64,000 nt of DNA, from NCBI RefSeq assembly GCF_000380165.1, contig NZ_KB904724.1:124257-188256 (forward strand), in the 5' to 3' direction. The position numbers were made by a program, and so were the translations under genes. The number at the start of each line of letters is the position of its first letter. Within the stretch, counting starts at the first letter, position 1. The DNA is from Wenjunlia vitaminophila DSM 41686. Its GTDB lineage: Bacteria; Actinomycetota; Actinomycetes; Streptomycetales; Streptomycetaceae. The notes under the pieces are model-generated. The model did not search any database. It saw only the letters and a list, made by a program, of their open reading frames with translations, and was not told the DNA's origin. Of this stretch, positions 1 to 64,000 are shown in pieces.

Positions 1-1
1 G

Positions 2-88
2 ATGTCGGGGTACCGGATGACGGCGCAGACCGTGTTCCTCGCCGAGGACCTCCCGCCCGCGGACACCTGCGTCAACCTGCCGACCTGA
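2..88 (+). CDS. C-terminal end of a truncated upstream gene
   Basis: The window opens inside a reading frame that gives about 28 residues ending CVNLPT and a TGA at 86-88. The residue mix looks protein-like (TAQTVFLAED), and the frame ends tail-to-tail with the ATP-grasp gene on the other strand, overlapping it by 17 bases. Too little remains to assign a family; the ATG at 2-4 is probably internal. Confidence 0.4.
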   Translation: MSGYRMTAQTVFLAEDLPPADTCVNLPT

Positions 89-1364
89 CGCCGACCGCCC
101 CGGCCAGGTCCCTGGCGCCGACCCGCACGGGGCCCGGGGCGCCAGGACCGGGGAACTCCACGGTGAACGACAGTTCCGCAAGCGCCTCGGAGATCACCCG
201 CGGCACCCGGGCGTGGTCCTCGGCCGAGCCGCACAGGATGTCCACCTCGCCGGTGCGCACCCCGCCGGTCAGCGAGGTGCCCGGGGACACCAGCGTGCGG
301 TAGCCGGAGATCCCCGCGGCACGACGGACCCGGGACGCGCCGTGGACGCCCACGATCCGGCAGTCCACCGCGGGGGCCAGGGTGTGGTGCTGGAAGTGGA
401 CGCGGTCCGGGCGGGCCACCGCCGGTTCCGGCCGCTCACCCAGGGCGATGCGGCCGGCGAGCTCCACCAGGTCCACCCCCGCGGCCCGGGTGCTGAGTTC
501 GTTGACGAACCCGCCGAGCCTGCCGTTGACCTCGATGACGCGGGGGCCCCGCGGGGTCAGCTTGACCTCCGTGTGGGTCAGCCCGTGGGCGACCCCAAGG
601 GCCCGCAGGGCGGCTCCGGTCAGCGCCAGCACCTGCCGTTCCTCGTGGGGGGCGAGCGACGACGGCCAGAACTGGCCGGTCTCCCGGAACGGCGGCACCA
701 CGGGGAGCTTCCCGGTGACCGCGAGATGGGTGATCCGGCCGGCGACCACCGCCGACTCCACGGACACGTAGTCGCCGAACGGCCCGCGGTCGGTGCCCCG
801 CAGGTACTCCTCGACCACCAGGCGGCGCTCGCCCGCGCCCCCGGCACCGACCGGCGCCAGCAACCACCCCACGAGCGCGGCCCCCTCGGCCCGGCCGCGC
901 ACCAGGTGGGTGTGGCGGCTGGCGGCGCCCCGCGCCGGTTTGACCACCGCCGGCAGCCCCGTGGTCCGCACGGCGTCGGGCCACCGCCGGGGGTCGGTGA
1001 GGTCCACCGACACCACCGGGTGGGCCTCCGCGCGGCGCAGTCCGCGGCGCTGCGCCGACTTGTCGGTGAGCATGGTGACCGTGGGCCCGCTGTGCGCGGG
1101 CAGCCCCCACCGGGCGGCGATCCGGGCGGCCGGCCGCAGCATGGTCTCGCTGAAGGTCAGCACCGCGTCGGGGCGGGGGCCGTCGGCCACCTCGTCGAGG
1201 CGGACCACCTGGCCGAGCCGCCGCGACAGTTCCAGCTCCGCACCGCCGTGCCGCCGCGGCGGGAGGACCACCAGCAGGTCACCGAGGCGACCGAGGCCCT
1301 CGGCGATCTCCACCAGGGAGGCCGAACCGCCGTCATACAGGACGGCCAAGCGCTTCCTCGCCAT
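72..1364 (-). CDS. ATP-grasp carboxylate-amine ligase
   Basis: 430 aa with the ATP-grasp layout: an N-terminal alpha/beta domain (1-95), then nucleotide-binding and catalytic segments DKSAQRR (101-107), VVKPARGAAS (140-149), VEEYLRG (184-190), HTEVKLT (264-270) and the metal-binding EVNGRLGG (278-285). Members of this fold activate a carboxylate as acyl-phosphate and join it to an amine, as in dipeptide and carnosine synthases. GGAGGAGG lies about 9 bases upstream of the ATG. It overlaps the MFS gene by 32 bases and forms the left-going arm of cluster A with it and the HAD gene. By context it may add an amino acid to the cluster's nucleoside or serine product; the substrate cannot be read from sequence. 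Confidence 0.9.
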   Translation of the reverse strand: MARKRLAVLYDGGSASLVEIAEGLGRLGDLLVVLPPRRHGGAELELSRRLGQVVRLDEVADGPRPDAVLTFSETMLRPAARIAARWGLPAHSGPTVTMLTDKSAQRRGLRRAEAHPVVSVDLTDPRRWPDAVRTTGLPAVVKPARGAASRHTHLVRGRAEGAALVGWLLAPVGAGGAGERRLVVEEYLRGTDRGPFGDYVSVESAVVAGRITHLAVTGKLPVVPPFRETGQFWPSSLAPHEERQVLALTGAALRALGVAHGLTHTEVKLTPRGPRVIEVNGRLGGFVNELSTRAAGVDLVELAGRIALGERPEPAVARPDRVHFQHHTLAPAVDCRIVGVHGASRVRRAAGISGYRTLVSPGTSLTGGVRTGEVDILCGSAEDHARVPRVISEALAELSFTVEFPGPGAPGPVRVGARDLAGAVGVRSAG

Positions 1365-2733
1365 GGGTGCGGTCCTCCTCCGTGTCGGGTCTCGGTGCGG
1401 ACCAGCCGCCCAGCGTCCTGACCTCGCGGACCGCCAGGACGCCCAGCGACGACAGGGCGACGACCGCGGCGGCGGCGAAGAGGGTGGTGCGCGCCCCGAC
1501 CGCCACCGCCAGGGGGCCGGCCAGGGCCATCCCGGCGGGGGTCAGGGCGGTGGAGGTCAACCAGTCGAAGGCCTCCACCCGGGAGATCCGGTCGGCCGGG
1601 ATGCGCTGTTGCACGGCGGTGTCCCACAGGGTGCCGCCCAGGCCGAGCGCGGTGTTCATCGCGCACGCCGCCAACGCGATGGCGGCGACCGGGGCGTGGA
1701 AGCCGATCAGCAGCAGCGGCACGCTGCCCAGCGCCATGCAGACGTTCGCGGTGACCAGCGGCCGGCGCGGGCGCCAGCGCAGCGCGAGGACCGCGCCGGC
1801 CAGTGCGCCGGCCGTCCCGGCCTGGCTGATCACCCCCCAGGAGAGCTCGCCGCCCAGGGAGCGCAGCACCACCAGCGCGCCGACGGTGAAGAACACGCAG
1901 CGGCCCAGGTTCCACAGGCAGTGGCTGATCAGGTTGGTCCAGTACCAGCGCCGCCGCCGCACCTCCCGGAAGCCCTCGGCGAGCTCGGCGGTGAACCGTC
2001 CCCGGGACCGGGTGACCCCGGCGTTGCGGGGGAGCGTCAGCAGGGACACCCCGCTGACCGCGAAGGTCAACGCGTCGATGCCGACGCCCCACCCGGGGCC
2101 GACCGCCAGGGCCACGGTGGTGGCGACGGCGGGGCCGGTCACCGCGCAGACCCGTTGGGAGACGGCCATCAGGGCGTTGGCCTGCTGGAGCTGGTCGGAC
2201 GGCACCAGGGACTGCACGAGGCCGGCGGCGGCGGGTTGGAAGATCCCCGACGCGGCGCCGGTGCAGGCACCTGCGACGGCCAACCGGACGGTGTCGGTGC
2301 TGCCGCGGACGAGTTCGAGGGCGAGCCAGAGCTGGGCGAGGGTGCGTGCCGCCTCGGCGCCCACCATGAGCAGGTTGCGCGGGAGCCGGTCGGCCCAGAC
2401 CCCGCCGGGTAGGCAGGCCAACGCCTCGCACAGCACGGTGACGGCCAGCACGACGCCGAGGTCCGCCGCGGAACCGCCGTTGTGCACGACCGCGAGGGTC
2501 AACGCCACCGGTGCCACCGCGCTGCCGAACTGCGAACAGGACTGCCCCGCCCACACCACCAGGAACCGGCGGTCGCACAGCGGCTCCGGGAGGCGCCGGC
2601 GGGGCCTCCGCGGCGCCTGCTGCGCGCCCGTCCCCGCGGTGCCGGTCACGGCGCCCGCCGGGCTGCTGTTCCCGGGCGCGCGCGCCGGACCGCGCGGCTG
2701 GCGCGGACGGTCAGAAGTGGTCCCCCAGGGCAC
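1333..2733 (-). CDS. MFS exporter of cluster A
   Basis: Up to 466 aa with about twelve hydrophobic segments and an MFS loop-2/3-like stretch (GGVWADRLPRN). The layout matches the EntS/MFS_3 type of single-chain exporters. The first roughly 50 residues are Pro/Arg-rich and not membrane-like, so the true start may be an internal GTG (for example at 2649); the listed GTG overlaps the HAD gene by 23 bases. The gene is coupled to the ATP-grasp gene downstream. The likely role is export of, and self-protection from, the cluster A product. Confidence 0.85.
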   Translation of the reverse strand: MPWGTTSDRPRQPRGPARAPGNSSPAGAVTGTAGTGAQQAPRRPRRRLPEPLCDRRFLVVWAGQSCSQFGSAVAPVALTLAVVHNGGSAADLGVVLAVTVLCEALACLPGGVWADRLPRNLLMVGAEAARTLAQLWLALELVRGSTDTVRLAVAGACTGAASGIFQPAAAGLVQSLVPSDQLQQANALMAVSQRVCAVTGPAVATTVALAVGPGWGVGIDALTFAVSGVSLLTLPRNAGVTRSRGRFTAELAEGFREVRRRRWYWTNLISHCLWNLGRCVFFTVGALVVLRSLGGELSWGVISQAGTAGALAGAVLALRWRPRRPLVTANVCMALGSVPLLLIGFHAPVAAIALAACAMNTALGLGGTLWDTAVQQRIPADRISRVEAFDWLTSTALTPAGMALAGPLAVAVGARTTLFAAAAVVALSSLGVLAVREVRTLGGWSAPRPDTEEDRTHGEEALGRPV

Positions 2734-3400
2734 CGAACCGGGGCACCGTGAGGAACCGCGGACTCGGGTCCGGCACCCGGTCGGCCTCCAGCGACCAGGT
2801 CATCGGGTGGGGGACGAAGACGGCGCCGAGTCCGCAGGCGAGCGCCGGGTTGATGTCCGAGCGCAGCGAGTTGCCGATCATCCAGGTGTGCTCGACGGGG
2901 AGGTTCCGGGCGGTGGCGAAGGACCGGTAGGCGGAGACGTCCTTCTCCGGCACCACCACCGCCTCGACGAAGTAGCCGGCGAGACCTGATTTCTCCACCT
3001 TCCGCAACTGCTCCTTTTCGCACCCCTTGGTGAGCAGGAACAACCGGTGCCGTGCGGAGAGCCTTTCCAGGGTGGATTCCACGCCGGAAATGAGGACCAT
3101 CTCCATGTCGTGCACGCCGGCGCACAACGCGGCTATCTTCTCCACCTCCGCCGCATCCGGGGTGTCGCTGCCACGCAGTGCGCACAGGGCGTTGAGCAGG
3201 CTGTCCTCGAACACCTCGGCACCGTAGCCGCGTCGCCGGATGTTCTCCCGCTCCGTCTCGTCGATGACGTCGCGCACCTGCTGCCGGGTGAGCGACGGGT
3301 GATCCACGAGGTCGATGAGGCCCTCGATGGCGGCCTCGTAGTAGACGTTGTTCTCCCACAGCGTGTCATCCGCGTCGAAGATCAGGTTCTGGGACAGCAA
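2711..3400 (-). CDS. HAD-superfamily hydrolase
   Basis: 229 aa. HAD motif I is FDADDTLW (8-15, nucleophile D9), motif II LTKG (123-126), a motif III lysine lies in PEKD (151-154) and motif IV is GNSLRSDINPA (176-186). The cap is helical and inserted after motif I, as in phosphoglycolate-phosphatase-like enzymes. The start is a TTG with GAGGAG about seven bases upstream. It is the first gene of the left-going arm, diverging from the adenylation gene. A plausible task is removal of a phosphate from a nucleotide-level intermediate, pairing with the kinase at 6782-7522; this is inference from context. Confidence 0.85.
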   Translation of the reverse strand: MLSQNLIFDADDTLWENNVYYEAAIEGLIDLVDHPSLTRQQVRDVIDETERENIRRRGYGAEVFEDSLLNALCALRGSDTPDAAEVEKIAALCAGVHDMEMVLISGVESTLERLSARHRLFLLTKGCEKEQLRKVEKSGLAGYFVEAVVVPEKDVSAYRSFATARNLPVEHTWMIGNSLRSDINPALACGLGAVFVPHPMTWSLEADRVPDPSPRFLTVPRFGALGDHF

Positions 3401-3882
3401 GGGTGCTCCTCATGCAAGCGCCTCAGGTCGGCCGGGCGTTGACCGCATCATCCAACCTCTGACGGTGGCATGGTGCACCAGCCCGATCGTCGCCGTCGCC
3501 CCGATTACCCCCGCTCCCCGGCCAATTCGGCCGTCCAGGGAAACCCGGCTATACCGGTGGACCGACCCGGTGACGTCACATCAGCAACGCGTCACCTCAT
3601 CGGCAACTCGGTTATGGGAATGCGCGTACACCGAGGTCGCGCGTGCTCTGTCACGCTTTCAGGTGACTTCGAGGGTCAGGGCAGTTCCCCGCACCGATAC
3701 TTTTTCCGATGGGGATGGCCCTGGGCGTTTTCCGCGGCGTCATCATGGCGACTCCGCGCCACGGGTGGGGAATTCCCCGAAGTCATTTCTTCTCATCGGA
3801 AAACACACGCGGAAGCAGTTACGGCGAGTTTCGGCTGCGGTGGCGCCACGGTGGCGGCGCCGACGGGCGGAGGGGGAGTCGC
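3401..3882. promoter_or_regulatory. divergent intergenic region with repeated GTCAC/GTGAC sites
   Basis: About 480 bases separate the HAD gene and the adenylation gene and carry no convincing coding sequence. The DNA is less GC-rich than its surroundings. Four GTCAC/GTGAC elements stand out: GGTGACGTCAC (3569-3579), CGTCACC (3590-3596), GTCAC (3650-3654) and GGTGAC (3662-3667). The first two form an inverted pair, which suggests operator sites for a cluster regulator. No clear -35/-10 pair could be fixed. Confidence 0.4.
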
Positions 3883-5766
3883 GTGCGATCCAGGGACGGT
3901 CACGCAGCACCGGGGACGCCACCCGTCGGGCGGCGACGCGTGCTGGGCGAGGCGCTGCTGGCCCAGGCCTCGAGCAGCCCCGACCGGGTGGCGGTGCGCG
4001 CCGGCGGAGACACGCTGACCTACGCCGCGCTGCACGCCAGGGCCGCCGACGTCGCCGCCCGCGTCATCGCGGCGAGCGCCCCCGGTGGCACCGCGGGGCG
4101 GCGCGTGGCGGTGCTGTTGCCCCGCGGTACCGCGCAGGTGGTCGCCCTCGTCGGCACCGCCCTCTCGGGCGCGGCACAGCTCGCCGTGGACGTCGCCAAC
4201 CCGCCCCCGCGGGCCCGTTGGCTGCTTGCCGACTTCGCCCCCCACCTGCTGATCACCGACGCGGCCACCGACGCACCGGGTGACGTCGCCCCCGGGGTGC
4301 CCCGGCTGTGGCTGGACGCCGCCGGCGGACCGGTGTCGGTGCCCACCCGACCGGGCGCGCCCCCCCGGGTGCCCGCCGGGCGCGGTGGGCACCCGGCACC
4401 GGCCACGGCCCCCGCGGCCTCCCCCGGGGACACCGCCTACTTCGTGTACACCTCGGGGTCCACCGGCAGGCCCAAGGCGACGCTGATCACCCACGACGGC
4501 ATCATGAGCCGGCTGTGCTGGCTCCAGCGGTCCCACCGCCTCACCGCCGACGACCGGGTGCTGTACAGCAGCAGTTGCGGCTTCGACGCCAGCGTCGCCG
4601 AGCTCTACTGGCCGCTGACCACCGGCTCCCAACTCGTGGTGGCCGGGCAGGGCGCCCAGCGCGATCCCGACCACCTGGCCGATCTGATCGCCCGTCACCG
4701 CGTCAGCGTCCTGCAGATGGTGCCCTCCCTGCTTGACCTGCTGCTCCAGGGCCGGCCGCGGGACGAGCGGTACGACGGGCTGCGCCTGGTGCTGGCCGGC
4801 GGCGAGCGCCTCCCGCCCGCACTGCTGGCCCGGCTGCACCGGCGCACCACCGCCACCGTCGTCAACCTCTACGGCCCCAGCGAGTGCGCCGTCTACGCCA
4901 CCGCCTGGCGCTGTCCGCGCGATCCGGACCCCACCGAGACGCTGATCGGCACCGCGGTGGGGGAGACCGAGCTCGTGGTGCTCGGCCCGGACGGCGCGGA
5001 GGCCGACGAGGGCGAGCTGTACATCGGCGGCGTCGGCGTCGGCGTCGGCTACTGGAACCGGCCCGAGCTGACCGCCTCGGCCTTCCTCGACCGGCTCGGC
5101 ACCCGCACCGGCCGCTTCTACCGCACCGGCGACCTGGTGGCCCGCCGGGCCGACGGCAACCTCGCCTACCTGGGACGCACCGACCGCCAGGTGAAGGTCC
5201 GCGGCCACCGGATCGAGCCCGCCGAGGTCGAACGGGCGGTGCTGGCGGACCCCGAGGTGCGCCAGGTCGCCGTGGTCCCGGTGGAGCGCGGCTCGGGCAC
5301 GGTGCTGGCCGCCTCGCTGGTGCTGTCCCGCGGCGCCGACCCGGCGGTGGTCCTCGACCGCCTCAAGCGGCGGCTGCGCGGCGAACTCCCCGACCACCTG
5401 CGCCCCGCCCTGTTGCGGCCCTGCGCCCGCCTGCCGGTGACCGCCAACGGGAAGGCCGACGTCCTGGCGCTCACCGAGAGCTGCGCGGCACACCTGGCCG
5501 ACACCCCCGCCCCCACCGCCGACCCGGCCGGGGCCACCGCCCCGTCCCGCACCGAGCGGTTGGTGATCGACACCTGGCGGGCCGCCCTGCGCGTCCCGGA
5601 CGTCGGGACCGACGACGACTTCTTCGACCTGGGCGGGGACTCCTTCGCCGCGCTGAGCGTGGTGCGGGCGCTGGAGAAGGAACTCCACCGCGAACTGCGC
5701 GTCAGCCTCCTCTACACCCACCCCACCGTCACGGAACTGGCGGCGGCACTCGACCGACGTCCCTGA
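3883..5766 (+). CDS. stand-alone NRPS adenylation-carrier (A-PCP) protein
   Basis: 627 aa from a GTG preceded by AGGGGGAG; the open frame extends upstream but that part is not A-domain-like. Core motifs run in order: A3 VYTSGSTGRPK (near 188), A4 FDASV (234), A5 NLYGPSE (328), A6 GELYIGG (377), A7 RTGDL (414), A8 GRTDRQVKVRGHRIEP and A10 NGKAD (near 522). A carrier domain follows with DLGGDSF, where Ser587 would take phosphopantetheine. There is no condensation or thioesterase domain. It should activate and tether one amino acid for modification or transfer by its neighbours. It heads the right-going operon; the residue activated was not predicted. Confidence 0.93.
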   Translation: MRSRDGHAAPGTPPVGRRRVLGEALLAQASSSPDRVAVRAGGDTLTYAALHARAADVAARVIAASAPGGTAGRRVAVLLPRGTAQVVALVGTALSGAAQLAVDVANPPPRARWLLADFAPHLLITDAATDAPGDVAPGVPRLWLDAAGGPVSVPTRPGAPPRVPAGRGGHPAPATAPAASPGDTAYFVYTSGSTGRPKATLITHDGIMSRLCWLQRSHRLTADDRVLYSSSCGFDASVAELYWPLTTGSQLVVAGQGAQRDPDHLADLIARHRVSVLQMVPSLLDLLLQGRPRDERYDGLRLVLAGGERLPPALLARLHRRTTATVVNLYGPSECAVYATAWRCPRDPDPTETLIGTAVGETELVVLGPDGAEADEGELYIGGVGVGVGYWNRPELTASAFLDRLGTRTGRFYRTGDLVARRADGNLAYLGRTDRQVKVRGHRIEPAEVERAVLADPEVRQVAVVPVERGSGTVLAASLVLSRGADPAVVLDRLKRRLRGELPDHLRPALLRPCARLPVTANGKADVLALTESCAAHLADTPAPTADPAGATAPSRTERLVIDTWRAALRVPDVGTDDDFFDLGGDSFAALSVVRALEKELHRELRVSLLYTHPTVTELAAALDRRP

Positions 5767-5831
5767 CCGCCGCGGGCGCCCGCCCCACCCGCGGGCACCC
5801 CCGACCCGTCCCCCCACCGAAGGAGCCTCCC

Positions 5832-6788
5832 GTGTCCGTCATGCTTGGCCAGCTCACCGTGCCGCGCCGTCGGGACGACGTCATCGACCAGATCCGCTCC
5901 CGGCTCGCGGAACGGGGCCAGACCCTCGCCGACGCGATCAGGGAACGGGAGCTGTACTTCCGGATCTCCGTCGTCGGCACCTGCAACCTGTCCTGCACGT
6001 TCTGCCACAACGAGGGCGCCCCGGCCAGCGGCAAGATCAGCCTCGGGGTCGTCGGGGAGGCGGTCCCGGCGGCGGTCAGGGCCGGCTTCACCCGGGTCCA
6101 GTTCACCGGCGGGGAGCCCCTGCTGCGCCCGGACATCGGCGACTTCGTCCGCCTCGCCCGGGAGCACGTGGACGACGTGGGCGTCACCACCAACGGCACC
6201 TACCTCCCGCAGCGGCTCGAGGCCCTGCTGGACGCCGGGCTGGCCAGGATGCACGTGTCGCTGCAGACCGAACCACTGGTCGAGGCCGGCACGAAGGACG
6301 CCTGGGGCATCCCGGACTGGCTGATGCCCACCGTGGAGCGGGCCGCCTCAGGCGCCTTCACCCTGCGGCTCAACCTGCCGGTGCCCGCAGACTCCCTGGA
6401 CCGCACCGAGGCGTTCCTGTACCTGCTCACCGCCCGGGGCGTCAACGTCAAGGTGTTCTCGGTCCTCCCCGAGGGCGAGGTCCGGGAGGACAGCTACCCC
6501 CTGGCCGCGCTGAACGCCCTGGTGGACCGGGTCAACGCGCACAACTCCACCGTCCCCGGGGCCGGGGAGGTGCTGCTGCGCGGCTTCCGCCCGCCGGCCG
6601 GCATCCGCTGCTCCACCTGCGGTGACCTGCCCCGCTGCAAGGAGCAGTCACACTCCCTGCGGCTCGGCGCCGACCTGCTGCTGCGCCCCTGCCTGGCCAC
6701 CCGGACCTGGGACGCGCCGCTCCAGCGTGACCACATCGACGCGTCGGTGACCGAGGCCGCGCTGCTCGCCCTGGACTACGCATGGTGA
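5832..6788 (+). CDS. radical SAM enzyme, MoaA-like
   Basis: 318 aa. The CxxxCxxC motif CNLSCTFC places the radical-SAM cluster at C51, C55 and C58; GGEPLLRPD follows as the SAM-binding GGE motif. A second cysteine set near the C-terminus (C260, C263, C269, C287) suggests an auxiliary Fe-S cluster of MoaA type. A GTG start 6 bases after AGGAG fits better than the in-frame ATG nine bases on. The gene overlaps the kinase gene by seven bases. In albomycin, radical-SAM enzymes act on the thiofuranose, including the C3' epimerase AbmJ; this enzyme or the one at 12567-13586 is the candidate equivalent. Confidence 0.92.
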   Translation: MSVMLGQLTVPRRRDDVIDQIRSRLAERGQTLADAIRERELYFRISVVGTCNLSCTFCHNEGAPASGKISLGVVGEAVPAAVRAGFTRVQFTGGEPLLRPDIGDFVRLAREHVDDVGVTTNGTYLPQRLEALLDAGLARMHVSLQTEPLVEAGTKDAWGIPDWLMPTVERAASGAFTLRLNLPVPADSLDRTEAFLYLLTARGVNVKVFSVLPEGEVREDSYPLAALNALVDRVNAHNSTVPGAGEVLLRGFRPPAGIRCSTCGDLPRCKEQSHSLRLGADLLLRPCLATRTWDAPLQRDHIDASVTEAALLALDYAW

Positions 6789-7522
6789 AGGGTCCCGCCG
6801 GGGCCCCGGAGGTCTACGACGTCCGCGCGTCGGCGGCACGGGGCCCACGGGGCGTCTACGTCGCCGTGTCCGGCAACACCTCGGCGGGGAAGTCCACCCT
6901 GGTGGAACGGGTGCGCCGGGAACTGACGGAGCGGGGCACCCAGGCCGTCGGGATCTCCGAGCGGCTGTTCCACCACCGCTACCTGCCCCTGATGTTCTCC
7001 CGCAGCGACACCTACGCCTTCCCCGTCCAACTCAGCTTCATGCTGGAGCGGCACCTGGTGCTCCTGCGGAACCTCGAGCTGGGCCGGGTGGTGGTCATGG
7101 AGCGCTCGCACCTGGACGACGGGCTGTTCGTCGCCGAGCACATCGAGACCGGCAGCGTCCAACCGGACCAGGCCGCGGCCTACCGCGAGCTCTCCGCCGT
7201 GCTGCACCGCCGCGTCCCCGCCCCCGACGTCCTGGTGCTGATGAACCCGCGCCCCGAGGTCTCCCTGGCCCGGTTGGCGGCGGCCGAGGCGGCCGGCGAA
7301 CGGCCCCGGGAGTTCCCGGACGAGGACGCCAAACGCCGCTGGGTGCACCGCTGGCACGAGCTGTACGTGGACCTCCACGAGGAGTTCCGCAAACGGTGCG
7401 CCGCGGACCCGGCGTTCGCCGGCGTGCGGCTGCTCGAGGCCGATCCGCAGGCCCCGCCCGGGTCCGCGGCCCCCCAGGTCGTGGCCGCCGTCAGGGACGT
7501 GACCCGCCAGGGGCGGCCATGA
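6782..7522 (+). CDS. deoxynucleoside-kinase/thymidylate-kinase-like P-loop enzyme
   Basis: 246 aa. The P-loop is GNTSAGKST (31-39), and MERSHLDD (106-113) matches the ERS substrate/Mg motif of deoxynucleoside kinases; a later Arg-rich stretch could be the LID. Such enzymes phosphorylate nucleosides or nucleotides at the 5' position. A nucleoside kinase inside a biosynthetic cluster supports a nucleoside-type product or a phosphorylated, inactive intermediate later released by the HAD enzyme. Its stop overlaps the next ATG (ATGA), so the two are probably translationally coupled. Confidence 0.82.
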   Translation: MVKGPAGAPEVYDVRASAARGPRGVYVAVSGNTSAGKSTLVERVRRELTERGTQAVGISERLFHHRYLPLMFSRSDTYAFPVQLSFMLERHLVLLRNLELGRVVVMERSHLDDGLFVAEHIETGSVQPDQAAAYRELSAVLHRRVPAPDVLVLMNPRPEVSLARLAAAEAAGERPREFPDEDAKRRWVHRWHELYVDLHEEFRKRCAADPAFAGVRLLEADPQAPPGSAAPQVVAAVRDVTRQGRP

Positions 7523-8910
7523 GGGACGCGTCACCCGGGCCGGCGTACCCGGCGGAACCCTTCCTCCAGCGGCTCACCGCGGCGGGCTCCGACCTCGGCG
7601 GGCAGTTGGGCCGCTGCCTCGACCAGCCGCTGCGGCGGTACCTCGCCGGGCTCGTCCCGCGCGCCGGCACCGGCCACGCCGGGCACCTCGGGCGGCTCGC
7701 CACGGCGCTGGTCCGCTGGCTCGGGGAGCGCGGGGTCACCGACCCGGACGGGGTCGCGGACCACCTGCTGCGGGTGCCGGTCATCCAGCAGGCCGACCAC
7801 GCCAACCTGCTGCTCGACCGGGAGACGTTCCTCAACAACTACCTGTTCCACCTCGCCTGCTCCCACGCCGGGGCCCGGGTGATGGTCGTGTCCCAGTGCT
7901 CCACGGTGAGCTGCCTGAGCCGGCGCGTTCCGGTCACCGGGCCGGTGTTCCTGCGCACCCGCGGCTCGCTGTACCGGGTGTTCCCGTTCTCCAAGCGCCG
8001 GTACAAGGACTCCACCTTCTGCTGCCTGCCCCCACCGCTGACCATGACCCTCGAACGGCTCGAGGGCGACGGTCCCGCCGCCGCCGACGACCCGGTGCTC
8101 GGCTCCCTGGTCGGCCGGGTCTGGCCCGACCCGGCCGAGGCGTACCGGCGGTGCAACGAGGAGATCTGGTCGTCCCTGGCCCTGGACCACTCGGTGCGCC
8201 GGGTCGCCGTGGACGAGTCCCTGGCCGCCGAGTGCGCCGCCGACCACCTGCTCGACCCGGCCAGCCCACTGCGGCACGTCGTCTTCGACCCGCGGGTGCG
8301 CCGGGCGTTCCTCGGCGTCAAACGCGAGCTGGTGGCGCGCCCCGACAACCTGGCGGTCAACCGGGCCGCCCCCGACTTCTTCTGGGTGCGCCGCGGCAGC
8401 CGGCTGCACCCGGTGGTGCTCCGCGAGGAGGGCGGCACCGCGGTGATGGTGGTCGAGACGGACGGGGCCGCGGTGCCGGTCCCGTTCGCCCCGCGGCCGG
8501 TCGCCGCGGCCCTGCGGGCCGGGGTGCTGCACACCGACCGGGTCCTGGCGTACCTGGTCCGCTGCCTGCTGCCGGGGGTGGTCGCCGTGGGCGGCACCAG
8601 TCAGCAGGACTACGTGCGGCTCTACGTGCGCCTGCTGACGGAGACGCACCGGCGGGTGCCGTTCCTCGACGCCGCCGAGGTGGCGACCGTCACCACCCCG
8701 GGGCTCAGCCGGCTGGGCGGGATGCCCCTGCTGCACCTGGACCACCCGGCGACGCTCCCGCTCACCCACCTGTCCCCGACGACCGACCTGGCCGCCGTGG
8801 CACGTCAGGTGCTCGACCAGCGGGTCGGCCACACCATCGGCACCCTGTCCTGCGCACGTTACTTCGACGAGGCCCTCGCCCGGAGCGAGGCGGTGGAGGC
8901 GCACGCGTGA
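7519..8910 (+). CDS. unrecognised 463-aa cluster protein
   Basis: I do not recognise a family with confidence. The protein is soluble, with no signal peptide or membrane segment. Noticeable features are a Cys/His-rich centre (QQADH near 90-94, HLACSHAG near 111-118, SQCSTVSC near 125-132, CC at 168-169) and a C-terminal third with LDHPATLPLTHLSP. Start and stop overlap both neighbours by four bases (ATGA, GTGA), so it belongs to the operon core. Albomycin needs a protein (AbmF) that joins seryl-adenylate to an amino-nucleoside. By elimination this gene or the one at 13573-15579 could do that job, but I see no motif that proves it. Confidence 0.8.
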   Translation: MRDASPGPAYPAEPFLQRLTAAGSDLGGQLGRCLDQPLRRYLAGLVPRAGTGHAGHLGRLATALVRWLGERGVTDPDGVADHLLRVPVIQQADHANLLLDRETFLNNYLFHLACSHAGARVMVVSQCSTVSCLSRRVPVTGPVFLRTRGSLYRVFPFSKRRYKDSTFCCLPPPLTMTLERLEGDGPAAADDPVLGSLVGRVWPDPAEAYRRCNEEIWSSLALDHSVRRVAVDESLAAECAADHLLDPASPLRHVVFDPRVRRAFLGVKRELVARPDNLAVNRAAPDFFWVRRGSRLHPVVLREEGGTAVMVVETDGAAVPVPFAPRPVAAALRAGVLHTDRVLAYLVRCLLPGVVAVGGTSQQDYVRLYVRLLTETHRRVPFLDAAEVATVTTPGLSRLGGMPLLHLDHPATLPLTHLSPTTDLAAVARQVLDQRVGHTIGTLSCARYFDEALARSEAVEAHA

Positions 8911-10604
8911 TCATCCTGGGAGTCAACAGCTACTTCGAGCACCCGTCGGTGGCGCTCGTCCGGGACGGCGAGCTGCTCTTCGCGGCCGAGGACGAACGCT
9001 TCACCGGCATCAAGCACGGGCGCCGCTACAGCCCCTACCACAGCTACCTGCCCATCGACGCGGCGTACCGGGCGCTGGACCACACGGGGATCTCCTTCCA
9101 CGACATCGACGAGATCGCCTACTCGTACCACCGCTGGAGGCACCTGCGGAGCCTGTGGGGCTGCCTCACCGGACGCCGGCTGTCCACGCTGCGCGAGGAG
9201 CTCGCCGCGTTCGCCGGCCTCGCCTGCCTGCCGGCGGCCCTGCGGTCGGGGTACGACGTCCCCCAGCGGTACCGGCACCTGATGCGCCCCGAGGACATCC
9301 GGGGCGTGCCGTTCCGGGAGTGGCCCCACCACCTCACCCACGCCGCCTCGGCGTTCTTCTGCTCCGGCTGGGACGAGGCGTTGACCATCGTCTGCGACGG
9401 CGCCGGGGAGAACGCCTGCACCTCGGTGTTCGTCGGCCGGGGCCGGCGGCTGCGCACGGTCGCCGAGCAGGTCGTGCCGGACTCCCTCGGCCTGTTCTAC
9501 TCCCTGGTCACCAGGCACCTGGGGTTCGAACCCTTCGCGGACGAGTTCAAGGTGATGGGTCTCGCGGCCTACGGGGAGCCCCGGTTCGCCGACGAGTTCG
9601 CCCGCGTCCTGCCCCTGCTGCCCGACGGTCGCTACCGGCTGGACCTGCGCCGGCTGCGGGCCCTGGACCGGCGGGTCGCCCCCGCCCGCAGCCCGGGCGC
9701 CCCACTGGAGCGGGTGCACCGGGACATCGCCAGGTCCGCGCAGCAGCGTCTGGAGGAGGCGTTGGAGCACATCGTCACCCACTACGCCAGGACCACCGGC
9801 CTGCGCAGGCTCTGCCTGGCCGGGGGCACCTTCCTCAACTGCGTCGCCAACGGGCGGATCGCCGCGCTCGGCCTGTTCGACGACGTCTTCGTGCAGCCCG
9901 CGGCGAGCGACGCCGGCACCGCCGTCGGCGCCGCCTCGCTGAGCGCCATCCGCAGGGGCGCGCCGGCCCAGTTGTCCTACGACTCGTTCTGCCTCGGCAC
10001 CGCCCACCCCGACCGGGCGGTCGAGGCGGCGTTCACCCAGGCCGGCCTGGAGGCACAGTGGCTCACCGAGGCCGAGGTGACCGAGCGGCTCGCCGACCGG
10101 CTCGCCAGGGGCCGGATCGCCGCGGTCTTCCGCGGGCGGATGGAGTTCGGCCCCCGGGCCCTGGGCAACCGCAGCCTGCTGGCGGCGGCGTCCGACCCCG
10201 GCATGCGGGACCGGCTCAACCGGGTGAAGGGCCGTGAGGACTTCCGGCCGGTCGCGCCGATCGTGCCGTGGGAGGCGTTCGACGACTACTTCTCGGGCCA
10301 TCCCGACCCGTACATGCTGTTCACGGGCTCGGCGAAGGACAAGGCCAAGGAGCGGACCCCCGCCGCGGTGCACGTGGACGGCACCGCCAGGGTGCAGGCG
10401 GTCCGCGCCGAGCGGGAGCCGTTCCTGCACCGGTTGCTGTGCCGGTTCGCCGACCGCTCGGGGGACCCGGTGCTGATCAACACGTCGTTCAACGTGCGGG
10501 GCAAGCCCATCGTGGAGAGCCCCCAGGAGGCCCTCGCCTGCTTCCTCGGCTCCGAAGTGGACTGCCTGAGCATGGGCGGCTGGTTCTACGAGAAGGGAGC
10601 CTGA
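8907..10604 (+). CDS. carbamoyltransferase, NodU/CmcH family
   Basis: 565 aa. The N-terminal Kae1/YrdC-like ATP-binding part opens with GVNSYFEHPSVALV (5-18) and AAEDERFTGIKH and contains the metal/ATP histidines H141, H142 and H145 (HHLTHAAS). CDGAGEN, AGGTFLNCVANG and a C-terminal carbamoyltransferase domain with GRMEFGPRALGNRS (near 410) and INTSFNVRGKPI follow. The family makes carbamoyl-adenylate from carbamoyl phosphate and ATP and transfers it to a hydroxyl or amine. In albomycin AbmE carbamoylates the cytosine N4, so this gene supports an albomycin-like decoration. The GTG start overlaps the upstream stop. Confidence 0.95.
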   Translation: MIILGVNSYFEHPSVALVRDGELLFAAEDERFTGIKHGRRYSPYHSYLPIDAAYRALDHTGISFHDIDEIAYSYHRWRHLRSLWGCLTGRRLSTLREELAAFAGLACLPAALRSGYDVPQRYRHLMRPEDIRGVPFREWPHHLTHAASAFFCSGWDEALTIVCDGAGENACTSVFVGRGRRLRTVAEQVVPDSLGLFYSLVTRHLGFEPFADEFKVMGLAAYGEPRFADEFARVLPLLPDGRYRLDLRRLRALDRRVAPARSPGAPLERVHRDIARSAQQRLEEALEHIVTHYARTTGLRRLCLAGGTFLNCVANGRIAALGLFDDVFVQPAASDAGTAVGAASLSAIRRGAPAQLSYDSFCLGTAHPDRAVEAAFTQAGLEAQWLTEAEVTERLADRLARGRIAAVFRGRMEFGPRALGNRSLLAAASDPGMRDRLNRVKGREDFRPVAPIVPWEAFDDYFSGHPDPYMLFTGSAKDKAKERTPAAVHVDGTARVQAVRAEREPFLHRLLCRFADRSGDPVLINTSFNVRGKPIVESPQEALACFLGSEVDCLSMGGWFYEKGA

Positions 10605-11453
10605 GTGTCCACGGCCCCCGACGGGTCCCACGCGGTGCGGGTCAACCGCACGGCCTGGGACCTGCGCACCGGCGTCCACCTGACGTCCGACTTCTACCCC
10701 ACCCGCCGGGTCCGCGCCGGAGGGTCCACCCTCAAACCGCCGGAACGCGAACTGGTGGGGGAGGTGCGGGGGCTGCGGCTGCTGCACCTCCAGTGCCACT
10801 TCGGCCTCGACACCCTGTCCTGGGCCCGGCTCGGTGCCCGGGCCACCGGGGTGGACCTGTCCCCGGTCGCCGTCCGCGCGGCGCGCCGACTGGCCGCGGA
10901 GACCGGCCTCGACGCCCGTTTCGTCTGCGCGGACGTCCAGGGGTTCACCGACCCCGGGGCGCCGTACGACGTGGTGGTCAGCACCTACGGCGTGCTGTGC
11001 TGGCTCGGGGACCTGCCGCGGTGGGCCGACTCCGTGGCCCACAACCTGCGCCCCGGCGGACGGTTCGTCCTGGTGGAGTTCCACCCGCTGCTCGAGGTGC
11101 TGCACCCGGGGAAGGTCAGCGGCGCCGGCCGCTACTTCGGCCCCGACCGGCCGCCGGCCACCTGGACGCAGGGCACCTACGCCGACCCCGCCGCGCCCAT
11201 CCGCTACCGGGAGTACCGCTGGCAGCACCCCGTCGGCTCGGTGCTCGACGCGCTGATCGCCGCAGGTCTCGTCCTGGAACGGGTCGAGGAGTACCCGTAC
11301 AGCTCCTACCGCCTCCTGGACGAACTGGACCGGTGCGTCAACGGGGTGTGGGTGAACAGCCGGTCCCCGGGCCGACTGCCCTACATGTACGCGGTGGTGG
11401 CGCGGGCGGCCCGCGGACCCCGGGCACCAGCAGGCGCGGAGGGACCCCGATGA
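10605..11453 (+). CDS. class I SAM-dependent methyltransferase
   Basis: 282 aa Rossmann methyltransferase. The SAM-binding region is LLHLQCHFGLDTLSWA followed by GVDLSPVAV, and the acidic motif at the end of strand 2 is present. The fold is UbiE/Methyltransf_11-like; no transmembrane or leader sequence. The GTG start abuts the carbamoyltransferase stop, and the stop overlaps the next ATG. The pairing of carbamoyl- and methyltransferase genes mirrors abmE/abmI, whose products modify the nucleobase of albomycin. Its acceptor here is inferred, not shown. Confidence 0.9.
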   Translation: MSTAPDGSHAVRVNRTAWDLRTGVHLTSDFYPTRRVRAGGSTLKPPERELVGEVRGLRLLHLQCHFGLDTLSWARLGARATGVDLSPVAVRAARRLAAETGLDARFVCADVQGFTDPGAPYDVVVSTYGVLCWLGDLPRWADSVAHNLRPGGRFVLVEFHPLLEVLHPGKVSGAGRYFGPDRPPATWTQGTYADPAAPIRYREYRWQHPVGSVLDALIAAGLVLERVEEYPYSSYRLLDELDRCVNGVWVNSRSPGRLPYMYAVVARAARGPRAPAGAEGPR

Positions 11454-12550
11454 CACGACACCGGCTCGAGGCGTTGCTGCCGCCGGGCGCCGTCCCCCGG
11501 CCACTGGCCTACGGGCGGCTGCCCACCCCACTCCAGTACCGGCCGGACCTCGGGGCCGACCTCGGGGTGCGGGTCCTGGTCAAACGGGAGGACCTGCTGG
11601 ACGACCTGGCCAGCGGCCACAAGGCGCGCAAACTGGCCCACGCGGTGGCCCGGGCCAGACGCCGGGGCGCCGACACCCTGGTCACCGGGGGGAGCCTGCC
11701 GTCGGGGCAGTGCGTGGCCGTGGCCGCGTTCGCCCGCAGGTACGGCCTGCGGTCCCACCTGGTCTACAGCGGCGACCAGCAGGTCAGGCCGCACCGCCCG
11801 AACGGCGCGTACCTGCTCGCGCTGCTCCTCGCCGACGAGGTCACCTGGCACGAGCGGACCCCGTGGCAGCGGAACGCCGAACTGCTCCGTGCCGCCTGCG
11901 CCGAGGAGGCGCGGCGGGGCGGGAGACCGTTCGCGGTCCCGCCCGGCGTCACGGTCTGGCCGGGCCTGCTCGGCAGCGTCGAACTGGGCCTGGAGCTCGC
12001 CGACCAACTCGGTACCGGTGCGGACGTCGTCCCGGGGCCGATCCACCTGGTGGCGCCCGCCGGCTCCGGAGGGACCTGCCTGGGGCTCGCCGTCGCCGCC
12101 CGGTTGCTCGGGCTGCCCTGGCGGGTGCACGGGATCTGCGTCGGCGGCAGCCGCACCTCGGTGACCGCCGAGGTGGCCGCGCTGCGCCGGCAGGCGGTGC
12201 GGCGGCTCGGGCGCCAGAACCTGACCGACACCCCGGTCGAGGTCCACGCCGACTGGCTGGGCGCCGGCTACGACCGACCCACCGCGGCCGAACTGCGGGT
12301 GCTGGCCGAGGCCGTGCGCCGCTACCGGCTGCCGCTCGACCCGACCTACATGCTCCGGGCCTTCCTCGGCCTGCTCGGCCTGGTCCGCGCCGGGACCATC
12401 CCCCGCGGGGCGCTGGTGGTGCTCGTCCACACCGGGGGGAACCTGGGCCTGTTCGCCGGCTGCCCGGCCCTGAACGACTGGCTGGGGGAGACCTTCGCCG
12501 CCCACCTGGCCGAGCCGCGCCCGCCGGCCGCCGTACCCAACGACCACTAG
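11450..12550 (+). CDS. PLP enzyme, ACC deaminase/D-cysteine desulfhydrase fold
   Basis: 366 aa, fold-type II PLP enzyme. The Schiff-base lysine is K58 in SGHKARK (55-61). The usual phosphate/carboxylate-binding QSNH motif after it is replaced by GGSLPSGQ (80-87), and a glycine-rich phosphate loop PAGSGGTCLG is present. The altered motif argues against plain cysteine desulfhydration. In albomycin the PLP-dependent AbmD epimerises the amino-acid carbon of the thioheptose; this gene sits in the matching context with an SHMT-type transaldolase and is the best AbmD candidate. Function by analogy only. Confidence 0.88.
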   Translation: MTRHRLEALLPPGAVPRPLAYGRLPTPLQYRPDLGADLGVRVLVKREDLLDDLASGHKARKLAHAVARARRRGADTLVTGGSLPSGQCVAVAAFARRYGLRSHLVYSGDQQVRPHRPNGAYLLALLLADEVTWHERTPWQRNAELLRAACAEEARRGGRPFAVPPGVTVWPGLLGSVELGLELADQLGTGADVVPGPIHLVAPAGSGGTCLGLAVAARLLGLPWRVHGICVGGSRTSVTAEVAALRRQAVRRLGRQNLTDTPVEVHADWLGAGYDRPTAAELRVLAEAVRRYRLPLDPTYMLRAFLGLLGLVRAGTIPRGALVVLVHTGGNLGLFAGCPALNDWLGETFAAHLAEPRPPAAVPNDH

Positions 12551-12566
12551 CCGGGAGACGACAGCC

Positions 12567-13586
12567 GTGCCGAACCAGACCCCCGTCCAGCGGGACGCAC
12601 CGCTCACCCGCATGGCGAGACTCTTCCTGTGGATCAACTCGGGCTGCAACTCCCGCTGTCGCATGTGTGACATCTGGCGGGAGAAGCCGGGCACCAACCT
12701 GTCGGTGGCGCAGATCCGCCGGTGGGCCCCCCGGTGGCGCGAGCTCAGCCTGGGCAAAGTGATCATCTGCGGTGAGCCCCTGATGCACCCGGACGTCTGG
12801 GAGATCGCGTCGGTCATCAGGGAGCAGGGCATCCGGGTCGAGGTGCTCAGCAACGGCCTGCTGCTCGAACGGCACGCCCACGCGGTGGCCGCCCACTGCG
12901 ACGCGTTCCGGGTGAGCCTGGACGGCCCCCGCGAGGTCCACGACGACGTCCGCAACGTCCCCCACGCGTTCGACCGCCTCCGCGCCGGCCTCGAACTGCT
13001 CGACCGCGTCCGGCCCGACCTCGCGGTGGAGGGGCGCTGCGCGGTCCACCGCCACAACTTCCGGCACCTGGGCGAGACCGTGGACGCCGCCCACGAACTG
13101 GGCCTGCGGGGCATCAGCTTCTCCGCCACCGACCTGCACAACGAGGAGGCGTTCCGGCGTTTCGGCGCCATCGACGAGGCGTACGTGGAGGCCCTGGCGA
13201 TCCGCGGCGAGGACCTGGACGAGCTTGCCGTGCAGCTCGCCGCCCTGCGCCGGGACCACGCCGAGGACTTCGCCTCCGGGTACATCAGCGACACCCCGCA
13301 GGACCTGGACCGGCTGCTGACGCACTACTACCGCGCGGTCAACGGCCGGGCGGAGTTCCCCCCGGTGCGCTGCAACGCGCCCTGGACGTCGGCGATCCTG
13401 GAGTACGACGGGACGGTGCGGCCCTGTTTCCCGATGCCGGCGTACGGCACCGTCCACGGCCACGGCGGGCTCGCCGAGGCCGTCAACTCCCCGGAGGCGC
13501 TGGCCTTCCGCCGGGAGCTCGACGTCCTGGCCGACACCACCTGCCGGTTCTGCGTGTGCCCCACGGTCAGCGATGTCGGCGACTGA
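12567..13586 (+). CDS. radical SAM enzyme with SPASM-like C-terminus
   Basis: 339 aa. Radical-SAM cysteines are C27, C31 and C34 (CNSRCRMC). The GGE position reads CGEPLMHPD. Five further cysteines (C269, C287, C326, C329, C331) have the spacing of a SPASM/twitch auxiliary-cluster domain. The GTG start follows GGGAG; an ATG 45 bases in would cut the N-terminus. SPASM enzymes include peptide modifiers and epimerases. With the MoaA-like enzyme at 5832-6788 this gives two radical steps, matching albomycin, which has AbmJ (C3' epimerase) and a second radical-SAM gene linked to the thiosugar. Stop overlaps the next gene by 14 bases. Confidence 0.92.
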   Translation: MPNQTPVQRDAPLTRMARLFLWINSGCNSRCRMCDIWREKPGTNLSVAQIRRWAPRWRELSLGKVIICGEPLMHPDVWEIASVIREQGIRVEVLSNGLLLERHAHAVAAHCDAFRVSLDGPREVHDDVRNVPHAFDRLRAGLELLDRVRPDLAVEGRCAVHRHNFRHLGETVDAAHELGLRGISFSATDLHNEEAFRRFGAIDEAYVEALAIRGEDLDELAVQLAALRRDHAEDFASGYISDTPQDLDRLLTHYYRAVNGRAEFPPVRCNAPWTSAILEYDGTVRPCFPMPAYGTVHGHGGLAEAVNSPEALAFRRELDVLADTTCRFCVCPTVSDVGD

Positions 13587-15579
13587 CGGGCCGCCCGCCG
13601 CGGAGGGCGGCCGGGACGTGGTGCTGTGCGTCCCGCAGGGCGCGGCGGCGGCCGAGGCGTTCGTGGACCTGACCGGCCGGCCCCTGGTGCGGGCCGCCGA
13701 CCTGGACGAGGCCGGCCGGCTGCTGGCCGGGCCCGGGGTGCGCACCGCGCTGCTCTCCGTGGGCGCCGCCCCCATGGCGTTCACCGCGAGCGCCGCCTAC
13801 CGCGCGCACCACGCCGGCCGGGGCCTGGGGTGGGTCTTCGGCTGGGACGGCCCCGAGGCGGCGCTGGCCCACGCCCGGAAGATCGCCGGGTTCCGGTTCC
13901 GCGGCGCCAGGGAGGCCCTGGTCTGGTCCTCCCAGGCCCTGCCGGGGGTCCGCGAGGCAGCCGCCGGCGGCCTGCGCCTGCTGTCGGGGCCGATACCCGA
14001 GCTGGCCACGTCGCTCGCCGAGCCACGCCTGTTCACCGCGCTCAGCAGCCACGGCCTGGGCATCGACCTGTGGCTCGGGTCCGGGCTGCTGTGCTCCGCG
14101 CTGGACGCCGGGTCGCCGCGGCTGCGGGGGCAGGCCGTCCACCCCTGCCTCCAGGGCGGTCCCTGCCTGCGCGGGGAACGGGACCCGGGCGGCCCCGGGG
14201 AGCCCGACCGGCTCGCCGTCACCGGGGTCGCCTCCGCCATGCTGGTCCTGGACAGTTGCCGCGGCCTGCGGCTGGCCCCCCGCACCCGCTCGGCCTGCCT
14301 GGCGTCGGCGGCGGCACTCGGCCCGCACGCCGGGGTGGTGCTGGCCCCGGTCAGCGACGTCGAGGGGGTGCCGGGGGCACACCTGGCGGCGGGCGCGGCG
14401 CTGCTCGGCGGAGCCCCGGCGCACCGCGCCCTCGCCCTGGAGAACCGCGTGAACCTCGCCGCCATGGGGACCGCGCCGTGGCTGTTGCTCGGTGACCCGC
14501 TCGCGGTGCTCACCCGCCCCCGCTGCCCGGGCCGGGGCCCCGCGCGGGGGCGGTCGGTGGACGGCACCACGGTGCTGTTCCCGGCCACCCCCGAGGGCAC
14601 CGTCACCATCGTCAGCGGGGAACCGGAACGGCCGTCCCAGCCGCGGGTGTGGGTCGGGCCCATCCCCGGCACCGGGCGGGTCGCGGTGGTCACCCAGGGG
14701 CTGCGGCGCCCGGTCGTCCGCGCGGTGGACCGGGCCGGGGAGCCGGCGTGCACGCTCCACCGGGAACTGCTGTCCTGCGCCGCCGCCGTGGCCACCTCGG
14801 CGCGGTTCGCGGCGACCGCGGCGGAGCTCCTCGGCGGGGCGGACGGTCAGCGGGCGCGGCAGGTCGCCGACGCCCTCGACGAGTGGCTGCGGCGCGCCCC
14901 GCGGCTGCGCGCGGGCCCGCCGGGCACCGTGCCGCACGGCGGCTGGGACCGGCAGCGCGACCGCTGGTACCGGGCGGAACGCCGCGCGTGGCAGGGCCTG
15001 CACGACGACCTGGCCGACGTGATGAGCCGGTTCACCACCGCCCTCGGGCCGTTGCAGACCGCCTTCCACCTCGACGCCCGGGTGGTGCCGGGGACGCCGG
15101 GCGAACCAGCCGAGCGGTGTCCCTACTGCCGGTCGCCCGCCCAGTGGCGGGAGTTCCGGCTCGACGCGCTGTCCCGTTCCCGCAGGGCCCTGCTGTGCTG
15201 GGCCTGTGACCTGGTCTACGACGGCCCCGCCGACCGGCCGGCGGCGGTGCTGTGCGGGCCCGCGGCGGTCCGGGGCGGCGAGGCGGTGCCGTTCGTGCTG
15301 CGTGCCGGTGGCCCGGCCAGGGCCGGAGCGGTACGGCCCCACGCGGCCGCGGTGCGGTTCGCGGTGGAGCGGGTGCCCTGGCGGATGGGCGTGCGGGTGT
15401 CACCCGGCGGGGGGTCCCCCGAGTCGGTGGGCGGCGCCGGGGTCACGTCACGGCATCTGGTGACGGTGGACCAGGCGCCCCCGGGCCTGTACTTCCTGGT
15501 GGGCTCCCTGGTGGTGGGCGGTGAGGCCGTGACGATCCGCCGGCCGCTGCACCTCGTTCCTCCGGATGGCGCAGGGTGA
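13573..15579 (+). CDS. caspase-fold-like (C25/CHAT-type) protein with zinc ribbon
   Basis: 668 aa; not a family I can name outright. The first half has a caspase-fold dyad arrangement: SSHG with H160, then about 70 residues later LVLDSC with C229, and a terminal LLLGDP motif (305-309) like that closing gingipain-type C25 domains. The second half holds a zinc ribbon, CPYC (516-519) and CWAC (542-545), and a C-terminal beta-rich segment. No signal peptide. It overlaps the radical-SAM gene and precedes SerRS. It could be a protease, or a repurposed cysteine acyltransferase that makes an amide bond. The fold call rests on motifs by eye. Confidence 0.8.
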   Translation: MSATDGPPAAEGGRDVVLCVPQGAAAAEAFVDLTGRPLVRAADLDEAGRLLAGPGVRTALLSVGAAPMAFTASAAYRAHHAGRGLGWVFGWDGPEAALAHARKIAGFRFRGAREALVWSSQALPGVREAAAGGLRLLSGPIPELATSLAEPRLFTALSSHGLGIDLWLGSGLLCSALDAGSPRLRGQAVHPCLQGGPCLRGERDPGGPGEPDRLAVTGVASAMLVLDSCRGLRLAPRTRSACLASAAALGPHAGVVLAPVSDVEGVPGAHLAAGAALLGGAPAHRALALENRVNLAAMGTAPWLLLGDPLAVLTRPRCPGRGPARGRSVDGTTVLFPATPEGTVTIVSGEPERPSQPRVWVGPIPGTGRVAVVTQGLRRPVVRAVDRAGEPACTLHRELLSCAAAVATSARFAATAAELLGGADGQRARQVADALDEWLRRAPRLRAGPPGTVPHGGWDRQRDRWYRAERRAWQGLHDDLADVMSRFTTALGPLQTAFHLDARVVPGTPGEPAERCPYCRSPAQWREFRLDALSRSRRALLCWACDLVYDGPADRPAAVLCGPAAVRGGEAVPFVLRAGGPARAGAVRPHAAAVRFAVERVPWRMGVRVSPGGGSPESVGGAGVTSRHLVTVDQAPPGLYFLVGSLVVGGEAVTIRRPLHLVPPDGAG

Positions 15580-15660
15580 ATCGGTGTACGGTCATGATCC
15601 GGTCGAACCGGGTCCCAGCCGAGTCGTTGGTCGCACCGCCGCCGAGGAAGTTGTACTCAG

Positions 15661-16944
15661 ATGCTTGATATCGAACTCATCCGGAAAGAGCCGGACATGG
15701 TCCGGGACGCCCTGCTCAAGCGCATGGACGAGGTGGACCTCGAACCGGTCCTCAAGGCCGACCGGGACCGCCGTCGGCTGCTCCAGGAGGTCGAGTCGGC
15801 GCGGGCCGAGCGCAAGCGGCTCACCAAGGAGATCGGTCGGCAACGGGCGTCCGGCGGCGACACCGCGGAGGCCGAGCGCCGCGCCGCGGGGATCGGCGAG
15901 GAGATCGACCGCGCGCAGGCCGAGTTGACGGGCGTCGAGGAGGCGCTGCGCGGGCTGCTGATGGAGCTGCCCAACCTCCCCGACGACCGGACGCCGCCCG
16001 GGGGCAAGGAGGCCAACCAGGTGGTCCGCACCTGGGGCGAGCGGCCCGACCTGGGCGACGCCCCGCTGGACCACGTGGAGCTCTCCACCAGGCTCGGCCT
16101 CGTGGACTACGCCCGCGGGGTCAAGCTGGGCGGCAACGGCTACTGGCTGTACACCGGGCAGGGAGCCGCGCTGGAGTGGGCGCTGCTGGACTTCTTCAAC
16201 CGGGAGCACTACGCCGCGGGGTACGAGTTCATGCTGCCGCCTCACGTGCTCACCGAGGAGTCCGGGTACGCCGCCGGGCAGTTCCCCAAGTTCTACGACG
16301 ACGTCTTCCACATCCAGGCCACCGAGGGCGGGCGCGGGTCCTTCCTGCTGCCGACCGCCGAGACCGCGATCCTGAACGTCTACCGCGACGAGATCCTGCC
16401 GCTGGACCAGCTCCCGATCAAGGCGTTCGCGTACACCCCCTGCTACCGCCGGGAGTCCGGGAGCCACCGCAGCCAGGAGCGCGGAACCGTCCGCGGCCAC
16501 CAGTTCAACAAGGTGGAGATGTTCCAGTTCACCACCCCGGAGCTGGCCGAGGAGGCGCTGACCGAGCTGGTCGGGCGCACCGAGTCCCTGGTGGAGAAGC
16601 TGGGCCTGCACTACCGGACGTCGCTGCTCGCCGCCCGCGACGCCAGCGCCACCATGCGCATGACCTACGACGTCGAGGTGTGGATCCCCAGCATCCAGAC
16701 CTACAAGGAGGTGTCCTCGGCCTCCTGGGCCGGCGACTACCAGGCGCGGCGGGCCAACATCCGTTACCGGCCGGCACCGGGCAGGCCCACCACCCTGGTG
16801 CACACCCTCAACGCCTCGGGTCTCGCCACCAGCCGACTGCTGCCGGCGATCCTCGAGCAGAACCAACGCCCCGACGGGTCGGTGGTCGTCCCCGAGCCGC
16901 TGCGGGCCTGGGTGGGAACCGACGTCATCCATCCGCGGCGCTGA
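15661..16944 (+). CDS. serS: seryl-tRNA synthetase (cluster-borne second copy)
   Basis: 427 aa class II synthetase with the N-terminal coiled-coil arm (about 1-110) that grips the tRNA-Ser variable arm. Motif 2 is TPCYRRESGSH with RGHQFNKVE (about 259-286); motif 3 lies at the C-terminus (near 377-401, with GLATSRLLPAILE). At 352-357 the usual SSCSN-type serine-pocket stretch reads SSASWA, a change at conserved positions that could lower sensitivity to seryl analogues. An in-cluster SerRS has two precedents: AbmK in albomycin (self-resistance and seryl-adenylate supply) and VlmL in valanimycin (seryl-tRNA supply). GAGGAAG serves as ribosome-binding site. Confidence 0.95.
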   Translation: MLDIELIRKEPDMVRDALLKRMDEVDLEPVLKADRDRRRLLQEVESARAERKRLTKEIGRQRASGGDTAEAERRAAGIGEEIDRAQAELTGVEEALRGLLMELPNLPDDRTPPGGKEANQVVRTWGERPDLGDAPLDHVELSTRLGLVDYARGVKLGGNGYWLYTGQGAALEWALLDFFNREHYAAGYEFMLPPHVLTEESGYAAGQFPKFYDDVFHIQATEGGRGSFLLPTAETAILNVYRDEILPLDQLPIKAFAYTPCYRRESGSHRSQERGTVRGHQFNKVEMFQFTTPELAEEALTELVGRTESLVEKLGLHYRTSLLAARDASATMRMTYDVEVWIPSIQTYKEVSSASWAGDYQARRANIRYRPAPGRPTTLVHTLNASGLATSRLLPAILEQNQRPDGSVVVPEPLRAWVGTDVIHPRR

Positions 16945-17000
16945 GCCGGGCCGGCCCCCCGCGGCCGGCGCCCGCCCGCGCGCAGAACAGGAGGGACACC

Positions 17001-18314
17001 ATGCCCACGACCGATCCGCGCGCGCTGGTGGGTGCGCTGGCCGAGCACCAGAGCAGGGCCCGGCGGGCCCTGAACCTGACCCCCAGCGAGAACACCATGT
17101 CACCGCTGGCGCGGGTGCCACTGGTGTGCGACGTCTACTCCCGCTACTTCTTCGACCACCTGCGCCTGCTCGGCTCGTGGAGCTTCTACGGCGGTCTCGA
17201 GCCGGGCCGGATCGAGCTGGACATCCTGGTGCCGCTGCTGCGGGAACTGGCCGGGGCCGCCCATGTGGACGTCAGGCCGATCTCCGGGCTGAACTGCATG
17301 ACCGTGGCCCTGGCCGCGCTGTGCCCCCGCGGCGGCACCGTGTACACCGTCCCGCTGGCCAGCGGCGGACACATGAGCACCCCCGTGGTCGCCGACCAGC
17401 TCGGCCTGCGCACCGTGCCGCTGCCCATGGACCGCCACCACGACGTGGACCCGGACCGGCTGGCGGACCTGCTGCGACGGGACCCGGCCGACCTGATCTA
17501 CCTCGACCAGTCCACCCAACTGTTCCCGCTCGACGCCGGGCCGGTCCGGGACCTGGCGGACCGGCTCTCCCCGCGGACCCTGATCCACTACGACTCCAGC
17601 CACGTCAACGGGCTGGTCCTCGGCGGGGCGGTGCCCAACCCGCTGCGCCGCGGGGCCCACACCTTCGGCGGCTCCACCCACAAGACCCTCCCCGGCCCCC
17701 ACAAGGGGTTCCTCGCCACCGACGACGAGGAGCTGGCCAAGCGGATCGGTGCCGTCGCCGACCACCTGGTCAGCCATCACCACCTGGGAGAGGTCGTGTC
17801 GTTGGCGGTGACCCTGCTCGAGCTCCGGGACCGCGACGGCGCGGGGTACGCGCGGAAGGTCATCGACAACGCCCGGGTGTTCGCCCGGACCATGCACCGG
17901 CACGGCCGCACCGTGGCCGCGGCCGACCGCGGCTTCACCGGCTGCCACCAGGTCTGGGTCCGGGCGGGCGCGGGGGTGGACCCGCACCGCGCGGCCGACC
18001 GCATGTACGCCCAGGGCCTGTTGGTCAACAAGCTGGACGGGCTGCCCGGTCTCGACGGCACGTCGTTCCGGCTGTCCGTGGCCGAGGTGACCCGGCTGGG
18101 CGCCGGGGCGGAGCACGCCTCGGCGCTCGGCGAGGTGGTCGCCGCGCTCCTCGGCGACGAGGACGCCGACCGGACCGCGGACATCGCGCGACTGCGGTCC
18201 TCGCTGTCCCACCCGCGCTACTGCTACACCTCCGACGAGGTCGAGCGGATGGGCGCCCCCGGGGAACTGCTGGCGCTGATGCGCGCGATCGAGACGCTGA
18301 CCGGGGCGGGGTGA
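17001..18314 (+). CDS. SHMT-like PLP aldolase/transaldolase
   Basis: 437 aa fold-type I PLP enzyme of the serine hydroxymethyltransferase superfamily. LNLTPSENTMSP near residue 25 matches the SHMT entry motif and GGSTHKTLPGPHKG carries the Schiff-base lysine K228. The divergent sequence and its place beside SerRS argue for a biosynthetic role. In albomycin the SHMT relative AbmH moves a glycyl unit from threonine onto a nucleoside aldehyde to form the thioheptose; other relatives make fluorothreonine. AGGAGGG precedes the ATG. It is the last gene of the right-going arm of cluster A. Confidence 0.92.
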   Translation: MPTTDPRALVGALAEHQSRARRALNLTPSENTMSPLARVPLVCDVYSRYFFDHLRLLGSWSFYGGLEPGRIELDILVPLLRELAGAAHVDVRPISGLNCMTVALAALCPRGGTVYTVPLASGGHMSTPVVADQLGLRTVPLPMDRHHDVDPDRLADLLRRDPADLIYLDQSTQLFPLDAGPVRDLADRLSPRTLIHYDSSHVNGLVLGGAVPNPLRRGAHTFGGSTHKTLPGPHKGFLATDDEELAKRIGAVADHLVSHHHLGEVVSLAVTLLELRDRDGAGYARKVIDNARVFARTMHRHGRTVAAADRGFTGCHQVWVRAGAGVDPHRAADRMYAQGLLVNKLDGLPGLDGTSFRLSVAEVTRLGAGAEHASALGEVVAALLGDEDADRTADIARLRSSLSHPRYCYTSDEVERMGAPGELLALMRAIETLTGAG

Positions 18315-18459
18315 GCCGGGTGCGGGGAACGCACCGCACGTCCCCCGGAGCCGTCCCGCTGGACACCGGCGGGTGCGCGGCGGCCCCCGCGCCGCTCTTC
18401 CGGTCCTGCTCGGGCGAAGGCCCCTCCGCTTGTGAGCATCGCCCACCACACCGGGACCG

Positions 18460-19479
18460 TCAGAAGCGATCCGGGCGGCAACCTGCCAGAGCCGACTCAA
18501 CGGTTCCGTCGACCAACTCCCGTGCGACCAGGCGGCCCACGGCCGCGGCGAGCGTGACCGCCGAGTGCATCACTGCCACGTAGAGGCCGGGGACCTCGGT
18601 GACCGGGCCGATGATCGGCTCACCGTCGGCCGGCATCGGGCGCACCCCGAGTCGGGTGCTGAGCAACTCGACGCTCCCGGCGCCGTGGAAAGTGGACCGG
18701 ACGGCGGCAAGGGTCCTTTCGGGCGAGTCCGCGGCGGCGATCAGCCGGTCCGCGGCGACCTGCCGAAGATCGAAGTCCTCGGTGTTGACCACGGTGCGGA
18801 CCAGACCGGCCGGGGCGCGGAGCCGGAACAGCGGGCACGGCGACGGTTGGACCGGGACGCGCACGCCGAGCGGCGCGCCCAGCGCGGCCGTGGCGACTCC
18901 GGCGGCCAGCACCACCGTCGCACCGGAAACGGTTCCTGATGTCGTCTCAACCCCGATGACCCGGCCCGCCGTGTCTCGGCGGACCGCGGTGACCGGCGTG
19001 TCCAGGTGCACCCGAGCTCCATGGGCGCGAGCGCCCGCGACCAGCCGCTCGGTCACGCCCACCGGGTCAACAGCGCCGTCACCCGGCGTCCAGACAGCCC
19101 ACTCCGGGGGCTGGCGGAGGGCGGGCTCGAGCGTCGCCACGGTGGCCGCGTCCAGGATCGTCTGCCCGGGCCCGGCGTCCGGCGCACCGTCCTGACTGTT
19201 CCAGCTCAGCGAGCCGGACCAGGTCACCGGGAGTCCCGGCAACTCGGCCTCGAGCCGGTGGTACTCCGCCGTCGCGGTGGCCCGCAGCCCGGCGGCCGGA
19301 CCCTTGAGCACGCCGAACGAGCCGACCCAGGCGAACGAGTCCGCGGTCACCCCGGCGCCCGGCCGCCCGGCGTCGACCAACGTCACGGTGGCGCCCGCCC
19401 GGGCGGCGTGATAGGCCACCGACGCGCCGACGATGCCGGCGCCGACGACGACCAGGTCCCTAGCCGGTGGGCTCAACAC
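18460..19479 (-). CDS. FAD-dependent amino-acid/glycine oxidase-like oxidoreductase (DAO family)
   Basis: 339 aa. The N-terminus carries the dinucleotide-binding VVVGAGIVGASVAYHAA, and the C-terminus has the DAO-type GVRPMPADGEPIIGP. The frame stays open upstream, but the GTG that places the FAD motif about 10 residues in is the natural start. The family oxidises C-N bonds of amino acids or secondary amines to imines and hydrogen peroxide. It converges on cluster A with 145 bases between stops, and its role in either cluster is not evident. Confidence 0.88.
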   Translation of the reverse strand: MLSPPARDLVVVGAGIVGASVAYHAARAGATVTLVDAGRPGAGVTADSFAWVGSFGVLKGPAAGLRATATAEYHRLEAELPGLPVTWSGSLSWNSQDGAPDAGPGQTILDAATVATLEPALRQPPEWAVWTPGDGAVDPVGVTERLVAGARAHGARVHLDTPVTAVRRDTAGRVIGVETTSGTVSGATVVLAAGVATAALGAPLGVRVPVQPSPCPLFRLRAPAGLVRTVVNTEDFDLRQVAADRLIAAADSPERTLAAVRSTFHGAGSVELLSTRLGVRPMPADGEPIIGPVTEVPGLYVAVMHSAVTLAAAVGRLVARELVDGTVESALAGCRPDRF

Positions 19480-19670
19480 GTTCCCGACCTTAACGTTCCG
19501 CGGTGTCCGACCCCCAAACGAGATTTCGACGCGGGACACTGGGCTGTCCATCCGTAGGAGCCCGCCGGAGCCGAGCGCCTCGCCCGGATGGGCACTCCGT
19601 ACCATCACGGTGGCCGCCGACCACGTGCCGGTACCGTCCCAACCTCCGTCCCCGGCCCCCGGAGCATCCC

Positions 19671-20642
19671 GTGCACACCGTGACCCATGCCGACGTCAAG
19701 GCCGCCGCCGAGCGCACCGCCGGCACCCTGCGCCCGGTGACCGTCGCCCCCGTCGCCCCCGCGGAACCGGGCGCGTTCGGCGGCGCGGAGGTGTACTGGG
19801 CCCTGGAGTTCCTCCAGCACACGGGGTCGTTCAAGGCCCGGGGCGCGGCCAACTTCACCGCGGCGCACCGCGCGGACGGCGCCATGCCGGAGGCCGGCGT
19901 GGTCATCGCGTCCGGGGGCAACGCCGGTCTGGCGTGTGCCTGGGCGGCCCGGCGGCACGGGGTTCCGGCGACGGTGTTCGTGCCCCGCGGCGCGCCCCCG
20001 GTGAAGGTTGCCCGGCTGCGCGCGCTGGGCGCACGGGTGCGGCTCGAGGGGAACGAGTACGCCGAGGCGCTGGATGCCTCGCGGGCCTACGCCCGGGAGG
20101 TCGGTGCGGTGGAGTCCCACGCCTACGACCACACCCTGGTCGCCGCCGGAGCCGGGACGCTCCTTCCGGAGATCGTCGCCGCGGTGCCGGACCTGGACAC
20201 CGTCGTGGTCGCGGTCGGTGGGGGCGGGCTCTTCGCCGGCGTGACCGCCGCGGCGGACCACCACGGCGTCCGGGTCGTGGCGGTGGAGCCGGCCACCTGC
20301 CGGGCGTTGCACGCGGCACTCGAAGCCGGCCGCGTCATCGACGTCCCCGTGGACTCGGTCGCCGCCGACTCACTCGGCGCGCGCCGCGCCTCGGCCGCCG
20401 CCCTGGACTGGGCCAGGACCGCGGACGTCCGCTCGGTGCTGGTCGCGGACGACGCCATCGTCCGAGCCCGCCACCTGCTGTGGGACCAGCACCGCCTGGC
20501 CGTGGAGCACGCCGCGGCCACCGCGCTCGCGGCGCTCACCACCGGCGCCTACCGCCCCGCCGTCGGCGAGCGGGTCGCCGTGGTGCTGTGCGGCGCCAAC
20601 ACCGACCCGGCGGACCTCGTCACCCGCGGCCCCGGAGGGTGA
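19671..20642 (+). CDS. threonine/serine dehydratase-like PLP enzyme
   Basis: 323 aa fold-type II PLP enzyme. The lysine motif is HTGSFKARGAAN with K55, followed by ASGGNAGLACAWAA and the phosphate-binding VAVGGGGLFAG. The family removes water from L-threonine or L-serine to give 2-oxo acids. GGAG lies about 6 bases upstream of the GTG. It diverges from the FAD oxidase; both could be amino-acid catabolic genes rather than part of a cluster. Confidence 0.9.
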   Translation: MHTVTHADVKAAAERTAGTLRPVTVAPVAPAEPGAFGGAEVYWALEFLQHTGSFKARGAANFTAAHRADGAMPEAGVVIASGGNAGLACAWAARRHGVPATVFVPRGAPPVKVARLRALGARVRLEGNEYAEALDASRAYAREVGAVESHAYDHTLVAAGAGTLLPEIVAAVPDLDTVVVAVGGGGLFAGVTAAADHHGVRVVAVEPATCRALHAALEAGRVIDVPVDSVAADSLGARRASAAALDWARTADVRSVLVADDAIVRARHLLWDQHRLAVEHAAATALAALTTGAYRPAVGERVAVVLCGANTDPADLVTRGPGG

Positions 20643-20658
20643 GGTCCGGGCCCCTCCC

Positions 20659-20979
20659 TCAGCTCCCGGTGCCCTCCGCCTCCGCCGGCGTCGGGGTCGG
20701 CGTCGGCGTCGGGGTGGCACCGGCCGCCCTGGGGTACCGCGGTGGCCGTGCCCAGCCGAGCAGCACCCCGGCCAGCTTCCGTAACCAGTCCCAGCCGATC
20801 CGGCCCGCGGCCTCCTCAAGCAGCCGGAACACCGCGTAGTACGCGGCGGTCAGTGCGGCGGTGACCGCCGCGGTGGCGGTCTCGCCGTCCAGGTCGAAAC
20901 CGGCCCTCGCGGCCAGGCCCAGCAGCAGGCCGACCACGATGGGCACCACGGTGCGCATGAAGCTGGCGAAAAGGTCCAC
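20659..20979 (-). CDS. small hypothetical membrane protein
   Basis: 106 aa from a GTG; an ATG at FMRTVVP seven codons later is possible. The N-terminal hydrophobic segment VVPIVVGLLLGLAARAG is followed by a second short hydrophobic stretch (TAAVTAALTAAYYAVF) and a proline-threonine tail (four PT repeats). The size and two helices resemble holin-like or structural membrane proteins common in Streptomyces. No function assigned. It ends 16 bases from the threonine-dehydratase-like gene, convergently. Confidence 0.6.
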   Translation of the reverse strand: MDLFASFMRTVVPIVVGLLLGLAARAGFDLDGETATAAVTAALTAAYYAVFRLLEEAAGRIGWDWLRKLAGVLLGWARPPRYPRAAGATPTPTPTPTPAEAEGTGS

Positions 20980-21219
20980 TTCAGGATCACGTCCTTCGGA
21001 TGGGGTGCGCGCGACCGGCGCCCACGGCACGCTGATCACCCGGGTCGGACGGTCCACCTGTCCGGACGTCAGGGACCGTGGAGAAGTCTTCAGGGGTTTC
21101 ATTCCCCGCCGGGCGTCGCCCGCACCGTCGTTGCCCGCACCGTCGGCGGATGCGCCGGCCACCACCCAGGGACCGCGGGGCTGCCACCGGATCGGGGCGG
21201 GACTGGCTACCCTGGTGCG

Positions 21220-21612
21220 GTGACCGCTTCCCCGAGCGTTTTCGACCAGTTGGCCTCGGCCCGGTACATGCTGCTGACCACGTTCCGCCGGGACGGCAGG
21301 GCGGTGGCCACCCCGGTGTGGGTGATGCGTGACGGCGACGCCCTCGCGGTGTGGACCAACGCCGACTCCGGCAAGGTCAAGCGCATCCGCAACGACGGTC
21401 GCGTCACCGTCGTCCCCTGCACCATGCGGGGCCGCCCCCGGGGCAGGGCCGTGCCGGCCGTCGCCGAGATCCCGGGCCCCGAGCAGACGGCGCACTTCAC
21501 CGAGCTGATGCAGCGCAAGTACGGCGTCCAGGCCCGGTTGGCCCTGCTGGGCAGCCGCCTGCGCGCCGGCGGGAGCAACACCGTGGGCCTCCGCGTCCGA
21601 CTGACCGACTGA
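21220..21612 (+). CDS. PPOX-class F420-dependent flavin/deazaflavin oxidoreductase
   Basis: 130 aa split-barrel protein. The opening FDQLASARYMLLTTFRRDG, the strand ATPVWVMRDGDALAVWT and the basic RKYGVQARLA are typical of actinobacterial PPOX-class F420-binding proteins. Substrate unknown. The start is a GTG. Confidence 0.82.
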   Translation: MTASPSVFDQLASARYMLLTTFRRDGRAVATPVWVMRDGDALAVWTNADSGKVKRIRNDGRVTVVPCTMRGRPRGRAVPAVAEIPGPEQTAHFTELMQRKYGVQARLALLGSRLRAGGSNTVGLRVRLTD

Positions 21613-22030
21613 CCGGCTCACGGGGGCCGAGGAACAGCGGGTGCTGGAGGAACGGGAGTTCGCCGAGGCGAAGGCCGAGCTGCGGGCGTGGGGGCGCCCC
21701 GGAGGTACGGGCCGCGCAGCGGCGGATCGTCAGCACCATCAACGCGTCCGGCAGGCTGAACGGAGACGGGCTCGCCATCAGCCTCGGGGGACATCGGTAC
21801 AGCGGTTGTCGGTGAGTGCGAAGACGGTCCGGCCGACCGCTCCGTGTCCTCCTCGACGAACCCGGACCGGGCGAGCATCTATGCGTGGATTTCTTCTCAA
21901 TGTCCTTTCGTGGCAAGCTTTTTGAATCCGTTTGGTGACAGAACCAGGGCCTCGCGTACCCCCAGGGCTACCAGAATCTTCTGTGGCGTCACTCGCCGGA
22001 CCCACCCACAGGCATCCTCGGGGGAATCAC
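21613..22030. other. intergenic stretch with a disrupted SHOCT-like small reading frame
   Basis: On the + strand the bases after the PPOX gene encode VLEEREFAEAKAELRAWG in one frame (about 21641-21694), typical of a short SHOCT-type tail. Another frame continues protein-like to a stop at 21815 (RRIVSTINASGRLNGDG). The two parts are out of frame, so this is either a decayed small gene or chance. The rest up to the lipoprotein gene shows nothing recognisable. Confidence 0.3.
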
Positions 22031-22684
22031 ATGCACCGTTCCATCGCGTCCGTGGCCGCAGCCATCGTGCTCGCCGCCACCCTTACTGCGTGCGGCGGCT
22101 CGGACGGAAACAGCGCCGACTCCGATCACCCGAAGATGCCGGGCATCAGTTTCCCGCCGGGCGTGGACCAGACCCCGGACGACGCGTCCAGCGACACTCC
22201 GGTCACGGACCCCACCACCACCCGGCCCACCTCCGGCAAGATCGGCGACACCCTCGTCCTAGAGGGATCGCCCGGGACCACCGCCGGCACCGTCCTGGTC
22301 GACATCACCCTGGACACGTACGAGGACCACGCCCAGCCCACCCTCGACGTCTTCGCGGCTGCCACCGGAAAGCGCCTGGTCGCGGCGCAGTTCACGATCG
22401 CCTCCAAGGGCGACACCGCCTACGTGGACAGCACCGGGGTCCTGGGCGCGAAGGTCGTCGACGACCAGGGCCAGGCGTACCGCGCCAAGCCCGGCCAGGT
22501 CACCTCGGGCAGCTCCTTCCCGCTCATCCTGAGCGTCCAGCCGGGCCAGAAGGCCACCGGCTGGGTGGTCTTCGACGTCCCCCAGGACGCGAAGATCACG
22601 GGCGTCCAGTACAGCATGGACCCGATCGGGGACAGCTTCGGGGACAGCAAGCCGGAGGGCCACGGCAGGTGGAGCCTCAACTGA
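22031..22684 (+). CDS. secreted lipoprotein, DUF4352-like
   Basis: 217 aa. A lipoprotein signal peptide (MHRSIASVAAAIVLAATLTAC) ends in the lipobox LTAC, so the mature protein starts at Cys21 and is membrane-anchored outside the cell. A Ser/Asp/Thr-rich linker follows, then a beta-rich domain with GWVVFDVP, the DUF4352/telokin-like immunoglobulin fold. Function is unknown. Confidence 0.88.
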   Translation: MHRSIASVAAAIVLAATLTACGGSDGNSADSDHPKMPGISFPPGVDQTPDDASSDTPVTDPTTTRPTSGKIGDTLVLEGSPGTTAGTVLVDITLDTYEDHAQPTLDVFAAATGKRLVAAQFTIASKGDTAYVDSTGVLGAKVVDDQGQAYRAKPGQVTSGSSFPLILSVQPGQKATGWVVFDVPQDAKITGVQYSMDPIGDSFGDSKPEGHGRWSLN

Positions 22685-22756
22685 TTTCCAGCACGTGGCA
22701 GTCAGCGGCGCCGACACCCGTCCGGCGGGATCGCGGCGCCGCCCGCCACCGCTGCG

Positions 22757-22955
22757 TCACGGCTCGCGCAGACGCGCCGCGTCCCCGAACGCGACCAGGC
22801 GCATCCGGGTTCCGTCGCCGTCTCAGCGGGACACCGAGGCGTTGGGCACCGGCTCCGGCCTCGGACCGGGCGCGCCAACTCCCCGCCAGCACCTGACGTA
22901 CCACCAGTACCACGGCATCGTGCGCGATGAGCAGGACATGCGCCCGGGTGGCGCC
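22757..22955 (-). pseudogene. histidine-phosphatase-family 3' remnant
   Basis: On the minus strand VLLIAHDAVVLVVRQVL (about 22955-22900) is the C-terminal core of histidine phosphatases. After a frame change it continues PVPNASVSR, then an in-frame TGA where Trp is expected, then DGDGTRMRLVAFGDAARL and the natural stop at 22757. No N-terminal half is present. The frameshift plus nonsense codon mark it as dead. Confidence 0.55.
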
Positions 22956-23009
22956 GGATCACCCGTCCCCGCGGCCCGTGCGTACACGAGGTTCGCCGTG
23001 CACTCCCCT

Positions 23010-23106
23010 GGTGGTGCGTGGAGCGGCGCAGCGCGATCAGATCGCGGTCGACGTCGTCCAGGAAGAAGAACCGCTCCAGCTCGCGGGGCGGGTCGGCCCG
23101 AGGCAC
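23010..23106 (-). pseudogene. Tn3-family transposase N-terminal remnant
   Basis: A minus-strand frame reads ELERFFFLDDVDRDLIALRR, the hallmark N-terminal DUF4158 region of Tn3-family transposases. It loses similarity immediately after HH. No inverted ends or resolvase are seen, so this is a fragment left by an old element, lying next to the histidine-phosphatase remnant. Confidence 0.55.
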
Positions 23107-23129
23107 CTGCCGTCGGCTGAATGAACCTG

Positions 23130-23486
23130 CTACTCCGCAGGAAGGGGACTCAGCGGAATCTGCATCAACGCCCAGCGCGTGAAGGTGAGCAGGGCTTCGC
23201 CGGCGATGTCCTCAAGCCGGTCGAAGTCCTCCGGCAGCACGTCGAGCAGGAAGTGCTCGACTTCCCCGTCGGCTCGCTTGATCAGGACGAGGGAGCGGTA
23301 ACAGACCTTAGGGGGATGCTCAAGAAGGATCGCTCGCAGAGACCCCGTCGCATCGTCGGCCAGGTGCTGAGCAAGCCACCCAGGCTCACGTCCCCTGCCG
23401 AGGCGAAGCCGCTCGCCCTTCGTACTCAGTCCTACCAGATCTTGCTTGCTCACGCGCTTGATCGCTCTGGGCACCTTCTCCGGCAT
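23130..23486 (-). CDS. hypothetical 118-aa protein
   Basis: 118 aa, charged, soluble. The N-terminal part (KRVSKQDLVGLSTKGERLRL) overlaps the 62-bp sequence that recurs 329 bases away. The C-terminal part (CYRSLVLIKRADGEVEHFLLD) looks like a globular domain. No family recognised. It lies in a patch of gene debris, so expression is uncertain. Confidence 0.5.
   Translation of the reverse strand: MPEKVPRAIKRVSKQDLVGLSTKGERLRLGRGREPGWLAQHLADDATGSLRAILLEHPPKVCYRSLVLIKRADGEVEHFLLDVLPEDFDRLEDIAGEALLTFTRWALMQIPLSPLPAE
23392..23453. repeat. 62-bp direct repeat, copy 1
   Basis: This copy lies inside the 118-aa gene and codes for part of its N-terminal KQDLVGLSTKGERLRLG segment on the minus strand. 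The same 62 bases recur at 23721-23782 in the same orientation. Confidence 0.9.
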
Positions 23487-23974
23487 GGGAGCAGATTAGC
23501 CATCGACGGCCAGACCGCGATTTGCCGCACGGAACAGTCCATGCTCCTGCGACACCCCAGCACACACAGTGACTCCAACGACCGCTTGGGCAGCAGTACT
23601 CGCGACAGTTGAATACGCGAGTCCACCAGTATCAACCCCGCTCACCGACCCACCGGCCAGCCGCCGCCCCCAGCCCGCACGGCTCCCGGCCGGCAGCGTC
23701 GCCCCGCCGCGCCGTGGACGCCCCTGCCGAGGCGAAGCCGCTCGCCCTTCGTACTCAGTCCTACCAGATCTTGCTTGCTCACACGCTGGCCACCGTGCCG
23801 CACCGGTCGGACCCCCGTGACCAGCACGAACACCCGCTCCCCAGCGCTGCCGCCGCGCCGTCACCGGTCCCGCGCCGGACTGAGGTGGTGATCTCAGTGC
23901 CGTGTCAGCGGACTCTGCCAGAGTGGTGCTCGCAAGGACGGGGACGACGGTGACGGAGCCCCCGCCCGACGCGA
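23487..23974. other. non-coding stretch before the tRNA-like gene
   Basis: About 490 bases with the second 62-bp repeat and no believable gene. Small inverted repeats occur at 23879-23898 (ACTGAG/CTCAGT) and around 23917-23927 (CTCTG-C-CAGAG), within 100 bases of the RNA gene. No consensus promoter could be fixed, though a promoter for the RNA should lie here. Confidence 0.4.
23721..23782. repeat. 62-bp direct repeat, copy 2
   Basis: An identical copy of 23392-23453, here detached from the rest of the gene. The minus strand keeps the coding phase for the same residues, but no full protein surrounds it, so it is a duplicated gene fragment. It lies about 190 bases before the tRNA-like gene. 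Confidence 0.9.
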
Positions 23975-24066
23975 GGAGAGATTCCCGTAGCGGCCCAACG
24001 GGGACCGGGAGGCAACTTCCGGTCTAGGTCTCACGGCCTTCGCAGGTTCGAATCCTGCTCTCTCCG
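23975..24066 (+). ncRNA. tRNA-Ser-like RNA without a recognisable anticodon
   Basis: A 92-nt cloverleaf can be drawn. Acceptor GGAGAGA (23975-23981) pairs 7/7 with TCTCTCC (24059-24065), discriminator G24066, no encoded CCA. D-arm CCCG/CGGG has an 11-nt loop with G18G19. A long variable arm AGGTC-TCAC-GGCCT (24026-24039) marks class II. T-arm GCAGG-TTCGAAT-CCTGC (24042-24058) is canonical. G73 and the long arm are the SerRS identity features. The anticodon arm (24004-24023) has a 5-bp stem and a 10-nt loop GAGGCAACTT that can zip to an 8-bp helix capped by GCAA, leaving no U33-NNN loop. It lies 73 bases before the VlmJ-like gene. Alternatives are a decayed tRNA-Ser or an attachment-site relic. 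Confidence 0.85.
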
Positions 24067-24139
24067 CAACCTGTCGCCTGTGGACCCGCGCGACCACGTT
24101 CGATCCCCAGGCCCGACGACAACAGGCAGGGAGAGTGCC

Positions 24140-25102
24140 ATGCCCCAAGGCCGTTGGGCAGGTTTCGCGCTGCTCATCGCCAACCCGGCCGCCGGCGGTC
24201 GGAGTCCTGAGCTCATCGACGCGGTGGCGGCGCACTGCGCGGAGCGGGTCTCCGTCCTGGACGTGGTGCGCACCGGCTATCCGGGGCACGCCTCGGAGAT
24301 CGCCGCCAAGGCCATGGACGAACGGGTGGACCTGGTCATCTCCTTCGGCGGTGACGGGACCACCCGGGAGGTGGCGTCCGGTCTCGCCCGTGCCGCGCAG
24401 GCCCGTCCCGGCCTCGCGGTGCCGCCGCTGCTGCACCTGCCGGGCGGCACCGGCAACTCCTTCTACCGGGAGGTCTGGTCCGACCAGCCGTGGCAGCGGA
24501 CGGTGGACGCGGCGCTCCTCGCCGACCGGCCGTCGCTGCGTCGGGTGGACCTGGCGCACATCGTGGACGCGGACGACTTCGCCCTGCTCGGCGCCGGTTC
24601 CGGACTGATCGCCGAGGCCCTGGTGACCGCGGCCAGGATCGCCGGGGAGAGCCACGGTCGGGACCGCTACCAGCAGAGCGTCGCGCTGACCCTGCGTGAC
24701 TTCGCCCCTTACCCGGGCCGGGTGAGCGTGGACGGGCGCACGGTGCACGAGGGCACCGTCATCCTCGCCAACGTCGGCGGGGGCCGCTACCGGGGTGGCC
24801 AGTTCAAGGTGCTGCCGCACTCGGTGCTCGACGACGGCCTGCTCGACGTGTGCGTCATCGGTGGGGAACTGAGCCTGCGTGACCTGCCGGGCCTCACCCG
24901 CGACGGGAGCCATGTGCACCGTCCCGAGGTGGTCTACGCGCGGGGACGCAGCATCGTGCTCGAGCGCACCGACGGCAACCCGCTGACCTTCGAGTACGAC
25001 GGGGAGCTGCAGACCGGTTCGGCGCAGCGGCACACCGTCGAGGTCATGCCGGGCGTCCTCCCCGTGCTCGCCCCGCCGGCCGCGCGGCCGGGCGGGGAGT
25101 GA
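24140..25102 (+). CDS. diacylglycerol-kinase-family lipid/alcohol kinase, VlmJ-like
   Basis: 320 aa. The DAGK catalytic fold shows ANPAAGG (14-20), SFGGDGTTRE (68-77) and LPGGTGNSF, the nucleotide-binding signature of bacterial DgkB/YegS-type kinases. GGCAGGGAGAG lies just upstream of the ATG. In valanimycin, VlmJ of this family phosphorylates the serine hydroxyl of the azoxy intermediate so that VlmK can eliminate it. Here the two partners flank a diiron oxygenase gene in one operon, a strong contextual match. It lies directly downstream of the tRNA-like gene. Confidence 0.92.
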   Translation: MPQGRWAGFALLIANPAAGGRSPELIDAVAAHCAERVSVLDVVRTGYPGHASEIAAKAMDERVDLVISFGGDGTTREVASGLARAAQARPGLAVPPLLHLPGGTGNSFYREVWSDQPWQRTVDAALLADRPSLRRVDLAHIVDADDFALLGAGSGLIAEALVTAARIAGESHGRDRYQQSVALTLRDFAPYPGRVSVDGRTVHEGTVILANVGGGRYRGGQFKVLPHSVLDDGLLDVCVIGGELSLRDLPGLTRDGSHVHRPEVVYARGRSIVLERTDGNPLTFEYDGELQTGSAQRHTVEVMPGVLPVLAPPAARPGGE

Positions 25103-25152
25103 GGGTCGCCGGGCGGGGACATCGACCGCATCAGTCACGAGGGAGAGCCCTG

Positions 25153-26286
25153 ATGAACGGCCCTGAAGCGAAGACGACCACGGCCAGCGGCGGGGACAGG
25201 AACTGGACCTTCCCCATGGCCGGCGAGAACTTCTTCACCTGGGAGTACGGCAACGGCAGGGAGCGGCTGCTCAACCTGTACCAGAAGGGCAAGGACAAGC
25301 AGTGGGACAGCACCACGCGGATCGACTGGGACATCGAGGTGGACCCGTTCGACGCGCTGGGCACCCCGGAGAACACCCTCGCCCTGTACGGCTCCAAACA
25401 GTACGACAAGCTGAACACCCGTGAGCGGCAGGAGATGCGCCAGCACATGGCGTCCTGGGAGTTCAGCCAGTTCCTGCACGGCGAGCAGGGGGCGATGATC
25501 TGCTCGGCGCGGATCGTGCAGTCCGTCCCCGACCTCGACTCGAAGTTCTACGCCGCCACCCAGGTGATGGACGAGGCCCGGCACGCCGAGATCTTCTCCC
25601 GGTTCCTGGACGAGAAGATCGGCATGCAGTACAAGATCAACCCCAATCTCCAGGCCCTGCTGGGCGACGCGCTCAACGACTCCCGCTGGGACATGCCGTA
25701 CCTGGGCATGCAGGTGCTGATCGAGGGCCTGGCGCTGGCCGCGTTCGGCATCCTGCGGGACAAGACCAACAAGCCGCTGCCCAAGCAGATCCTGGCCTAC
25801 GTGATGCAGGACGAGGCGCGGCACGTGGCGTTCGGCCGGCTGGCGCTCCGGGACTACTACGCCCAGTTGTCGGCGAAGGAGATCGCCGAGCGCGAGGAGT
25901 TCGTGGTCGAGGGCTGCTACCTCATGCGGGATCGTTTCCGCATGCAGGAGGTCTGGGAGAACCTCGGCTTCGACATGGACGAGTGCATGGAGTACATGAA
26001 CCGCGGCCCGCGGATGCGGGCGTTCAGGTCGTTGCTCTTCACCCGGATCGTGCCCTGTGTGCGGGACATCGGCCTGTGGGGGCCCAAGGTGAAGCAGGCG
26101 TACGAGGACATGGGCGTCCTGGAGATGGCCAACAGCGACCTGATCAAGCTCATGCAGTCCGACGAGGCCCAGGCGGAACTGCTGGACCGGGAACGGGCCG
26201 AGGCGGCGCGCCGGCAGGAGGCGCAGGAAATCGCCGACCGGGTGGCCGAGGTGGACCAGGCCATCACGGCCGGCGCCGCGGAGTGA
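25153..26286 (+). CDS. ferritin-like diiron oxygenase
   Basis: 377 aa, long helices, complete ferritin-like diiron ligand set: E111 in HGEQ, E141 and H144 in DEARH, E191 in IEGLA, and E221 and H224 in the second DEARH. Such proteins activate O2 on a carboxylate-bridged diiron site. VlmB of valanimycin is a non-heme diiron enzyme that oxidises a hydrazine to the azoxy group; a second diiron gene at 41845-42804 competes for that role. This one might instead perform amine oxidation or chain desaturation. It sits between the VlmJ- and VlmK-like genes and its stop overlaps the latter's GTG. Confidence 0.9.
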   Translation: MNGPEAKTTTASGGDRNWTFPMAGENFFTWEYGNGRERLLNLYQKGKDKQWDSTTRIDWDIEVDPFDALGTPENTLALYGSKQYDKLNTRERQEMRQHMASWEFSQFLHGEQGAMICSARIVQSVPDLDSKFYAATQVMDEARHAEIFSRFLDEKIGMQYKINPNLQALLGDALNDSRWDMPYLGMQVLIEGLALAAFGILRDKTNKPLPKQILAYVMQDEARHVAFGRLALRDYYAQLSAKEIAEREEFVVEGCYLMRDRFRMQEVWENLGFDMDECMEYMNRGPRMRAFRSLLFTRIVPCVRDIGLWGPKVKQAYEDMGVLEMANSDLIKLMQSDEAQAELLDRERAEAARRQEAQEIADRVAEVDQAITAGAAE

Positions 26287-27800
26287 CCTCGGCGGCGGAG
26301 GAGCCGACGGCCTCCGGGAGCACCACCGCGGTTGACTCGCTCACCCGGCGGCTGGCCCGCTGGACCGCCGGGCTGCGCCTCGACGACGTTCCCGAACGGG
26401 TGATCCCGGTCGCGGTGAGCCAGGTGATCTCCCACCTGGCCACCGTCCGGGCCTCGGTGGCCCACCCGATGGGCCGCAGGCTGCTCACCGCGTTCGGCCA
26501 ACCCGACCCCGCCGACCCCGCGCGCACCGCCCACCTGCTCGCCGCGCTGTCCTCCTGCCTGTACCTGGAGGACACCATGTACGCCGGGCACGTGGCGCAC
26601 GCCGGAGTCGGGGTGCCGGTCGCCCACCAGGAACGGCAACGCCTGGACGGACGTGGTCTCCTGGCCGCGGTCATCGCCGCCAACGAGTCCGCGGCCAGGG
26701 TCACCGCGGCGGCCACCCTGGGACCGTTCCGCGGCCAGCAGGCCTCCCACACCCACCTGGTGGCCGCGGTCGCCGCCCGGCTGCACGGTGCCGGCGCCGA
26801 CCACGACGCCCTGCTCAACGCGTGGGGACTGGCCCTGGCCGCGCCGCCGCTGTGGCTGCGCCCCTCGTTCCTCGGCAGCGACGCCAAGGTGCTCTCCGCG
26901 GCCGTCCCGGTGCGCATCGCCATGGACGCCTGCGACGCCGCGGCGGCCGGCCTGACCGGCCGGGACGACCTGCTGGAGCACCCCGACGGGGTGCTGGCCA
27001 AGTTCGCCCACGCCCCCGTCCCCGAGGCCGTGGTCGCCGGCCTCGGGGAGCGCTGGCACACCGAGACGCTGTCGTTCAAGCTCTTCCCCGGCGCGGTCCA
27101 CCTCGACGCGCTGGTGGAGTGCGCCGCGGAGCTGCACCGCCGGCTCCGTCCACGCGGGGCGGACGACGTCGAGGCGGTGGAGATGCACGTGCCGCGGATG
27201 ACCATGGTGATGAGCCGGCACGCCGGGCGCTACACCCGCGGGCCCGACTCACCCCTGGTCGCGGTCAACATGTGGGCCGGCTACAACGTGGCCACCGCCC
27301 TGCTCACCGGCGGCCTCGGGGTCGCGGACCTGGCGGAACCACTGGTGCGTGACCCGGACCGCTGGGCACTCGCCGGGAAGCTCACCATGATCCCCGACGA
27401 GACGCTGAGCCAGGAGGGCATCGCCGGGACCGCACCGGTCGGTGAGGCGCTGCGCCAGGCCGGGCCGCGGGCGCTGGACTGGAGGACCGAGCTGCCCGGC
27501 AAGCCCCTGGAACAGCTCCTCGAGGAACTCGGCCCGCCGAGCCCCACGTTCGAGCACGCCACCAAGAAGCTGGGCTGCCGGATGGTGGTGCGGATGGCGG
27601 ACGGGCGCCGGGACAGCTACGCCATGGACGCCGGCACCGGCTCGGTGGGTTCGCCCTCCTGGTCCGCCCACCCCGAGCTGGTTCGCGACAAGCTGCTGGC
27701 CACCGGGGCGGACAAGGAGACCGCGCGGACCCTCGCCCGGCTCCCCGAACTGTCCGTGGACGAGCTGTCCCGGGTGCTGCGCCAGGTCCTCACCTGGTAG
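26283..27800 (+). CDS. MmgE/PrpD-family lyase, VlmK-like
   Basis: 505 aa from a GTG that overlaps the preceding stop. The sequence follows the MmgE/PrpD family: an all-helical first domain with LTRRLARWTAGL and LEDTMYAGHVAHAG, then KLFPGAVHLDAL and a small alpha/beta part with VEAVEMHVPRMT. PrpD itself dehydrates 2-methylcitrate. VlmK in valanimycin eliminates phosphate from the VlmJ product to create the dehydroalanine-type double bond. The family identity with a kinase two genes upstream makes the same two-step elimination likely here. Confidence 0.92.
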   Translation: MTSAAEEPTASGSTTAVDSLTRRLARWTAGLRLDDVPERVIPVAVSQVISHLATVRASVAHPMGRRLLTAFGQPDPADPARTAHLLAALSSCLYLEDTMYAGHVAHAGVGVPVAHQERQRLDGRGLLAAVIAANESAARVTAAATLGPFRGQQASHTHLVAAVAARLHGAGADHDALLNAWGLALAAPPLWLRPSFLGSDAKVLSAAVPVRIAMDACDAAAAGLTGRDDLLEHPDGVLAKFAHAPVPEAVVAGLGERWHTETLSFKLFPGAVHLDALVECAAELHRRLRPRGADDVEAVEMHVPRMTMVMSRHAGRYTRGPDSPLVAVNMWAGYNVATALLTGGLGVADLAEPLVRDPDRWALAGKLTMIPDETLSQEGIAGTAPVGEALRQAGPRALDWRTELPGKPLEQLLEELGPPSPTFEHATKKLGCRMVVRMADGRRDSYAMDAGTGSVGSPSWSAHPELVRDKLLATGADKETARTLARLPELSVDELSRVLRQVLTW

Positions 27801-27815
27801 GGCGCCGCGGTGAAC

Positions 27816-27878
27816 GGCCGCAGGAACAACGTCGGTCCCTCGTCGTGCGCATCGCGTGCGGACAACGGTCCTGCGGCC
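27816..27878. terminator. long-loop inverted repeat after the vlmK-like gene
   Basis: GGCCGCAGGA (27816-27825) and TCCTGCGGCC (27869-27878) are exact inverted copies separated by 43 bases, between the convergent stops of the lyase and the stress-protein gene. It may act as a bidirectional terminator, though the loop is long. Confidence 0.4.
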
Positions 27879-28766
27879 TCACCGGCGTGCCTCAGGGGCC
27901 CGGACGACCACGACCGGGCAGTGCGCGTGATGCAGCACGGCCTGGCTGACCGAGCCCAGCAGCAGGCCCGTGAACCCGCCGCGGCCCCGGGCACCGACGA
28001 CGAGGAGTTCGGCGTTCCGGCTCGCCTCGATGAGCGCCTCACGGGCACCACCCCGCACCACCTCGTACTCGACCGCGACGCCGGGGTACCTCTCCCGGCG
28101 CCCGGCCACCGCCTCGGCCAGCAGACGTTCCTCACCGTCCGCGAGCATCCCCGGCTCGTACGCATAGGGCATCGAGGGGTCCTGCGGTGGGGGCACGTCC
28201 ACGTTCCACGGGGTCCACGCGTGCAGGGCGGCGATGTCAGTGCCGCGGAGGGCCGCCTCCGCGAAGGCGAACCCCACCGCGGCGTCGCCGGCCGGTGAGC
28301 CATCGACCCCCAGCACGATCCGGTTGCCGGGACCAGGCCGTTCGCGCACCACCATGACCGGACAGTGGGCGTGCGCGGCCATGTGCACGGCCGTCGATCC
28401 CAGCAGCAGCCCGGTGAAGCCCCCCAGCCCCCGGCTGCCGACCACGACCAGCTCCGCCCTGCGCGACTGGGCCTCCAGCACCGTCAGCGGCTCACCGGTG
28501 ACCACGGCCTCGGTGACCTCCACGTCCGGCGCCACCGAACGGGCACGCTCCACCGCCTCGGCCACCATCCGATCCACCATGTTGCGCAGCCCGCCCCCGC
28601 TCGGCCCCAGCGGCGACGGGCCGAGCGGTACGTGCATGACCGGCCAGAGGAACGCGTGCACCACCCTCAGCCCACACCCGCGCAGCCGCGCCTCACGGGC
28701 CGCGAGGTCGACCGCGTCCAGACTCGACGACGAACCGTCCACACCCACCACGACCGGGAGGCTCAC
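27879..28766 (-). CDS. universal stress protein, two tandem Usp domains
   Basis: 295 aa from a GTG with GGAGG upstream. Two Usp repeats are visible: residues about 5-145 and 150-295, each ending in the ATP-binding loop VVGSRGLGGFTGLLLGS or VVGARGRGGFTGLLLGS followed by AHCPV. Such tandem UspA proteins are common stress-responsive ATP binders in Streptomyces and have no known role in azoxy chemistry. The gene starts the block that interrupts cluster C. Confidence 0.93.
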   Translation of the reverse strand: MSLPVVVGVDGSSSSLDAVDLAAREARLRGCGLRVVHAFLWPVMHVPLGPSPLGPSGGGLRNMVDRMVAEAVERARSVAPDVEVTEAVVTGEPLTVLEAQSRRAELVVVGSRGLGGFTGLLLGSTAVHMAAHAHCPVMVVRERPGPGNRIVLGVDGSPAGDAAVGFAFAEAALRGTDIAALHAWTPWNVDVPPPQDPSMPYAYEPGMLADGEERLLAEAVAGRRERYPGVAVEYEVVRGGAREALIEASRNAELLVVGARGRGGFTGLLLGSVSQAVLHHAHCPVVVVRAPEARR

Positions 28767-29140
28767 CGTGGTCCTCCGATCCCCGGGCGCGTCGCAGGCC
28801 ACCGGTCACCGCTGACCAGCCCCTGGCCGGGCCCAGCGCCGGGGTGCCACCACAGGGATCCGCGCGGCCACACCGTCATCACCCGCTCAGCCTCCTCACA
28901 CCAGCCCCGCGCCACCTGGCCCGCCTCACCAACCGGCCGAACGGCCAGCCCCGGGACCACCGGTTCCCTGCCGGCGCCCTGCCCCACTCTCGTACCACGG
29001 GGAAGCCGACCGGTAACTCACCGCGGAGGTGTATACGCCGCGGCGGAGAACCCGGGGTATCGGTCGAACTGGCGAGCGCCGTGGCGGGGCGGGGTGCGGC
29101 GGCCTGGTGCGGGCCCGGCGCCCGCCCCGCACGGCCCGGG
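28767..29140. other. intergenic region without recognised features
   Basis: About 370 bases between the stress-protein start and the response-regulator stop. I see no coding sequence or strong inverted repeat. A promoter for the stress protein should lie close to 28766. Confidence 0.4.
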
Positions 29141-29836
29141 CTACCGGCCCGCGGCCCGCGCCCCGCGGTCACCCGGCCTGACCAGCCCGGTCTCGTACGC
29201 GAGCACCACGGCCTGGGCGCGGTCACGCAGGGCGAGCTTGGCGAAGATCCGGGCCACGTGGGACTTCACCGTGGCCTCGCTCAGGGTCAGCTCCGCGGCG
29301 AGCTCCGCGTTCGACAGACCGCGGCCCAGGAGCGTCAGGACCTCCAGCTCTCGGGGTGTCAGGGCGGCGAGGTCACCGTGCACGGCCGGCGGGCCGGCCG
29401 CGTCCGAGGCGAAGCGCTCCACCAGCCGACGCGTGATCGACGGGGCCAGCAGGGCGTCACCCGTGTTGACCAGCCGCACGGCCGCCGCCAGGTGCTCCGA
29501 GGTGACGTCCTTCAGGAGGAACCCGCTGGCCCCGACCGCCAGCGCGGCGTACACGTAGCGGTCCAGGTCGAAGGTGGTCAGCATGAGCACCCGGCAGCCG
29601 GGGACGTGCTCCAGGACCTGGCGGGCGGCCTCGAGGCCGTCCATGTTCGGCATGCGGATGTCCATCAGCACGACGTCCGGCCGGAGTTCGCGCGCCGCCG
29701 CCACCGCCTCCCAGCCGTCGGCCGCCTCACCCACCACGTCGATGCCCCGAGCGGCAAGGATCAACCGGAAGCCCGTCCTGATCAGGGTCTGGTCGTCGGC
29801 GATGAGGACCCGGGGCGCCGGCTCGGCCCCGGTCAC
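29141..29836 (-). CDS. NarL/FixJ-family response regulator
   Basis: 231 aa. Receiver domain: acidic pair D14/D15, phosphoacceptor D59 in VVLMDIRMPN, and the LLKD lysine near 109. LuxR-type HTH near 163-210 (LTPRELEVLTLLGRGLSNAE). The ATG overlaps the stop of the sensor-kinase gene, giving a two-gene operon. The genes diverge from an ABC transporter, a common arrangement in which the system senses envelope stress or peptide antibiotics and activates the transporter. Confidence 0.95.
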   Translation of the reverse strand: MTGAEPAPRVLIADDQTLIRTGFRLILAARGIDVVGEAADGWEAVAAARELRPDVVLMDIRMPNMDGLEAARQVLEHVPGCRVLMLTTFDLDRYVYAALAVGASGFLLKDVTSEHLAAAVRLVNTGDALLAPSITRRLVERFASDAAGPPAVHGDLAALTPRELEVLTLLGRGLSNAELAAELTLSEATVKSHVARIFAKLALRDRAQAVVLAYETGLVRPGDRGARAAGR

Positions 29837-30723
29837 GGGCGGTCCAGCGGGATGCGCGCCCGGACCCGGTAGCCGCCGCCGAGGCGGCGCCGGGCGTCCA
29901 GGTCCCCGCCGTACACCGCGACCCGCTCCCGCAGCCCCAGCAGTCCACGGCCCGCGCCCTCCCGGTACCGCGGGACGGCCCGTGCGGGCGCCGGTCGCTC
30001 CGCGACGTCGCCGGTCAGCGCGCTCCGACCGGTGCTCAGCACCTCCACGCGCAGCGCGTGGTCCGCGTACCGCACGATCACCTCGGCCCTGCCGCCATCA
30101 CCGTGCTTGAGCGCGTTGGTCAGCCCCTCCTGGACGATCCGGTACGCGGTGGCGTCGATCCCCTGCGGCAGCGGGCGCGGCTCACCGGAGATCCGCACCT
30201 CCACCGGAAGGCCGGCGAACGATATTCGGTCCACGAGCTGGCCGAGCCGGTCCAGGCCGGGCTGCGGTGCCAGCGCCGCCGCGCCGCCGTCCCGGTCCGC
30301 GTCGCCGTGGGGGCCCTCGCCCGTGTCGTCGCCGTCCTGCGCCGGCGCCAACAGCCCCAGGAGGTGCCGCAGGTCGGTCATCGCGCCGCGCCCCGCGTCC
30401 TCGACCGCCCGAAGGGCCCGCGCGGCCTCGTCCGGCATCGTGTCCAGCACCTCGCGGGCCGCCCCCGCCTGGACCACCATGAGGCTGACGTTGTGGCTGA
30501 CGATGTCGTGGAGCTCCCGGGCGATGCGGTCCCGCTCGGCGGCGACCGCGGCGTGCGCGGCGCTCTCCCGTTCCCGCTCCAGCAGCCAACCGCGTTCCCC
30601 CACGGCCTTCTGCCACCGGCGCCGCGTGCGCGCCAGGGCAACCGCCAGCCACCCGGCGGCCACACACGCCACCCCAAGCGCCGCCACCAGCACGTTCGCC
30701 TCCCACTCCCACACGGCGTTCAC
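29833..30723 (-). CDS. sensor histidine kinase, HisKA_3 type
   Basis: 296 aa. One N-terminal transmembrane segment (about 10-32), then a coiled linker, the phosphoacceptor H72 in RELHDIVSHNVS, and a HATPase domain with EGLTNALKHGDG. The very short sensor part resembles intramembrane-sensing kinases that work with ABC transporters. The partner is the response regulator downstream. Confidence 0.95.
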   Translation of the reverse strand: MNAVWEWEANVLVAALGVACVAAGWLAVALARTRRRWQKAVGERGWLLERERESAAHAAVAAERDRIARELHDIVSHNVSLMVVQAGAAREVLDTMPDEAARALRAVEDAGRGAMTDLRHLLGLLAPAQDGDDTGEGPHGDADRDGGAAALAPQPGLDRLGQLVDRISFAGLPVEVRISGEPRPLPQGIDATAYRIVQEGLTNALKHGDGGRAEVIVRYADHALRVEVLSTGRSALTGDVAERPAPARAVPRYREGAGRGLLGLRERVAVYGGDLDARRRLGGGYRVRARIPLDRP

Positions 30724-30753
30724 GGTCGCACATCGTCACCGGCGCCGCATCAC

Positions 30754-30783
30754 CCTGTGGAAGCAGGGAGCTGCATCCACAGG
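30754..30783. promoter_or_regulatory. inverted repeat in the kinase/ABC divergent promoter
   Basis: CCTGTGGA (30754-30761) and TCCACAGG (30776-30783) are perfect inverted copies 14 bases apart in the 130-base divergent gap between the sensor kinase and the ABC transporter. The position fits a binding site for the LuxR-type regulator controlling the transporter; no experimental basis. Confidence 0.4.
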
Positions 30784-30853
30784 ATGAGGAGCGGGGCCCA
30801 TTGCCATCCGGGGGCGGATGTGCGGGTTCCGGTCCCCGTCTAGCGTCCTGTGC

Positions 30854-31561
30854 ATGGTCACTGAGAACGACGGGGGAGAGGCGGTCGTCCGCCTCGCCGA
30901 CGTGCGCAAGGAGTACGGCGAGACGACGGCGCTCGCCGGCGTGTCGCTGGAGGTCCGCGCCGGCGAGGCGGTCGCGGTGATGGGCCCCTCCGGCTGCGGC
31001 AAGTCCACGCTCCTCAACATGATCGCCGGTCTGGACCGTCCGACGGGCGGCACGATCACGGTGCACGGCGAGGACGTGGGGGAGCTCAGCGAGAAGGGCC
31101 TCGCCCTGTACCGGCGGCGGCGCATAGGCATGATCTTCCAGTTCTTCAACCTCATCGACGACCTGTCGGCGATCGACAACGTGGCCCTGGCCGCGCAGCT
31201 CACCGGCACCCCCGCCCGGCAGGCCCGCCGCCGTGCCCTGGAGCTCCTCGACGAACTCGGCATCGCCGACCGCCGGAACGCCTACCCGGCGGTGCTCAGC
31301 GGAGGCGAGCGGCAACGCGTCGCCGTGGCCCGGGCGCTGATGAACCGCCCCGCCCTGCTGCTGGCCGACGAGCCGACCGGCGCCCTGGACAGCCGTGCCG
31401 GGGAACAGGTGACGGACCTGCTGCTCGACCTCAACCAGATCGGGCAGACGCTGATCCTGGTCACACACGACGAACACCTCGCGAGGCGCTGCGCCAGCCG
31501 GCTGGTCCGGTTCGCCGACGGCCGGGTCACCGCCGAGCACACCCTGGAGCCGTCCGCGTGA
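30854..31561 (+). CDS. ABC transporter ATPase, MacB/LolD type
   Basis: 235 aa. Walker A GPSGCGKST (44-52), Q-loop FQFFNLIDDLSA, signature LSGGERQRVAVARA, Walker B LLLADEPTGALD, and switch histidine VTHDEH. MacB/LolD-type ATPases power FtsX-like permeases for peptide or antibiotic resistance. The stop overlaps the GTG of the permease gene. An earlier in-frame ATG exists, but MVTENDG is the natural start. Confidence 0.95.
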   Translation: MVTENDGGEAVVRLADVRKEYGETTALAGVSLEVRAGEAVAVMGPSGCGKSTLLNMIAGLDRPTGGTITVHGEDVGELSEKGLALYRRRRIGMIFQFFNLIDDLSAIDNVALAAQLTGTPARQARRRALELLDELGIADRRNAYPAVLSGGERQRVAVARALMNRPALLLADEPTGALDSRAGEQVTDLLLDLNQIGQTLILVTHDEHLARRCASRLVRFADGRVTAEHTLEPSA

Positions 31562-33870
31562 GGGCCGTGTGGGGGGTGGCCCGGGCGGCCATGCTGCGGC
31601 GCGGGCTCCAGACACTGGTCATCGGGCTGGTCACGCTCACCTCGACCGTGGCGATGGTGGTCGCGCTCGGCCTGGTGGACGCGGCCTCCGCCCCGTTCGA
31701 CCGGGCCTTCGGCCAGCAGCGCGGGCCGCACGTCATCGCCGCGTTCGATCCCGCAGTGATCTCCGACGCGCAACTCGCGCGCGCCGCCCGGCGACCCGGT
31801 GTCGAGGCCGCCGCCGGGCCCTTCGCGCAGGCCACGGTGGAGATACCGGAGGGCGCGCACAACTTCGGCCTGGGCGACGAGATCACGGTCGTGGGCCGCC
31901 CCGGCCCCGGAGGCCCGGTGGACCGGCTGGACCTGTGGGCCGGCCACTGGGCCACCCGACCGGGCGAGGTCGTCCTGAACCGGCAGTCCGACTGGACCGC
32001 CGACGACCTGGGCAAGCAGATCCGGCTGCCCTCGGGCCCCACCCTCACCGTCGTCGGGTTCGCCTTCGACCTGAGCCGTACGGCGGACGCCTGGGTCGCC
32101 CCCGACCAGATCACGGCCCTGCACCCCCACACCACCCAGATGCTCCTCCGCTTCACCGGCGCCTCGTCGGGGGCCGAGCTCCGCTCGGGGCTGGCCACGG
32201 TGACCGAGGGGCTTCCCGACCAGGCACTCACCGGCTCCCAGTCGTACCTCACCCTCAAGCACCAGATCGGGAGCAGCGCGCGGGCCTACGCCCCCTACCT
32301 GCTGGCCTTCGGCATCCTCGGCGTCGTGGTGTCGGTGCTCATCGTCGCCAACGTGGTCAGCGGTGCCGTGATCTCGGGCTTCCGGCACATCGGCATCCTC
32401 AAGGCCATCGGGTTCACCCCGGGGCAGGTGGTCGTCGTCTACCTCGCGATGACCTCCGTCCCCGCGATCCTCGGCTGTGCGCTCGGCACCGTCGTCGGCA
32501 ACCTGGCGGCGCGCCCCCTCTTCCAGTTCGTGTTCACCGGGCCCGACGCCGGGGTGTTCCACGACACCGCGGGCATACCCGCCTGGGTGAACCTCCTTGC
32601 CCTGCTCGGCATGCCGCTCGTCTGCGCCCTCGCCGCGCTCGTCCCCGCGGCGCGCGCCCACCGGCTGTCCGCGGCGCGGGCGATCAGCGCGGGCACCGCC
32701 CCCCGCGCCGGACGGGCGCTCGGCGCGCAGCGCAGGCTCGCCGGCAGCGGGCTGCCGCGGTCCATGAGCCTGGGGTTGGGCCTGCCGCTGGCCCGCCCGG
32801 GGCGCAGCGCCCTCACGCTTGCGGCCGTGGTCCTGGGGGTGACGTCCGTGACGTTCGCGACCGGCCTGGCCACCACGATGACCAGGTTCGGGGACGCGGG
32901 GCGGGACGCCTACCAGGTCACCGTCTACGCCGGCACGATCAAGCACGGCAGGGAGATCGAGCCGGTCCACGGCGACCTCGAACTCCAGTCGCTGCTGCGT
33001 TCCCTGCCCGGCGCCAGCCAGGTCACCGCCAGGGCCGACATGGAGGTCCGGATCGCCGGCTCCGGGCGCAAGGCGATGCTCGAGGGCCGTCGCGGCGACC
33101 TGCCCCGGTTGGACAGCGTCCTCACCGAGGGCCGGTGGACGCGTCGCCCCGGCGAGGTCGTGGCCGGATCGGCCTTCCTGCGCCAGAACGGCCTGCGGGT
33201 CGGCGACCACCTCCGTCTGGAGAATGGCGACCGTCAGCGGGAGATGACCATCGTCGGTGAGTACATGGAGAGCAACGGCAGGATGGTCGTCACCGACTGG
33301 GCGACGGTGACGGCCATGTCCCCGCGCGAGAAGCCCATCGCCTACCACGTCAAGCTCCGCGAAGGAGCGGACCCGGCCGCCTACGCGCGGGCAGCGCGGG
33401 CCGCCGACGCCGGGACCAACCCGGTGCCGAGGGGCCCCAACACCACCACCCAGACCATCGTCGGCTCCGCGTCCGTGCTCACCCTGCTGCTCGCCGTGGT
33501 CGCGTCGCTCGGCGTCTTCAACACCGTCCTGCTCAACACCCGCGACCGCCGCCGCGACCTGGGCATGCTCAAGTCCATCGGCATGACGCCCCGGCAGGTC
33601 ACGGTGATGATGGTGACGTCGATGGCGGTGCTCGGAGCGGCCGGCTCGTTGCTCGGCATCCCGCTGGGCATGCTGGCGTACGAGCTGGTGGTGCCGCGGA
33701 TGGCCGGCGCGGTGGACATGACGCTGCCCGGGTACATGACGGACGTCTGGCAGGGCCCGGCCCTGGCCGGCCTCGCCCTGGCGGGCCTGGTGATCGGAGT
33801 CCTCGGGGCGGCGGTCCCGGCCCGGCGGGCGGCGCGGCTGACGGTCGCCCAGGTGCTGCACAACGAGTGA
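31558..33870 (+). CDS. FtsX-like ABC permease (two FtsX domains)
   Basis: 770 aa. Topology is an N-terminal TM helix, an extracytoplasmic MacB-PCD-like domain (about 40-240), an FtsX domain with three TM helices (about 250-370), a second N-terminal TM plus periplasmic part (about 405-620), and a second FtsX domain (about 640-765). This is the typical actinobacterial long permease working with a MacB-like ATPase. Function inferred: export or sensing of a membrane-active compound, controlled by the divergent two-component system. Confidence 0.93.
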   Translation: MRAVWGVARAAMLRRGLQTLVIGLVTLTSTVAMVVALGLVDAASAPFDRAFGQQRGPHVIAAFDPAVISDAQLARAARRPGVEAAAGPFAQATVEIPEGAHNFGLGDEITVVGRPGPGGPVDRLDLWAGHWATRPGEVVLNRQSDWTADDLGKQIRLPSGPTLTVVGFAFDLSRTADAWVAPDQITALHPHTTQMLLRFTGASSGAELRSGLATVTEGLPDQALTGSQSYLTLKHQIGSSARAYAPYLLAFGILGVVVSVLIVANVVSGAVISGFRHIGILKAIGFTPGQVVVVYLAMTSVPAILGCALGTVVGNLAARPLFQFVFTGPDAGVFHDTAGIPAWVNLLALLGMPLVCALAALVPAARAHRLSAARAISAGTAPRAGRALGAQRRLAGSGLPRSMSLGLGLPLARPGRSALTLAAVVLGVTSVTFATGLATTMTRFGDAGRDAYQVTVYAGTIKHGREIEPVHGDLELQSLLRSLPGASQVTARADMEVRIAGSGRKAMLEGRRGDLPRLDSVLTEGRWTRRPGEVVAGSAFLRQNGLRVGDHLRLENGDRQREMTIVGEYMESNGRMVVTDWATVTAMSPREKPIAYHVKLREGADPAAYARAARAADAGTNPVPRGPNTTTQTIVGSASVLTLLLAVVASLGVFNTVLLNTRDRRRDLGMLKSIGMTPRQVTVMMVTSMAVLGAAGSLLGIPLGMLAYELVVPRMAGAVDMTLPGYMTDVWQGPALAGLALAGLVIGVLGAAVPARRAARLTVAQVLHNE

Positions 33871-33934
33871 GCGGGGGGCCGGCCCCCGGCGGGCCACCGC
33901 CGCGGAGACCACGCAGCAGAAGGGAGCAGGGGAG

Positions 33935-34132
33935 ATGCAGGTACAGGGAACGGGATGGTTCAAGAGCAGCCGCAGCGCTCAGAACGGTGACTGTGTCGAG
34001 GTTTCGACCAGCCAACCCGGTGTGGTCCCGGTCCGGGACTCCAAGGACCCTGCAGGGTCGGTGCTGGTCTTCACGGCTGAGGTGTGGTCCTCGTCCGTCT
34101 CCGCGGTGAAGCGGGGGGAGCTGCCCGCCTGA
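33935..34132 (+). CDS. DUF397 protein, copy 1
   Basis: 65 aa. The signature WFKSSRSAQNGDCVEV and VPVRDSKDP define DUF397, small proteins encoded next to XRE-type regulators in Streptomyces, where they may act as antitoxin-like or signalling partners. A GGGGAG site precedes the ATG. A near-identical copy lies at 37880-38077. Confidence 0.92.
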   Translation: MQVQGTGWFKSSRSAQNGDCVEVSTSQPGVVPVRDSKDPAGSVLVFTAEVWSSSVSAVKRGELPA

Positions 34133-34142
34133 CCGACGTCGG

Positions 34143-34174
34143 GGCCTGCCCGGGCAGCATGGCCCGGGCAGGCC
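34143..34174. terminator. terminator after DUF397 copy 1
   Basis: GGCCTGCCCGGGC (34143-34155) and its exact inverted copy (34162-34174) form a 13-bp stem with a 6-base loop just after the gene stop. Confidence 0.75.
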
Positions 34175-34242
34175 CTGGTGCTTCGCTGGGCTACCGGAAG
34201 AGTGGGCGGCGCTGGGCGTCCCGCTACCGAGCCGGTCGTTAC

Positions 34243-34752
34243 TCAACGTGGACGTCCGGCGCATCCGCCGGTGGGCTGTGCCCACGGTTCGCGCTGGTTC
34301 TCCTCGGTGACCAGTTCGGCCCACACCCGTTTGCCCCGGCGAAGGAGGTCGGTGCCCGCGTCCGCGGCAAGGCTGGCGACGACGAGGAGTCCCCGCCCGT
34401 GCTCGTCCTCGTCGGACGGGGTTCCGGGCGTGGGTACCTGGCTGCTGGTGTCGGTGACCGCGATACGCACCCGACCCGGAGCGGGGCGGCTGACGGTGAC
34501 GCGGATGCTGGGGCAGGCGGTGTGTTCCACCGCGTTTGCCACGAGTTCCGAGACGATCAGGTTGCCTGCGTCCTCCAGCTCGCTCAGTCCCCATGCGCTG
34601 AGGGCGGCCACGGTCAGGCGACGGCCGCGGGACGCGCTCTCCGGCCTCCGGGGAAGGGTCTCGGTGTAGACGGGCGGGCTGATGGCCGCTGCCCGGGAGA
34701 CCGTGATGGCCGTCGTGCCCGCCGTCGGGGTGGGTGCGCCCAGCCCGCTCAC
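34243..34752 (-). CDS. HATPase-type anti-sigma/ATP-binding regulatory protein
   Basis: 169 aa. The GHKL ATPase fold shows SELVANAVEHT (N-box), VTDTSSQVP (G1-like) and EHGRGLLVVASLA (G2). This matches the SpoIIAB/RsbW-like small ATPases abundant in Streptomyces. No kinase H-box is present. Typical partners are XRE/DUF397 loci, as here. Confidence 0.88.
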   Translation of the reverse strand: MSGLGAPTPTAGTTAITVSRAAAISPPVYTETLPRRPESASRGRRLTVAALSAWGLSELEDAGNLIVSELVANAVEHTACPSIRVTVSRPAPGRVRIAVTDTSSQVPTPGTPSDEDEHGRGLLVVASLAADAGTDLLRRGKRVWAELVTEENQREPWAQPTGGCAGRPR

Positions 34753-34928
34753 AGCGCACGCTCCGGGCGTGCGTCCCGGGCCTCGGCTGAGAGCCGATCC
34801 AGTGGCTTCTCCGGCTTGCTCACACTGGCGGTGGGCGCGTGCGACACCAGGGGCCTACTGGCGAAACCCGCCGCCGCCTCGGCGAGATGGCAGTGGCGGA
34901 GGGCGTCCTGGGCGGTTCTGCGGGTCAT
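34749..34928 (-). CDS. small hypothetical protein in the anti-sigma operon
   Basis: 59 aa from an ATG with GAGGAAGGAA upstream; the frame extends further but this site has the best ribosome-binding signal. The sequence (TRRTAQDALRHCHLAEAA) is soluble. Its stop overlaps the ATPase ATG (ATGA), which supports a real coupled gene. No family recognised. Confidence 0.6.
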   Translation of the reverse strand: MTRRTAQDALRHCHLAEAAAGFASRPLVSHAPTASVSKPEKPLDRLSAEARDARPERAL

Positions 34929-35085
34929 GATGGTTCCTTCCTCACGGTTGCTCAATCGTGAGGAAGAACGCACAGACAGTGAATGAGCGGCCCGTGGGAC
35001 TCCCGGAACCCGGCGGGGTGGACTCCCACAGAAGGTCAGAGCAGGCCGGACTGAGACCTCTGGCTCCCATGCGACGTGGGAGACG

Positions 35086-36288
35086 TCAGCGCATGGACAC
35101 CGACACCCCCAGGATGCGCGACAGTTTCCGGACCCGAGCCGTGGAAGCGTCGCCCACCCGCTGCACGATCACGCCGGGGAGAGCCTGGTGTCTGGCCCAC
35201 TCCGGTGCCGTGGTGCAGACGTCCAGCAGCGTGTCCAGACTGGCGTCCCACATCCTCGCGTCGCACTGCGCCAACGCGACATTGAGTTGGTGCCGGTACC
35301 GTGCCGCCTTCGGCAGGCCGGACAGGTCACGCAGCCCGTCAATCAGGCGCAGTGCCTTGCCGGTCTCGCCCAGCGCCAGGTTGATGCCCACGGCCTCGGC
35401 GGTCGCCGTGGCAGGACCGAACACCGCCCCGTGACAGTGCTGATCGCGACCCATCCGTGCCCCGGCTGCCTGGGCCTGCGACATGAAGTCACCCGACCGT
35501 ACGGAATCGCCTCGGCGGGACGCGGCCACCGCCGCGGACACCATCAGGTTGCCGTACACGGTGAGCTGGTCGGCGTGGTTGTCCGAGTAGCGCGGCTCCA
35601 CCGAGAGCGCGGCCTTCTCGGCGATGCGTTCCGCCTGTTCCAGTCGGGCGTCCCTCAGGTACACCCAGGACCGGGCCGAGTCGACCCGGGCGACACGCAG
35701 CGGGTCCTCCGCCAGTTCGGCGGCCGCCCGTGCGTGCCCCACGGCCGCGTACGCCAGGTCCCGGGCGCCCAGCAGGTTGGCCACGCAGCCGGCAATCTGG
35801 TAAGCGTCCGAGAGCACGCCGCGAACCACACCTCGGGGATCACTTGGCGACTGCCGCAGAGTGGCCGCGGCGGCCTGGGTGAGTCGCGGTAGGAGGCTGC
35901 CCAACTCCACGTACAGTCCCGCCCAGTACAGCGACCACGACCGCTCGGCGATGCGGCGCAGCTCATCACCGTCAGCAGGGAGCGAGTCCGCGTGCAGGAG
36001 GCCGGAAGCCGTGTCGTGGACCGCGGACGCGATGCGTCGCAGGGACGTGCGTTCGTCCTGGCCCATGGAACGCCGTGGAGCCTGTTGGCCGAGGATCACG
36101 GACACGTCCGTGCCCAGTCCGTCGGCCAGACACATGAGAGTGGGCAGAGAAACCGTGCCGCCCTGCTCGGCCTTCTGCACCGTCTTGACGGAGAGGCCGG
36201 TTCTTTCGGCCAGTTGGGCCTGTGTCAGGTCCTTGCCCCGGAGGATCTTCAGCCGTTCACCGGTGGTGTAGTCGGACCACTGCGCCAC
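35086..36288 (-). CDS. XRE-family transcriptional regulator with TPR-like C-terminus
   Basis: 400 aa from GTG (VAQWSDYTTGER). HTH at about 14-50 (LTQAQLAERTGLSVKTVQKAE), then a long helical repeat region with several Ala-rich TPR-like hairpins. This is the common Streptomyces regulator type that accompanies DUF397 genes. The frame continues upstream for 50 residues of low-complexity sequence, which is why the internal GTG was chosen. Targets are unknown. Confidence 0.88.
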   Translation of the reverse strand: MAQWSDYTTGERLKILRGKDLTQAQLAERTGLSVKTVQKAEQGGTVSLPTLMCLADGLGTDVSVILGQQAPRRSMGQDERTSLRRIASAVHDTASGLLHADSLPADGDELRRIAERSWSLYWAGLYVELGSLLPRLTQAAAATLRQSPSDPRGVVRGVLSDAYQIAGCVANLLGARDLAYAAVGHARAAAELAEDPLRVARVDSARSWVYLRDARLEQAERIAEKAALSVEPRYSDNHADQLTVYGNLMVSAAVAASRRGDSVRSGDFMSQAQAAGARMGRDQHCHGAVFGPATATAEAVGINLALGETGKALRLIDGLRDLSGLPKAARYRHQLNVALAQCDARMWDASLDTLLDVCTTAPEWARHQALPGVIVQRVGDASTARVRKLSRILGVSVSMR

Positions 36289-36363
36289 GTTCGGAACACC
36301 TCGATTCCCGTACAGCCGCCTACGGGAACGGTACCCGCGTGCCACCCAACGGCGATGACAAAC

Positions 36364-36394
36364 GGCCCGCCCGAGCACACTGCCCGGGCGGGCC
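36364..36394. terminator. terminator between XRE and methyltransferase genes
   Basis: GGCCCGCCCG (36364-36373) and CGGGCGGGCC (36385-36394) are exact inverted copies in the gap downstream of the methyltransferase gene, which reads leftwards. Confidence 0.7.
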
Positions 36395-36525
36395 TCGGTG
36401 CGCCTCGCCAGGTGTTCCGCCGCGGGGCCGGCCATCACTCGAAGTGGTGGATCGGGTTCGCGCGGTCAAGAGCACCGCGCGAACCCGGTGCCGATGTGCC
36501 CCCGGCGCTGGCCCGCCCGTGCTCG

Positions 36526-37659
36526 TCAGGTCGGCAGGCGCCACTTCGGGCCGTCCGCGGAGCCGAGCCACACGACCTGGTCCCAGTCGGTGACGGTCAT
36601 GCCGAATGCCGCCTGATCCGGCGAGCCCGCCTCCAGCCAGACCGTCAGGGCCTCCTCCACCTGGTCCCACAGGCGCAGCGGGCCATCCTGGTGGACCATC
36701 CACCCCTCGCTCGTGCGCTCCGTCCACGCTTGGGACCCGGTAGCGACGTCCACCAGGGCGACTCCGTCGCTGGTTCCCACCAGTTCCGCGGAGGGCGCGG
36801 CGAGTTGGGAGACGAAGCACCCCGTCCAGTCCTCGAGCAGGTCGGGATTCACCTGTGACGGCCGGGTATCGCCCTCATGGCGGTAGAACATCGGCCGCGG
36901 CGGGCGGTCGTGCGGTCTGGCGAGCATGTACGCCACCTGGTCGCCGGTGAAGCGGCCGATGGCCGTGCCGTCCTCTTCGATGGTCAGCCGGATCATGCCG
37001 GACGCGAGCATCCACCCGCTGATCGTCGCGGTGATGCTCCCACCGCCGCGTAGCTGCCACAGCCACGACGGGGGAATGCTGCGGACCGCGCACGTGGAGA
37101 TCACGGCGTCGTAGTCGGCGCCAGCCTGGTACCCGAGCAGTCCGTCCCCCGTGACCAGCGTCGGGGCGTATCCCGCCGCGGCCAGGTGCTCGGCTGCCTC
37201 AGCGGCCAGAGCGGCGTCATACTCGACCGACACCACACCGGCGTCCCCAAGACGGTGGCACAGGAGCGCGGTGGAGTAGCCGGTGCCTGTGCCGATCTCC
37301 AGCACCCGGTCGCCCTTCCCGATGTCGGCGACCTCCATGGTGCGCACCACCAGGGACGGCAGCGTGGAGGACGATGTGGGGGCACCGGACACCGGGCCGG
37401 GCGCGTCGGCCGCGTGGACGCCGTTGACCTGCGTGACCCACGTGGTGTCGGAGTAGGCCATGCGCAGCCACTCGTCCTCGCTGGTGTCGGAGACGTGGAC
37501 GGGCTCCCACATCGTTCCTGCCGGCCGGTAGAGGTGCTGGCCGAGGAACACCTCGCGGGGAACGGCCGCGACCGCCTGCCAGGCCGGGTCCGTCGCTTTC
37601 GCCCCACCGGTGACCCGGTTGGCCAGTGCGCGGCGGAGAGCAGTGGAGTCAGGGCTCAT
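36526..37659 (-). CDS. PCMT-like (isoaspartyl) O-methyltransferase
   Basis: 377 aa. The SAM motif VLEIGTGTGYSTALL near residue 118 is that of protein-L-isoaspartate O-methyltransferases; CAVRSIPPSWL and a C-terminal extension of about 170 residues go beyond the classic 200-aa enzyme. Such long PCMT-like proteins are often companions of RiPP-type or regulatory loci in actinobacteria. No precursor peptide is seen next to it. Confidence 0.87.
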   Translation of the reverse strand: MSPDSTALRRALANRVTGGAKATDPAWQAVAAVPREVFLGQHLYRPAGTMWEPVHVSDTSEDEWLRMAYSDTTWVTQVNGVHAADAPGPVSGAPTSSSTLPSLVVRTMEVADIGKGDRVLEIGTGTGYSTALLCHRLGDAGVVSVEYDAALAAEAAEHLAAAGYAPTLVTGDGLLGYQAGADYDAVISTCAVRSIPPSWLWQLRGGGSITATISGWMLASGMIRLTIEEDGTAIGRFTGDQVAYMLARPHDRPPRPMFYRHEGDTRPSQVNPDLLEDWTGCFVSQLAAPSAELVGTSDGVALVDVATGSQAWTERTSEGWMVHQDGPLRLWDQVEEALTVWLEAGSPDQAAFGMTVTDWDQVVWLGSADGPKWRLPT

Positions 37660-37879
37660 GGGGGTGTCCTGGGGTTGCTACCAGTTGACGACTCCTGACC
37701 ACCGTAGTGGGCAGATGATGGCAAATGACCGTCAGAACACCGGATGTGTGGTGTCATCCGGGTGCGCGGTCGAGGTCCGCCGCGCGGCCGGCAAGGCCCG
37801 CGGACGTGTTGTCCGCAGGGACAGCACGGAGTTCGTCAAAGCTGTCGCCACAGAAACTACCCGCAAGGGAGCAGGGGAG

Positions 37880-38077
37880 ATGCAGGCATACACGTCCGGA
37901 TGGTTCAAAAGCAGCCGCAGCGCTCAGAACGGTGAGTGTGTCGAGGTTTCGACCAGCCAACCCGGTGTGGTCCCGGTCCGGGACTCCAAGGACCCCGCAG
38001 GGCCGGCGTTGGTCTTCACGGCTGAGGCGTGGTCCTCGTTCGTCTCCGCGGTGAAGCAGGGGGAGCTGCCCGCCTGA
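37880..38077 (+). CDS. DUF397 protein, copy 2
   Basis: 65 aa, near-identical to 33935-34132 (differences mainly in the first residues and a few in the C-terminal half). The flanking bases, including the upstream ribosome-binding region and the downstream hairpin, are also conserved, so the whole unit of about 220 bases is duplicated. GGGGAG precedes the ATG. Confidence 0.92.
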   Translation: MQAYTSGWFKSSRSAQNGECVEVSTSQPGVVPVRDSKDPAGPALVFTAEAWSSFVSAVKQGELPA

Positions 38078-38087
38078 CCGACGTCGA

Positions 38088-38118
38088 AGCCCGCCCGGGC
38101 GCACTGGCCGGGCGGGCT
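38088..38118. terminator. terminator after DUF397 copy 2
   Basis: AGCCCGCCCGG (38088-38098) and CCGGGCGGGCT (38108-38118) form an exact inverted repeat with a 9-base loop between convergent genes (DUF397 and the KASII gene). Confidence 0.75.
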
Positions 38119-38154
38119 CCGACGCGTCCGGCGCGGCCCCTTCGCCGGGCGCGC

Positions 38155-39399
38155 CTAAGCGGACGTCAGCACCAGGACCGCGTTCTGCCCACCGAAGCCG
38201 AACGAGTTGCTGACCGCCACCTCCACCCGGGTCTGTCGCGGGGCCTTGGCCACCACGTCCAGTTCCACCGCCGGGTCCTGGCTCTCCAGGTTGGCCGTCG
38301 GCGGGATCAGCCCGTGCTGGACGGTCAGTGCGGTGGTCACCGCCTCGATCGCGCCGGCCGCCCCGAGGGCGTGCCCGACCACGCCCTTGACGGAGTTCAC
38401 CGCGGGGCGGTCGCCCAGCACCCGGCGGATCATCCGGGCCTCGGAGACGTCGTTGAGCGGGGTGGAGGTCCCGTGGGCGTTGACGTGGTCCACCGCGTCC
38501 GGGGGCAGGCAGGCGTCCCGCAGGGCGGCGCGCACCGCTCGTTCGGCGCCCTGGCCCTCGGGGTCGGGCGCCGTCGCGTGGTGGGCGTCGGCGGAGGCCC
38601 CGTACCCGCTGACCATGGCGTGGATCTCCGCCCCCCGGGCCCGGGCGTGCTCGACCCGTTCCAGCACCAGGACCGCGGCGCCCTCGGCGGGGACGAAGCC
38701 GTCGCGGTCCACGTCGAACGGCCGGGAGGCGGACGCAAGGTCCGTCTTCCGCTCGGTCAGCGCTCCCATCTGGCTGAAGCCCGTGACGATCGACGGGACC
38801 AGCGGGGCCTCGGTCCCGCCGGTGATCACCACGTCGCACTGGCCGGAGCGGAGCAGCTCGCGGGCCATCCCCACCGCCGTGGTGCCCGAGGCGCAGGCGG
38901 TGGCGGTGACGAAGTTCGGCCCCTTCGCGCCGCACTCGATGGCCACGTAGCCGGCGGACATGTTGACCGACAGCATGGGGATGAGCAGCGCGGACACCCG
39001 TTCCGGGCCGAGCTCCGGGTCCAGCAGGGTCCGGTGCTGCTTCTCCCAGGTGGCGGCGCCGCCGATGCCGTTGCCCAGGACCACGCCGACCCGGGCGCCG
39101 TCCCAGGTGGCCGGGTCGAGTCCGGAGTCGGCCAGGGCCTCGGCCGCGGCGGCGATGGCGAACTGGTTGCAGCGGTCGAGGCGCCACGCCTTCTTGCGCC
39201 CGACCGCCTTCGCGCCGTTGAAGTCGGGGACCCAGCACGCGAAGTCGGCGGGCATGCCCGCCAGGGCCGGCACCCGGGAGGCCGCGGTGCCCGTTCCCGC
39301 GCTGACGCGCTCCCAGGCGGCGGACACCCCGATCCCGGCCGAGGTCACCAGGCCGACTCCGGTGATCGCGGCGTGGAACGGAGTGCGGTCGGGCTCCAT
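38155..39399 (-). CDS. beta-ketoacyl-ACP synthase II-like (KASII)
   Basis: 414 aa thiolase-fold enzyme. Catalytic Cys169 lies in TATACASGTTA, His309 in NAHGTSTP and His343 in VGHALGAAGA. It extends acyl-ACP chains. It is distinct in sequence from the core fabF at 62666-63922, so it is a pathway-dedicated copy. The ATG overlaps the ACP gene stop; it is the last gene of the ten-gene left-going operon of cluster C, which starts at 48094. Confidence 0.95.
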   Translation of the reverse strand: MEPDRTPFHAAITGVGLVTSAGIGVSAAWERVSAGTGTAASRVPALAGMPADFACWVPDFNGAKAVGRKKAWRLDRCNQFAIAAAAEALADSGLDPATWDGARVGVVLGNGIGGAATWEKQHRTLLDPELGPERVSALLIPMLSVNMSAGYVAIECGAKGPNFVTATACASGTTAVGMARELLRSGQCDVVITGGTEAPLVPSIVTGFSQMGALTERKTDLASASRPFDVDRDGFVPAEGAAVLVLERVEHARARGAEIHAMVSGYGASADAHHATAPDPEGQGAERAVRAALRDACLPPDAVDHVNAHGTSTPLNDVSEARMIRRVLGDRPAVNSVKGVVGHALGAAGAIEAVTTALTVQHGLIPPTANLESQDPAVELDVVAKAPRQTRVEVAVSNSFGFGGQNAVLVLTSA

Positions 39400-39650
39400 C
39401 AGGCGGCGCCCTGCGACGCGCCGATCTTGCTCTCGATGATCTGGGCGGCACGCTCGATGGAGTCGTCGGGCCCGAGGTCGTCGTCGCCTATCTTCACGCC
39501 CAGGTCGGCGGAGACCGCCATGGTCAGCTCCACCAGGGCCAGCGAGTCCAGTTCCAGGTCGTTGAACGTGTCCTCGGGCTTGATCTCGTCGGCCTCGAAG
39601 CCGAACTCGGCGGTCATCAGTTCCACCAGGCGGTTGTAGACGTCGCTCAT
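39399..39650 (-). CDS. acyl carrier protein
   Basis: 83 aa, acidic, helical. DLELDSLAL carries the phosphopantetheine serine S36. It is the dedicated carrier for the chain built by the adjacent KASII and KASIII and probably the substrate handle for the desaturase and the aldehyde-forming step. Confidence 0.95.
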   Translation of the reverse strand: MSDVYNRLVELMTAEFGFEADEIKPEDTFNDLELDSLALVELTMAVSADLGVKIGDDDLGPDDSIERAAQIIESKIGASQGAA

Positions 39651-39755
39651 GTCAGGCTCCTGAAGAGGGTGTTGGGGGATCGGGTTGTGGGGCGGGCGCG
39701 GGGGAGTGGGACGGCCGCCCTGGGAACGGGGCCCCGCGGGTCACCCCGGGACGGG

Positions 39756-40769
39756 TTACCCGGGGGTCACCGCGGGCCAGCGCATGGTGCAGGACCCCCA
39801 GGCCAGGCCGCCGCCGAACGCGGTCATCAGCAGCCGGTGCCCCGGTCGCAGCAGTCCGCTGAGCGTGGCGTCGGCCAGGGCCAGGGGGATGGAGGCGGCG
39901 GCGGTGTTGCCGACCCGGTCGAGGTTGACGGCGCAGGCGTCCCTGGCGATGCCGACGCGGTCCGCGACCGCGTGCAGGATGCGCAGGTTCGCCTGGTGCG
40001 CCACGAGCACGTCGGGGGGCGTGGACCAGCCCACGTCGGTCATGGTCTTGCGGGCCGAGGCAGTCATCCGTTCCACCGCGTTGCGGAACACGGACTTGCC
40101 GGCCATCCGGAAGTACGGGTCCGCGTCTCCCTCCGCCGGCCGGTCCGGGTCCCTGCGGGGGTCCCGGGAACCGCCGGACGGGATCACGATGAGTTCGCTG
40201 CCGGTGCCGTCGCTGCCGAGGTCGAACGCGCCCAGGGCGCCGTCCTCGTCCGGCTGGCCGGCGCGGAGCACCACCGCCCCCGCCCCGTCCCCGAAGATCG
40301 CCCTGGTGGAGCGGTCGTGGGGGTCCAGGATGGTGGAGAAGGTGTCCGCGCCGATCACCAGCACCCGTTCGGCGCCGCCGGTGGCGATCATTCCGGCGCC
40401 GGTGGCGAGCCCGTACAGGAAGCCGGTGCAGACCGCCACCACGTCGAACGCCGCGACCGTGCCGAGGCCCAGGCGGGAGGCGACCAGCGGCGCGGTGGCC
40501 GGGCAGGGCCGGTCCGGGGTGGTGGTGGCCAGGACCACCGCGTCCACGGAGTCCACCTCGGCCGACTTCATGGCCCGTCCGCCGGCCTCCACGGCCAGGT
40601 CCGAGGTGGCCATGGTGGGGTCGGCGACGTGGCGCTGGCCGATCCCGGTGCGGCTGCGGATCCACTCGTCGCTGGTGTCCAGGACCTGCGACAGGTCGTC
40701 GTTGGTGACCACCCGCGGGGGCAGCCAGGTACCGAGGCCGCAGACCACGGCGGCCCGGCCGGCGCTCAC
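39756..40769 (-). CDS. beta-ketoacyl-ACP synthase III (KASIII)
   Basis: 337 aa from a GTG that overlaps the desaturase stop. Active-site Cys114 in VAVCTGFLYG, His in AHQAN and Asn in RVGNTAAAS near the C-terminus complete the KASIII triad. It starts chain synthesis by joining an acyl-CoA to malonyl-ACP, so the cluster does not need to borrow a finished fatty acid. The starter unit cannot be read from sequence. Confidence 0.95.
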   Translation of the reverse strand: MSAGRAAVVCGLGTWLPPRVVTNDDLSQVLDTSDEWIRSRTGIGQRHVADPTMATSDLAVEAGGRAMKSAEVDSVDAVVLATTTPDRPCPATAPLVASRLGLGTVAAFDVVAVCTGFLYGLATGAGMIATGGAERVLVIGADTFSTILDPHDRSTRAIFGDGAGAVVLRAGQPDEDGALGAFDLGSDGTGSELIVIPSGGSRDPRRDPDRPAEGDADPYFRMAGKSVFRNAVERMTASARKTMTDVGWSTPPDVLVAHQANLRILHAVADRVGIARDACAVNLDRVGNTAAASIPLALADATLSGLLRPGHRLLMTAFGGGLAWGSCTMRWPAVTPG

Positions 40770-41848
40770 TGCGCGCCCTGCGCGGCGACCCGCGGGTTCT
40801 CCAGCCGGCGCACGTCCTCGCTGACCTCGGCGAGGTAGTCGGAGACCTCGAGGTACGACTTGAGCATGGTGCACTCGACGTAGGGCAGGCCGTTGCGCAG
40901 GCAGTAGTCCTTCACCAGCGGGTGGGCCCGGCGCAGGTTGCTGCGCGGCATCGACGGGAACAGGTGGTGCTCGATCTGGTAGTTGAGCCCGCCGTAGAGG
41001 AAGTGGGTGATCCGGTTGGGCATGAGGTTGCGGGAGGTGACGACCTGCCGGGTCAGCCAGTCCCACTCCTCCTTGTCCCCGTCCCGCACCGGCAGCCCCT
41101 TGTGGTTGGGGGCGAACAGCAGGCCCATGTAGAGGCCGAAGAGGGCCTGGTGGATGAGGATGAACAGCACGCCCTTGACCGGGGACATCACCCAGAAGAC
41201 GGCGACGAGGTACACCGCGAGGTGCAGGGTGAGGACGGTCAGCTCGGTCTTCTTGTAGCGCTTGAGGGCGCCCCGGCGGGCCGCGATGAACCCGGACAGG
41301 TGCAGCCGCAGGCCCTCCATCATGATGGTGATGTAGAACATCCACGCCTGGTGCCGCACGATGAACCTGGCCAGGGCCCCGGTGCGCCGGTCGCGGTGCT
41401 TGGCGGTGAAGATGACCTGACGGCGCAGGATGTCCGGGTCCTTGGACAGGTGGTTGGGGTAGTTGTGGTGCTGCGTGTGGTGGCCCACCCACCAGCCGAA
41501 GCTCACCCCGGACAGCACGTTGCCGTGGATGTAGCCGACCACCTCGTTGCCGCGCTTGGTGCGGAAGAGCTGCCGGTGGCCGGCGTCGTGCCCGATCAGG
41601 TCGGTCTGGGTGGTGACGAACGCCAGCAGGACCGCGACGGCCATCTGCCACCACGAGTCGCCCACCACCACGAACAGCGCCCAGGAGCCGATGAGCAGCA
41701 GCGCGTTAACCGTGATCTTGTACGTGTAGTAGCCGGGCCGGACATCCATCAGCCCCGCGTCCCGCACCAGCTTGGAGATCTCCTCGAAACTGCCGGTGTG
41801 GGACAGCGTCCCGCTGTTGGCCGCCGCCGGGCGCTCGACATCGGTCAC
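40766..41848 (-). CDS. membrane fatty-acid desaturase
   Basis: 360 aa. Three histidine boxes of acyl-lipid/acyl-CoA desaturases are present: HDAGH (87-91), HHTQHH (123-128) and QIEHH near 300, between pairs of TM helices. It should introduce a double bond into the aliphatic chain (the vinyl or internal alkene seen in several azoxyalkene antibiotics). Start GTG overlaps the upstream stop. The longer upstream frame is a shadow of the diiron gene. Confidence 0.93.
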   Translation of the reverse strand: MTDVERPAAANSGTLSHTGSFEEISKLVRDAGLMDVRPGYYTYKITVNALLLIGSWALFVVVGDSWWQMAVAVLLAFVTTQTDLIGHDAGHRQLFRTKRGNEVVGYIHGNVLSGVSFGWWVGHHTQHHNYPNHLSKDPDILRRQVIFTAKHRDRRTGALARFIVRHQAWMFYITIMMEGLRLHLSGFIAARRGALKRYKKTELTVLTLHLAVYLVAVFWVMSPVKGVLFILIHQALFGLYMGLLFAPNHKGLPVRDGDKEEWDWLTRQVVTSRNLMPNRITHFLYGGLNYQIEHHLFPSMPRSNLRRAHPLVKDYCLRNGLPYVECTMLKSYLEVSDYLAEVSEDVRRLENPRVAAQGAQ

Positions 41849-42804
41849 AGCGCTTCCTCCAGGCCCATGTACACCAGTCGCTGCTGCTGCATGCGGTCGG
41901 CCCACTCGTGCGCGGTGGCGATGCGCTCGTCCGGGGTGGTGTCCACCAGGCGTCGGCCCGGCCACACCTCGTAGTCCCCGAGCAGGTGCCCGTGCTCCTC
42001 GATGCCCTGCTGGAACAGGCCCTCGCGGCGCTCCATCATCGCCTGGGCCGGCAGGTCCTTCCACAGGTGCCGGCCGCTGTTGATCAGCTCGAGGATGCGG
42101 TCCTTCTCCTCGGGGTGCTTCAGCAGGTACTCGCGGGCGATGGAGCTGCCGACGGTGAGGTGCCGGATCTCGTCGATCGCTGCCCCGCGCTCGATCTCGG
42201 ACGCCGCCGGATCGAAGATCTTCCACTTGCGCTCGCTCAGTTCGGCGGCGGGTGCGAGCACGCCCTCGACGAGGATGGTGAGCACCACGACCCCGCCGAT
42301 GAAGTCGCTCTCGTCGCGCAGCACCCGCAGGCCCAGGTCCTCGAGCGGCACCAGGATGCCGTCCTTGTCCTCGCGGGCCAGCCGTTCGATGGACTGCCAC
42401 AGCTCGGCCTGGGGGATGCCCAGGTCCAGCAGGTGGCTGCGGAAGACCATGGCGTGCCGGGCCTCGTCCATGAGCTGGGTGGCGTAGAACTCCATGGAGT
42501 CGTTGTCGGGGGCGAGCGCCACCAGGTAGGAGATGGCCCGGGTGGCCTTCTCCTCGGCGATCGACCGGAACGCCAGCTCCTGGGTGAGCGCGTCGTTCAA
42601 CGGCCCGGGCCGGCTGGTGATCTCCGGGGTGCCGACGTCGTCGGCGTGGCCCAGCACATTGCCGCGCAACGTTCCCTGGGGGACCGCGCGGAGCCAGTAC
42701 TGGAGGTTGCAGGAGGCCGCGGTCAGCTCAAGGCTCATGGCCCCGTCGACCAGCGAGGGGGCGTTCTCCCAGTCGGCCTCGGCAGGGATCTTCTGGTCGG
42801 TCAA
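41845..42804 (-). CDS. ferritin-like diiron enzyme, probable VlmB counterpart
   Basis: 319 aa. Ligand candidates: E84 or E85 in AEEKATR, E114 and H117 in DEARH, E180 in LVEGV, and E212 and H215 in DEIRH. The start is a TTG with GAGGAG seven bases upstream. It is directly downstream of a small membrane protein that fits VlmO, the partner that makes the N-N bond before VlmB forms the azoxy group in valanimycin. That pairing makes this the better VlmB candidate than the diiron gene at 25153-26286. Confidence 0.9.
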   Translation of the reverse strand: MTDQKIPAEADWENAPSLVDGAMSLELTAASCNLQYWLRAVPQGTLRGNVLGHADDVGTPEITSRPGPLNDALTQELAFRSIAEEKATRAISYLVALAPDNDSMEFYATQLMDEARHAMVFRSHLLDLGIPQAELWQSIERLAREDKDGILVPLEDLGLRVLRDESDFIGGVVVLTILVEGVLAPAAELSERKWKIFDPAASEIERGAAIDEIRHLTVGSSIAREYLLKHPEEKDRILELINSGRHLWKDLPAQAMMERREGLFQQGIEEHGHLLGDYEVWPGRRLVDTTPDERIATAHEWADRMQQQRLVYMGLEEAL

Positions 42805-42807
42805 CGG

Positions 42808-43296
42808 TCAACTCCTCGTATCGACCTGCTCGACGAGCAGGGCGCGGTCGGTGCTTGCTGCCTCGAACTCGCTGCGGAACCGCAGGTAGGCGGGGTGGGC
42901 GACCGGTTCGAAGTGCAGGGCGAAGGGCTTCAGGAAGTTCCCGAACAGCGCACGGTCACCGCACAGGTGGATGGGCAGGGCCAGCAGCGCCCACTCCGGA
43001 CCCCACAGCCAGATCCACAGCAGCGTGACCAGACCCTGGGTGACCAGACTGTGCATGGTGTTGTAGAGGACGTAGTAGACCTTGGAGATCTGCTTGTCCT
43101 TGCTCCGGTGGTAGACGATCGCCCCCGGGATGTACCCGATGAGGTCGATGTAGACGAAGAGCCCGGCGAAGGCCCACCAGTTGATGTCCCCCAGGTGGAC
43201 GAAGAACAGGGTGCTGGCCACGACCAGGCCGAGCCCGTACTCCGCCCGCAGCAACCGGTAGGTGGTGGGGGTCTCGAAGTGGTTCTTCCCGTCCAT
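42808..43296 (-). CDS. small integral membrane protein, probable VlmO counterpart
   Basis: 162 aa with four hydrophobic segments (about 19-36, 38-58, 75-95 and 97-112). VlmO of valanimycin is an integral membrane protein that rearranges the O-seryl hydroxylamine to a hydrazine. Size, membrane nature and position next to the diiron gene fit, but I cannot confirm homology without alignment. Confidence 0.8.
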   Translation of the reverse strand: MDGKNHFETPTTYRLLRAEYGLGLVVASTLFFVHLGDINWWAFAGLFVYIDLIGYIPGAIVYHRSKDKQISKVYYVLYNTMHSLVTQGLVTLLWIWLWGPEWALLALPIHLCGDRALFGNFLKPFALHFEPVAHPAYLRFRSEFEAASTDRALLVEQVDTRS

Positions 43297-43297
43297 G

Positions 43298-43795
43298 TCA
43301 GCGCCCCCCGGCGGCCACGGGCGCGGCGGCGACCGCGCGGGCGAGGGTGTCGTCTCCGACCACGGCCGCCGTCTCGAAGAGGCTGACCACCACCCGGGCG
43401 ATGGTCTCCTTCAGCACCCGTTCGGCGACCGGGTCCAGGATTCCGGCGAGGCTGGGGATGCCGAAGTCGAACTCGGCGGTGAACGCCACCAGGCAGCCGT
43501 CGGCGTCCGGGGTGATCTGCCACGTCCCGGAGAAGTCCGCGAAGTCGCCGTCCAACTGGCTGAAGGAGATCCGCAGCGCGTCCCGGTCGAAGCGGTCCGC
43601 CTCGCTCCAGGTGAGGATTCCGTTGCGGAAGTACACCTCCCAGTCGCTGCTCTCCTCGTCGTCGGTCACCTCGTGGACGGTGACCGAGCGCACCACATCG
43701 CTGAGTTCCGGATAGCGCGAGAAGTCCTTGATCCGGTCGAAGGCGGTACCCGGATCGATGTCGTCGACGCGAACGGTCAGGTGTGCGCTGCGCAT
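43298..43795 (-). CDS. SRPBCC/polyketide-cyclase-like protein
   Basis: 165 aa START/SRPBCC fold: RVDDIDPGTAFDRIKDFSRYPEL at the N-terminus and FSGTWQITPDADG in the middle are typical of coenzyme-Q-binding and polyketide-cyclase relatives. The hydrophobic cavity could hold the fatty chain or hydroxylamine intermediate. The gene is one base from the VlmO-like gene. Role inferred from place only. Confidence 0.85.
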   Translation of the reverse strand: MRSAHLTVRVDDIDPGTAFDRIKDFSRYPELSDVVRSVTVHEVTDDEESSDWEVYFRNGILTWSEADRFDRDALRISFSQLDGDFADFSGTWQITPDADGCLVAFTAEFDFGIPSLAGILDPVAERVLKETIARVVVSLFETAAVVGDDTLARAVAAAPVAAGGR

Positions 43796-43800
43796 GGGTT

Positions 43801-45117
43801 TCAGCCACCTTCTGATGTGGGTGCGTACCGGGCTGCCTGCATCTGGCAGGCGCGGTCAACTGCCGCGTAGAGGAAGTCCACGTCGTCCCTGGTCAGGACC
43901 GCGGGCGGGGTGAGCCGCAGGACCAGGTGGGAGTTGAGCGAGTGGTTGGCGACCACGCCCTGCAGGGCGAGCTCGATCAACAGGTCCCCGGCGGGTCCCG
44001 GCTCGGCGAACTCGATGCCCAGCAGCAGTCCGCGCCCGCGCACCTCGCGGACCGCGTCGCCGAAGTGGCCGCGGACGATGGCGCCGAGGTTCGGCAGCAG
44101 TTCGTCACCGAGTTCCCTGGCCCGCTCCACCAGCCCGTCCTCGCGCATCGCGGCGATGGACCCGCGGGCCGCGGCCATCGCGAGCGGCACCTGGGAGAAC
44201 GTCGAGGTGTGCAGGTAGGGGTCCTTGTCGAAGACGGAGAACGCCTCGCGGGTGGCCACTGCGGCCGAGACCGGGACCACCCCGCCGCTGAGGCCCTTGC
44301 CGACCAGCAGCACGTCGGGGGTGACGTCCTCGAAGTCCGCTCCCCACCAGGAGCCGAGCCGGCCCATGCCGGTCTGGATCTCGTCGAGCACGAAGAACGC
44401 GTCGTACTGGCGGCACAGCTCCTGCACGGCGCGCAGGTAGCCGTCCGGTGGGATGACCACACCGGCCTCGCCCTGGACCGGTTCGACCACCACGCACGCC
44501 TCGCCCCCCGAGTCGGCCAACACCGCGCGCAGCGCCCCGGTGTCACCGAACGGCACGTGGGTGGTCAGGGACAGCAGGGGCCGGAACGGCTCCTGGAAGA
44601 CGTCCTTGCCGGTGAGGCTGAGCGCGCCCATGGTCTTGCCGTGGTAGCCGTCGCGCATGGCGACCAGCCGGCGCTTGCCGTGGGTGCGGGCCATCTTGAT
44701 CGCGGTCTCCACGGCCTCCGCGCCGGACAGCGCGAAGTGCACGCGTTCCAGGCCGGGCGGGCAGATCGAGACCAGGTCGTCGGCGGCGAGCGCGGCCTGC
44801 GGCTCGAGGAAGATCCTGGTGGCCACGGGGTGCCGGCCGAGCTGCTCGGTCACGTACCGCAGCACCGTGGGGTGCCGGGCGCCGGTGAGCAGCACGCCGT
44901 AGCCACCGCAGTTGAGGAATCGTTTACCCTCGCTCGTGGTGACCCAGGCACCCTCGGAAGCCACCTCGATGTGGCCGCCGAACATCTCGCCGAGCACGGC
45001 GCGGCCCTTGTTGAGCCGGGTGCGGTACAGCCGTCCCAGCTCCTCACGGCCCGGGACGTCGGCGGTGGCTGGTGACGCGGCCCCGGACGCGGGCCGCGTG
45101 GTCGGCGTGATACTCAT
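43801..45117 (-). CDS. class III aminotransferase
   Basis: 438 aa. FVLDEIQTGMGR (242-253) and the Schiff-base lysine K274 in VGKGLSGG define the omega-aminotransferase family. Expected task is to convert a fatty aldehyde to the primary alkylamine that becomes the azoxy alkyl nitrogen. The neighbour at 46394-48094 can supply the aldehyde and the neighbour at 45127-46263 can hydroxylate the amine. Confidence 0.93.
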   Translation of the reverse strand: MSITPTTRPASGAASPATADVPGREELGRLYRTRLNKGRAVLGEMFGGHIEVASEGAWVTTSEGKRFLNCGGYGVLLTGARHPTVLRYVTEQLGRHPVATRIFLEPQAALAADDLVSICPPGLERVHFALSGAEAVETAIKMARTHGKRRLVAMRDGYHGKTMGALSLTGKDVFQEPFRPLLSLTTHVPFGDTGALRAVLADSGGEACVVVEPVQGEAGVVIPPDGYLRAVQELCRQYDAFFVLDEIQTGMGRLGSWWGADFEDVTPDVLLVGKGLSGGVVPVSAAVATREAFSVFDKDPYLHTSTFSQVPLAMAAARGSIAAMREDGLVERARELGDELLPNLGAIVRGHFGDAVREVRGRGLLLGIEFAEPGPAGDLLIELALQGVVANHSLNSHLVLRLTPPAVLTRDDVDFLYAAVDRACQMQAARYAPTSEGG

Positions 45118-45126
45118 GTTTCTCCC

Positions 45127-46263
45127 TCAGGTCAGACGGAGCGGCCGGCCCGCGACGTGGTCCAGGAACGGCCCGGTGAAGCTGTCCCGGGACGGCGGGT
45201 GGAAGGAGAGCCCGTGGGAGGCGGCGGCGAGGTACGACACCTCGTCCGAGCCGATGAACGCCATACCGCCGAGCAGTTCCACCGCGCGGTTGCGGGCGTC
45301 CCCCAGCGCGTCCTGGGCCGCGTACCTGGCGACCAGCGACTTGGCGAGGCCGGCGTTGTCGGCCTCGCCGTCCCTGATCATGCGGGCGGTGCCCTCGAGC
45401 AGGAGCTGCGCGGTCTCCAGCCGGGCCACCAACCGCGCCCGGTCCGAGTCGCTGCCCCGGCCCCGGACCAGCACCCTCTCCACCAGGGTGCTGACCATGC
45501 CCAGGTAGCAGGCGGAGATCAGCAGCTCGAACCAGATGAAGCCCACGGTCTGGAGCTGGTCCAGCTCCCCGGCCTCGCCGAGCTCGGTGCGCATCAGCAG
45601 TTGCTCGTCGACGAAGACGTTCTCCAGCCGCACCTCGTCGCTCTCCGCACCGGCCAGGGTCCTGGTCCCCCAGAACGGGTGGACACTGATCCCCTCGGTC
45701 TCCCGGGGCACCAGCAGCACGGCCATCTGCTCACCGCCGTCGTCGGTGGGCAGCGACACGCTCGCGGTGAGCAGGCTCATCGAGTGGGCCAGGCTGCACG
45801 GCTTCTTGGCGCCGTTGATCAGGAAACCGCCCTCGGCCTTGCTCGCGGTCATGGTGGGGGTCAGGATGCCCCGGCCCGGCTGGCCCTCGGCGAACCCCGA
45901 GGCGACCAGCAGCCCCTGCTCGGCGATCCCCTCGAGCAGCGCCCATTCCATGCCGCTGCTCTGGATGCTGTCGGCGAGGGTGAACAGGGTCGCGACGGAG
46001 AAGTGGTGCATGGTGGTGCCGACGGCCAGCGACGGCGCCCGCGAGGCCAGGGCGCGGGTCACCGCGAGCGCCTGGACCGGGTCGGCCCCACCCCCCTTGT
46101 ACTCCTTGGGGATCACCAGACCCGGTCCGCCACGGGCACGGAAGCGGTCCATGGCGGGACTCTTCGGGGCTTCCAACTCGGCGAGCGGGATCGCGGCGAG
46201 GTCGTCGAGCAGTCCGGGCAGGAACGATTCGCAGACATCCTTGGCGGCTTCCAACGAGCGCAT
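45127..46263 (-). CDS. acyl-CoA-dehydrogenase-fold amine N-hydroxylase candidate, VlmH-like
   Basis: 378 aa with the ACAD layout: helical N-domain, beta-barrel (GFLINGAKKPCS) and C-terminal helices ending ELLGGMAFIG. The ATG at 46263 has GAGGAAAG upstream; the frame beyond it is not conserved-like. VlmH, the isobutylamine N-hydroxylase, belongs to this flavin-monooxygenase branch of the superfamily, so N-hydroxylation of the alkylamine is the expected reaction. No VlmR-type flavin reductase was found in the window. A true acyl-CoA dehydrogenase role cannot be ruled out. Confidence 0.87.
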   Translation of the reverse strand: MRSLEAAKDVCESFLPGLLDDLAAIPLAELEAPKSPAMDRFRARGGPGLVIPKEYKGGGADPVQALAVTRALASRAPSLAVGTTMHHFSVATLFTLADSIQSSGMEWALLEGIAEQGLLVASGFAEGQPGRGILTPTMTASKAEGGFLINGAKKPCSLAHSMSLLTASVSLPTDDGGEQMAVLLVPRETEGISVHPFWGTRTLAGAESDEVRLENVFVDEQLLMRTELGEAGELDQLQTVGFIWFELLISACYLGMVSTLVERVLVRGRGSDSDRARLVARLETAQLLLEGTARMIRDGEADNAGLAKSLVARYAAQDALGDARNRAVELLGGMAFIGSDEVSYLAAASHGLSFHPPSRDSFTGPFLDHVAGRPLRLT

Positions 46264-46393
46264 GGGCTTTCCTCGGTTCCTGGAGGGGTGGGCGGGCGTG
46301 ACCCGGGTGCCGCCGGCGGCCGGGGAGCGCGCCGGTGCCCCGGGGGTGCGGTCGAACGGCCCGGTGGCGTGGCCCGTCGGGCCGGTCGCGCGG

Positions 46394-48094
46394 TCAGCGG
46401 CTGCCGTTGCGCATCGCGTGCCAGGCGCCGAAGACGGAGTCCCGGGGGCGGGTGCCGGGGGCGGCCACCGCCACGCCCTGGACGTGCGAGGTGCGCAGGA
46501 TGGGGTAGTTGGCCTCGCCGAAGACACCGCCGGTCAGGCCGGTGCCGCCGTGCGTGGGCAGGTAGGACAGGAAGCCGATGTGCGAGTCGTTCACCTTCAA
46601 CAGGCCACCGGTGGTGACCCGGGACACGAACCGGTCCACCACCTGCGGGTCCCGCGCCCACAGCGAGTTCCGCAACCCGTACTCGTTGCTGTTGACGTAG
46701 TCGATGAACCGCTCCAGCAGGACGTCGTCGTCGGCCGGCTCCGCCGCGATCACCGGGAGCAGTGGGAAGAACGTCTCGTGGCGGACCGCCTTGACCTCGC
46801 GGGCCCCCGCCAGGCCGCGCACCAGGACCACCGTCGGCTCCAGGAAGATGCCGGCGGTGTCCCGGGTCTCGTCCATCTGCATGGCGTGCCCGCCGCACAC
46901 CAACTCGGCGCCCCTGGCCAGCGCGTCGTCCAGACAGTCGAAGAACTTCTCGTTCCGCAGCACCGGCGTCAGCAGCACGTCCTCCTCCCCGGGGTGTCCG
47001 GGGCGGATGTGGCCGACCTTCCGGGCCAGCAGGGCAACCAGCTCATCGACGACGTCCGGGTGCGCCACCACCTGGTTGGGGATCATGCAGAGCTGACCCG
47101 AACCGTAGAAACTCTCGGTCAGCGCCTCCGCGGCCAGCTCCAGGTCGGCGTCCTTCCAGACCACCACCGCGTCGTTGCCGGCCAGCTCCAGGATGGGCTT
47201 CTTGCCGGCGGCGACGCAGCGCTCCTGGAACTTCATGCCGTTCTCGCTGTTGCCGAAGTACATGATGTCGTCCACCGCGGGGCTCTCCAGCCAGGCGGTG
47301 AGCATCGGGGCCGGGTCGCCGCAGACCACGTTGAGCGTGCCGGGCGGGGCACCGACCTCCTCCAGCACCGGGGCCACCACCTCGTGCAGCACGTACATCA
47401 CCCCGAGCGGGCCGCTGCGCGGGGCGCGGACCACCAGCGCGTTGCCGGCCATCACCGCGTTCACCCCGAGCAGGGCGCTGGACAACGGCGCGTTCTGCGG
47501 CGGGTTCAGGCACACCACCCCGTCCGGCTGCCGGCGCACCACGATCCGCCGCCCGTCGTGCCGGAACTCCTGGTGCATCTGCGACCGGTAGAAGCCGAGC
47601 GACTCCGGGCCGAAGCACTCGAGCATGCCCGAGACCTGCCAGCGGGCCAGGGCCAGCGGGTGCCCCTCCTGGACCAGGATCTCGGTGATCTCCTCCGCCT
47701 TCTCCGCGAGCCTGCGGTGGATGCCCGCGCCGACCGCGGTCAACCGGGTCTCCAGGGGGAAGGCCGCCCACTGCGGGGCCGCCCGGGAGGCCGCCTCCAC
47801 CGCGAGCTGCACCGTGGCCCGGTCCGCCTTGGCGACCCGGCCCACGATGCTGGCGGGCAGGTCCTGGGCGGGAACCCGTCCCTGTTCCAGCTTCCGCTTC
47901 AGGGTCAGGCTCGAGAACGCGTCCTCAAGCAGAGCCGCAGCGTCCACGACGTACACCCAGTCGGTGCTCGGCACCCCCTTGCCGTCGATGTAGGAGAGGT
48001 AGGTGCGAACGTCCTGACCGGCCCGGCGGGGCGGGGCGGACGCGGCGGGATCCCGTCGGCGTGACACCGGTGCCGACAACTCGAGGCTGCTCAC
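46394..48094 (-). CDS. aldehyde dehydrogenase-superfamily enzyme (acyl reductase candidate)
   Basis: 566 aa. The catalytic Cys336 lies in GSGQLCMIPN and the general base E303 in LELAGND; a Rossmann region sits near 190-280. In a fatty-amine pathway the useful direction is reduction of the acyl-ACP or acyl-CoA thioester to the aldehyde for transamination; ordinary aldehyde oxidation remains possible. It is the first gene of the left-going operon and diverges from the VlmA-like gene. Confidence 0.88.
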   Translation of the reverse strand: MSSLELSAPVSRRRDPAASAPPRRAGQDVRTYLSYIDGKGVPSTDWVYVVDAAALLEDAFSSLTLKRKLEQGRVPAQDLPASIVGRVAKADRATVQLAVEAASRAAPQWAAFPLETRLTAVGAGIHRRLAEKAEEITEILVQEGHPLALARWQVSGMLECFGPESLGFYRSQMHQEFRHDGRRIVVRRQPDGVVCLNPPQNAPLSSALLGVNAVMAGNALVVRAPRSGPLGVMYVLHEVVAPVLEEVGAPPGTLNVVCGDPAPMLTAWLESPAVDDIMYFGNSENGMKFQERCVAAGKKPILELAGNDAVVVWKDADLELAAEALTESFYGSGQLCMIPNQVVAHPDVVDELVALLARKVGHIRPGHPGEEDVLLTPVLRNEKFFDCLDDALARGAELVCGGHAMQMDETRDTAGIFLEPTVVLVRGLAGAREVKAVRHETFFPLLPVIAAEPADDDVLLERFIDYVNSNEYGLRNSLWARDPQVVDRFVSRVTTGGLLKVNDSHIGFLSYLPTHGGTGLTGGVFGEANYPILRTSHVQGVAVAAPGTRPRDSVFGAWHAMRNGSR

Positions 48095-48374
48095 GCTTTC
48101 CTCCGCTTTCTCCTGCCCTTGCGAGCGGCACGGGCATATGCGACATGCGGTGCGTCGGCGAGAACTCTCTCAGCAGCACCTGAAAACCTTCGGAGACCGC
48201 ACTGAGACCGCCCCGTCAGCGGGGTGCAAGAGCGAAGGAGGAGCGTGGTCGTCCGGGCGGACGGCACCGCGGCCCGGGGCCGGCCGGCCTGGCGAGCTGC
48301 ACCGGAGCCCCCGGCGGTTCCAGCGGGCACCGGTAGGCCTCACCGGCGTCGGCGCGACGGCAGGAGGAGCGAAC
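48095..48374. promoter_or_regulatory. divergent intergenic region of the azoxy operons
   Basis: 280 bases separate the ten-gene operon and the VlmA-like gene and must hold both promoters. A cluster SARP gene lies 1.1 kb away, so SARP direct-repeat sites are expected here; I could not define a convincing repeat by eye. AGGAGG sits before the VlmA-like ATG. Confidence 0.45.
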
Positions 48375-49373
48375 ATGACCACTGTGGACGAGGGCACCAG
48401 CTTCGACGCGGTTCTCAACTGCCTGCGGGCACACGGTGAGAACCCGAGTGCCTTCCTGGCGCTGAACACCGGCAACGAGTACTTCACCACCCGGGCCGTG
48501 GACGGAGTGGTGGCCTATCGCCGAGCCGGACGTTACCTGATCCAGTTCGGCGGCCCGTTCGCGGCCCCCGAGGACCAGGCGGCGCTGCTGACCGCGTTCC
48601 TCGACTTCGCCGGGGAACAGCGGCGGCGGGTGGTGGCGATCCAGCTCCAGCGCTCCGACGCGGAGCTGTACGCGGAGTCCGGCTTCACGGTCAACCAGGT
48701 GGGCGGTTCCTACTCGGTGCACCTGCCCGAGTTCACCCTGCGCGGCACCCGCTTCATGAAGCTGCGGAACAAGATATCCCGCGCCAGGCGGAGCGGGCTC
48801 GAGGTCAGTGAGGTGCCCCTGGAGAAGTGCCAGCAGGACATCGAGACGATCGACCGCCAGTGGCTGCGCGGCAAGGGCCGCCACGTCAAGGAGATCGAGT
48901 TCCTGGTGGGACAGTGCGGCGGGCCGGCCCAACGGGAGCGCCGCCTGCTCCTCGGCCGGGTCGAGGGGGTTCCGGTGGCGTACATCTCCTACTCACCGGC
49001 GTACGGCTCCCGTCCGGGATGGCTCCACGACCTGAGCCGGCGCGTCCCCAGCGTCGCCCCCGGGGTGATGGAGGCGATCAACCTCCAGGCCATGGAGACG
49101 TTCAAGAACGAGGGGGCCGAATGGCTGCACTTCGGCTTCACCCCGTTCACCAGCCTCTCACCGGACCACGAGGTCTCCTCGGCGAGCCGGGGCACCGCGA
49201 GGTTCATGCGGTTCCTCGCCGACCACGGGGAGAAGGTGTACCCGGCGGCGAGCCAGCTCGCCTACAAGGAGAAGTGGAACCCGCACCTGGTGCTCCCCGA
49301 GTACCTCGCCTTCCACGGCCGGGCCAGGTTCGGGGCGATCTGGCAGGTGCTGAGGGTGACCAAGTCCGTGTAG
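48375..49373 (+). CDS. seryl transferase, VlmA-like (DUF2156/phosphatidylglycerol-lysyltransferase family)
   Basis: 332 aa, GNAT-like fold. MKLRNKISRARRSG near residue 118 and the final WNPHLVLPEYL resemble DUF2156 proteins, aminoacyl-tRNA transferases related to MprF. In valanimycin VlmA uses seryl-tRNA to esterify the hydroxylamine with serine. AGGAGG precedes the ATG. This is the enzyme that would consume a seryl-tRNA donor, including the RNA at 23975-24066. Confidence 0.9.
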   Translation: MTTVDEGTSFDAVLNCLRAHGENPSAFLALNTGNEYFTTRAVDGVVAYRRAGRYLIQFGGPFAAPEDQAALLTAFLDFAGEQRRRVVAIQLQRSDAELYAESGFTVNQVGGSYSVHLPEFTLRGTRFMKLRNKISRARRSGLEVSEVPLEKCQQDIETIDRQWLRGKGRHVKEIEFLVGQCGGPAQRERRLLLGRVEGVPVAYISYSPAYGSRPGWLHDLSRRVPSVAPGVMEAINLQAMETFKNEGAEWLHFGFTPFTSLSPDHEVSSASRGTARFMRFLADHGEKVYPAASQLAYKEKWNPHLVLPEYLAFHGRARFGAIWQVLRVTKSV

Positions 49374-49380
49374 GGGCGCT

Positions 49381-49410
49381 GCGGTCCGGACCGTCCCGGG
49401 TCCGGACCGC
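49381..49410. terminator. terminator between VlmA-like and SARP genes
   Basis: GCGGTCCGGACC (49381-49392) and its exact inverted copy (49399-49410) with a 6-base loop form a strong 12-bp stem between convergent genes. Confidence 0.8.
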
Positions 49411-49446
49411 GGTGGTCCCCGGGGCTCCCGCCGTGCCGGGGGAGCG

Positions 49447-50208
49447 TCACAGCAGGGCGGGGTCCTGGCGCAGGATCTCGTGGAACTTGGCCCGCAGCGC
49501 CTGGCCGGGTTCGAGGCCCAGGTCCTGGGCGAGACGCTGCCGGGTGCGGTGGTAGGCGTCCAGGGCGTCGGCCTGCCGGCCGGACCGGTACAGCGCGGTC
49601 ATCAACTGCTCGCAGAACCGCTCACGCAGCGGGTACTGCGCGTGGAGCTGTTCGAGTTCGGTGATGACGGAACGGTGCATGTCCAGCTTGAGCTTGGCGT
49701 CGAAGAGCTGTTCGCGGGCGGTGAGCCGGGTCTCGGCGAGCCGGGCGTAGGCCATCCGGCAGATCATGCCGTGGCCGGCGTCCAGCAGCGCCGGTCCGCG
49801 CCACAGCCGCAGCGCCTCGGTGAGCAGCACCACGGTGCGCCGGGGATGCTCCTCGTGCACGGTCTCCGCGTGCAGCACGAGGTCGTAGAAGCGGAGGGCG
49901 TCCACGTCATGGGTGGGAATGGCAAGGGTGTAGCCGGAGTAGGACGTCTGGATGATGGAGCGCAGACTTTCCCGACCGGTGCGTTCGGCGAGGATTCTGC
50001 GGAGTCTGGCGATGTGCCCCTGGAGGGAGTTCTCCGCGTTGCGGGGAGGTTCCTCCGCCCACAGCTCGTCTATGAGATCATCGCGGGACACGGGGCTGCC
50101 GGGGGTGAGCGCCAGGACGGCGAGGATGGCCCGGAGCTTCTCACCCGGGATGCTGAGCGAGATGCCCTCGTCCACCACTTCCAGCGACCCGAGAATGTTG
50201 ACCTGCAT
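49447..50208 (-). CDS. SARP-family pathway regulator
   Basis: 253 aa. The N-terminal OmpR-type winged helix (about 1-95, with LRAILAVLALTPGSPVSRDD and LQGHIARLRRIL) and a bacterial transcriptional activation domain (about 100-250) define the Streptomyces antibiotic regulatory protein family. SARPs bind direct repeats upstream of biosynthetic operons as activators. It lies amid cluster C and is its likely activator. Confidence 0.95.
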   Translation of the reverse strand: MQVNILGSLEVVDEGISLSIPGEKLRAILAVLALTPGSPVSRDDLIDELWAEEPPRNAENSLQGHIARLRRILAERTGRESLRSIIQTSYSGYTLAIPTHDVDALRFYDLVLHAETVHEEHPRRTVVLLTEALRLWRGPALLDAGHGMICRMAYARLAETRLTAREQLFDAKLKLDMHRSVITELEQLHAQYPLRERFCEQLMTALYRSGRQADALDAYHRTRQRLAQDLGLEPGQALRAKFHEILRQDPALL

Positions 50209-50650
50209 ATCGTGTTCCGCCCCTTTCGGCAGCGCGACCGGCGAGTGACCGGCCCGATCGGCGGTACGGCGTTGGTGCGGCCCGAAAGGCGGACCGCCCG
50301 CCCGGCGTGGGAGCAGCGGGGGTACGCGTCGGCATCCTCCAAGCCACGGTGGCAGCGGGTCTTACAGGGTGGATCGACACTGCGTCAGGTCCGAGTGGAC
50401 AGGGGACTGCCTCATCATCCATCTCCCCCTGTAAGCGGCCTCGAGTCGTGATCGACCGACCCTTGGGTTCCGCTTGCGTCGGCCGGAGTGCTGGCGCGTC
50501 AAGAGGGATCGTCCCTCGCGACGCGGAGTGCAGTCAAAGGCGTGTTCGATACGGCCTAGGCTCGGGTCGGTCGCCGGGCGGGGCGCCCGGCCCGGCGCGG
50601 TGGAGACGCCCGTCGCGCCGGTACCAGCACTCTTCGTGGAGGAGACGGCG
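50209..50650. other. intergenic region between SARP and SGNH genes
   Basis: About 440 bases upstream of the divergent SARP and SGNH-like genes. It should contain both promoters. No conserved gene or clear inverted repeat was seen. Confidence 0.4.
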
Positions 50651-51349
50651 ATGGCGACGAGGCCAAGCACGGGGCACCAGGTGGACCCCCACGGTCTGCG
50701 GGCGGGCGAGGCGGGGCGGCTGCTCGCCGGTGCCGGGTGGCGCCGGTTCGTGGTCCTGGGTGACGGTGGCGCGACGGTGGCGCGGCGTGGGGTCCGGGGA
50801 GGCGCCCTGACGTCGTGGACGGAGCGGGTCGCCGGGACGTTACGAGCCGTCCGACCGGACCTGGCCCACCTCAACCTGGCCAAGCGTGGAGTGGTCGTCG
50901 CCCAGGTGCGGTCGCAGCAGCTCGCCGCCGCACTGGACTTCACCTGTGACCTGGCGGCCGTGTTCTGCGGTACGGACGACGTCCGTCGCCGCTCGTTCGA
51001 CGCCGACGCCTTCGAGATGGAGCTGAGCCGGATCGTGGCGCCGCTGCGGGACGTCGGCTGCGAGGTGCTGACGGTGTCGCCGTTCGACGTCACCCGCACG
51101 GACGTCGTGCCGGTCGAGGAGCGGAACCGCCTGCGCGACCGGCTGCGGCTGCTGGTCGAACGCACCGCGGTGGTGTCGCTGCGGCACGGCGCGCTCCACG
51201 TTGACCTGGCGGGTCACCCGGCGGGTGCCGAGGCGGACGTCTACGACGGGGACGGGCGGCAGTGGAGCGGCCGGGGGCACGCCGTCGCGGCGGCCGAGGT
51301 GGTCCGCCGGCTGGGGGCCCACGTGACCCTGGGCCGAAGAAGTCATTGA
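50651..51349 (+). CDS. degenerate SGNH-hydrolase paralogue lacking the catalytic triad
   Basis: 232 aa. It aligns by eye with the active SGNH enzyme at 54316-55017: both begin with a WRRF/WQRY-VVLGD block. Here the GDS serine is Gly39 (GDGGA), GGND is CGTDD, and DGLH is DGRQ, so Ser, Asn and His positions are all altered. The fold seems kept. It is probably a non-catalytic partner, scaffold or binding protein. Confidence 0.82.
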   Translation: MATRPSTGHQVDPHGLRAGEAGRLLAGAGWRRFVVLGDGGATVARRGVRGGALTSWTERVAGTLRAVRPDLAHLNLAKRGVVVAQVRSQQLAAALDFTCDLAAVFCGTDDVRRRSFDADAFEMELSRIVAPLRDVGCEVLTVSPFDVTRTDVVPVEERNRLRDRLRLLVERTAVVSLRHGALHVDLAGHPAGAEADVYDGDGRQWSGRGHAVAAAEVVRRLGAHVTLGRRSH

Positions 51350-51361
51350 GTGATGAACTCG

Positions 51362-51407
51362 TTGACTCGCCGAGTACGGGAACCGTAAAATCCGAACGTC
51401 GGTATGT
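51362..51407 (+). promoter_or_regulatory. TetR promoter with operator
   Basis: TTGACT (51362-51367) and TAAAAT (51386-51391) are 18 bases apart, a near-consensus sigma-70-type promoter. CCGA-ACG-TCGG (51392-51402) followed by TATGT lies right after the -10. The same motif sits on the MFS promoter, so it is the likely TetR binding site for autoregulation. Confidence 0.7.
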
Positions 51408-51534
51408 TATGCGGCCGGTGTGCCCGGATCGCGACACGGGCCTGACGGGCCACGGGCGTCGGGCACGGCCAGATCGCGGTGGCGAGCCGGTCACGCTGTT
51501 CACTGGTCGTCTGCAGGCGAGGAGAATCGTATAC

Positions 51535-52179
51535 ATGACCGTCTCCCGCCACCCTCGCATTCCCCGCAGGACCCAGCGGGAGCGCAGTGAAGCCACAGCC
51601 GCCGACCTGGTCAACGCCGCCAGGGAGCTGTTCGCGCAGGACGGGTACGCCGCCACCTCCCTGGAAGCCGTGTGCGAACGGGCCCGGGTGAGCAAGGGCG
51701 CCCTCTACCACCACTTCAAGAACAAGGAAGAGCTCTTCCGGGTGGTCTGCGCGGGAGAACAGGAGCGGATCGCCGCCGCGGTGGCCGCCGCCTACCGGGC
51801 GAGCCAGGACGACTCCTGGTCGGCGGTGTTCGAGGGCTGCCGCGCGTTCCTCGAGGTGTCCATGGACCCGGCGGTCCAGCAGATCACCCAGCTCGACGCG
51901 CCGAGCGCGCTGGGCTGGTTGGTGCTGCGGGAGATCCGCTCCGGCTGCTTCGACCTGGTCCGGGCGGCGGTCGCCCGGGCGATGGACGAGGGTCGCATCG
52001 CGGCCCGTCCGGTCGATCCGCTGGCCACCATCCTGTACGGCTCCATCTGCGAGTCCGCGATGGCCCTGGCCCGGTGTGAGGAGGACCAGCAGGACCGCCT
52101 GCACCGGGAGACCCTCGAGGAGCTGCGCCTGCTGTTCACCGCCCTGTCGGTGGACGGCTCCCTGGTCAACCAGGGCTGA
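51535..52179 (+). CDS. TetR-family repressor
   Basis: 214 aa. HTH near 37-66 (VCERARVSKGALYHHF) with an all-helical ligand domain. It lies upstream of a DHA2-type exporter and shares an operator motif with its promoter. The likely ligand is the azoxy product or a precursor; the output is exporter control. Confidence 0.93.
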   Translation: MTVSRHPRIPRRTQRERSEATAADLVNAARELFAQDGYAATSLEAVCERARVSKGALYHHFKNKEELFRVVCAGEQERIAAAVAAAYRASQDDSWSAVFEGCRAFLEVSMDPAVQQITQLDAPSALGWLVLREIRSGCFDLVRAAVARAMDEGRIAARPVDPLATILYGSICESAMALARCEEDQQDRLHRETLEELRLLFTALSVDGSLVNQG

Positions 52180-52208
52180 CTCCCGGGGCCGCCCGGAGCA
52201 CCCCAGCC

Positions 52209-52236
52209 CCCCGCCCCGACCCCCGACGGGGCGGGG
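52209..52236. terminator. terminator after TetR gene
   Basis: CCCCGCCCCG (52209-52218) and CGGGGCGGGG (52227-52236) form a 10-bp stem with an 8-base loop 30 bases after the stop. Confidence 0.7.
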
Positions 52237-52635
52237 TCCTCCTCGGTGCGGGCCCGTTGGGCTCGTCCTCGACCACCGCGGCGACGGCGCCCGGGCTGAC
52301 CGCGCCGGAGCGGACGGAGGCTGACCGCGCCGCGCGTCCCCGCCGCTGCCTGGCGGAGGCGGAGAACGGTGTTTGACCGTTCGTCCAGGGCACTGCGAGA
52401 GCCCGGTCACTACCGTCAACGCCCGTGAGTCGGCTACCCGGTACGCCTCCCCCGGGTAGTCGGCGAGCCCCCTGACGCCCACCTCGAACCGGGCGGGGCG
52501 CCACCGTCCGCGCACGAGGCCCGACCGCCGCGCTCCGCCCCCCGTGCCAGCCGCCGCGCCCCGGCCCGCCCCGGCCGTCGTTCTCCCCGTGCCGCCCCGG
52601 CCCTGCTCCGGCAACCCCCCGCGCGCCGTGGGCCG

Positions 52636-52681
52636 TTGACGTGCCCGCGCCGTACGCAATACATTCCGACCATCGGTATGT
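52636..52681 (+). promoter_or_regulatory. MFS promoter with operator
   Basis: TTGACG (52636-52641) and TACATT (52660-52665) are 18 bases apart. Overlapping the -10 is the dyad ACAT-T-CCGA-CCA-TCGG-T-ATGT (52661-52681), which shares CCGA-N3-TCGGTATGT with the TetR promoter. Repression by TetR would block the -10. The start codon follows at once. Confidence 0.7.
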
Positions 52682-52691
52682 AGGAGGCATG

Positions 52692-54146
52692 ATGAGTCAA
52701 CCGTCCCCCGGCACAGCGGAGGCCGCGCGGCGCGGCTACCTTCCGCTGCTGCTGCTCGCATCCGGCGCGACGTTCCTGGCCGTCCTCGACGTCACCATCG
52801 TCAACCTGGCGATACCCGACCTCGCCGAGGACTTCGAGGACGCGGCCTTAGCGGACCTGTCATGGGTGATCACCATCTACGCGACCCTGTTCGCCGCGCT
52901 GCTGGCGCCGGCCGGCCGCGTCGCCGACGTGGTCGGCAGGAGGTCGCTGTTCATCGGCGGCATGAGCTGCTTCACCCTGATGTCGTTGCTGTGTGCGCTC
53001 GCCCCCAACCTGCCCCTGCTGCTCACCGCCCGAGCCCTCCAGGGCGCCGGTGCCGCGGCGATGATTCCGGCCTCCCTCGCCATCGTCCTCGTCGACACCC
53101 CGCCGGAACGCCGCCGGGCCGCGATCGGCCAGTGGAGCGCCGCCTCCGCCCTCGCCGCCGCGGTGGGGCCCTCGCTCGGCGGCGTGATGGTGGACGCGTT
53201 CGGCTGGCGCTCGCTGTTCCTGATCAACGTTCCGCTCGGCCTCGGCCTGCTGCTCTGCGCCGGCATCATCCCCCGGACCACCCGTCCCGAGGGGAGCAGG
53301 CTGCCCGACGTGGTGGGCACCGTGCTGCTCGGCACCGCCGTCGGCCTGCTGTGCCTGGGCATCTCCAAGGGCAGCGACTGGGACTGGGGCAACGCCAGGA
53401 CCTGGCTGTGCATCGGCGGCGGCGCCCTGGCCCTGGGCCTGACCCTGTGGCGCTCCTCCCGCCACGCGGTCCCGGCCGTGGAGACCTCGTTGTGGCGCAG
53501 CCGCACCTTCGCCCTGTCCAACGTGGCCTCGTTCTTCTACGGCGCCTGCCTGTACGCCTGGCTCCTGGTCGGCGTGCTGTACGTGACCTCGGCATGGGAG
53601 TGGTCCGAGCTCAAGGCCGGCCTGGCGATGACACCGGGGGCGATCGCCGCCACCCTCACCGCGCTGTACGTGGGCAAGCTCCAGACCAAGTACGGGGTGC
53701 GCGTGGTGGTGATGGCCGGCTCCGTGCTGCTGGGCGCGACCGGTCTGTTCCTGGCGTTCACCCTCCCCGAGGACTCGATGTTCCTGGCGTACTGGCTGCC
53801 GCTGGGCACCCTGGCCGGCATCGCCATGGGCGCCGTCACCACCGGGACCTCGACGGCGGCGGCCCTGTCGGTCTCCCCGCTGCGCTTCGCCGGGGCCACG
53901 GGGCTGAACCAGACGGCGCGGCAGATCGGTGGCGCGATCGGCATCGCGTCCATGGCGACCATGCTCAGTGGGAAGGCGATCAGCGTCGATGACTTCGGCA
54001 CGGTCTACGCCTTCTGCGGGATCGCCGCGCTGCTGACCGGTGTGGCCGCGATCGGTCTGGTCTTCCAGGCCGCACCGGCCCCCGCCGGAAACGGCGGGGA
54101 CAAGACCGGCGCCCAGGGGGCGTCGCAGCAGGCCCCGGCCCGCTGA
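52692..54146 (+). CDS. MFS exporter, DHA2 (14-TMS) family
   Basis: 484 aa. FLAVLDVTIVNLAIP, ALQGAGAAAMIPASLA and GPSLGG are the antiporter motifs of the EmrB/QacA family; about 14 TM segments are visible. AGGAGG precedes the tandem ATGs at 52689 and 52692. Codon 53 is TTA (52848-52850), rare in Streptomyces and read by the bldA tRNA, so expression may be tied to development. It should export the cluster C product under control of the TetR. Confidence 0.95.
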   Translation: MSQPSPGTAEAARRGYLPLLLLASGATFLAVLDVTIVNLAIPDLAEDFEDAALADLSWVITIYATLFAALLAPAGRVADVVGRRSLFIGGMSCFTLMSLLCALAPNLPLLLTARALQGAGAAAMIPASLAIVLVDTPPERRRAAIGQWSAASALAAAVGPSLGGVMVDAFGWRSLFLINVPLGLGLLLCAGIIPRTTRPEGSRLPDVVGTVLLGTAVGLLCLGISKGSDWDWGNARTWLCIGGGALALGLTLWRSSRHAVPAVETSLWRSRTFALSNVASFFYGACLYAWLLVGVLYVTSAWEWSELKAGLAMTPGAIAATLTALYVGKLQTKYGVRVVVMAGSVLLGATGLFLAFTLPEDSMFLAYWLPLGTLAGIAMGAVTTGTSTAAALSVSPLRFAGATGLNQTARQIGGAIGIASMATMLSGKAISVDDFGTVYAFCGIAALLTGVAAIGLVFQAAPAPAGNGGDKTGAQGASQQAPAR

Positions 54147-54315
54147 GCGACCGGTGCTGCCGGCCGCGGGGGGCGGGGCCCGGCACGCCGTATACCCAGG
54201 GAGTCCAGCAACTCCGCACGATCCGAGGCCGGGGTACCCACGCTCCCCGGTGCCTGCGCGCCCGGTCCCCCCGGAGTACCCCGAGGCCCGGGACCTGACG
54301 AGGAGAGGGAACGAC

Positions 54316-55017
54316 ATGACGAGCACCCAGCCGGAACCCGTTGACATCGCGTTGGAACTGGCCGACCCGCACTGTCTGACCGAGGAGGCCATGGACAGCC
54401 TGCTGGCGAAGGCCCCGTGGCAGCGGTACGTGGTGTTGGGGGACAGCATCGCCGAGGGGGTCCGGGAGGCGATACCGGGCTACCGGGACGCCAGTTGGGC
54501 CGACCGCCTGGCCACGGCGCTCAGGCGGATCCAACCCGACCTGGAGTACCGCAACCTGGGCGTCCGGGACCTGGTCGCGTCCAAGGTCAGGTCCACCCAG
54601 CTCGACCCCGCACTGGAGTTCCGACCGGACCTGGCCGTGGTGCTGGCCGGCGGCAACGACATCCTGGGCCGCACCTTCGACCCGGACGCGGTGCAGACCG
54701 AGCTGGCCCGGATGATCTCCTCGCTGCGCAGCACGGGCTGCACGGTGGTCACCATGGGGCTGTTCGACATCACCAGCTCGCCGCACGTGCCGGAGAAGTA
54801 CCGGGCGGTCATGAAGGAGCGGCTCGCGGTGCTGGCCGAGCACACCAGGGCGGTCTCCTTCCGCATGGGCTGCCTCTACGTCGACCTGCCCAGCCACCCG
54901 TGCGGCACGGAGGACATCTACGCCCGCGACGGGCTGCACCTGAACACCAGGGGCCACGCCATCGTCGCCACCGAGACGGTCCGCCGGCTCGCGGAGTACC
55001 TCGACACCAAGGACTGA
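54316..55017 (+). CDS. SGNH hydrolase (GDSL type)
   Basis: 233 aa. Block I GDS with S44, block III GGND, and D205/H208 in DGLH give a complete SGNH triad. No signal peptide, so it is cytoplasmic. AGGAGAGGG lies upstream. It could hydrolyse or transfer acyl/seryl esters on pathway intermediates. Its dead paralogue at 50651-51349 lies 3 kb away in the same orientation. Confidence 0.92.
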   Translation: MTSTQPEPVDIALELADPHCLTEEAMDSLLAKAPWQRYVVLGDSIAEGVREAIPGYRDASWADRLATALRRIQPDLEYRNLGVRDLVASKVRSTQLDPALEFRPDLAVVLAGGNDILGRTFDPDAVQTELARMISSLRSTGCTVVTMGLFDITSSPHVPEKYRAVMKERLAVLAEHTRAVSFRMGCLYVDLPSHPCGTEDIYARDGLHLNTRGHAIVATETVRRLAEYLDTKD

Positions 55018-55034
55018 CCGACGTTCCTCCCCTC

Positions 55035-55065
55035 CCGGGCGCCCATCACCTCGAAGGGCGCCCGG
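55035..55065. terminator. terminator after SGNH gene
   Basis: CCGGGCGCCC (55035-55044) and GGGCGCCCGG (55056-55065) form a 10-bp stem with an 11-base loop followed by a short T run (GTTT). Confidence 0.75.
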
Positions 55066-55319
55066 AGGCGTTTCCTGAGCCGCCGCTGAGATCGCCCTGA
55101 CACGGGTGTGTCAGGGGCGTGTCGTCGATTCCGGACAGACTGGCCTTGCCGCGCCGCCGCCGGCGGCGGTCCCCGGCCCGCCGCGCCGCCGTGGCACCGT
55201 CCTGTCCCGCGCCCCCTGCCCGCCCTCCGGCCGCCCGCCCACACGGCCAGGTCCCACGGCTCCGTACCCCGCACCCCGGTCAGGTCACCCGTTCATCCGT
55301 CCCGTCGGAAGGCATTGAC

Positions 55320-56528
55320 ATGACAGGCACCGCCACCCCGCACGACCCGCAGTACCGCTACCCGATCCCCCGCACCTCCCCCCACGAGCCGCCGTGCGAG
55401 TACGCCAAGCTCCGCACTGAACAGCCGGTCTGCCCCATCGCCCTGCCGACGGGGCATCCGGCCTGGCTCATCACCCGTTACGAGGACGTCAAGACGGTGC
55501 TGTCGGACCACCGGTTCAGCCGGGAGGCGCTGTTCCGTGAGGGCGCGCCGCGCGCGCAACTGGTCGAGCCCGACTCCAACAGCGTGATCAGCATGGACCC
55601 GCCGCGGCACACCACGATCCGGAACCTGATCAACCGGACGTTCACCCCGCGGCGCTCGGAGAAGCTGCGGCCGACCATCAACCGCGTGGTGACCGACTTG
55701 CTGGACGCCATGGAGGTGGCGCCCAAGCCGGTGGACCTCAACGCCGCCCTGGCCCGGCCCATGGCGCTGCGGATCATCTGCGAGCTGCTCGGCATCCCGA
55801 TCGAGGACCACCCCAAGTTCGGTAGCTGGTGCGACCACTTCATGTCGCTGACCAAGTACACCGCCGAGGAGATCATCCGCTCCAACCAGGAGATGCGGGC
55901 GTACTTCGGCAGGCTGATCGACATCAAGCGGGAGGAACCGGGTGAGGACCTGCTCACCCAGCTCGTCCAGGCGATGGACGAGGAGGAGAAGATCACCCGT
56001 GAGGAGCTGATCAGCACCGGCGTCATGCTGCTGATCGCCGGGCACGACACCACGGTGACCGTCACCGGTGGCGGCGCGATCATGCTGATGACCCACCCCG
56101 ATCAGATGGCGCTGATCAAGGAGGACCCGACCCGGCTGAACCCCGCCATCGAGGAGATCATCCGCATGGTGACCCCGGGCGACGGGACCTTCATCCGGAT
56201 CACTCTGGAAGACGTCGAACTCAGCGGCACCACCATCCCCGCCGGTTCCGCGGTGATCGCTCCGATCAGCTCCGCCAACCGCGACGCGGAGGTCTTCCAG
56301 GACCCCGACACCATGGACATCCTCCGCGAGGACAACAAGCACATCGGTTTCGCCCACGGGACGCACTTCTGCGTGGGGTCCGCGCTCGCCCGGGCCGAAC
56401 TCCAGATCGGCCTCGGCATGCTGTTCGAACGTTTCCCCGGACTGCGGCTGGCCGTGCCCGCGGAGGAGCTGCGCTGGCGCAGCACCGCGGCCCTCGGCGG
56501 CTACGAGGAGATCCCCGTCACCTGGTGA
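55320..56528 (+). CDS. cytochrome P450
   Basis: 402 aa. The I-helix oxygen motif is AGHDTT (240-245), and the heme cysteine is C351 in FAHGTHFCVG. There is no membrane anchor, as is typical for Streptomyces biosynthetic P450s. No dedicated ferredoxin is adjacent. Expected to hydroxylate or otherwise oxidise the chain or a late azoxy intermediate. Confidence 0.95.
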   Translation: MTGTATPHDPQYRYPIPRTSPHEPPCEYAKLRTEQPVCPIALPTGHPAWLITRYEDVKTVLSDHRFSREALFREGAPRAQLVEPDSNSVISMDPPRHTTIRNLINRTFTPRRSEKLRPTINRVVTDLLDAMEVAPKPVDLNAALARPMALRIICELLGIPIEDHPKFGSWCDHFMSLTKYTAEEIIRSNQEMRAYFGRLIDIKREEPGEDLLTQLVQAMDEEEKITREELISTGVMLLIAGHDTTVTVTGGGAIMLMTHPDQMALIKEDPTRLNPAIEEIIRMVTPGDGTFIRITLEDVELSGTTIPAGSAVIAPISSANRDAEVFQDPDTMDILREDNKHIGFAHGTHFCVGSALARAELQIGLGMLFERFPGLRLAVPAEELRWRSTAALGGYEEIPVTW

Positions 56529-56572
56529 CCACCGGGGTCTTCCGCGGGCGGCCACGAACGGAGAGGAACCCC

Positions 56573-58816
56573 ATGACCAGGACCGCTCACCGCATCTGCC
56601 CCTTGTGCGAGGCCAGTTGCGGCCTGACCATCGAACTGGACGGAGACCGGGCGACCCGGGTCCGTGGGAACGCGGCGGACGTCTTCAGCAAGGGGTACGT
56701 GTGCCCCAAGGGGATCGCCCTGGGAGACCTCGACCAGGACCCCGACCGGCTCCGGACACCGCTGCTGCGCCAACCGGACGGCAGCCTGGCCGCGGTGAGC
56801 TGGGACGAGGCGTTCGCCGCGGTGGAGACCGGCCTCAACCGGGTCATCGCCGAGCACGGCAGGGACGCGGTGGCGTACTTCTACGGGAACCCGATCGTCC
56901 ACACCATCGCCCTGCCGCTGTACAGCCGGGTGCTGCGGGAGATGCTGGGCAGCCGCAACGTCTTCGGGGCCAGCACCATCGACCAGATGCCGAAGAACGT
57001 CTCCTGCGGGCTGATGTTCGGGGACCCGTGGGCCGTTCCCGTCCCCGACATCGACCGCACCAGCCACCTGCTGGTGATCGGCGCCAACCCGATGGTGTCC
57101 CACGGCAGCATGTGGACGGTGCCCGACCTGCCGGGCCGTCTGCGGGCGCTGCGGGCCCGCGGCGGCCGACTGGTGGTGGTGGACCCGCGGCGCACCAGGA
57201 CCGCGGAGGTCGCCGACGAGTACGTGCCGGCGCGCCCGGGAACCGACGTCCACCTGCTCTTCGCCATGGTGCACACCCTCTTCGCTGAGGGCCTGGCGGT
57301 CGAGCTCGACGAGGCCGGGTTCGCCGGGCTCGACCAGCTCCGCCAGGCCGCCGGGGACTTCACCCCGGAGGCGGTGTCCGAGGTGTGCGGGATCGCCCCC
57401 GGAACCATCAGGAAGCTGGCCAGGGACCTCGCCGCGGCCCCGACCGCCGCCGTCTACGCCCGGTTCGGCGCGTGCACCACCGAGTTCGGCACCCTGACCA
57501 ACTACCTGGTGGACGTGCTCAACGTGCTGACCGGCAACCTGGACCGGCCGGGCGGCGTGATGTTCGGCGAGGCCCAGCACAACGCGCTGGTCGCCACGGA
57601 ACCGCTGGTGCTCGGCCGCTGGCACAGCCGGGTGCGCGGCCTGCCCGAGGTCGTCGGGGAGTTCCCGGTGGCCACCCTGGCCGACGAGATCGACACCCCG
57701 GGCGACGGCCAGGTCAGGGCCGTGCTGATGGTGGCGAGCAACCCCGTGCTCGGCGCGCCCAACGGGGAGCGGCTCGACCGTTCGCTCGCCGGTCTGGACT
57801 TCATGGTCGCCGTGGACTGCTACCTCAACGAGACCACCCGGCACGCCGACGTGATCCTGCCGCCGCCCCGGCTGCTGCAGACCGGCCACTTCGACATCGT
57901 GCTGTCCCGGATGGCGGTGCGGCGGGTGGCCAGGTACTCCCCGCCCGCGCTGCCGCTGGAGCCCGGGCAGCCGAGCGAGTCCGCGATCCTGGCCAAGCTG
58001 GCGCTGATCGCGGGCGGCTTCGGCGCCGGGGCCGACCCGGCGGCACTGGACGAGATGATCATCGACAGGACGCTCCAGGCGGTGCTCGCCGCCCCCGGGT
58101 CCCCGTTCGCCGGCCGGGACCCGGCCGAGCTGAAGGCGATGCTCACCGGGGCGGACAGCGTCGAGCGGCGCCTGGACCTGATGATCAGGCTGTCCACCCT
58201 CGGGGACGCCTTCGGGCTCCGCCCGGACGGACTCAACCTGGCCGCCCTGGTCGCCCACCCACAGGGCATCGATGTCGGTGCCCTACGGCCCCGACTGAAC
58301 GAGGTGCTGGTCACCGCGTCCGGCAAGGTGGAGCTGTACCCGGAGCCGGTCGGCAGCGATGTGCAGCGGCTGGCCAAGCGGCTCCTGCGTGGGGAGGTCC
58401 CGGGGCGGGACGCCGCCGACGGCGGTCTGCTGCTGATCGGCCGGCGCAACCTGCGGTCGGCCAACGGCTGGACCCACAACGTGCCCGCGCTCTCCGGGGG
58501 CAGCAACCGCTGCACACTGGAGATCAACCCGGCCGACGCCGGGCGCCTGCACATCAGCCCCGGCCAACCGGTCACGGTGCGCAGCAGGGCGGGCAGCATC
58601 GAGGTCACAGCCGACGTCACCGACCGGGTGGCACCGGGCGTGGTCAGCCTCCCGCACGGCTGGGGCCACGGCCGCGACGGGGCGCGGCTGCGGCACGCCG
58701 CGAAGGACCCGGGGGCCAGCGCCAACGCCCTCACCGACGAACTGGTGGTGGACCGGCTCTCCGGCACCGCGGTGTTCAACGCGGTCCCCGTGCGGGTGAC
58801 CCCCGCGGTGGCCTAG
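56573..58816 (+). CDS. molybdopterin oxidoreductase with Fe-S cluster
   Basis: 747 aa. An N-terminal 4Fe-4S set, C9, C12 and C16 (CPLCEASC) and C44 (CPKG), is followed by the molybdopterin-binding domains (DPRRTRTAEVADEYVP and the C-terminal dinucleotide-binding domain near 640-747 with GRRNLRSANGWTHN). No TAT signal is seen, so it is cytoplasmic. The family oxidises or reduces small molecules using a bis-MGD cofactor. It is unusual in a natural-product cluster; an oxotransfer or reduction on the N-N/N-O group is conceivable but unproven. Confidence 0.92.
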   Translation: MTRTAHRICPLCEASCGLTIELDGDRATRVRGNAADVFSKGYVCPKGIALGDLDQDPDRLRTPLLRQPDGSLAAVSWDEAFAAVETGLNRVIAEHGRDAVAYFYGNPIVHTIALPLYSRVLREMLGSRNVFGASTIDQMPKNVSCGLMFGDPWAVPVPDIDRTSHLLVIGANPMVSHGSMWTVPDLPGRLRALRARGGRLVVVDPRRTRTAEVADEYVPARPGTDVHLLFAMVHTLFAEGLAVELDEAGFAGLDQLRQAAGDFTPEAVSEVCGIAPGTIRKLARDLAAAPTAAVYARFGACTTEFGTLTNYLVDVLNVLTGNLDRPGGVMFGEAQHNALVATEPLVLGRWHSRVRGLPEVVGEFPVATLADEIDTPGDGQVRAVLMVASNPVLGAPNGERLDRSLAGLDFMVAVDCYLNETTRHADVILPPPRLLQTGHFDIVLSRMAVRRVARYSPPALPLEPGQPSESAILAKLALIAGGFGAGADPAALDEMIIDRTLQAVLAAPGSPFAGRDPAELKAMLTGADSVERRLDLMIRLSTLGDAFGLRPDGLNLAALVAHPQGIDVGALRPRLNEVLVTASGKVELYPEPVGSDVQRLAKRLLRGEVPGRDAADGGLLLIGRRNLRSANGWTHNVPALSGGSNRCTLEINPADAGRLHISPGQPVTVRSRAGSIEVTADVTDRVAPGVVSLPHGWGHGRDGARLRHAAKDPGASANALTDELVVDRLSGTAVFNAVPVRVTPAVA

Positions 58817-58836
58817 CCCCCCGGATCACCGTGCGC

Positions 58837-58870
58837 CCGGTGGTCGGCGCGGCCCCGCCCCGACCACCGG
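58837..58870. terminator. terminator after the molybdopterin oxidoreductase gene
   Basis: CCGGTGGTCGG (58837-58847) and CCGACCACCGG (58860-58870) are exact inverted copies with a 12-base loop, 20 bases after the stop. Confidence 0.75.
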
Positions 58871-58956
58871 TGCCGCCGGGTAGCCCCGGACGGCGGTTAG
58901 TGAGCGGGCGGGGACGGTACACATGACAGGACGTCCGGAAGGAGAGCCGACCCGTC

Positions 58957-59991
58957 ATGACCGCTACCCACGTCACCAGCCGCGAGGTACGTCTCGTCGC
59001 CCGACCGAGCGGCTGGCCGCAGCCGGAGGACTTCGAGGTCGCCGAGGTGCCCGTCACCGAACCCCCGCCCGGCCACGTCCTGGTGCGCAACCTCCACCTC
59101 TCCGTGGACCCCTACATGCGCGGCCGGATGAACGACCAGGACTCCTACGTGCCGCCGTTCGAGCTGGACCAGCCGATGGAGGGCGGCGCCGTCGGCCGGG
59201 TGGTGTCCTCCCGCGCCCCCGAGCTGCCCGAGGGCACCCATGTGCTGCACCCGCTGGGCTGGCGGGAGTACGCCGTGCTCGACGCCCGCCAGGCCACCCC
59301 GGTTCCCACCAGGTTCGACAACGGGCAGACCGTCCCGTTGAGCACGTACCTGGGAGTGCTGGGGATGACCGGGCTCACCGCCTACGCCGCCCTGGTCGAG
59401 GTGGCCCGCCTCCGGGAGGGTGACGTGGTGTTCGTCTCCGCCGCGGCCGGGGCGGTGGGGAGCGCGGCCGGGCAGATCGCCCGTCTGCGGGGGGCGTCCC
59501 GGGTCATCGGCAGTGCCGGCACCCCGGAGAAGGTCCGACTCCTCCTGGACGAGTACGGGTTCGACGCCGCGTTCGACTACCGGGCGGGGTCGGTGGTCGA
59601 ACAGTTGCGGAGCGCCGCCCCGGAGGGCATCGACGTCTACCTCGACAACGTCGGGGGTGACCACCTCGAGGCCGCCATCGACGTGCTGCGGGTCCACGGA
59701 CGCGTCGCCATGTGCGGCATGATCTCGCAGTACAACACCACCGAGGCGACCGCGGCGCCGCACAACCTGGCCAAGGTGATCGGCAAGCGGCTGACCCTGC
59801 GCGGGATGCTGGTGCGCGACCACTCCGACCTCCGCGAGCAGTTCTTCCACGAGGTGGGCGGTTGGGTGCGGACCGGCGCGCTGAAGTACCAGGAGACGGT
59901 GGTGGAGGGGATCGACAACGCGGTGGAGGCGTTCATCGGCATGCTCCGCGGGGAGAACGTCGGCAAGATGGTGGTCTCGCTCCCGGAGTGA
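58957..59991 (+). CDS. NADP-dependent MDR reductase (alkenal/one oxidoreductase type)
   Basis: 344 aa. VRNLHLSVDPYMRGRM at the start, FVSAAAGAVGSAAGQIA as the nucleotide-binding loop and YLDNVGGDHLEAA are typical of zinc-free MDR proteins such as CurA and leukotriene-B4 12-hydroxydehydrogenases. They reduce activated C=C bonds with NADPH. AAGGAGAG precedes the ATG. A role on an alpha,beta-unsaturated pathway intermediate is plausible. Confidence 0.92.
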   Translation: MTATHVTSREVRLVARPSGWPQPEDFEVAEVPVTEPPPGHVLVRNLHLSVDPYMRGRMNDQDSYVPPFELDQPMEGGAVGRVVSSRAPELPEGTHVLHPLGWREYAVLDARQATPVPTRFDNGQTVPLSTYLGVLGMTGLTAYAALVEVARLREGDVVFVSAAAGAVGSAAGQIARLRGASRVIGSAGTPEKVRLLLDEYGFDAAFDYRAGSVVEQLRSAAPEGIDVYLDNVGGDHLEAAIDVLRVHGRVAMCGMISQYNTTEATAAPHNLAKVIGKRLTLRGMLVRDHSDLREQFFHEVGGWVRTGALKYQETVVEGIDNAVEAFIGMLRGENVGKMVVSLPE

Positions 59992-60085
59992 GCGGGCCCC
60001 CGGCCCACCGTGGGCGATGAGTCGCGGCCCGTCCAGCGGTCTGAACGAGCGGCACCTTTCCCACCACGGAGGGACACACACCACC

Positions 60086-60610
60086 ATGACCGTCGAGCCG
60101 ACGAGCGCCGGACCGAGGGTGGAGATCCGCAGTGAGCAGCCGTGCGTCGCGATCTCCGTCACCACGACCCCCAGCGAGTGGGGCGGGGTGGGGACGCTGG
60201 TCATCGAGGCCCTGGAGTGGCTGGCCGCCAGGGGGCTGACCCCGGCGGGAGCGCCGTTCCTGCGCCACCGGTTGGTGGGTGACGGCGGGCGCCCGTTCCG
60301 CCTCGAGATCGGCTGGCCGGTCGAGGCCCCCGTCGAGGGGGCCGGTCGGGTGGTCGCCGGTGTCATACCCGCCGGCCGGTACGCGGTGCTGGTCCACGCA
60401 GGTCACCCCGACCGGCTCCCGGAGTCCTGCAAGGCCCTCGAGCTCTGGGGCGCCGACCGGGGGCTGGAGTGGGACGTCCACCGGGACGGCGCGGAGGAGG
60501 TGTGGGGCGGCCGGTTCGAGTTCTACCTCACCGATCCGGCCGAGCGCCCAGACCCGGAGGAGTGGCTGACCGAGATCGCCTACCGGGTCAGGGACGAACC
60601 CGCCGGGTGA
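60086..60610 (+). CDS. GyrI-like small-molecule-binding protein
   Basis: 174 aa with the SHS2/GyrI-like fold: VAISVTTTPSEW, FRLEIGWPVEAPVEG and WDVHRDGAEEVWGGRFEFYLT. Such domains bind small hydrophobic ligands, alone or as effector domains. GGAGGGA lies upstream. It could sequester the azoxy product (self-protection). No enzymatic motif. Confidence 0.82.
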   Translation: MTVEPTSAGPRVEIRSEQPCVAISVTTTPSEWGGVGTLVIEALEWLAARGLTPAGAPFLRHRLVGDGGRPFRLEIGWPVEAPVEGAGRVVAGVIPAGRYAVLVHAGHPDRLPESCKALELWGADRGLEWDVHRDGAEEVWGGRFEFYLTDPAERPDPEEWLTEIAYRVRDEPAG

Positions 60611-60665
60611 GCCGTTCGTCGGGGGCCGGTGGCCCGGGCCCCGGCGCCGTCACCAGTCCCGGTCC

Positions 60666-61601
60666 TCACCAGTCCCGGTCCTCGGTCCCGAAGGCCGCCC
60701 GGTACAGGATTCTGGCCAGCTCGGCCTGGCCGTCCACGCTGGGGTGGAACCAGTCCCAGGGGCTCAACTGCTCGGTGGTGAAACGGAACCGGTGCACCGC
60801 GCCGCCGTCCCAGATGCAGGTGGGGGTCGCGGCGCAGGTCTGCTCCAGCACCTCGTTGTACGCGTCCACCCTGGCGGAGACCGCGGACCGGCGTTCCCGG
60901 TCGGCCGGCGCCGTGGAGCCGGCGTTGCTCAGCATCGACGGGCAGATCCCCAGTTGCCAGACCTGCTTGGCGAGCCGGTGCTCGCGGCCCACCCGCCAGA
61001 GCTGTTCCAGGTCCGGGATGCTGCCGACCAGCACCCGCGCCTCGGGGGCCGTGCGGTGCAGGACGGCCAGGGCCGCCTCGAAGTCCGCGCGGAAGTCGGC
61101 GACCGGGGTCATCCGGTCGACGGTGGGCCGGCAGGCGTCGTTCGCCCCGATGAGGACGGCCACCAGGTCGGGGTCACGGGCCGCGGCCTGACGCATCTGC
61201 CCCGGCAGCTCGGCCATGCTGGCGCCGCTGCGTGCCAGGTTCCAGCTCCCGCGGACCGTGCTGTCGGCGGAGTCCGACGAGCTCCGCGCGCCGGTGGGCC
61301 GCCCGAGCAGCCGGGCGGCCAGGCTGTCCACGCGCTCGTCGGTGCCGGTCACCCAGGAGACCTCCGGGCAGTCCGACAACAACGAGCAGGCGTCGAACCC
61401 ACGGGTGATGGAGTCCCCGACGGCGGCGACCGACCGGGGGCGTTCCGGCCAGGCCGGGGCGCGCTGGGGTGGTGCGGTGGCCGGGGCGGAAGCCTCCGGG
61501 TCCTTCGAGGTGTCGGACGCCGTGCAGCCGGCGAGCAGCAGCGTCGCCGTGGTCAGCGCGGTGAGCGGGGTGATCGCCTTTCGTAGGGCTGACAGGCGCA
61601 T
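60666..61601 (-). CDS. secreted SGNH-hydrolase lipoprotein
   Basis: 311 aa. A lipoprotein signal peptide ends in LLAGC (Cys26); the SGNH triad appears as GDS (AAVGDSITRG), GAND and DWFH. The ATG at 61601 gives the signal peptide; the longer frame is unsupported. It is anchored outside the cell and acts on an extracellular ester or polysaccharide. Probably a chromosomal gene outside the cluster. Confidence 0.9.
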   Translation of the reverse strand: MRLSALRKAITPLTALTTATLLLAGCTASDTSKDPEASAPATAPPQRAPAWPERPRSVAAVGDSITRGFDACSLLSDCPEVSWVTGTDERVDSLAARLLGRPTGARSSSDSADSTVRGSWNLARSGASMAELPGQMRQAAARDPDLVAVLIGANDACRPTVDRMTPVADFRADFEAALAVLHRTAPEARVLVGSIPDLEQLWRVGREHRLAKQVWQLGICPSMLSNAGSTAPADRERRSAVSARVDAYNEVLEQTCAATPTCIWDGGAVHRFRFTTEQLSPWDWFHPSVDGQAELARILYRAAFGTEDRDW

Positions 61602-61939
61602 TGCGCTCCCTGGGACGAGTGGGTGATATCCCGACGGGCCCGACGGTACGTCACTGCGGCGGTGGTCAGGCACGGTAGCGTTTTCCCTGGGTGTTGGCAG
61701 GACACCTCGGTACGAGCCGAGGGAAGATCATGGAGTGGTGGGGTGGTTCGAGTTTACGCTTAGTCAGCTACTGTCCCATTTGTGAGTTTTGTCTGTAGGT
61801 AACGTTTACCGAAAGTCACTTCGGGAACTGGTATGACAGTGACCAATGGGGCAGAATATCTGTCCTCGCCCGGGCTCCCGCAGGCACGGGAACGAGGCCG
61901 CTGGGGAAGGCGACCCTCGTCCACAGCCTGGAGGTCCCG
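61602..61939. other. divergent intergenic region upstream of the DUF3145 gene
   Basis: About 340 bases, with a local drop in GC near 61740-61830. A small dyad GGTAA-CGT-TTACC lies at 61798-61810. It probably holds the promoters of both flanking genes. No gene was seen. Confidence 0.45.
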
Positions 61940-62434
61940 GTGACGACACGTGGAGTTCTCTATGTGCACTCCGCGCCGCGCGCGCTGTGCCCGCACGTCG
62001 AGTGGGCCGTTGCGGGCGTGCTCGGTGTGCGCGTCAGTCTTGACTGGATCCGGCAGCCGGCGTCCCCGGGCACCTGGCGGGCCGAGTTCTCCTGGCAGGG
62101 CGAGCCCGGCACGGCGTCGAAGCTCGCCTCCGCGCTGCGCGGGTGGCACCTGCTGCGGTTCGAGGTGACCGCGGAACCGTGCCCCACCGCGGAGGGGGAG
62201 CGCTACAGCAGCACTCCCGAGCTGGGCATCTTCCACGCGGTCACCGGCATGCACGGCGACATCCTGATCCCCGAGGACCGGCTGCGCGCCGCCCTGATCA
62301 GGTCGAGGAACGGCGAAGCGGACCTGGAGACGGAGATCTCCAAGCTGCTCGGCAAGCCCTGGGACGACGAGCTGGAGCCGTTCCGTTACGCCGGTGAGGG
62401 CGCCCCGGTGCGCTGGCTCCACCAGGTGGTCTGA
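61940..62434 (+). CDS. DUF3145 protein
   Basis: 164 aa from GTG (TTRGVLYVHSAPRALCPHVEW). The sequence matches the conserved actinobacterial DUF3145 family, known in Streptomyces beside the core fabD-fabH-acpP-fabF locus. Function unknown. It marks the return to core chromosome. Confidence 0.92.
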   Translation: MTTRGVLYVHSAPRALCPHVEWAVAGVLGVRVSLDWIRQPASPGTWRAEFSWQGEPGTASKLASALRGWHLLRFEVTAEPCPTAEGERYSSTPELGIFHAVTGMHGDILIPEDRLRAALIRSRNGEADLETEISKLLGKPWDDELEPFRYAGEGAPVRWLHQVV

Positions 62435-62447
62435 CCGACCGGGCGAC

Positions 62448-62475
62448 GGCCGGGGCGACGACCGTCGCCCCGGCC
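62448..62475. terminator. terminator after DUF3145
   Basis: GGCCGGGGCGACG (62448-62460) and its inverted copy (62463-62475) are separated by two bases, a strong hairpin just after the gene stop. Confidence 0.8.
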
Positions 62476-62572
62476 CGCCGTGGACCGGTGGTGGACCCCC
62501 CTCTTTCGGGTGATTGCGCCGGCCCGCGTCCGGCCCCGACCAGGACGGCCCCGCCGCACACGCACAGGCGTG

Positions 62573-62608
62573 CCGCAGCCCGGGTGCGGTGGAGCACCCG
62601 GGCTGCGG
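62573..62608. terminator. terminator after fabF
   Basis: CCGCAGCCCGGGTGC (62573-62587) and its exact inverted copy (62594-62608) give a 15-bp stem with a 6-base loop, on the downstream side of the left-reading fabF gene. Confidence 0.8.
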
Positions 62609-62665
62609 TGGGACGTGCGGCCGTGTGTGGCTCAGCGGGCCGTCGTGGCGGCGGGACCGCCCGCC

Positions 62666-63922
62666 CTACCGGCGGAACGCGAGGACGACGTTGGCGCCGC
62701 CGAACCCGAACGAGTCGTTCAGGGCGGCGACGGTGCCCTCCGGCAACGGCCGGGGCTTGTCCACGATGATGTCCGCCTTGATCTCCTCGTCGAGGACGTC
62801 GACGTTGATGGTGGGCGGTGCCGTCCGGTGGTACAGCGCGAGCACCGTGGCCACCGTCTCCAGACCCCCGGCGCCGCCGAGCAGGTGACCGGTCATCGAC
62901 TTGGTCGAGGAGATGGCCATGTGGTCCAGGTCGTCCCCGAAGACCCGGCGCAGCGCGTTGATCTCGGCGGAGTCGCCCTGCGGGGTCGAGGTCGCGTGGG
63001 CGTTGATGTACGCCACCTCCGCGGGCTTCAGGTCGCTGGTGTCCAGGAGGTTCTGCAGGGCGGCGGCGATCCCGCGGCCGTTCGGCTCCGGCTGGGCGAT
63101 GTGGTGGCTGTCCGCGGAGAGGCCCTGGCCGACCATCTCGCAGTACACGCGCGCCCCGCGCGCCGCGGCGTGCTCGGCCGACTCCAGCACGACCACGCCC
63201 GAGCCCTCACCGAGCACGAAGCCGTCCCGGCCCTTGTCGAAGGGCCGGGAGACCCTGGTCGGGTCATCGGTGTTCTTGGACAGCGCCATCATGTTGGCGA
63301 ACGCGGCGACCGGCAGTGGGTGGATCGCGGCCTCAGTGCCGCCGGCCACCACCACGTCGGCCCGGCCGGTGCGGATCATCTCCGAGGCGTAGCCGATCGC
63401 CTCCCCACCGGAGGCGCAGGCGCTGACGGGGGTGTGCACCCCGGCCTGGGCGTTGACCTCGAGCCCCACGTTGGCCGCGGAGCCGTTCGGCATCAGCATC
63501 GGCACGGTGTGCGGGGACACCTTGCGGAAGCCCCGCTCGCGCAGGATGTCGTACTGCTCGAGGAGCGTGGTCACCCCGCCGATCCCGGAGGCGATCACGG
63601 CACCGAGGCGCCCCGGTGCGACCTGGGTCCCGTCGGCGGGGCCGGTGAACCCGGCGTCCGCCCACGCCTCCTTGGCGGCGATCAGGGCGAACTGGGCCGA
63701 GCGGTCCAGCTTGCGCGCCTGGGGGCGGGGGAGAACCGTGAGGGGCTCCACGGCCACCTGCGCGGCGATGCGCACCGGTAGGTCCGCGGCCCACTCGTGC
63801 TCCAGGAGGGACACCCCGGAGCGGCCCGTGAGCAGGCCGTCCCAGGTCGATGCGGCGTCGCCACCCAGGGGCGTGGTGGCACCGATACCGGTGACGACCA
63901 CGGTGCGGTTGGTCGCGTTCAC
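62666..63922 (-). CDS. fabF: core beta-ketoacyl-ACP synthase II, FabF
   Basis: 418 aa from GTG (NATNRTVVVTGIGATTPLGG); an ATG 15 bases upstream is possible. The catalytic Cys lies in SACASGGEA, with NAHATSTPQ and TGHLLGGAGG supplying the two histidines. Its sequence and its DUF3145 neighbour match the primary Streptomyces fatty-acid locus, whose acpP should follow outside the window. It is separate from the pathway KASII at 38155-39399. Confidence 0.95.
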   Translation of the reverse strand: MNATNRTVVVTGIGATTPLGGDAASTWDGLLTGRSGVSLLEHEWAADLPVRIAAQVAVEPLTVLPRPQARKLDRSAQFALIAAKEAWADAGFTGPADGTQVAPGRLGAVIASGIGGVTTLLEQYDILRERGFRKVSPHTVPMLMPNGSAANVGLEVNAQAGVHTPVSACASGGEAIGYASEMIRTGRADVVVAGGTEAAIHPLPVAAFANMMALSKNTDDPTRVSRPFDKGRDGFVLGEGSGVVVLESAEHAAARGARVYCEMVGQGLSADSHHIAQPEPNGRGIAAALQNLLDTSDLKPAEVAYINAHATSTPQGDSAEINALRRVFGDDLDHMAISSTKSMTGHLLGGAGGLETVATVLALYHRTAPPTINVDVLDEEIKADIIVDKPRPLPEGTVAALNDSFGFGGANVVLAFRR

Positions 63923-64000
63923 AGGGCAAGTCTCCACGTGGTTGGTGCGGACGGCGTGCTGCCGGGGAGGGACACGACAGCGCGCGCCGCCCGGACGAGG

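Follow-up and report, generated by a model that had tools for sequence, protein, structure and literature searches.

The window, a 64,000-nucleotide stretch of Wenjunlia vitaminophila DSM 41686 DNA, carries in a valanimycin-type azoxy cluster a gene for a seryl-tRNA-like RNA whose anticodon arm is replaced by a closed hairpin. Sequence comparison establishes the structure of this RNA, its membership of a wider family, the absence of a decoding loop, its linkage to vlmA genes, its restriction to one VlmA clade and a recurring promoter motif. Judged on this evidence, the window RNA is probably a dedicated, non-decoding serine carrier feeding VlmA.

Enzymes that make metabolites from aminoacyl-tRNA are generally thought to borrow the charged tRNA from translation. 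In the valanimycin pathway VlmA draws on seryl-tRNA, and a dedicated seryl-tRNA synthetase (SerRS), VlmL, is encoded within the vlm cluster, according to the accessible portions of PMC9379638 and PMC12945691; the latter, within its accessible portion, likens VlmA to FemABX proteins and describes the valanimycin enzyme as characterized with Ser-tRNA-Ser. No mention of an RNA gene in a valanimycin-type pathway was found in these portions of PMC9379638 and PMC12945691, which describe ordinary Ser-tRNA. The relevant features of the window are as follows.

15661..16944, + strand: second seryl-tRNA synthetase (VlmL-like)
23892..23924, + strand: SARP-type promoter region, with TCTCAG (23892-23897), TGTCAG (23903-23908) and then TGCCAGAGT (23916-23924)
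23975..24066, + strand: anticodon-less seryl-tRNA-like RNA gene, with G73 at 24066 and CCA not encoded (from sequence, ARAGORN, RNAfold and the family model)
24003..24024, + strand: 9-bp hairpin standing in for the anticodon arm and capped by GCAA at 24012-24015 (from the fold)
24140..25102, + strand: VlmJ-type kinase (DAGK_cat and YegS_C domains), its ATG 73 nt past the last base of the RNA and preceded by GGGAGAG
25099..26286, + strand: AurF-like N-oxygenase (by domain, PF11583)
25983..27800, + strand: VlmK-type MmgE/PrpD protein, given as ORF limits, with the true start probably later, near 26286
41845..42804, - strand: VlmB-like protein, 52% identical to a protein named VlmB-like in a plasmid record
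43801..45117, - strand: class III aminotransferase
45127..46527, - strand: acyl-CoA-dehydrogenase-fold flavoprotein, which we take to be VlmH-like
46394..48094, - strand: aldehyde dehydrogenase family protein, given as ORF limits that overlap the neighbor
48138..49373, + strand: VlmA-like aminoacyl-tRNA-dependent transferase (PF09924), conserved from about 48351
49447..50208, - strand: SARP regulator (BTAD and Trans_reg_C domains)

The cluster was classified as valanimycin-type from its PF09924 VlmA-like transferase and VlmH-like flavoprotein (both assigned by domains), its SerRS, and its VlmJ-type (DAGK/YegS) and VlmK-type (MmgE/PrpD) proteins. It resembles the known pathway in having VlmA-, VlmH-, VlmB-, VlmJ- and VlmK-type proteins and a second SerRS, and differs from it by the added RNA gene, the immediate neighbor of which is the vlmJ-type kinase gene; vlmA lies 24 kb away. 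Farther along, at 55119-59991, genes for a P450, a molybdopterin oxidoreductase and a zinc-binding dehydrogenase stand in a row, the first two of which are conserved in the same-genus genome G001.

A first-pass annotation of the DNA had described the RNA as a class II cloverleaf with seven of seven acceptor pairs, a variable arm, a T-arm and G73, and on this the sequence, ARAGORN and RNAfold agree. The RNA has 92 bases and shares with bacterial class II tRNA-Ser the 7-bp acceptor, GG in the D-loop, a canonical T-loop, a long variable arm (here with a 5-bp stem) and G73. The normal U33-anticodon-purine loop, reported missing, is replaced in the fold by a GCAA-closed 9-bp hairpin, which consists of the 8-bp capped helix previously placed within 24004-24023 plus one pair outside it; the three pairs by which the would-be loop was proposed to pair further (G-U, A-U and G-C) appear in the fold as well. 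No loop able to present an anticodon is left in this fold. Set against what a decoding tRNA-Ser has, the window RNA shows the class II cloverleaf, the long variable arm and G73, and lacks the 5-bp anticodon stem, the 7-nt U33 loop and a serine anticodon. The ordinary tRNA-Ser found in the same genome (four, with anticodons UGA, GCU, CGA and GGA) served as controls and have 5-bp anticodon stems, 7-nt loops and U33.

RNAfold gave a minimum free energy of -48.2 kcal/mol (z -4.42), and none of 200 dinucleotide shuffles was equally stable; the fold is raised above chance by relatives in many genomes whose arms differ yet are still paired. ARAGORN finds the gene without an amino-acid name ('tRNA-???', 'gcaa') and detected no tmRNA in the window. 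The 64-kb window had no Rfam match at gathering level, the best sub-threshold match for the RNA being tRNA-Sec (RF01852; 30.7 bits vs a cut-off of 47), and a search of its own genome with RF00005 (E≤0.001) returned 57 tRNAs, the window RNA not among them. With the family model described below, it scores 84.8 bits and the ordinary tRNA-Ser of the same genome 44.6-48.7 bits.

In an initial BLAST search covering 100 genomes, one of them that of the window, six had matches: the window's own genome, G001, G011, G017, G020 and G040. Tandem copies number two in G001 and five in G017. A covariance model (R1) was built from six sequences and run with a threshold of E≤1e-9 on 394 genomes of the host's taxonomic family, scoring at most 11 candidates per genome under strict filters, settings that may miss weak members. 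Matches were obtained in 41 genomes belonging to 8 of 17 genera, the highest copy number per genome being at least 11. Complete counted copies score at least 68 bits, except that of G040 at 56.5; ordinary tRNA-Ser of other opened genomes score up to 59.3 bits. From 46 sources 84 copies (62 distinct) were collected, rising to 99 (75 distinct) with later loci, after two copies truncated at contig ends, in L143 and L146, had been dropped; the 75 include the copy of G040, which stands outside the 41 genomes, and leave out those of G667 and the plasmids. G73, the T-loop motif and the D-loop GG are present in all 75, a full T-stem in 74 and a 7/7 acceptor in 70. Pair 51-63 is A-U in 75/75 copies, unlike the G-C seen by eye in the own genome's four tRNA-Ser.

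A pattern scan of named genomes gave at least 119 stretches, with records of Streptomyces, Kitasatospora, Streptacidiphilus and Embleya among the matches listed; S. lavendulae CCM 3239 and S. griseofuscus DSM 40191 are two of the strains. A looser class-wide search (E≤1e-7) returned matches mostly of about 49-59 bits; because the five loci opened (L312-L316) were ordinary tRNA-Ser, this threshold was kept out of the counts, and the search added one clear member, in G667. ARAGORN assigns anticodons to many relatives, and its names vary between tRNA-Pro, Ala, SeC, Gln and Arg in L007, L053, L066 and L067; databases may for this reason hold false tRNA-Sec and other calls.

Copy number and placement varied. 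Genomes of genus g14 hold about 10-11 or more copies each (L096, L097 and L102-L104, from G140 and G233; also G201, G211, G217 and G245); many are dispersed, several lie close to chromosome ends, and the copies read have SARP-type boxes. Seven copies stand in a row in G233 (L102:8450-10922), most 265 bp apart, and all copies of this locus start with GGATAGG, which gives one acceptor mismatch. G417 carries equal-scoring copies on opposite strands near both ends of a chromosome-size contig (C1:124246-124329 and C1:8139565-8139648), placed as in terminal inverted repeats.

The 62 distinct copies were folded with the acceptor, D and T stems imposed. Their hairpin loops are GCAA (11 copies), GAAA (4), UUCG (4) and 27 others, and in none of the 62 imposed-stem folds do all five canonical anticodon-stem pairs form. 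Over the 75 distinct copies the loop measures 3-6 nt save in three (8, 8 and 10 nt); the 7-nt anticodon loop that had been named beforehand as evidence against the proposal is found in none of them, and one plasmid copy has such a loop, without U33. A relaxed test allowing a decoding loop at any offset matched 13/75 copies, which the folds led us to judge register artefacts inside longer hairpins, the sole 5/5 match (L142) included. No loop or anticodon is common to the whole family, which, unlike bacterial tRNA-Ser, has no anticodon stem-loop able to decode. The GNRA cap noted in the window RNA is not kept in the family, where UUCG, CUCG, UCUG, CACGU and other caps rule it out as a conserved feature; because the cap varies, what the family conserves is a hairpin that offers no decoding loop.

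Pairing in the arm was assessed in the six-sequence alignment, in which paired cells make up 92.2% and covariation scores 0.173 vs 0.102 in shuffles, with 0/500 shuffles reaching 0.173. Compensatory changes in the capped stem, suggested earlier as a check, were found: three of the eight arm pairs are changed on both sides, and three depart by unpaired cells. One of five measures on this alignment (further pair types) gave no excess over shuffles, and, folded individually, G020 (z -1.67) and G040 (z -1.31) give weak structures. The loops around UGCUUU in L100, L086 and L092 are reminiscent of a GCU anticodon, which hints at a possible origin of the family from tRNA-Ser(GCU).

Proteins similar to VlmA were searched for at E≤1e-30 in 394 genomes, taken as the same 394 as in the RNA search since size and handles agree. 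A VlmA-type seryl transferase was found in 64, all 41 RNA-bearing genomes among them, and 0/330 genomes without VlmA reach the RNA threshold (Fisher p 1.6e-39, a value that ignores kinship). The recurrence of class II tRNA-like genes without anticodons in other azoxy clusters, a check put forward with the original description, was borne out by coordinates in 37/41 genomes, where no more than 25 kb separates the RNA from vlmA. In 24 of 32 loci holding both, the distance is at most 400 bp (0.1-0.4 kb), with the RNA always 5' of vlmA, divergent in 23 and on the same strand in one; in five genomes (G001, G240, G284, G288 and G348) the two are about 8-17 kb apart. The four genomes with no listed copy within 25 kb are G011 (RNA and vlmA on different contigs), G211 (RNA on other contigs), G112 (44 kb) and G233 (more than 1 Mb for the listed copies).

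A maximum-likelihood tree was built from 61 VlmA proteins encoded in fetched stretches; those absent from it include the VlmAs of G011, G112, G240, G348, G037, G218, G349 and G394. Thirty-five proteins were labelled RNA-linked, three of these (L029, L148 and L149) by same-contig coordinates, and all 35 fall in one clade of 38 (support 99/98), the other three members of which come from genomes that carry the RNA elsewhere (G211, G233 and G235). The 23 VlmAs outside the clade have no RNA copy in their 20-kb stretches, their loci give no R1 match above 24.5 bits, and four of them are second VlmAs of RNA-bearing genomes (G020, G059, G280 and G417). By these sequence comparisons the RNA tracks one VlmA clade. 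ARAGORN also made five calls in the 23 loci, and the four viewed were one ordinary-looking tRNA-Arg and three judged to be chance. G040 has only distant VlmA-like matches, and its diverged RNA copy, scoring within the range of ordinary tRNA-Ser, possibly serves another pathway. In this copy (L033:12172-12263) the hairpin is capped by GUGA, and GTCA boxes occur at a spacing of 11 bp.

Where RNA and vlmJ occur together, the RNA stands 53-191 bp upstream of vlmJ on the same strand in 14/16 loci, the window included. Among the 32 loci with RNA and VlmA, vlmJ was counted in 8, vlmK in 7, SerRS in 14 and SARP in 26; these are lower bounds, as the stretches, the window excepted, were no longer than 20 kb, and the VlmK query carries an N-terminal stretch that may be non-coding. 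In the loci with other VlmAs, vlmJ, vlmK and SerRS are each found in 0/23 and SARP in 1/23. For many dispersed RNA copies the stretch read holds no azoxy gene, and over 15 loci with such copies no protein group is common to more than a few.

Direct repeats of the GTCAG type 11 bp apart are a signature of SARP regulators. Upstream of 62 leader copies, GTCA pairs occur 77 times at 11 bp and 32 times at 22 bp, and at most seven times at every other spacing up to 40 bp, these spacings serving as control. An exact pair at 11 bp is present in 48/62 leaders and a triple in 29/62; the window copy has no exact GTCA pair, the TCAG of its TCTCAG and TGTCAG being 11 bp apart. RNA copies distant from any azoxy gene mostly retain the boxes, which argues for action in trans.

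SerRS genes were surveyed in 80 genomes (the 41 RNA-bearing, 23 VlmA-only, 15 without VlmA, and G667). A second SerRS was found on the vlmA contig in 21/41 RNA-bearing genomes and also in G667, and in none of the other 20. In 20 of the 21 the N-domain score is weak, at about 27-47 bits vs 72-95 for each genome's best copy, the exception being the second SerRS of the window at 88.1 bits. In G245 a small contig carries a further SerRS that scores below the cut-off. Additional second SerRS copies, with scores of 65-82 bits, were found away from vlmA in RNA genomes and also in 3/23 VlmA-only genomes (G216, G247 and G336) and 2/15 controls (G012 and G014).

Outside the taxonomic family, G667 (another family of the same class) carries a tandem array of three UUCG-capped copies with GTCAG boxes, and on one contig with the RNA a SerRS gene at about 1 kb and VlmA at 24.5 kb. 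RNA matches were also found in six plasmid records. In H2, H4 and H6 the stretch around the RNA holds genes for DUF2156 (VlmA-type) and acyl-CoA dehydrogenase proteins, with a 'VlmB-like' gene as well in two of the three, and in H1 and H3 no azoxy gene was found in the stretch read. The copy of H4 (S. lavendulae pSA3239; L318:10004-10088) has a stem of 6 bp and a loop of 7 nt that lacks U33, and ARAGORN calls it tRNA-Ser(act).

The non-decoding seryl carrier already suggested in the first-pass annotation is supported, at the level of sequence comparison, by linkage to vlmA, paired changes in the arm, the single VlmA clade, the SARP-type promoter boxes, the vlmJ association, the second SerRS and the dispersed copies. 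We infer that the RNA is transcribed, charged and used by VlmA, and that it is of benefit. The pathway's SARP would switch on the RNA along with the azoxy genes, and the transcript would be processed like a tRNA, with CCA then added. Serine would be attached by the cluster's second SerRS where present and otherwise by the housekeeping enzyme, since recognition by SerRS depends on the long variable arm rather than on the anticodon. VlmA would transfer the seryl group from the charged RNA to the hydroxylamine, and further azoxy-cluster proteins would then lead to the azoxy bond. VlmJ and VlmK, which in valanimycin biosynthesis act in the dehydration of valanimycin hydrate, would dehydrate the serine-derived CH2OH. 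Having no anticodon loop, the RNA cannot serve codons, so a high dose from tandem and dispersed copies becomes possible, which would spare translation and keep serine from the ribosome. A somewhat doubtful extension is a private, orthogonal set outside translation, in which the cluster's often divergent SerRS prefers the anticodon-less tRNA, a VlmA of the one clade reads it, and the whole is shielded from the ribosome and switched by SARP.

Several observations weigh against a dedicated carrier. Among the strongest are that ordinary tRNA may suffice, since the valanimycin VlmA was characterized with Ser-tRNA-Ser (PMC12945691, accessible portion), and that the diverged copy of G040 stands in a genome lacking a close VlmA. 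Further objections are the four genomes without a nearby vlmA, the dispersed copies without azoxy genes, the plasmid copy with a 7-nt loop, the 20/41 genomes without a second SerRS on the vlmA contig and the second SerRS in some non-RNA genomes. The RNA could instead be regulatory and control the cluster as a tRNA mimic, either by binding or titrating SerRS or by sensing serine charging, and its place in the presumed vlmJ-operon leader at 14/16 vlmJ loci and just before vlmA at 24/32 would suit this; we consider it unlikely, because position and orientation differ between loci, dispersed copies carry their own SARP-type boxes, the window has no T-box or other Rfam leader at gathering level, and copy numbers that reach 11 or more per genome exceed the needs of a sensor. 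The boxes and the high copy number fit any role in trans, one of which is defense of translation, with the RNA protecting the producer as a sink or decoy for serine and not acting as a direct VlmA substrate. This is less likely again, given that the RNA accompanies one VlmA clade only, was not found with other VlmAs and is tied to vlmJ and vlmK genes.

The remaining explanations deny the RNA a role in the pathway. Functionless, decayed tRNA-Ser genes spread by mobile elements would account for dispersed copies without shared neighbor proteins, for copies on plasmids and for loops that recall a GCU anticodon, but such genes would hardly keep their acceptor, D, T and variable arms while the anticodon arm varies with pairing retained; promoter boxes recur, and VlmA is present in every genome over threshold, so that decay is very improbable. 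Scarcely credible is a decoding RNA, whether tRNA-Sec or a tRNA-Ser with an unusual anticodon: the weak Rfam match to tRNA-Sec and the anticodons that ARAGORN gives to many relatives point that way, and against it stand a tRNA-Sec score far short of the cut-off, an acceptor of 7 bp and a family without a common loop or anticodon.

The dedicated serine carrier has partial parallels in known systems. The non-proteinogenic tRNA-Gly genes of staphylococci, which supply peptidoglycan synthesis, are likewise set aside for a Fem-type transferase, but these tRNAs keep the anticodon arm and differ from the window RNA in amino acid, host and product. tmRNA is also an aminoacylated tRNA-like RNA without an anticodon; unlike the window RNA, it takes alanine, has an mRNA-like part and works in ribosome rescue. 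No description of such an RNA was found in the open-access literature searched, a scope outside which most subscription journals and bioRxiv preprints fall, and the family is likely new to the literature.

If the carrier role is correct, tRNA itself can be split off for metabolism, much like a carrier protein. The RNA could give a natural orthogonal SerRS-tRNA pair, could be used in genome mining to mark one clade of azoxy clusters and could explain odd tRNA calls in streptomycete genomes, and the competition of such pathways with translation becomes a question for a deletion experiment.
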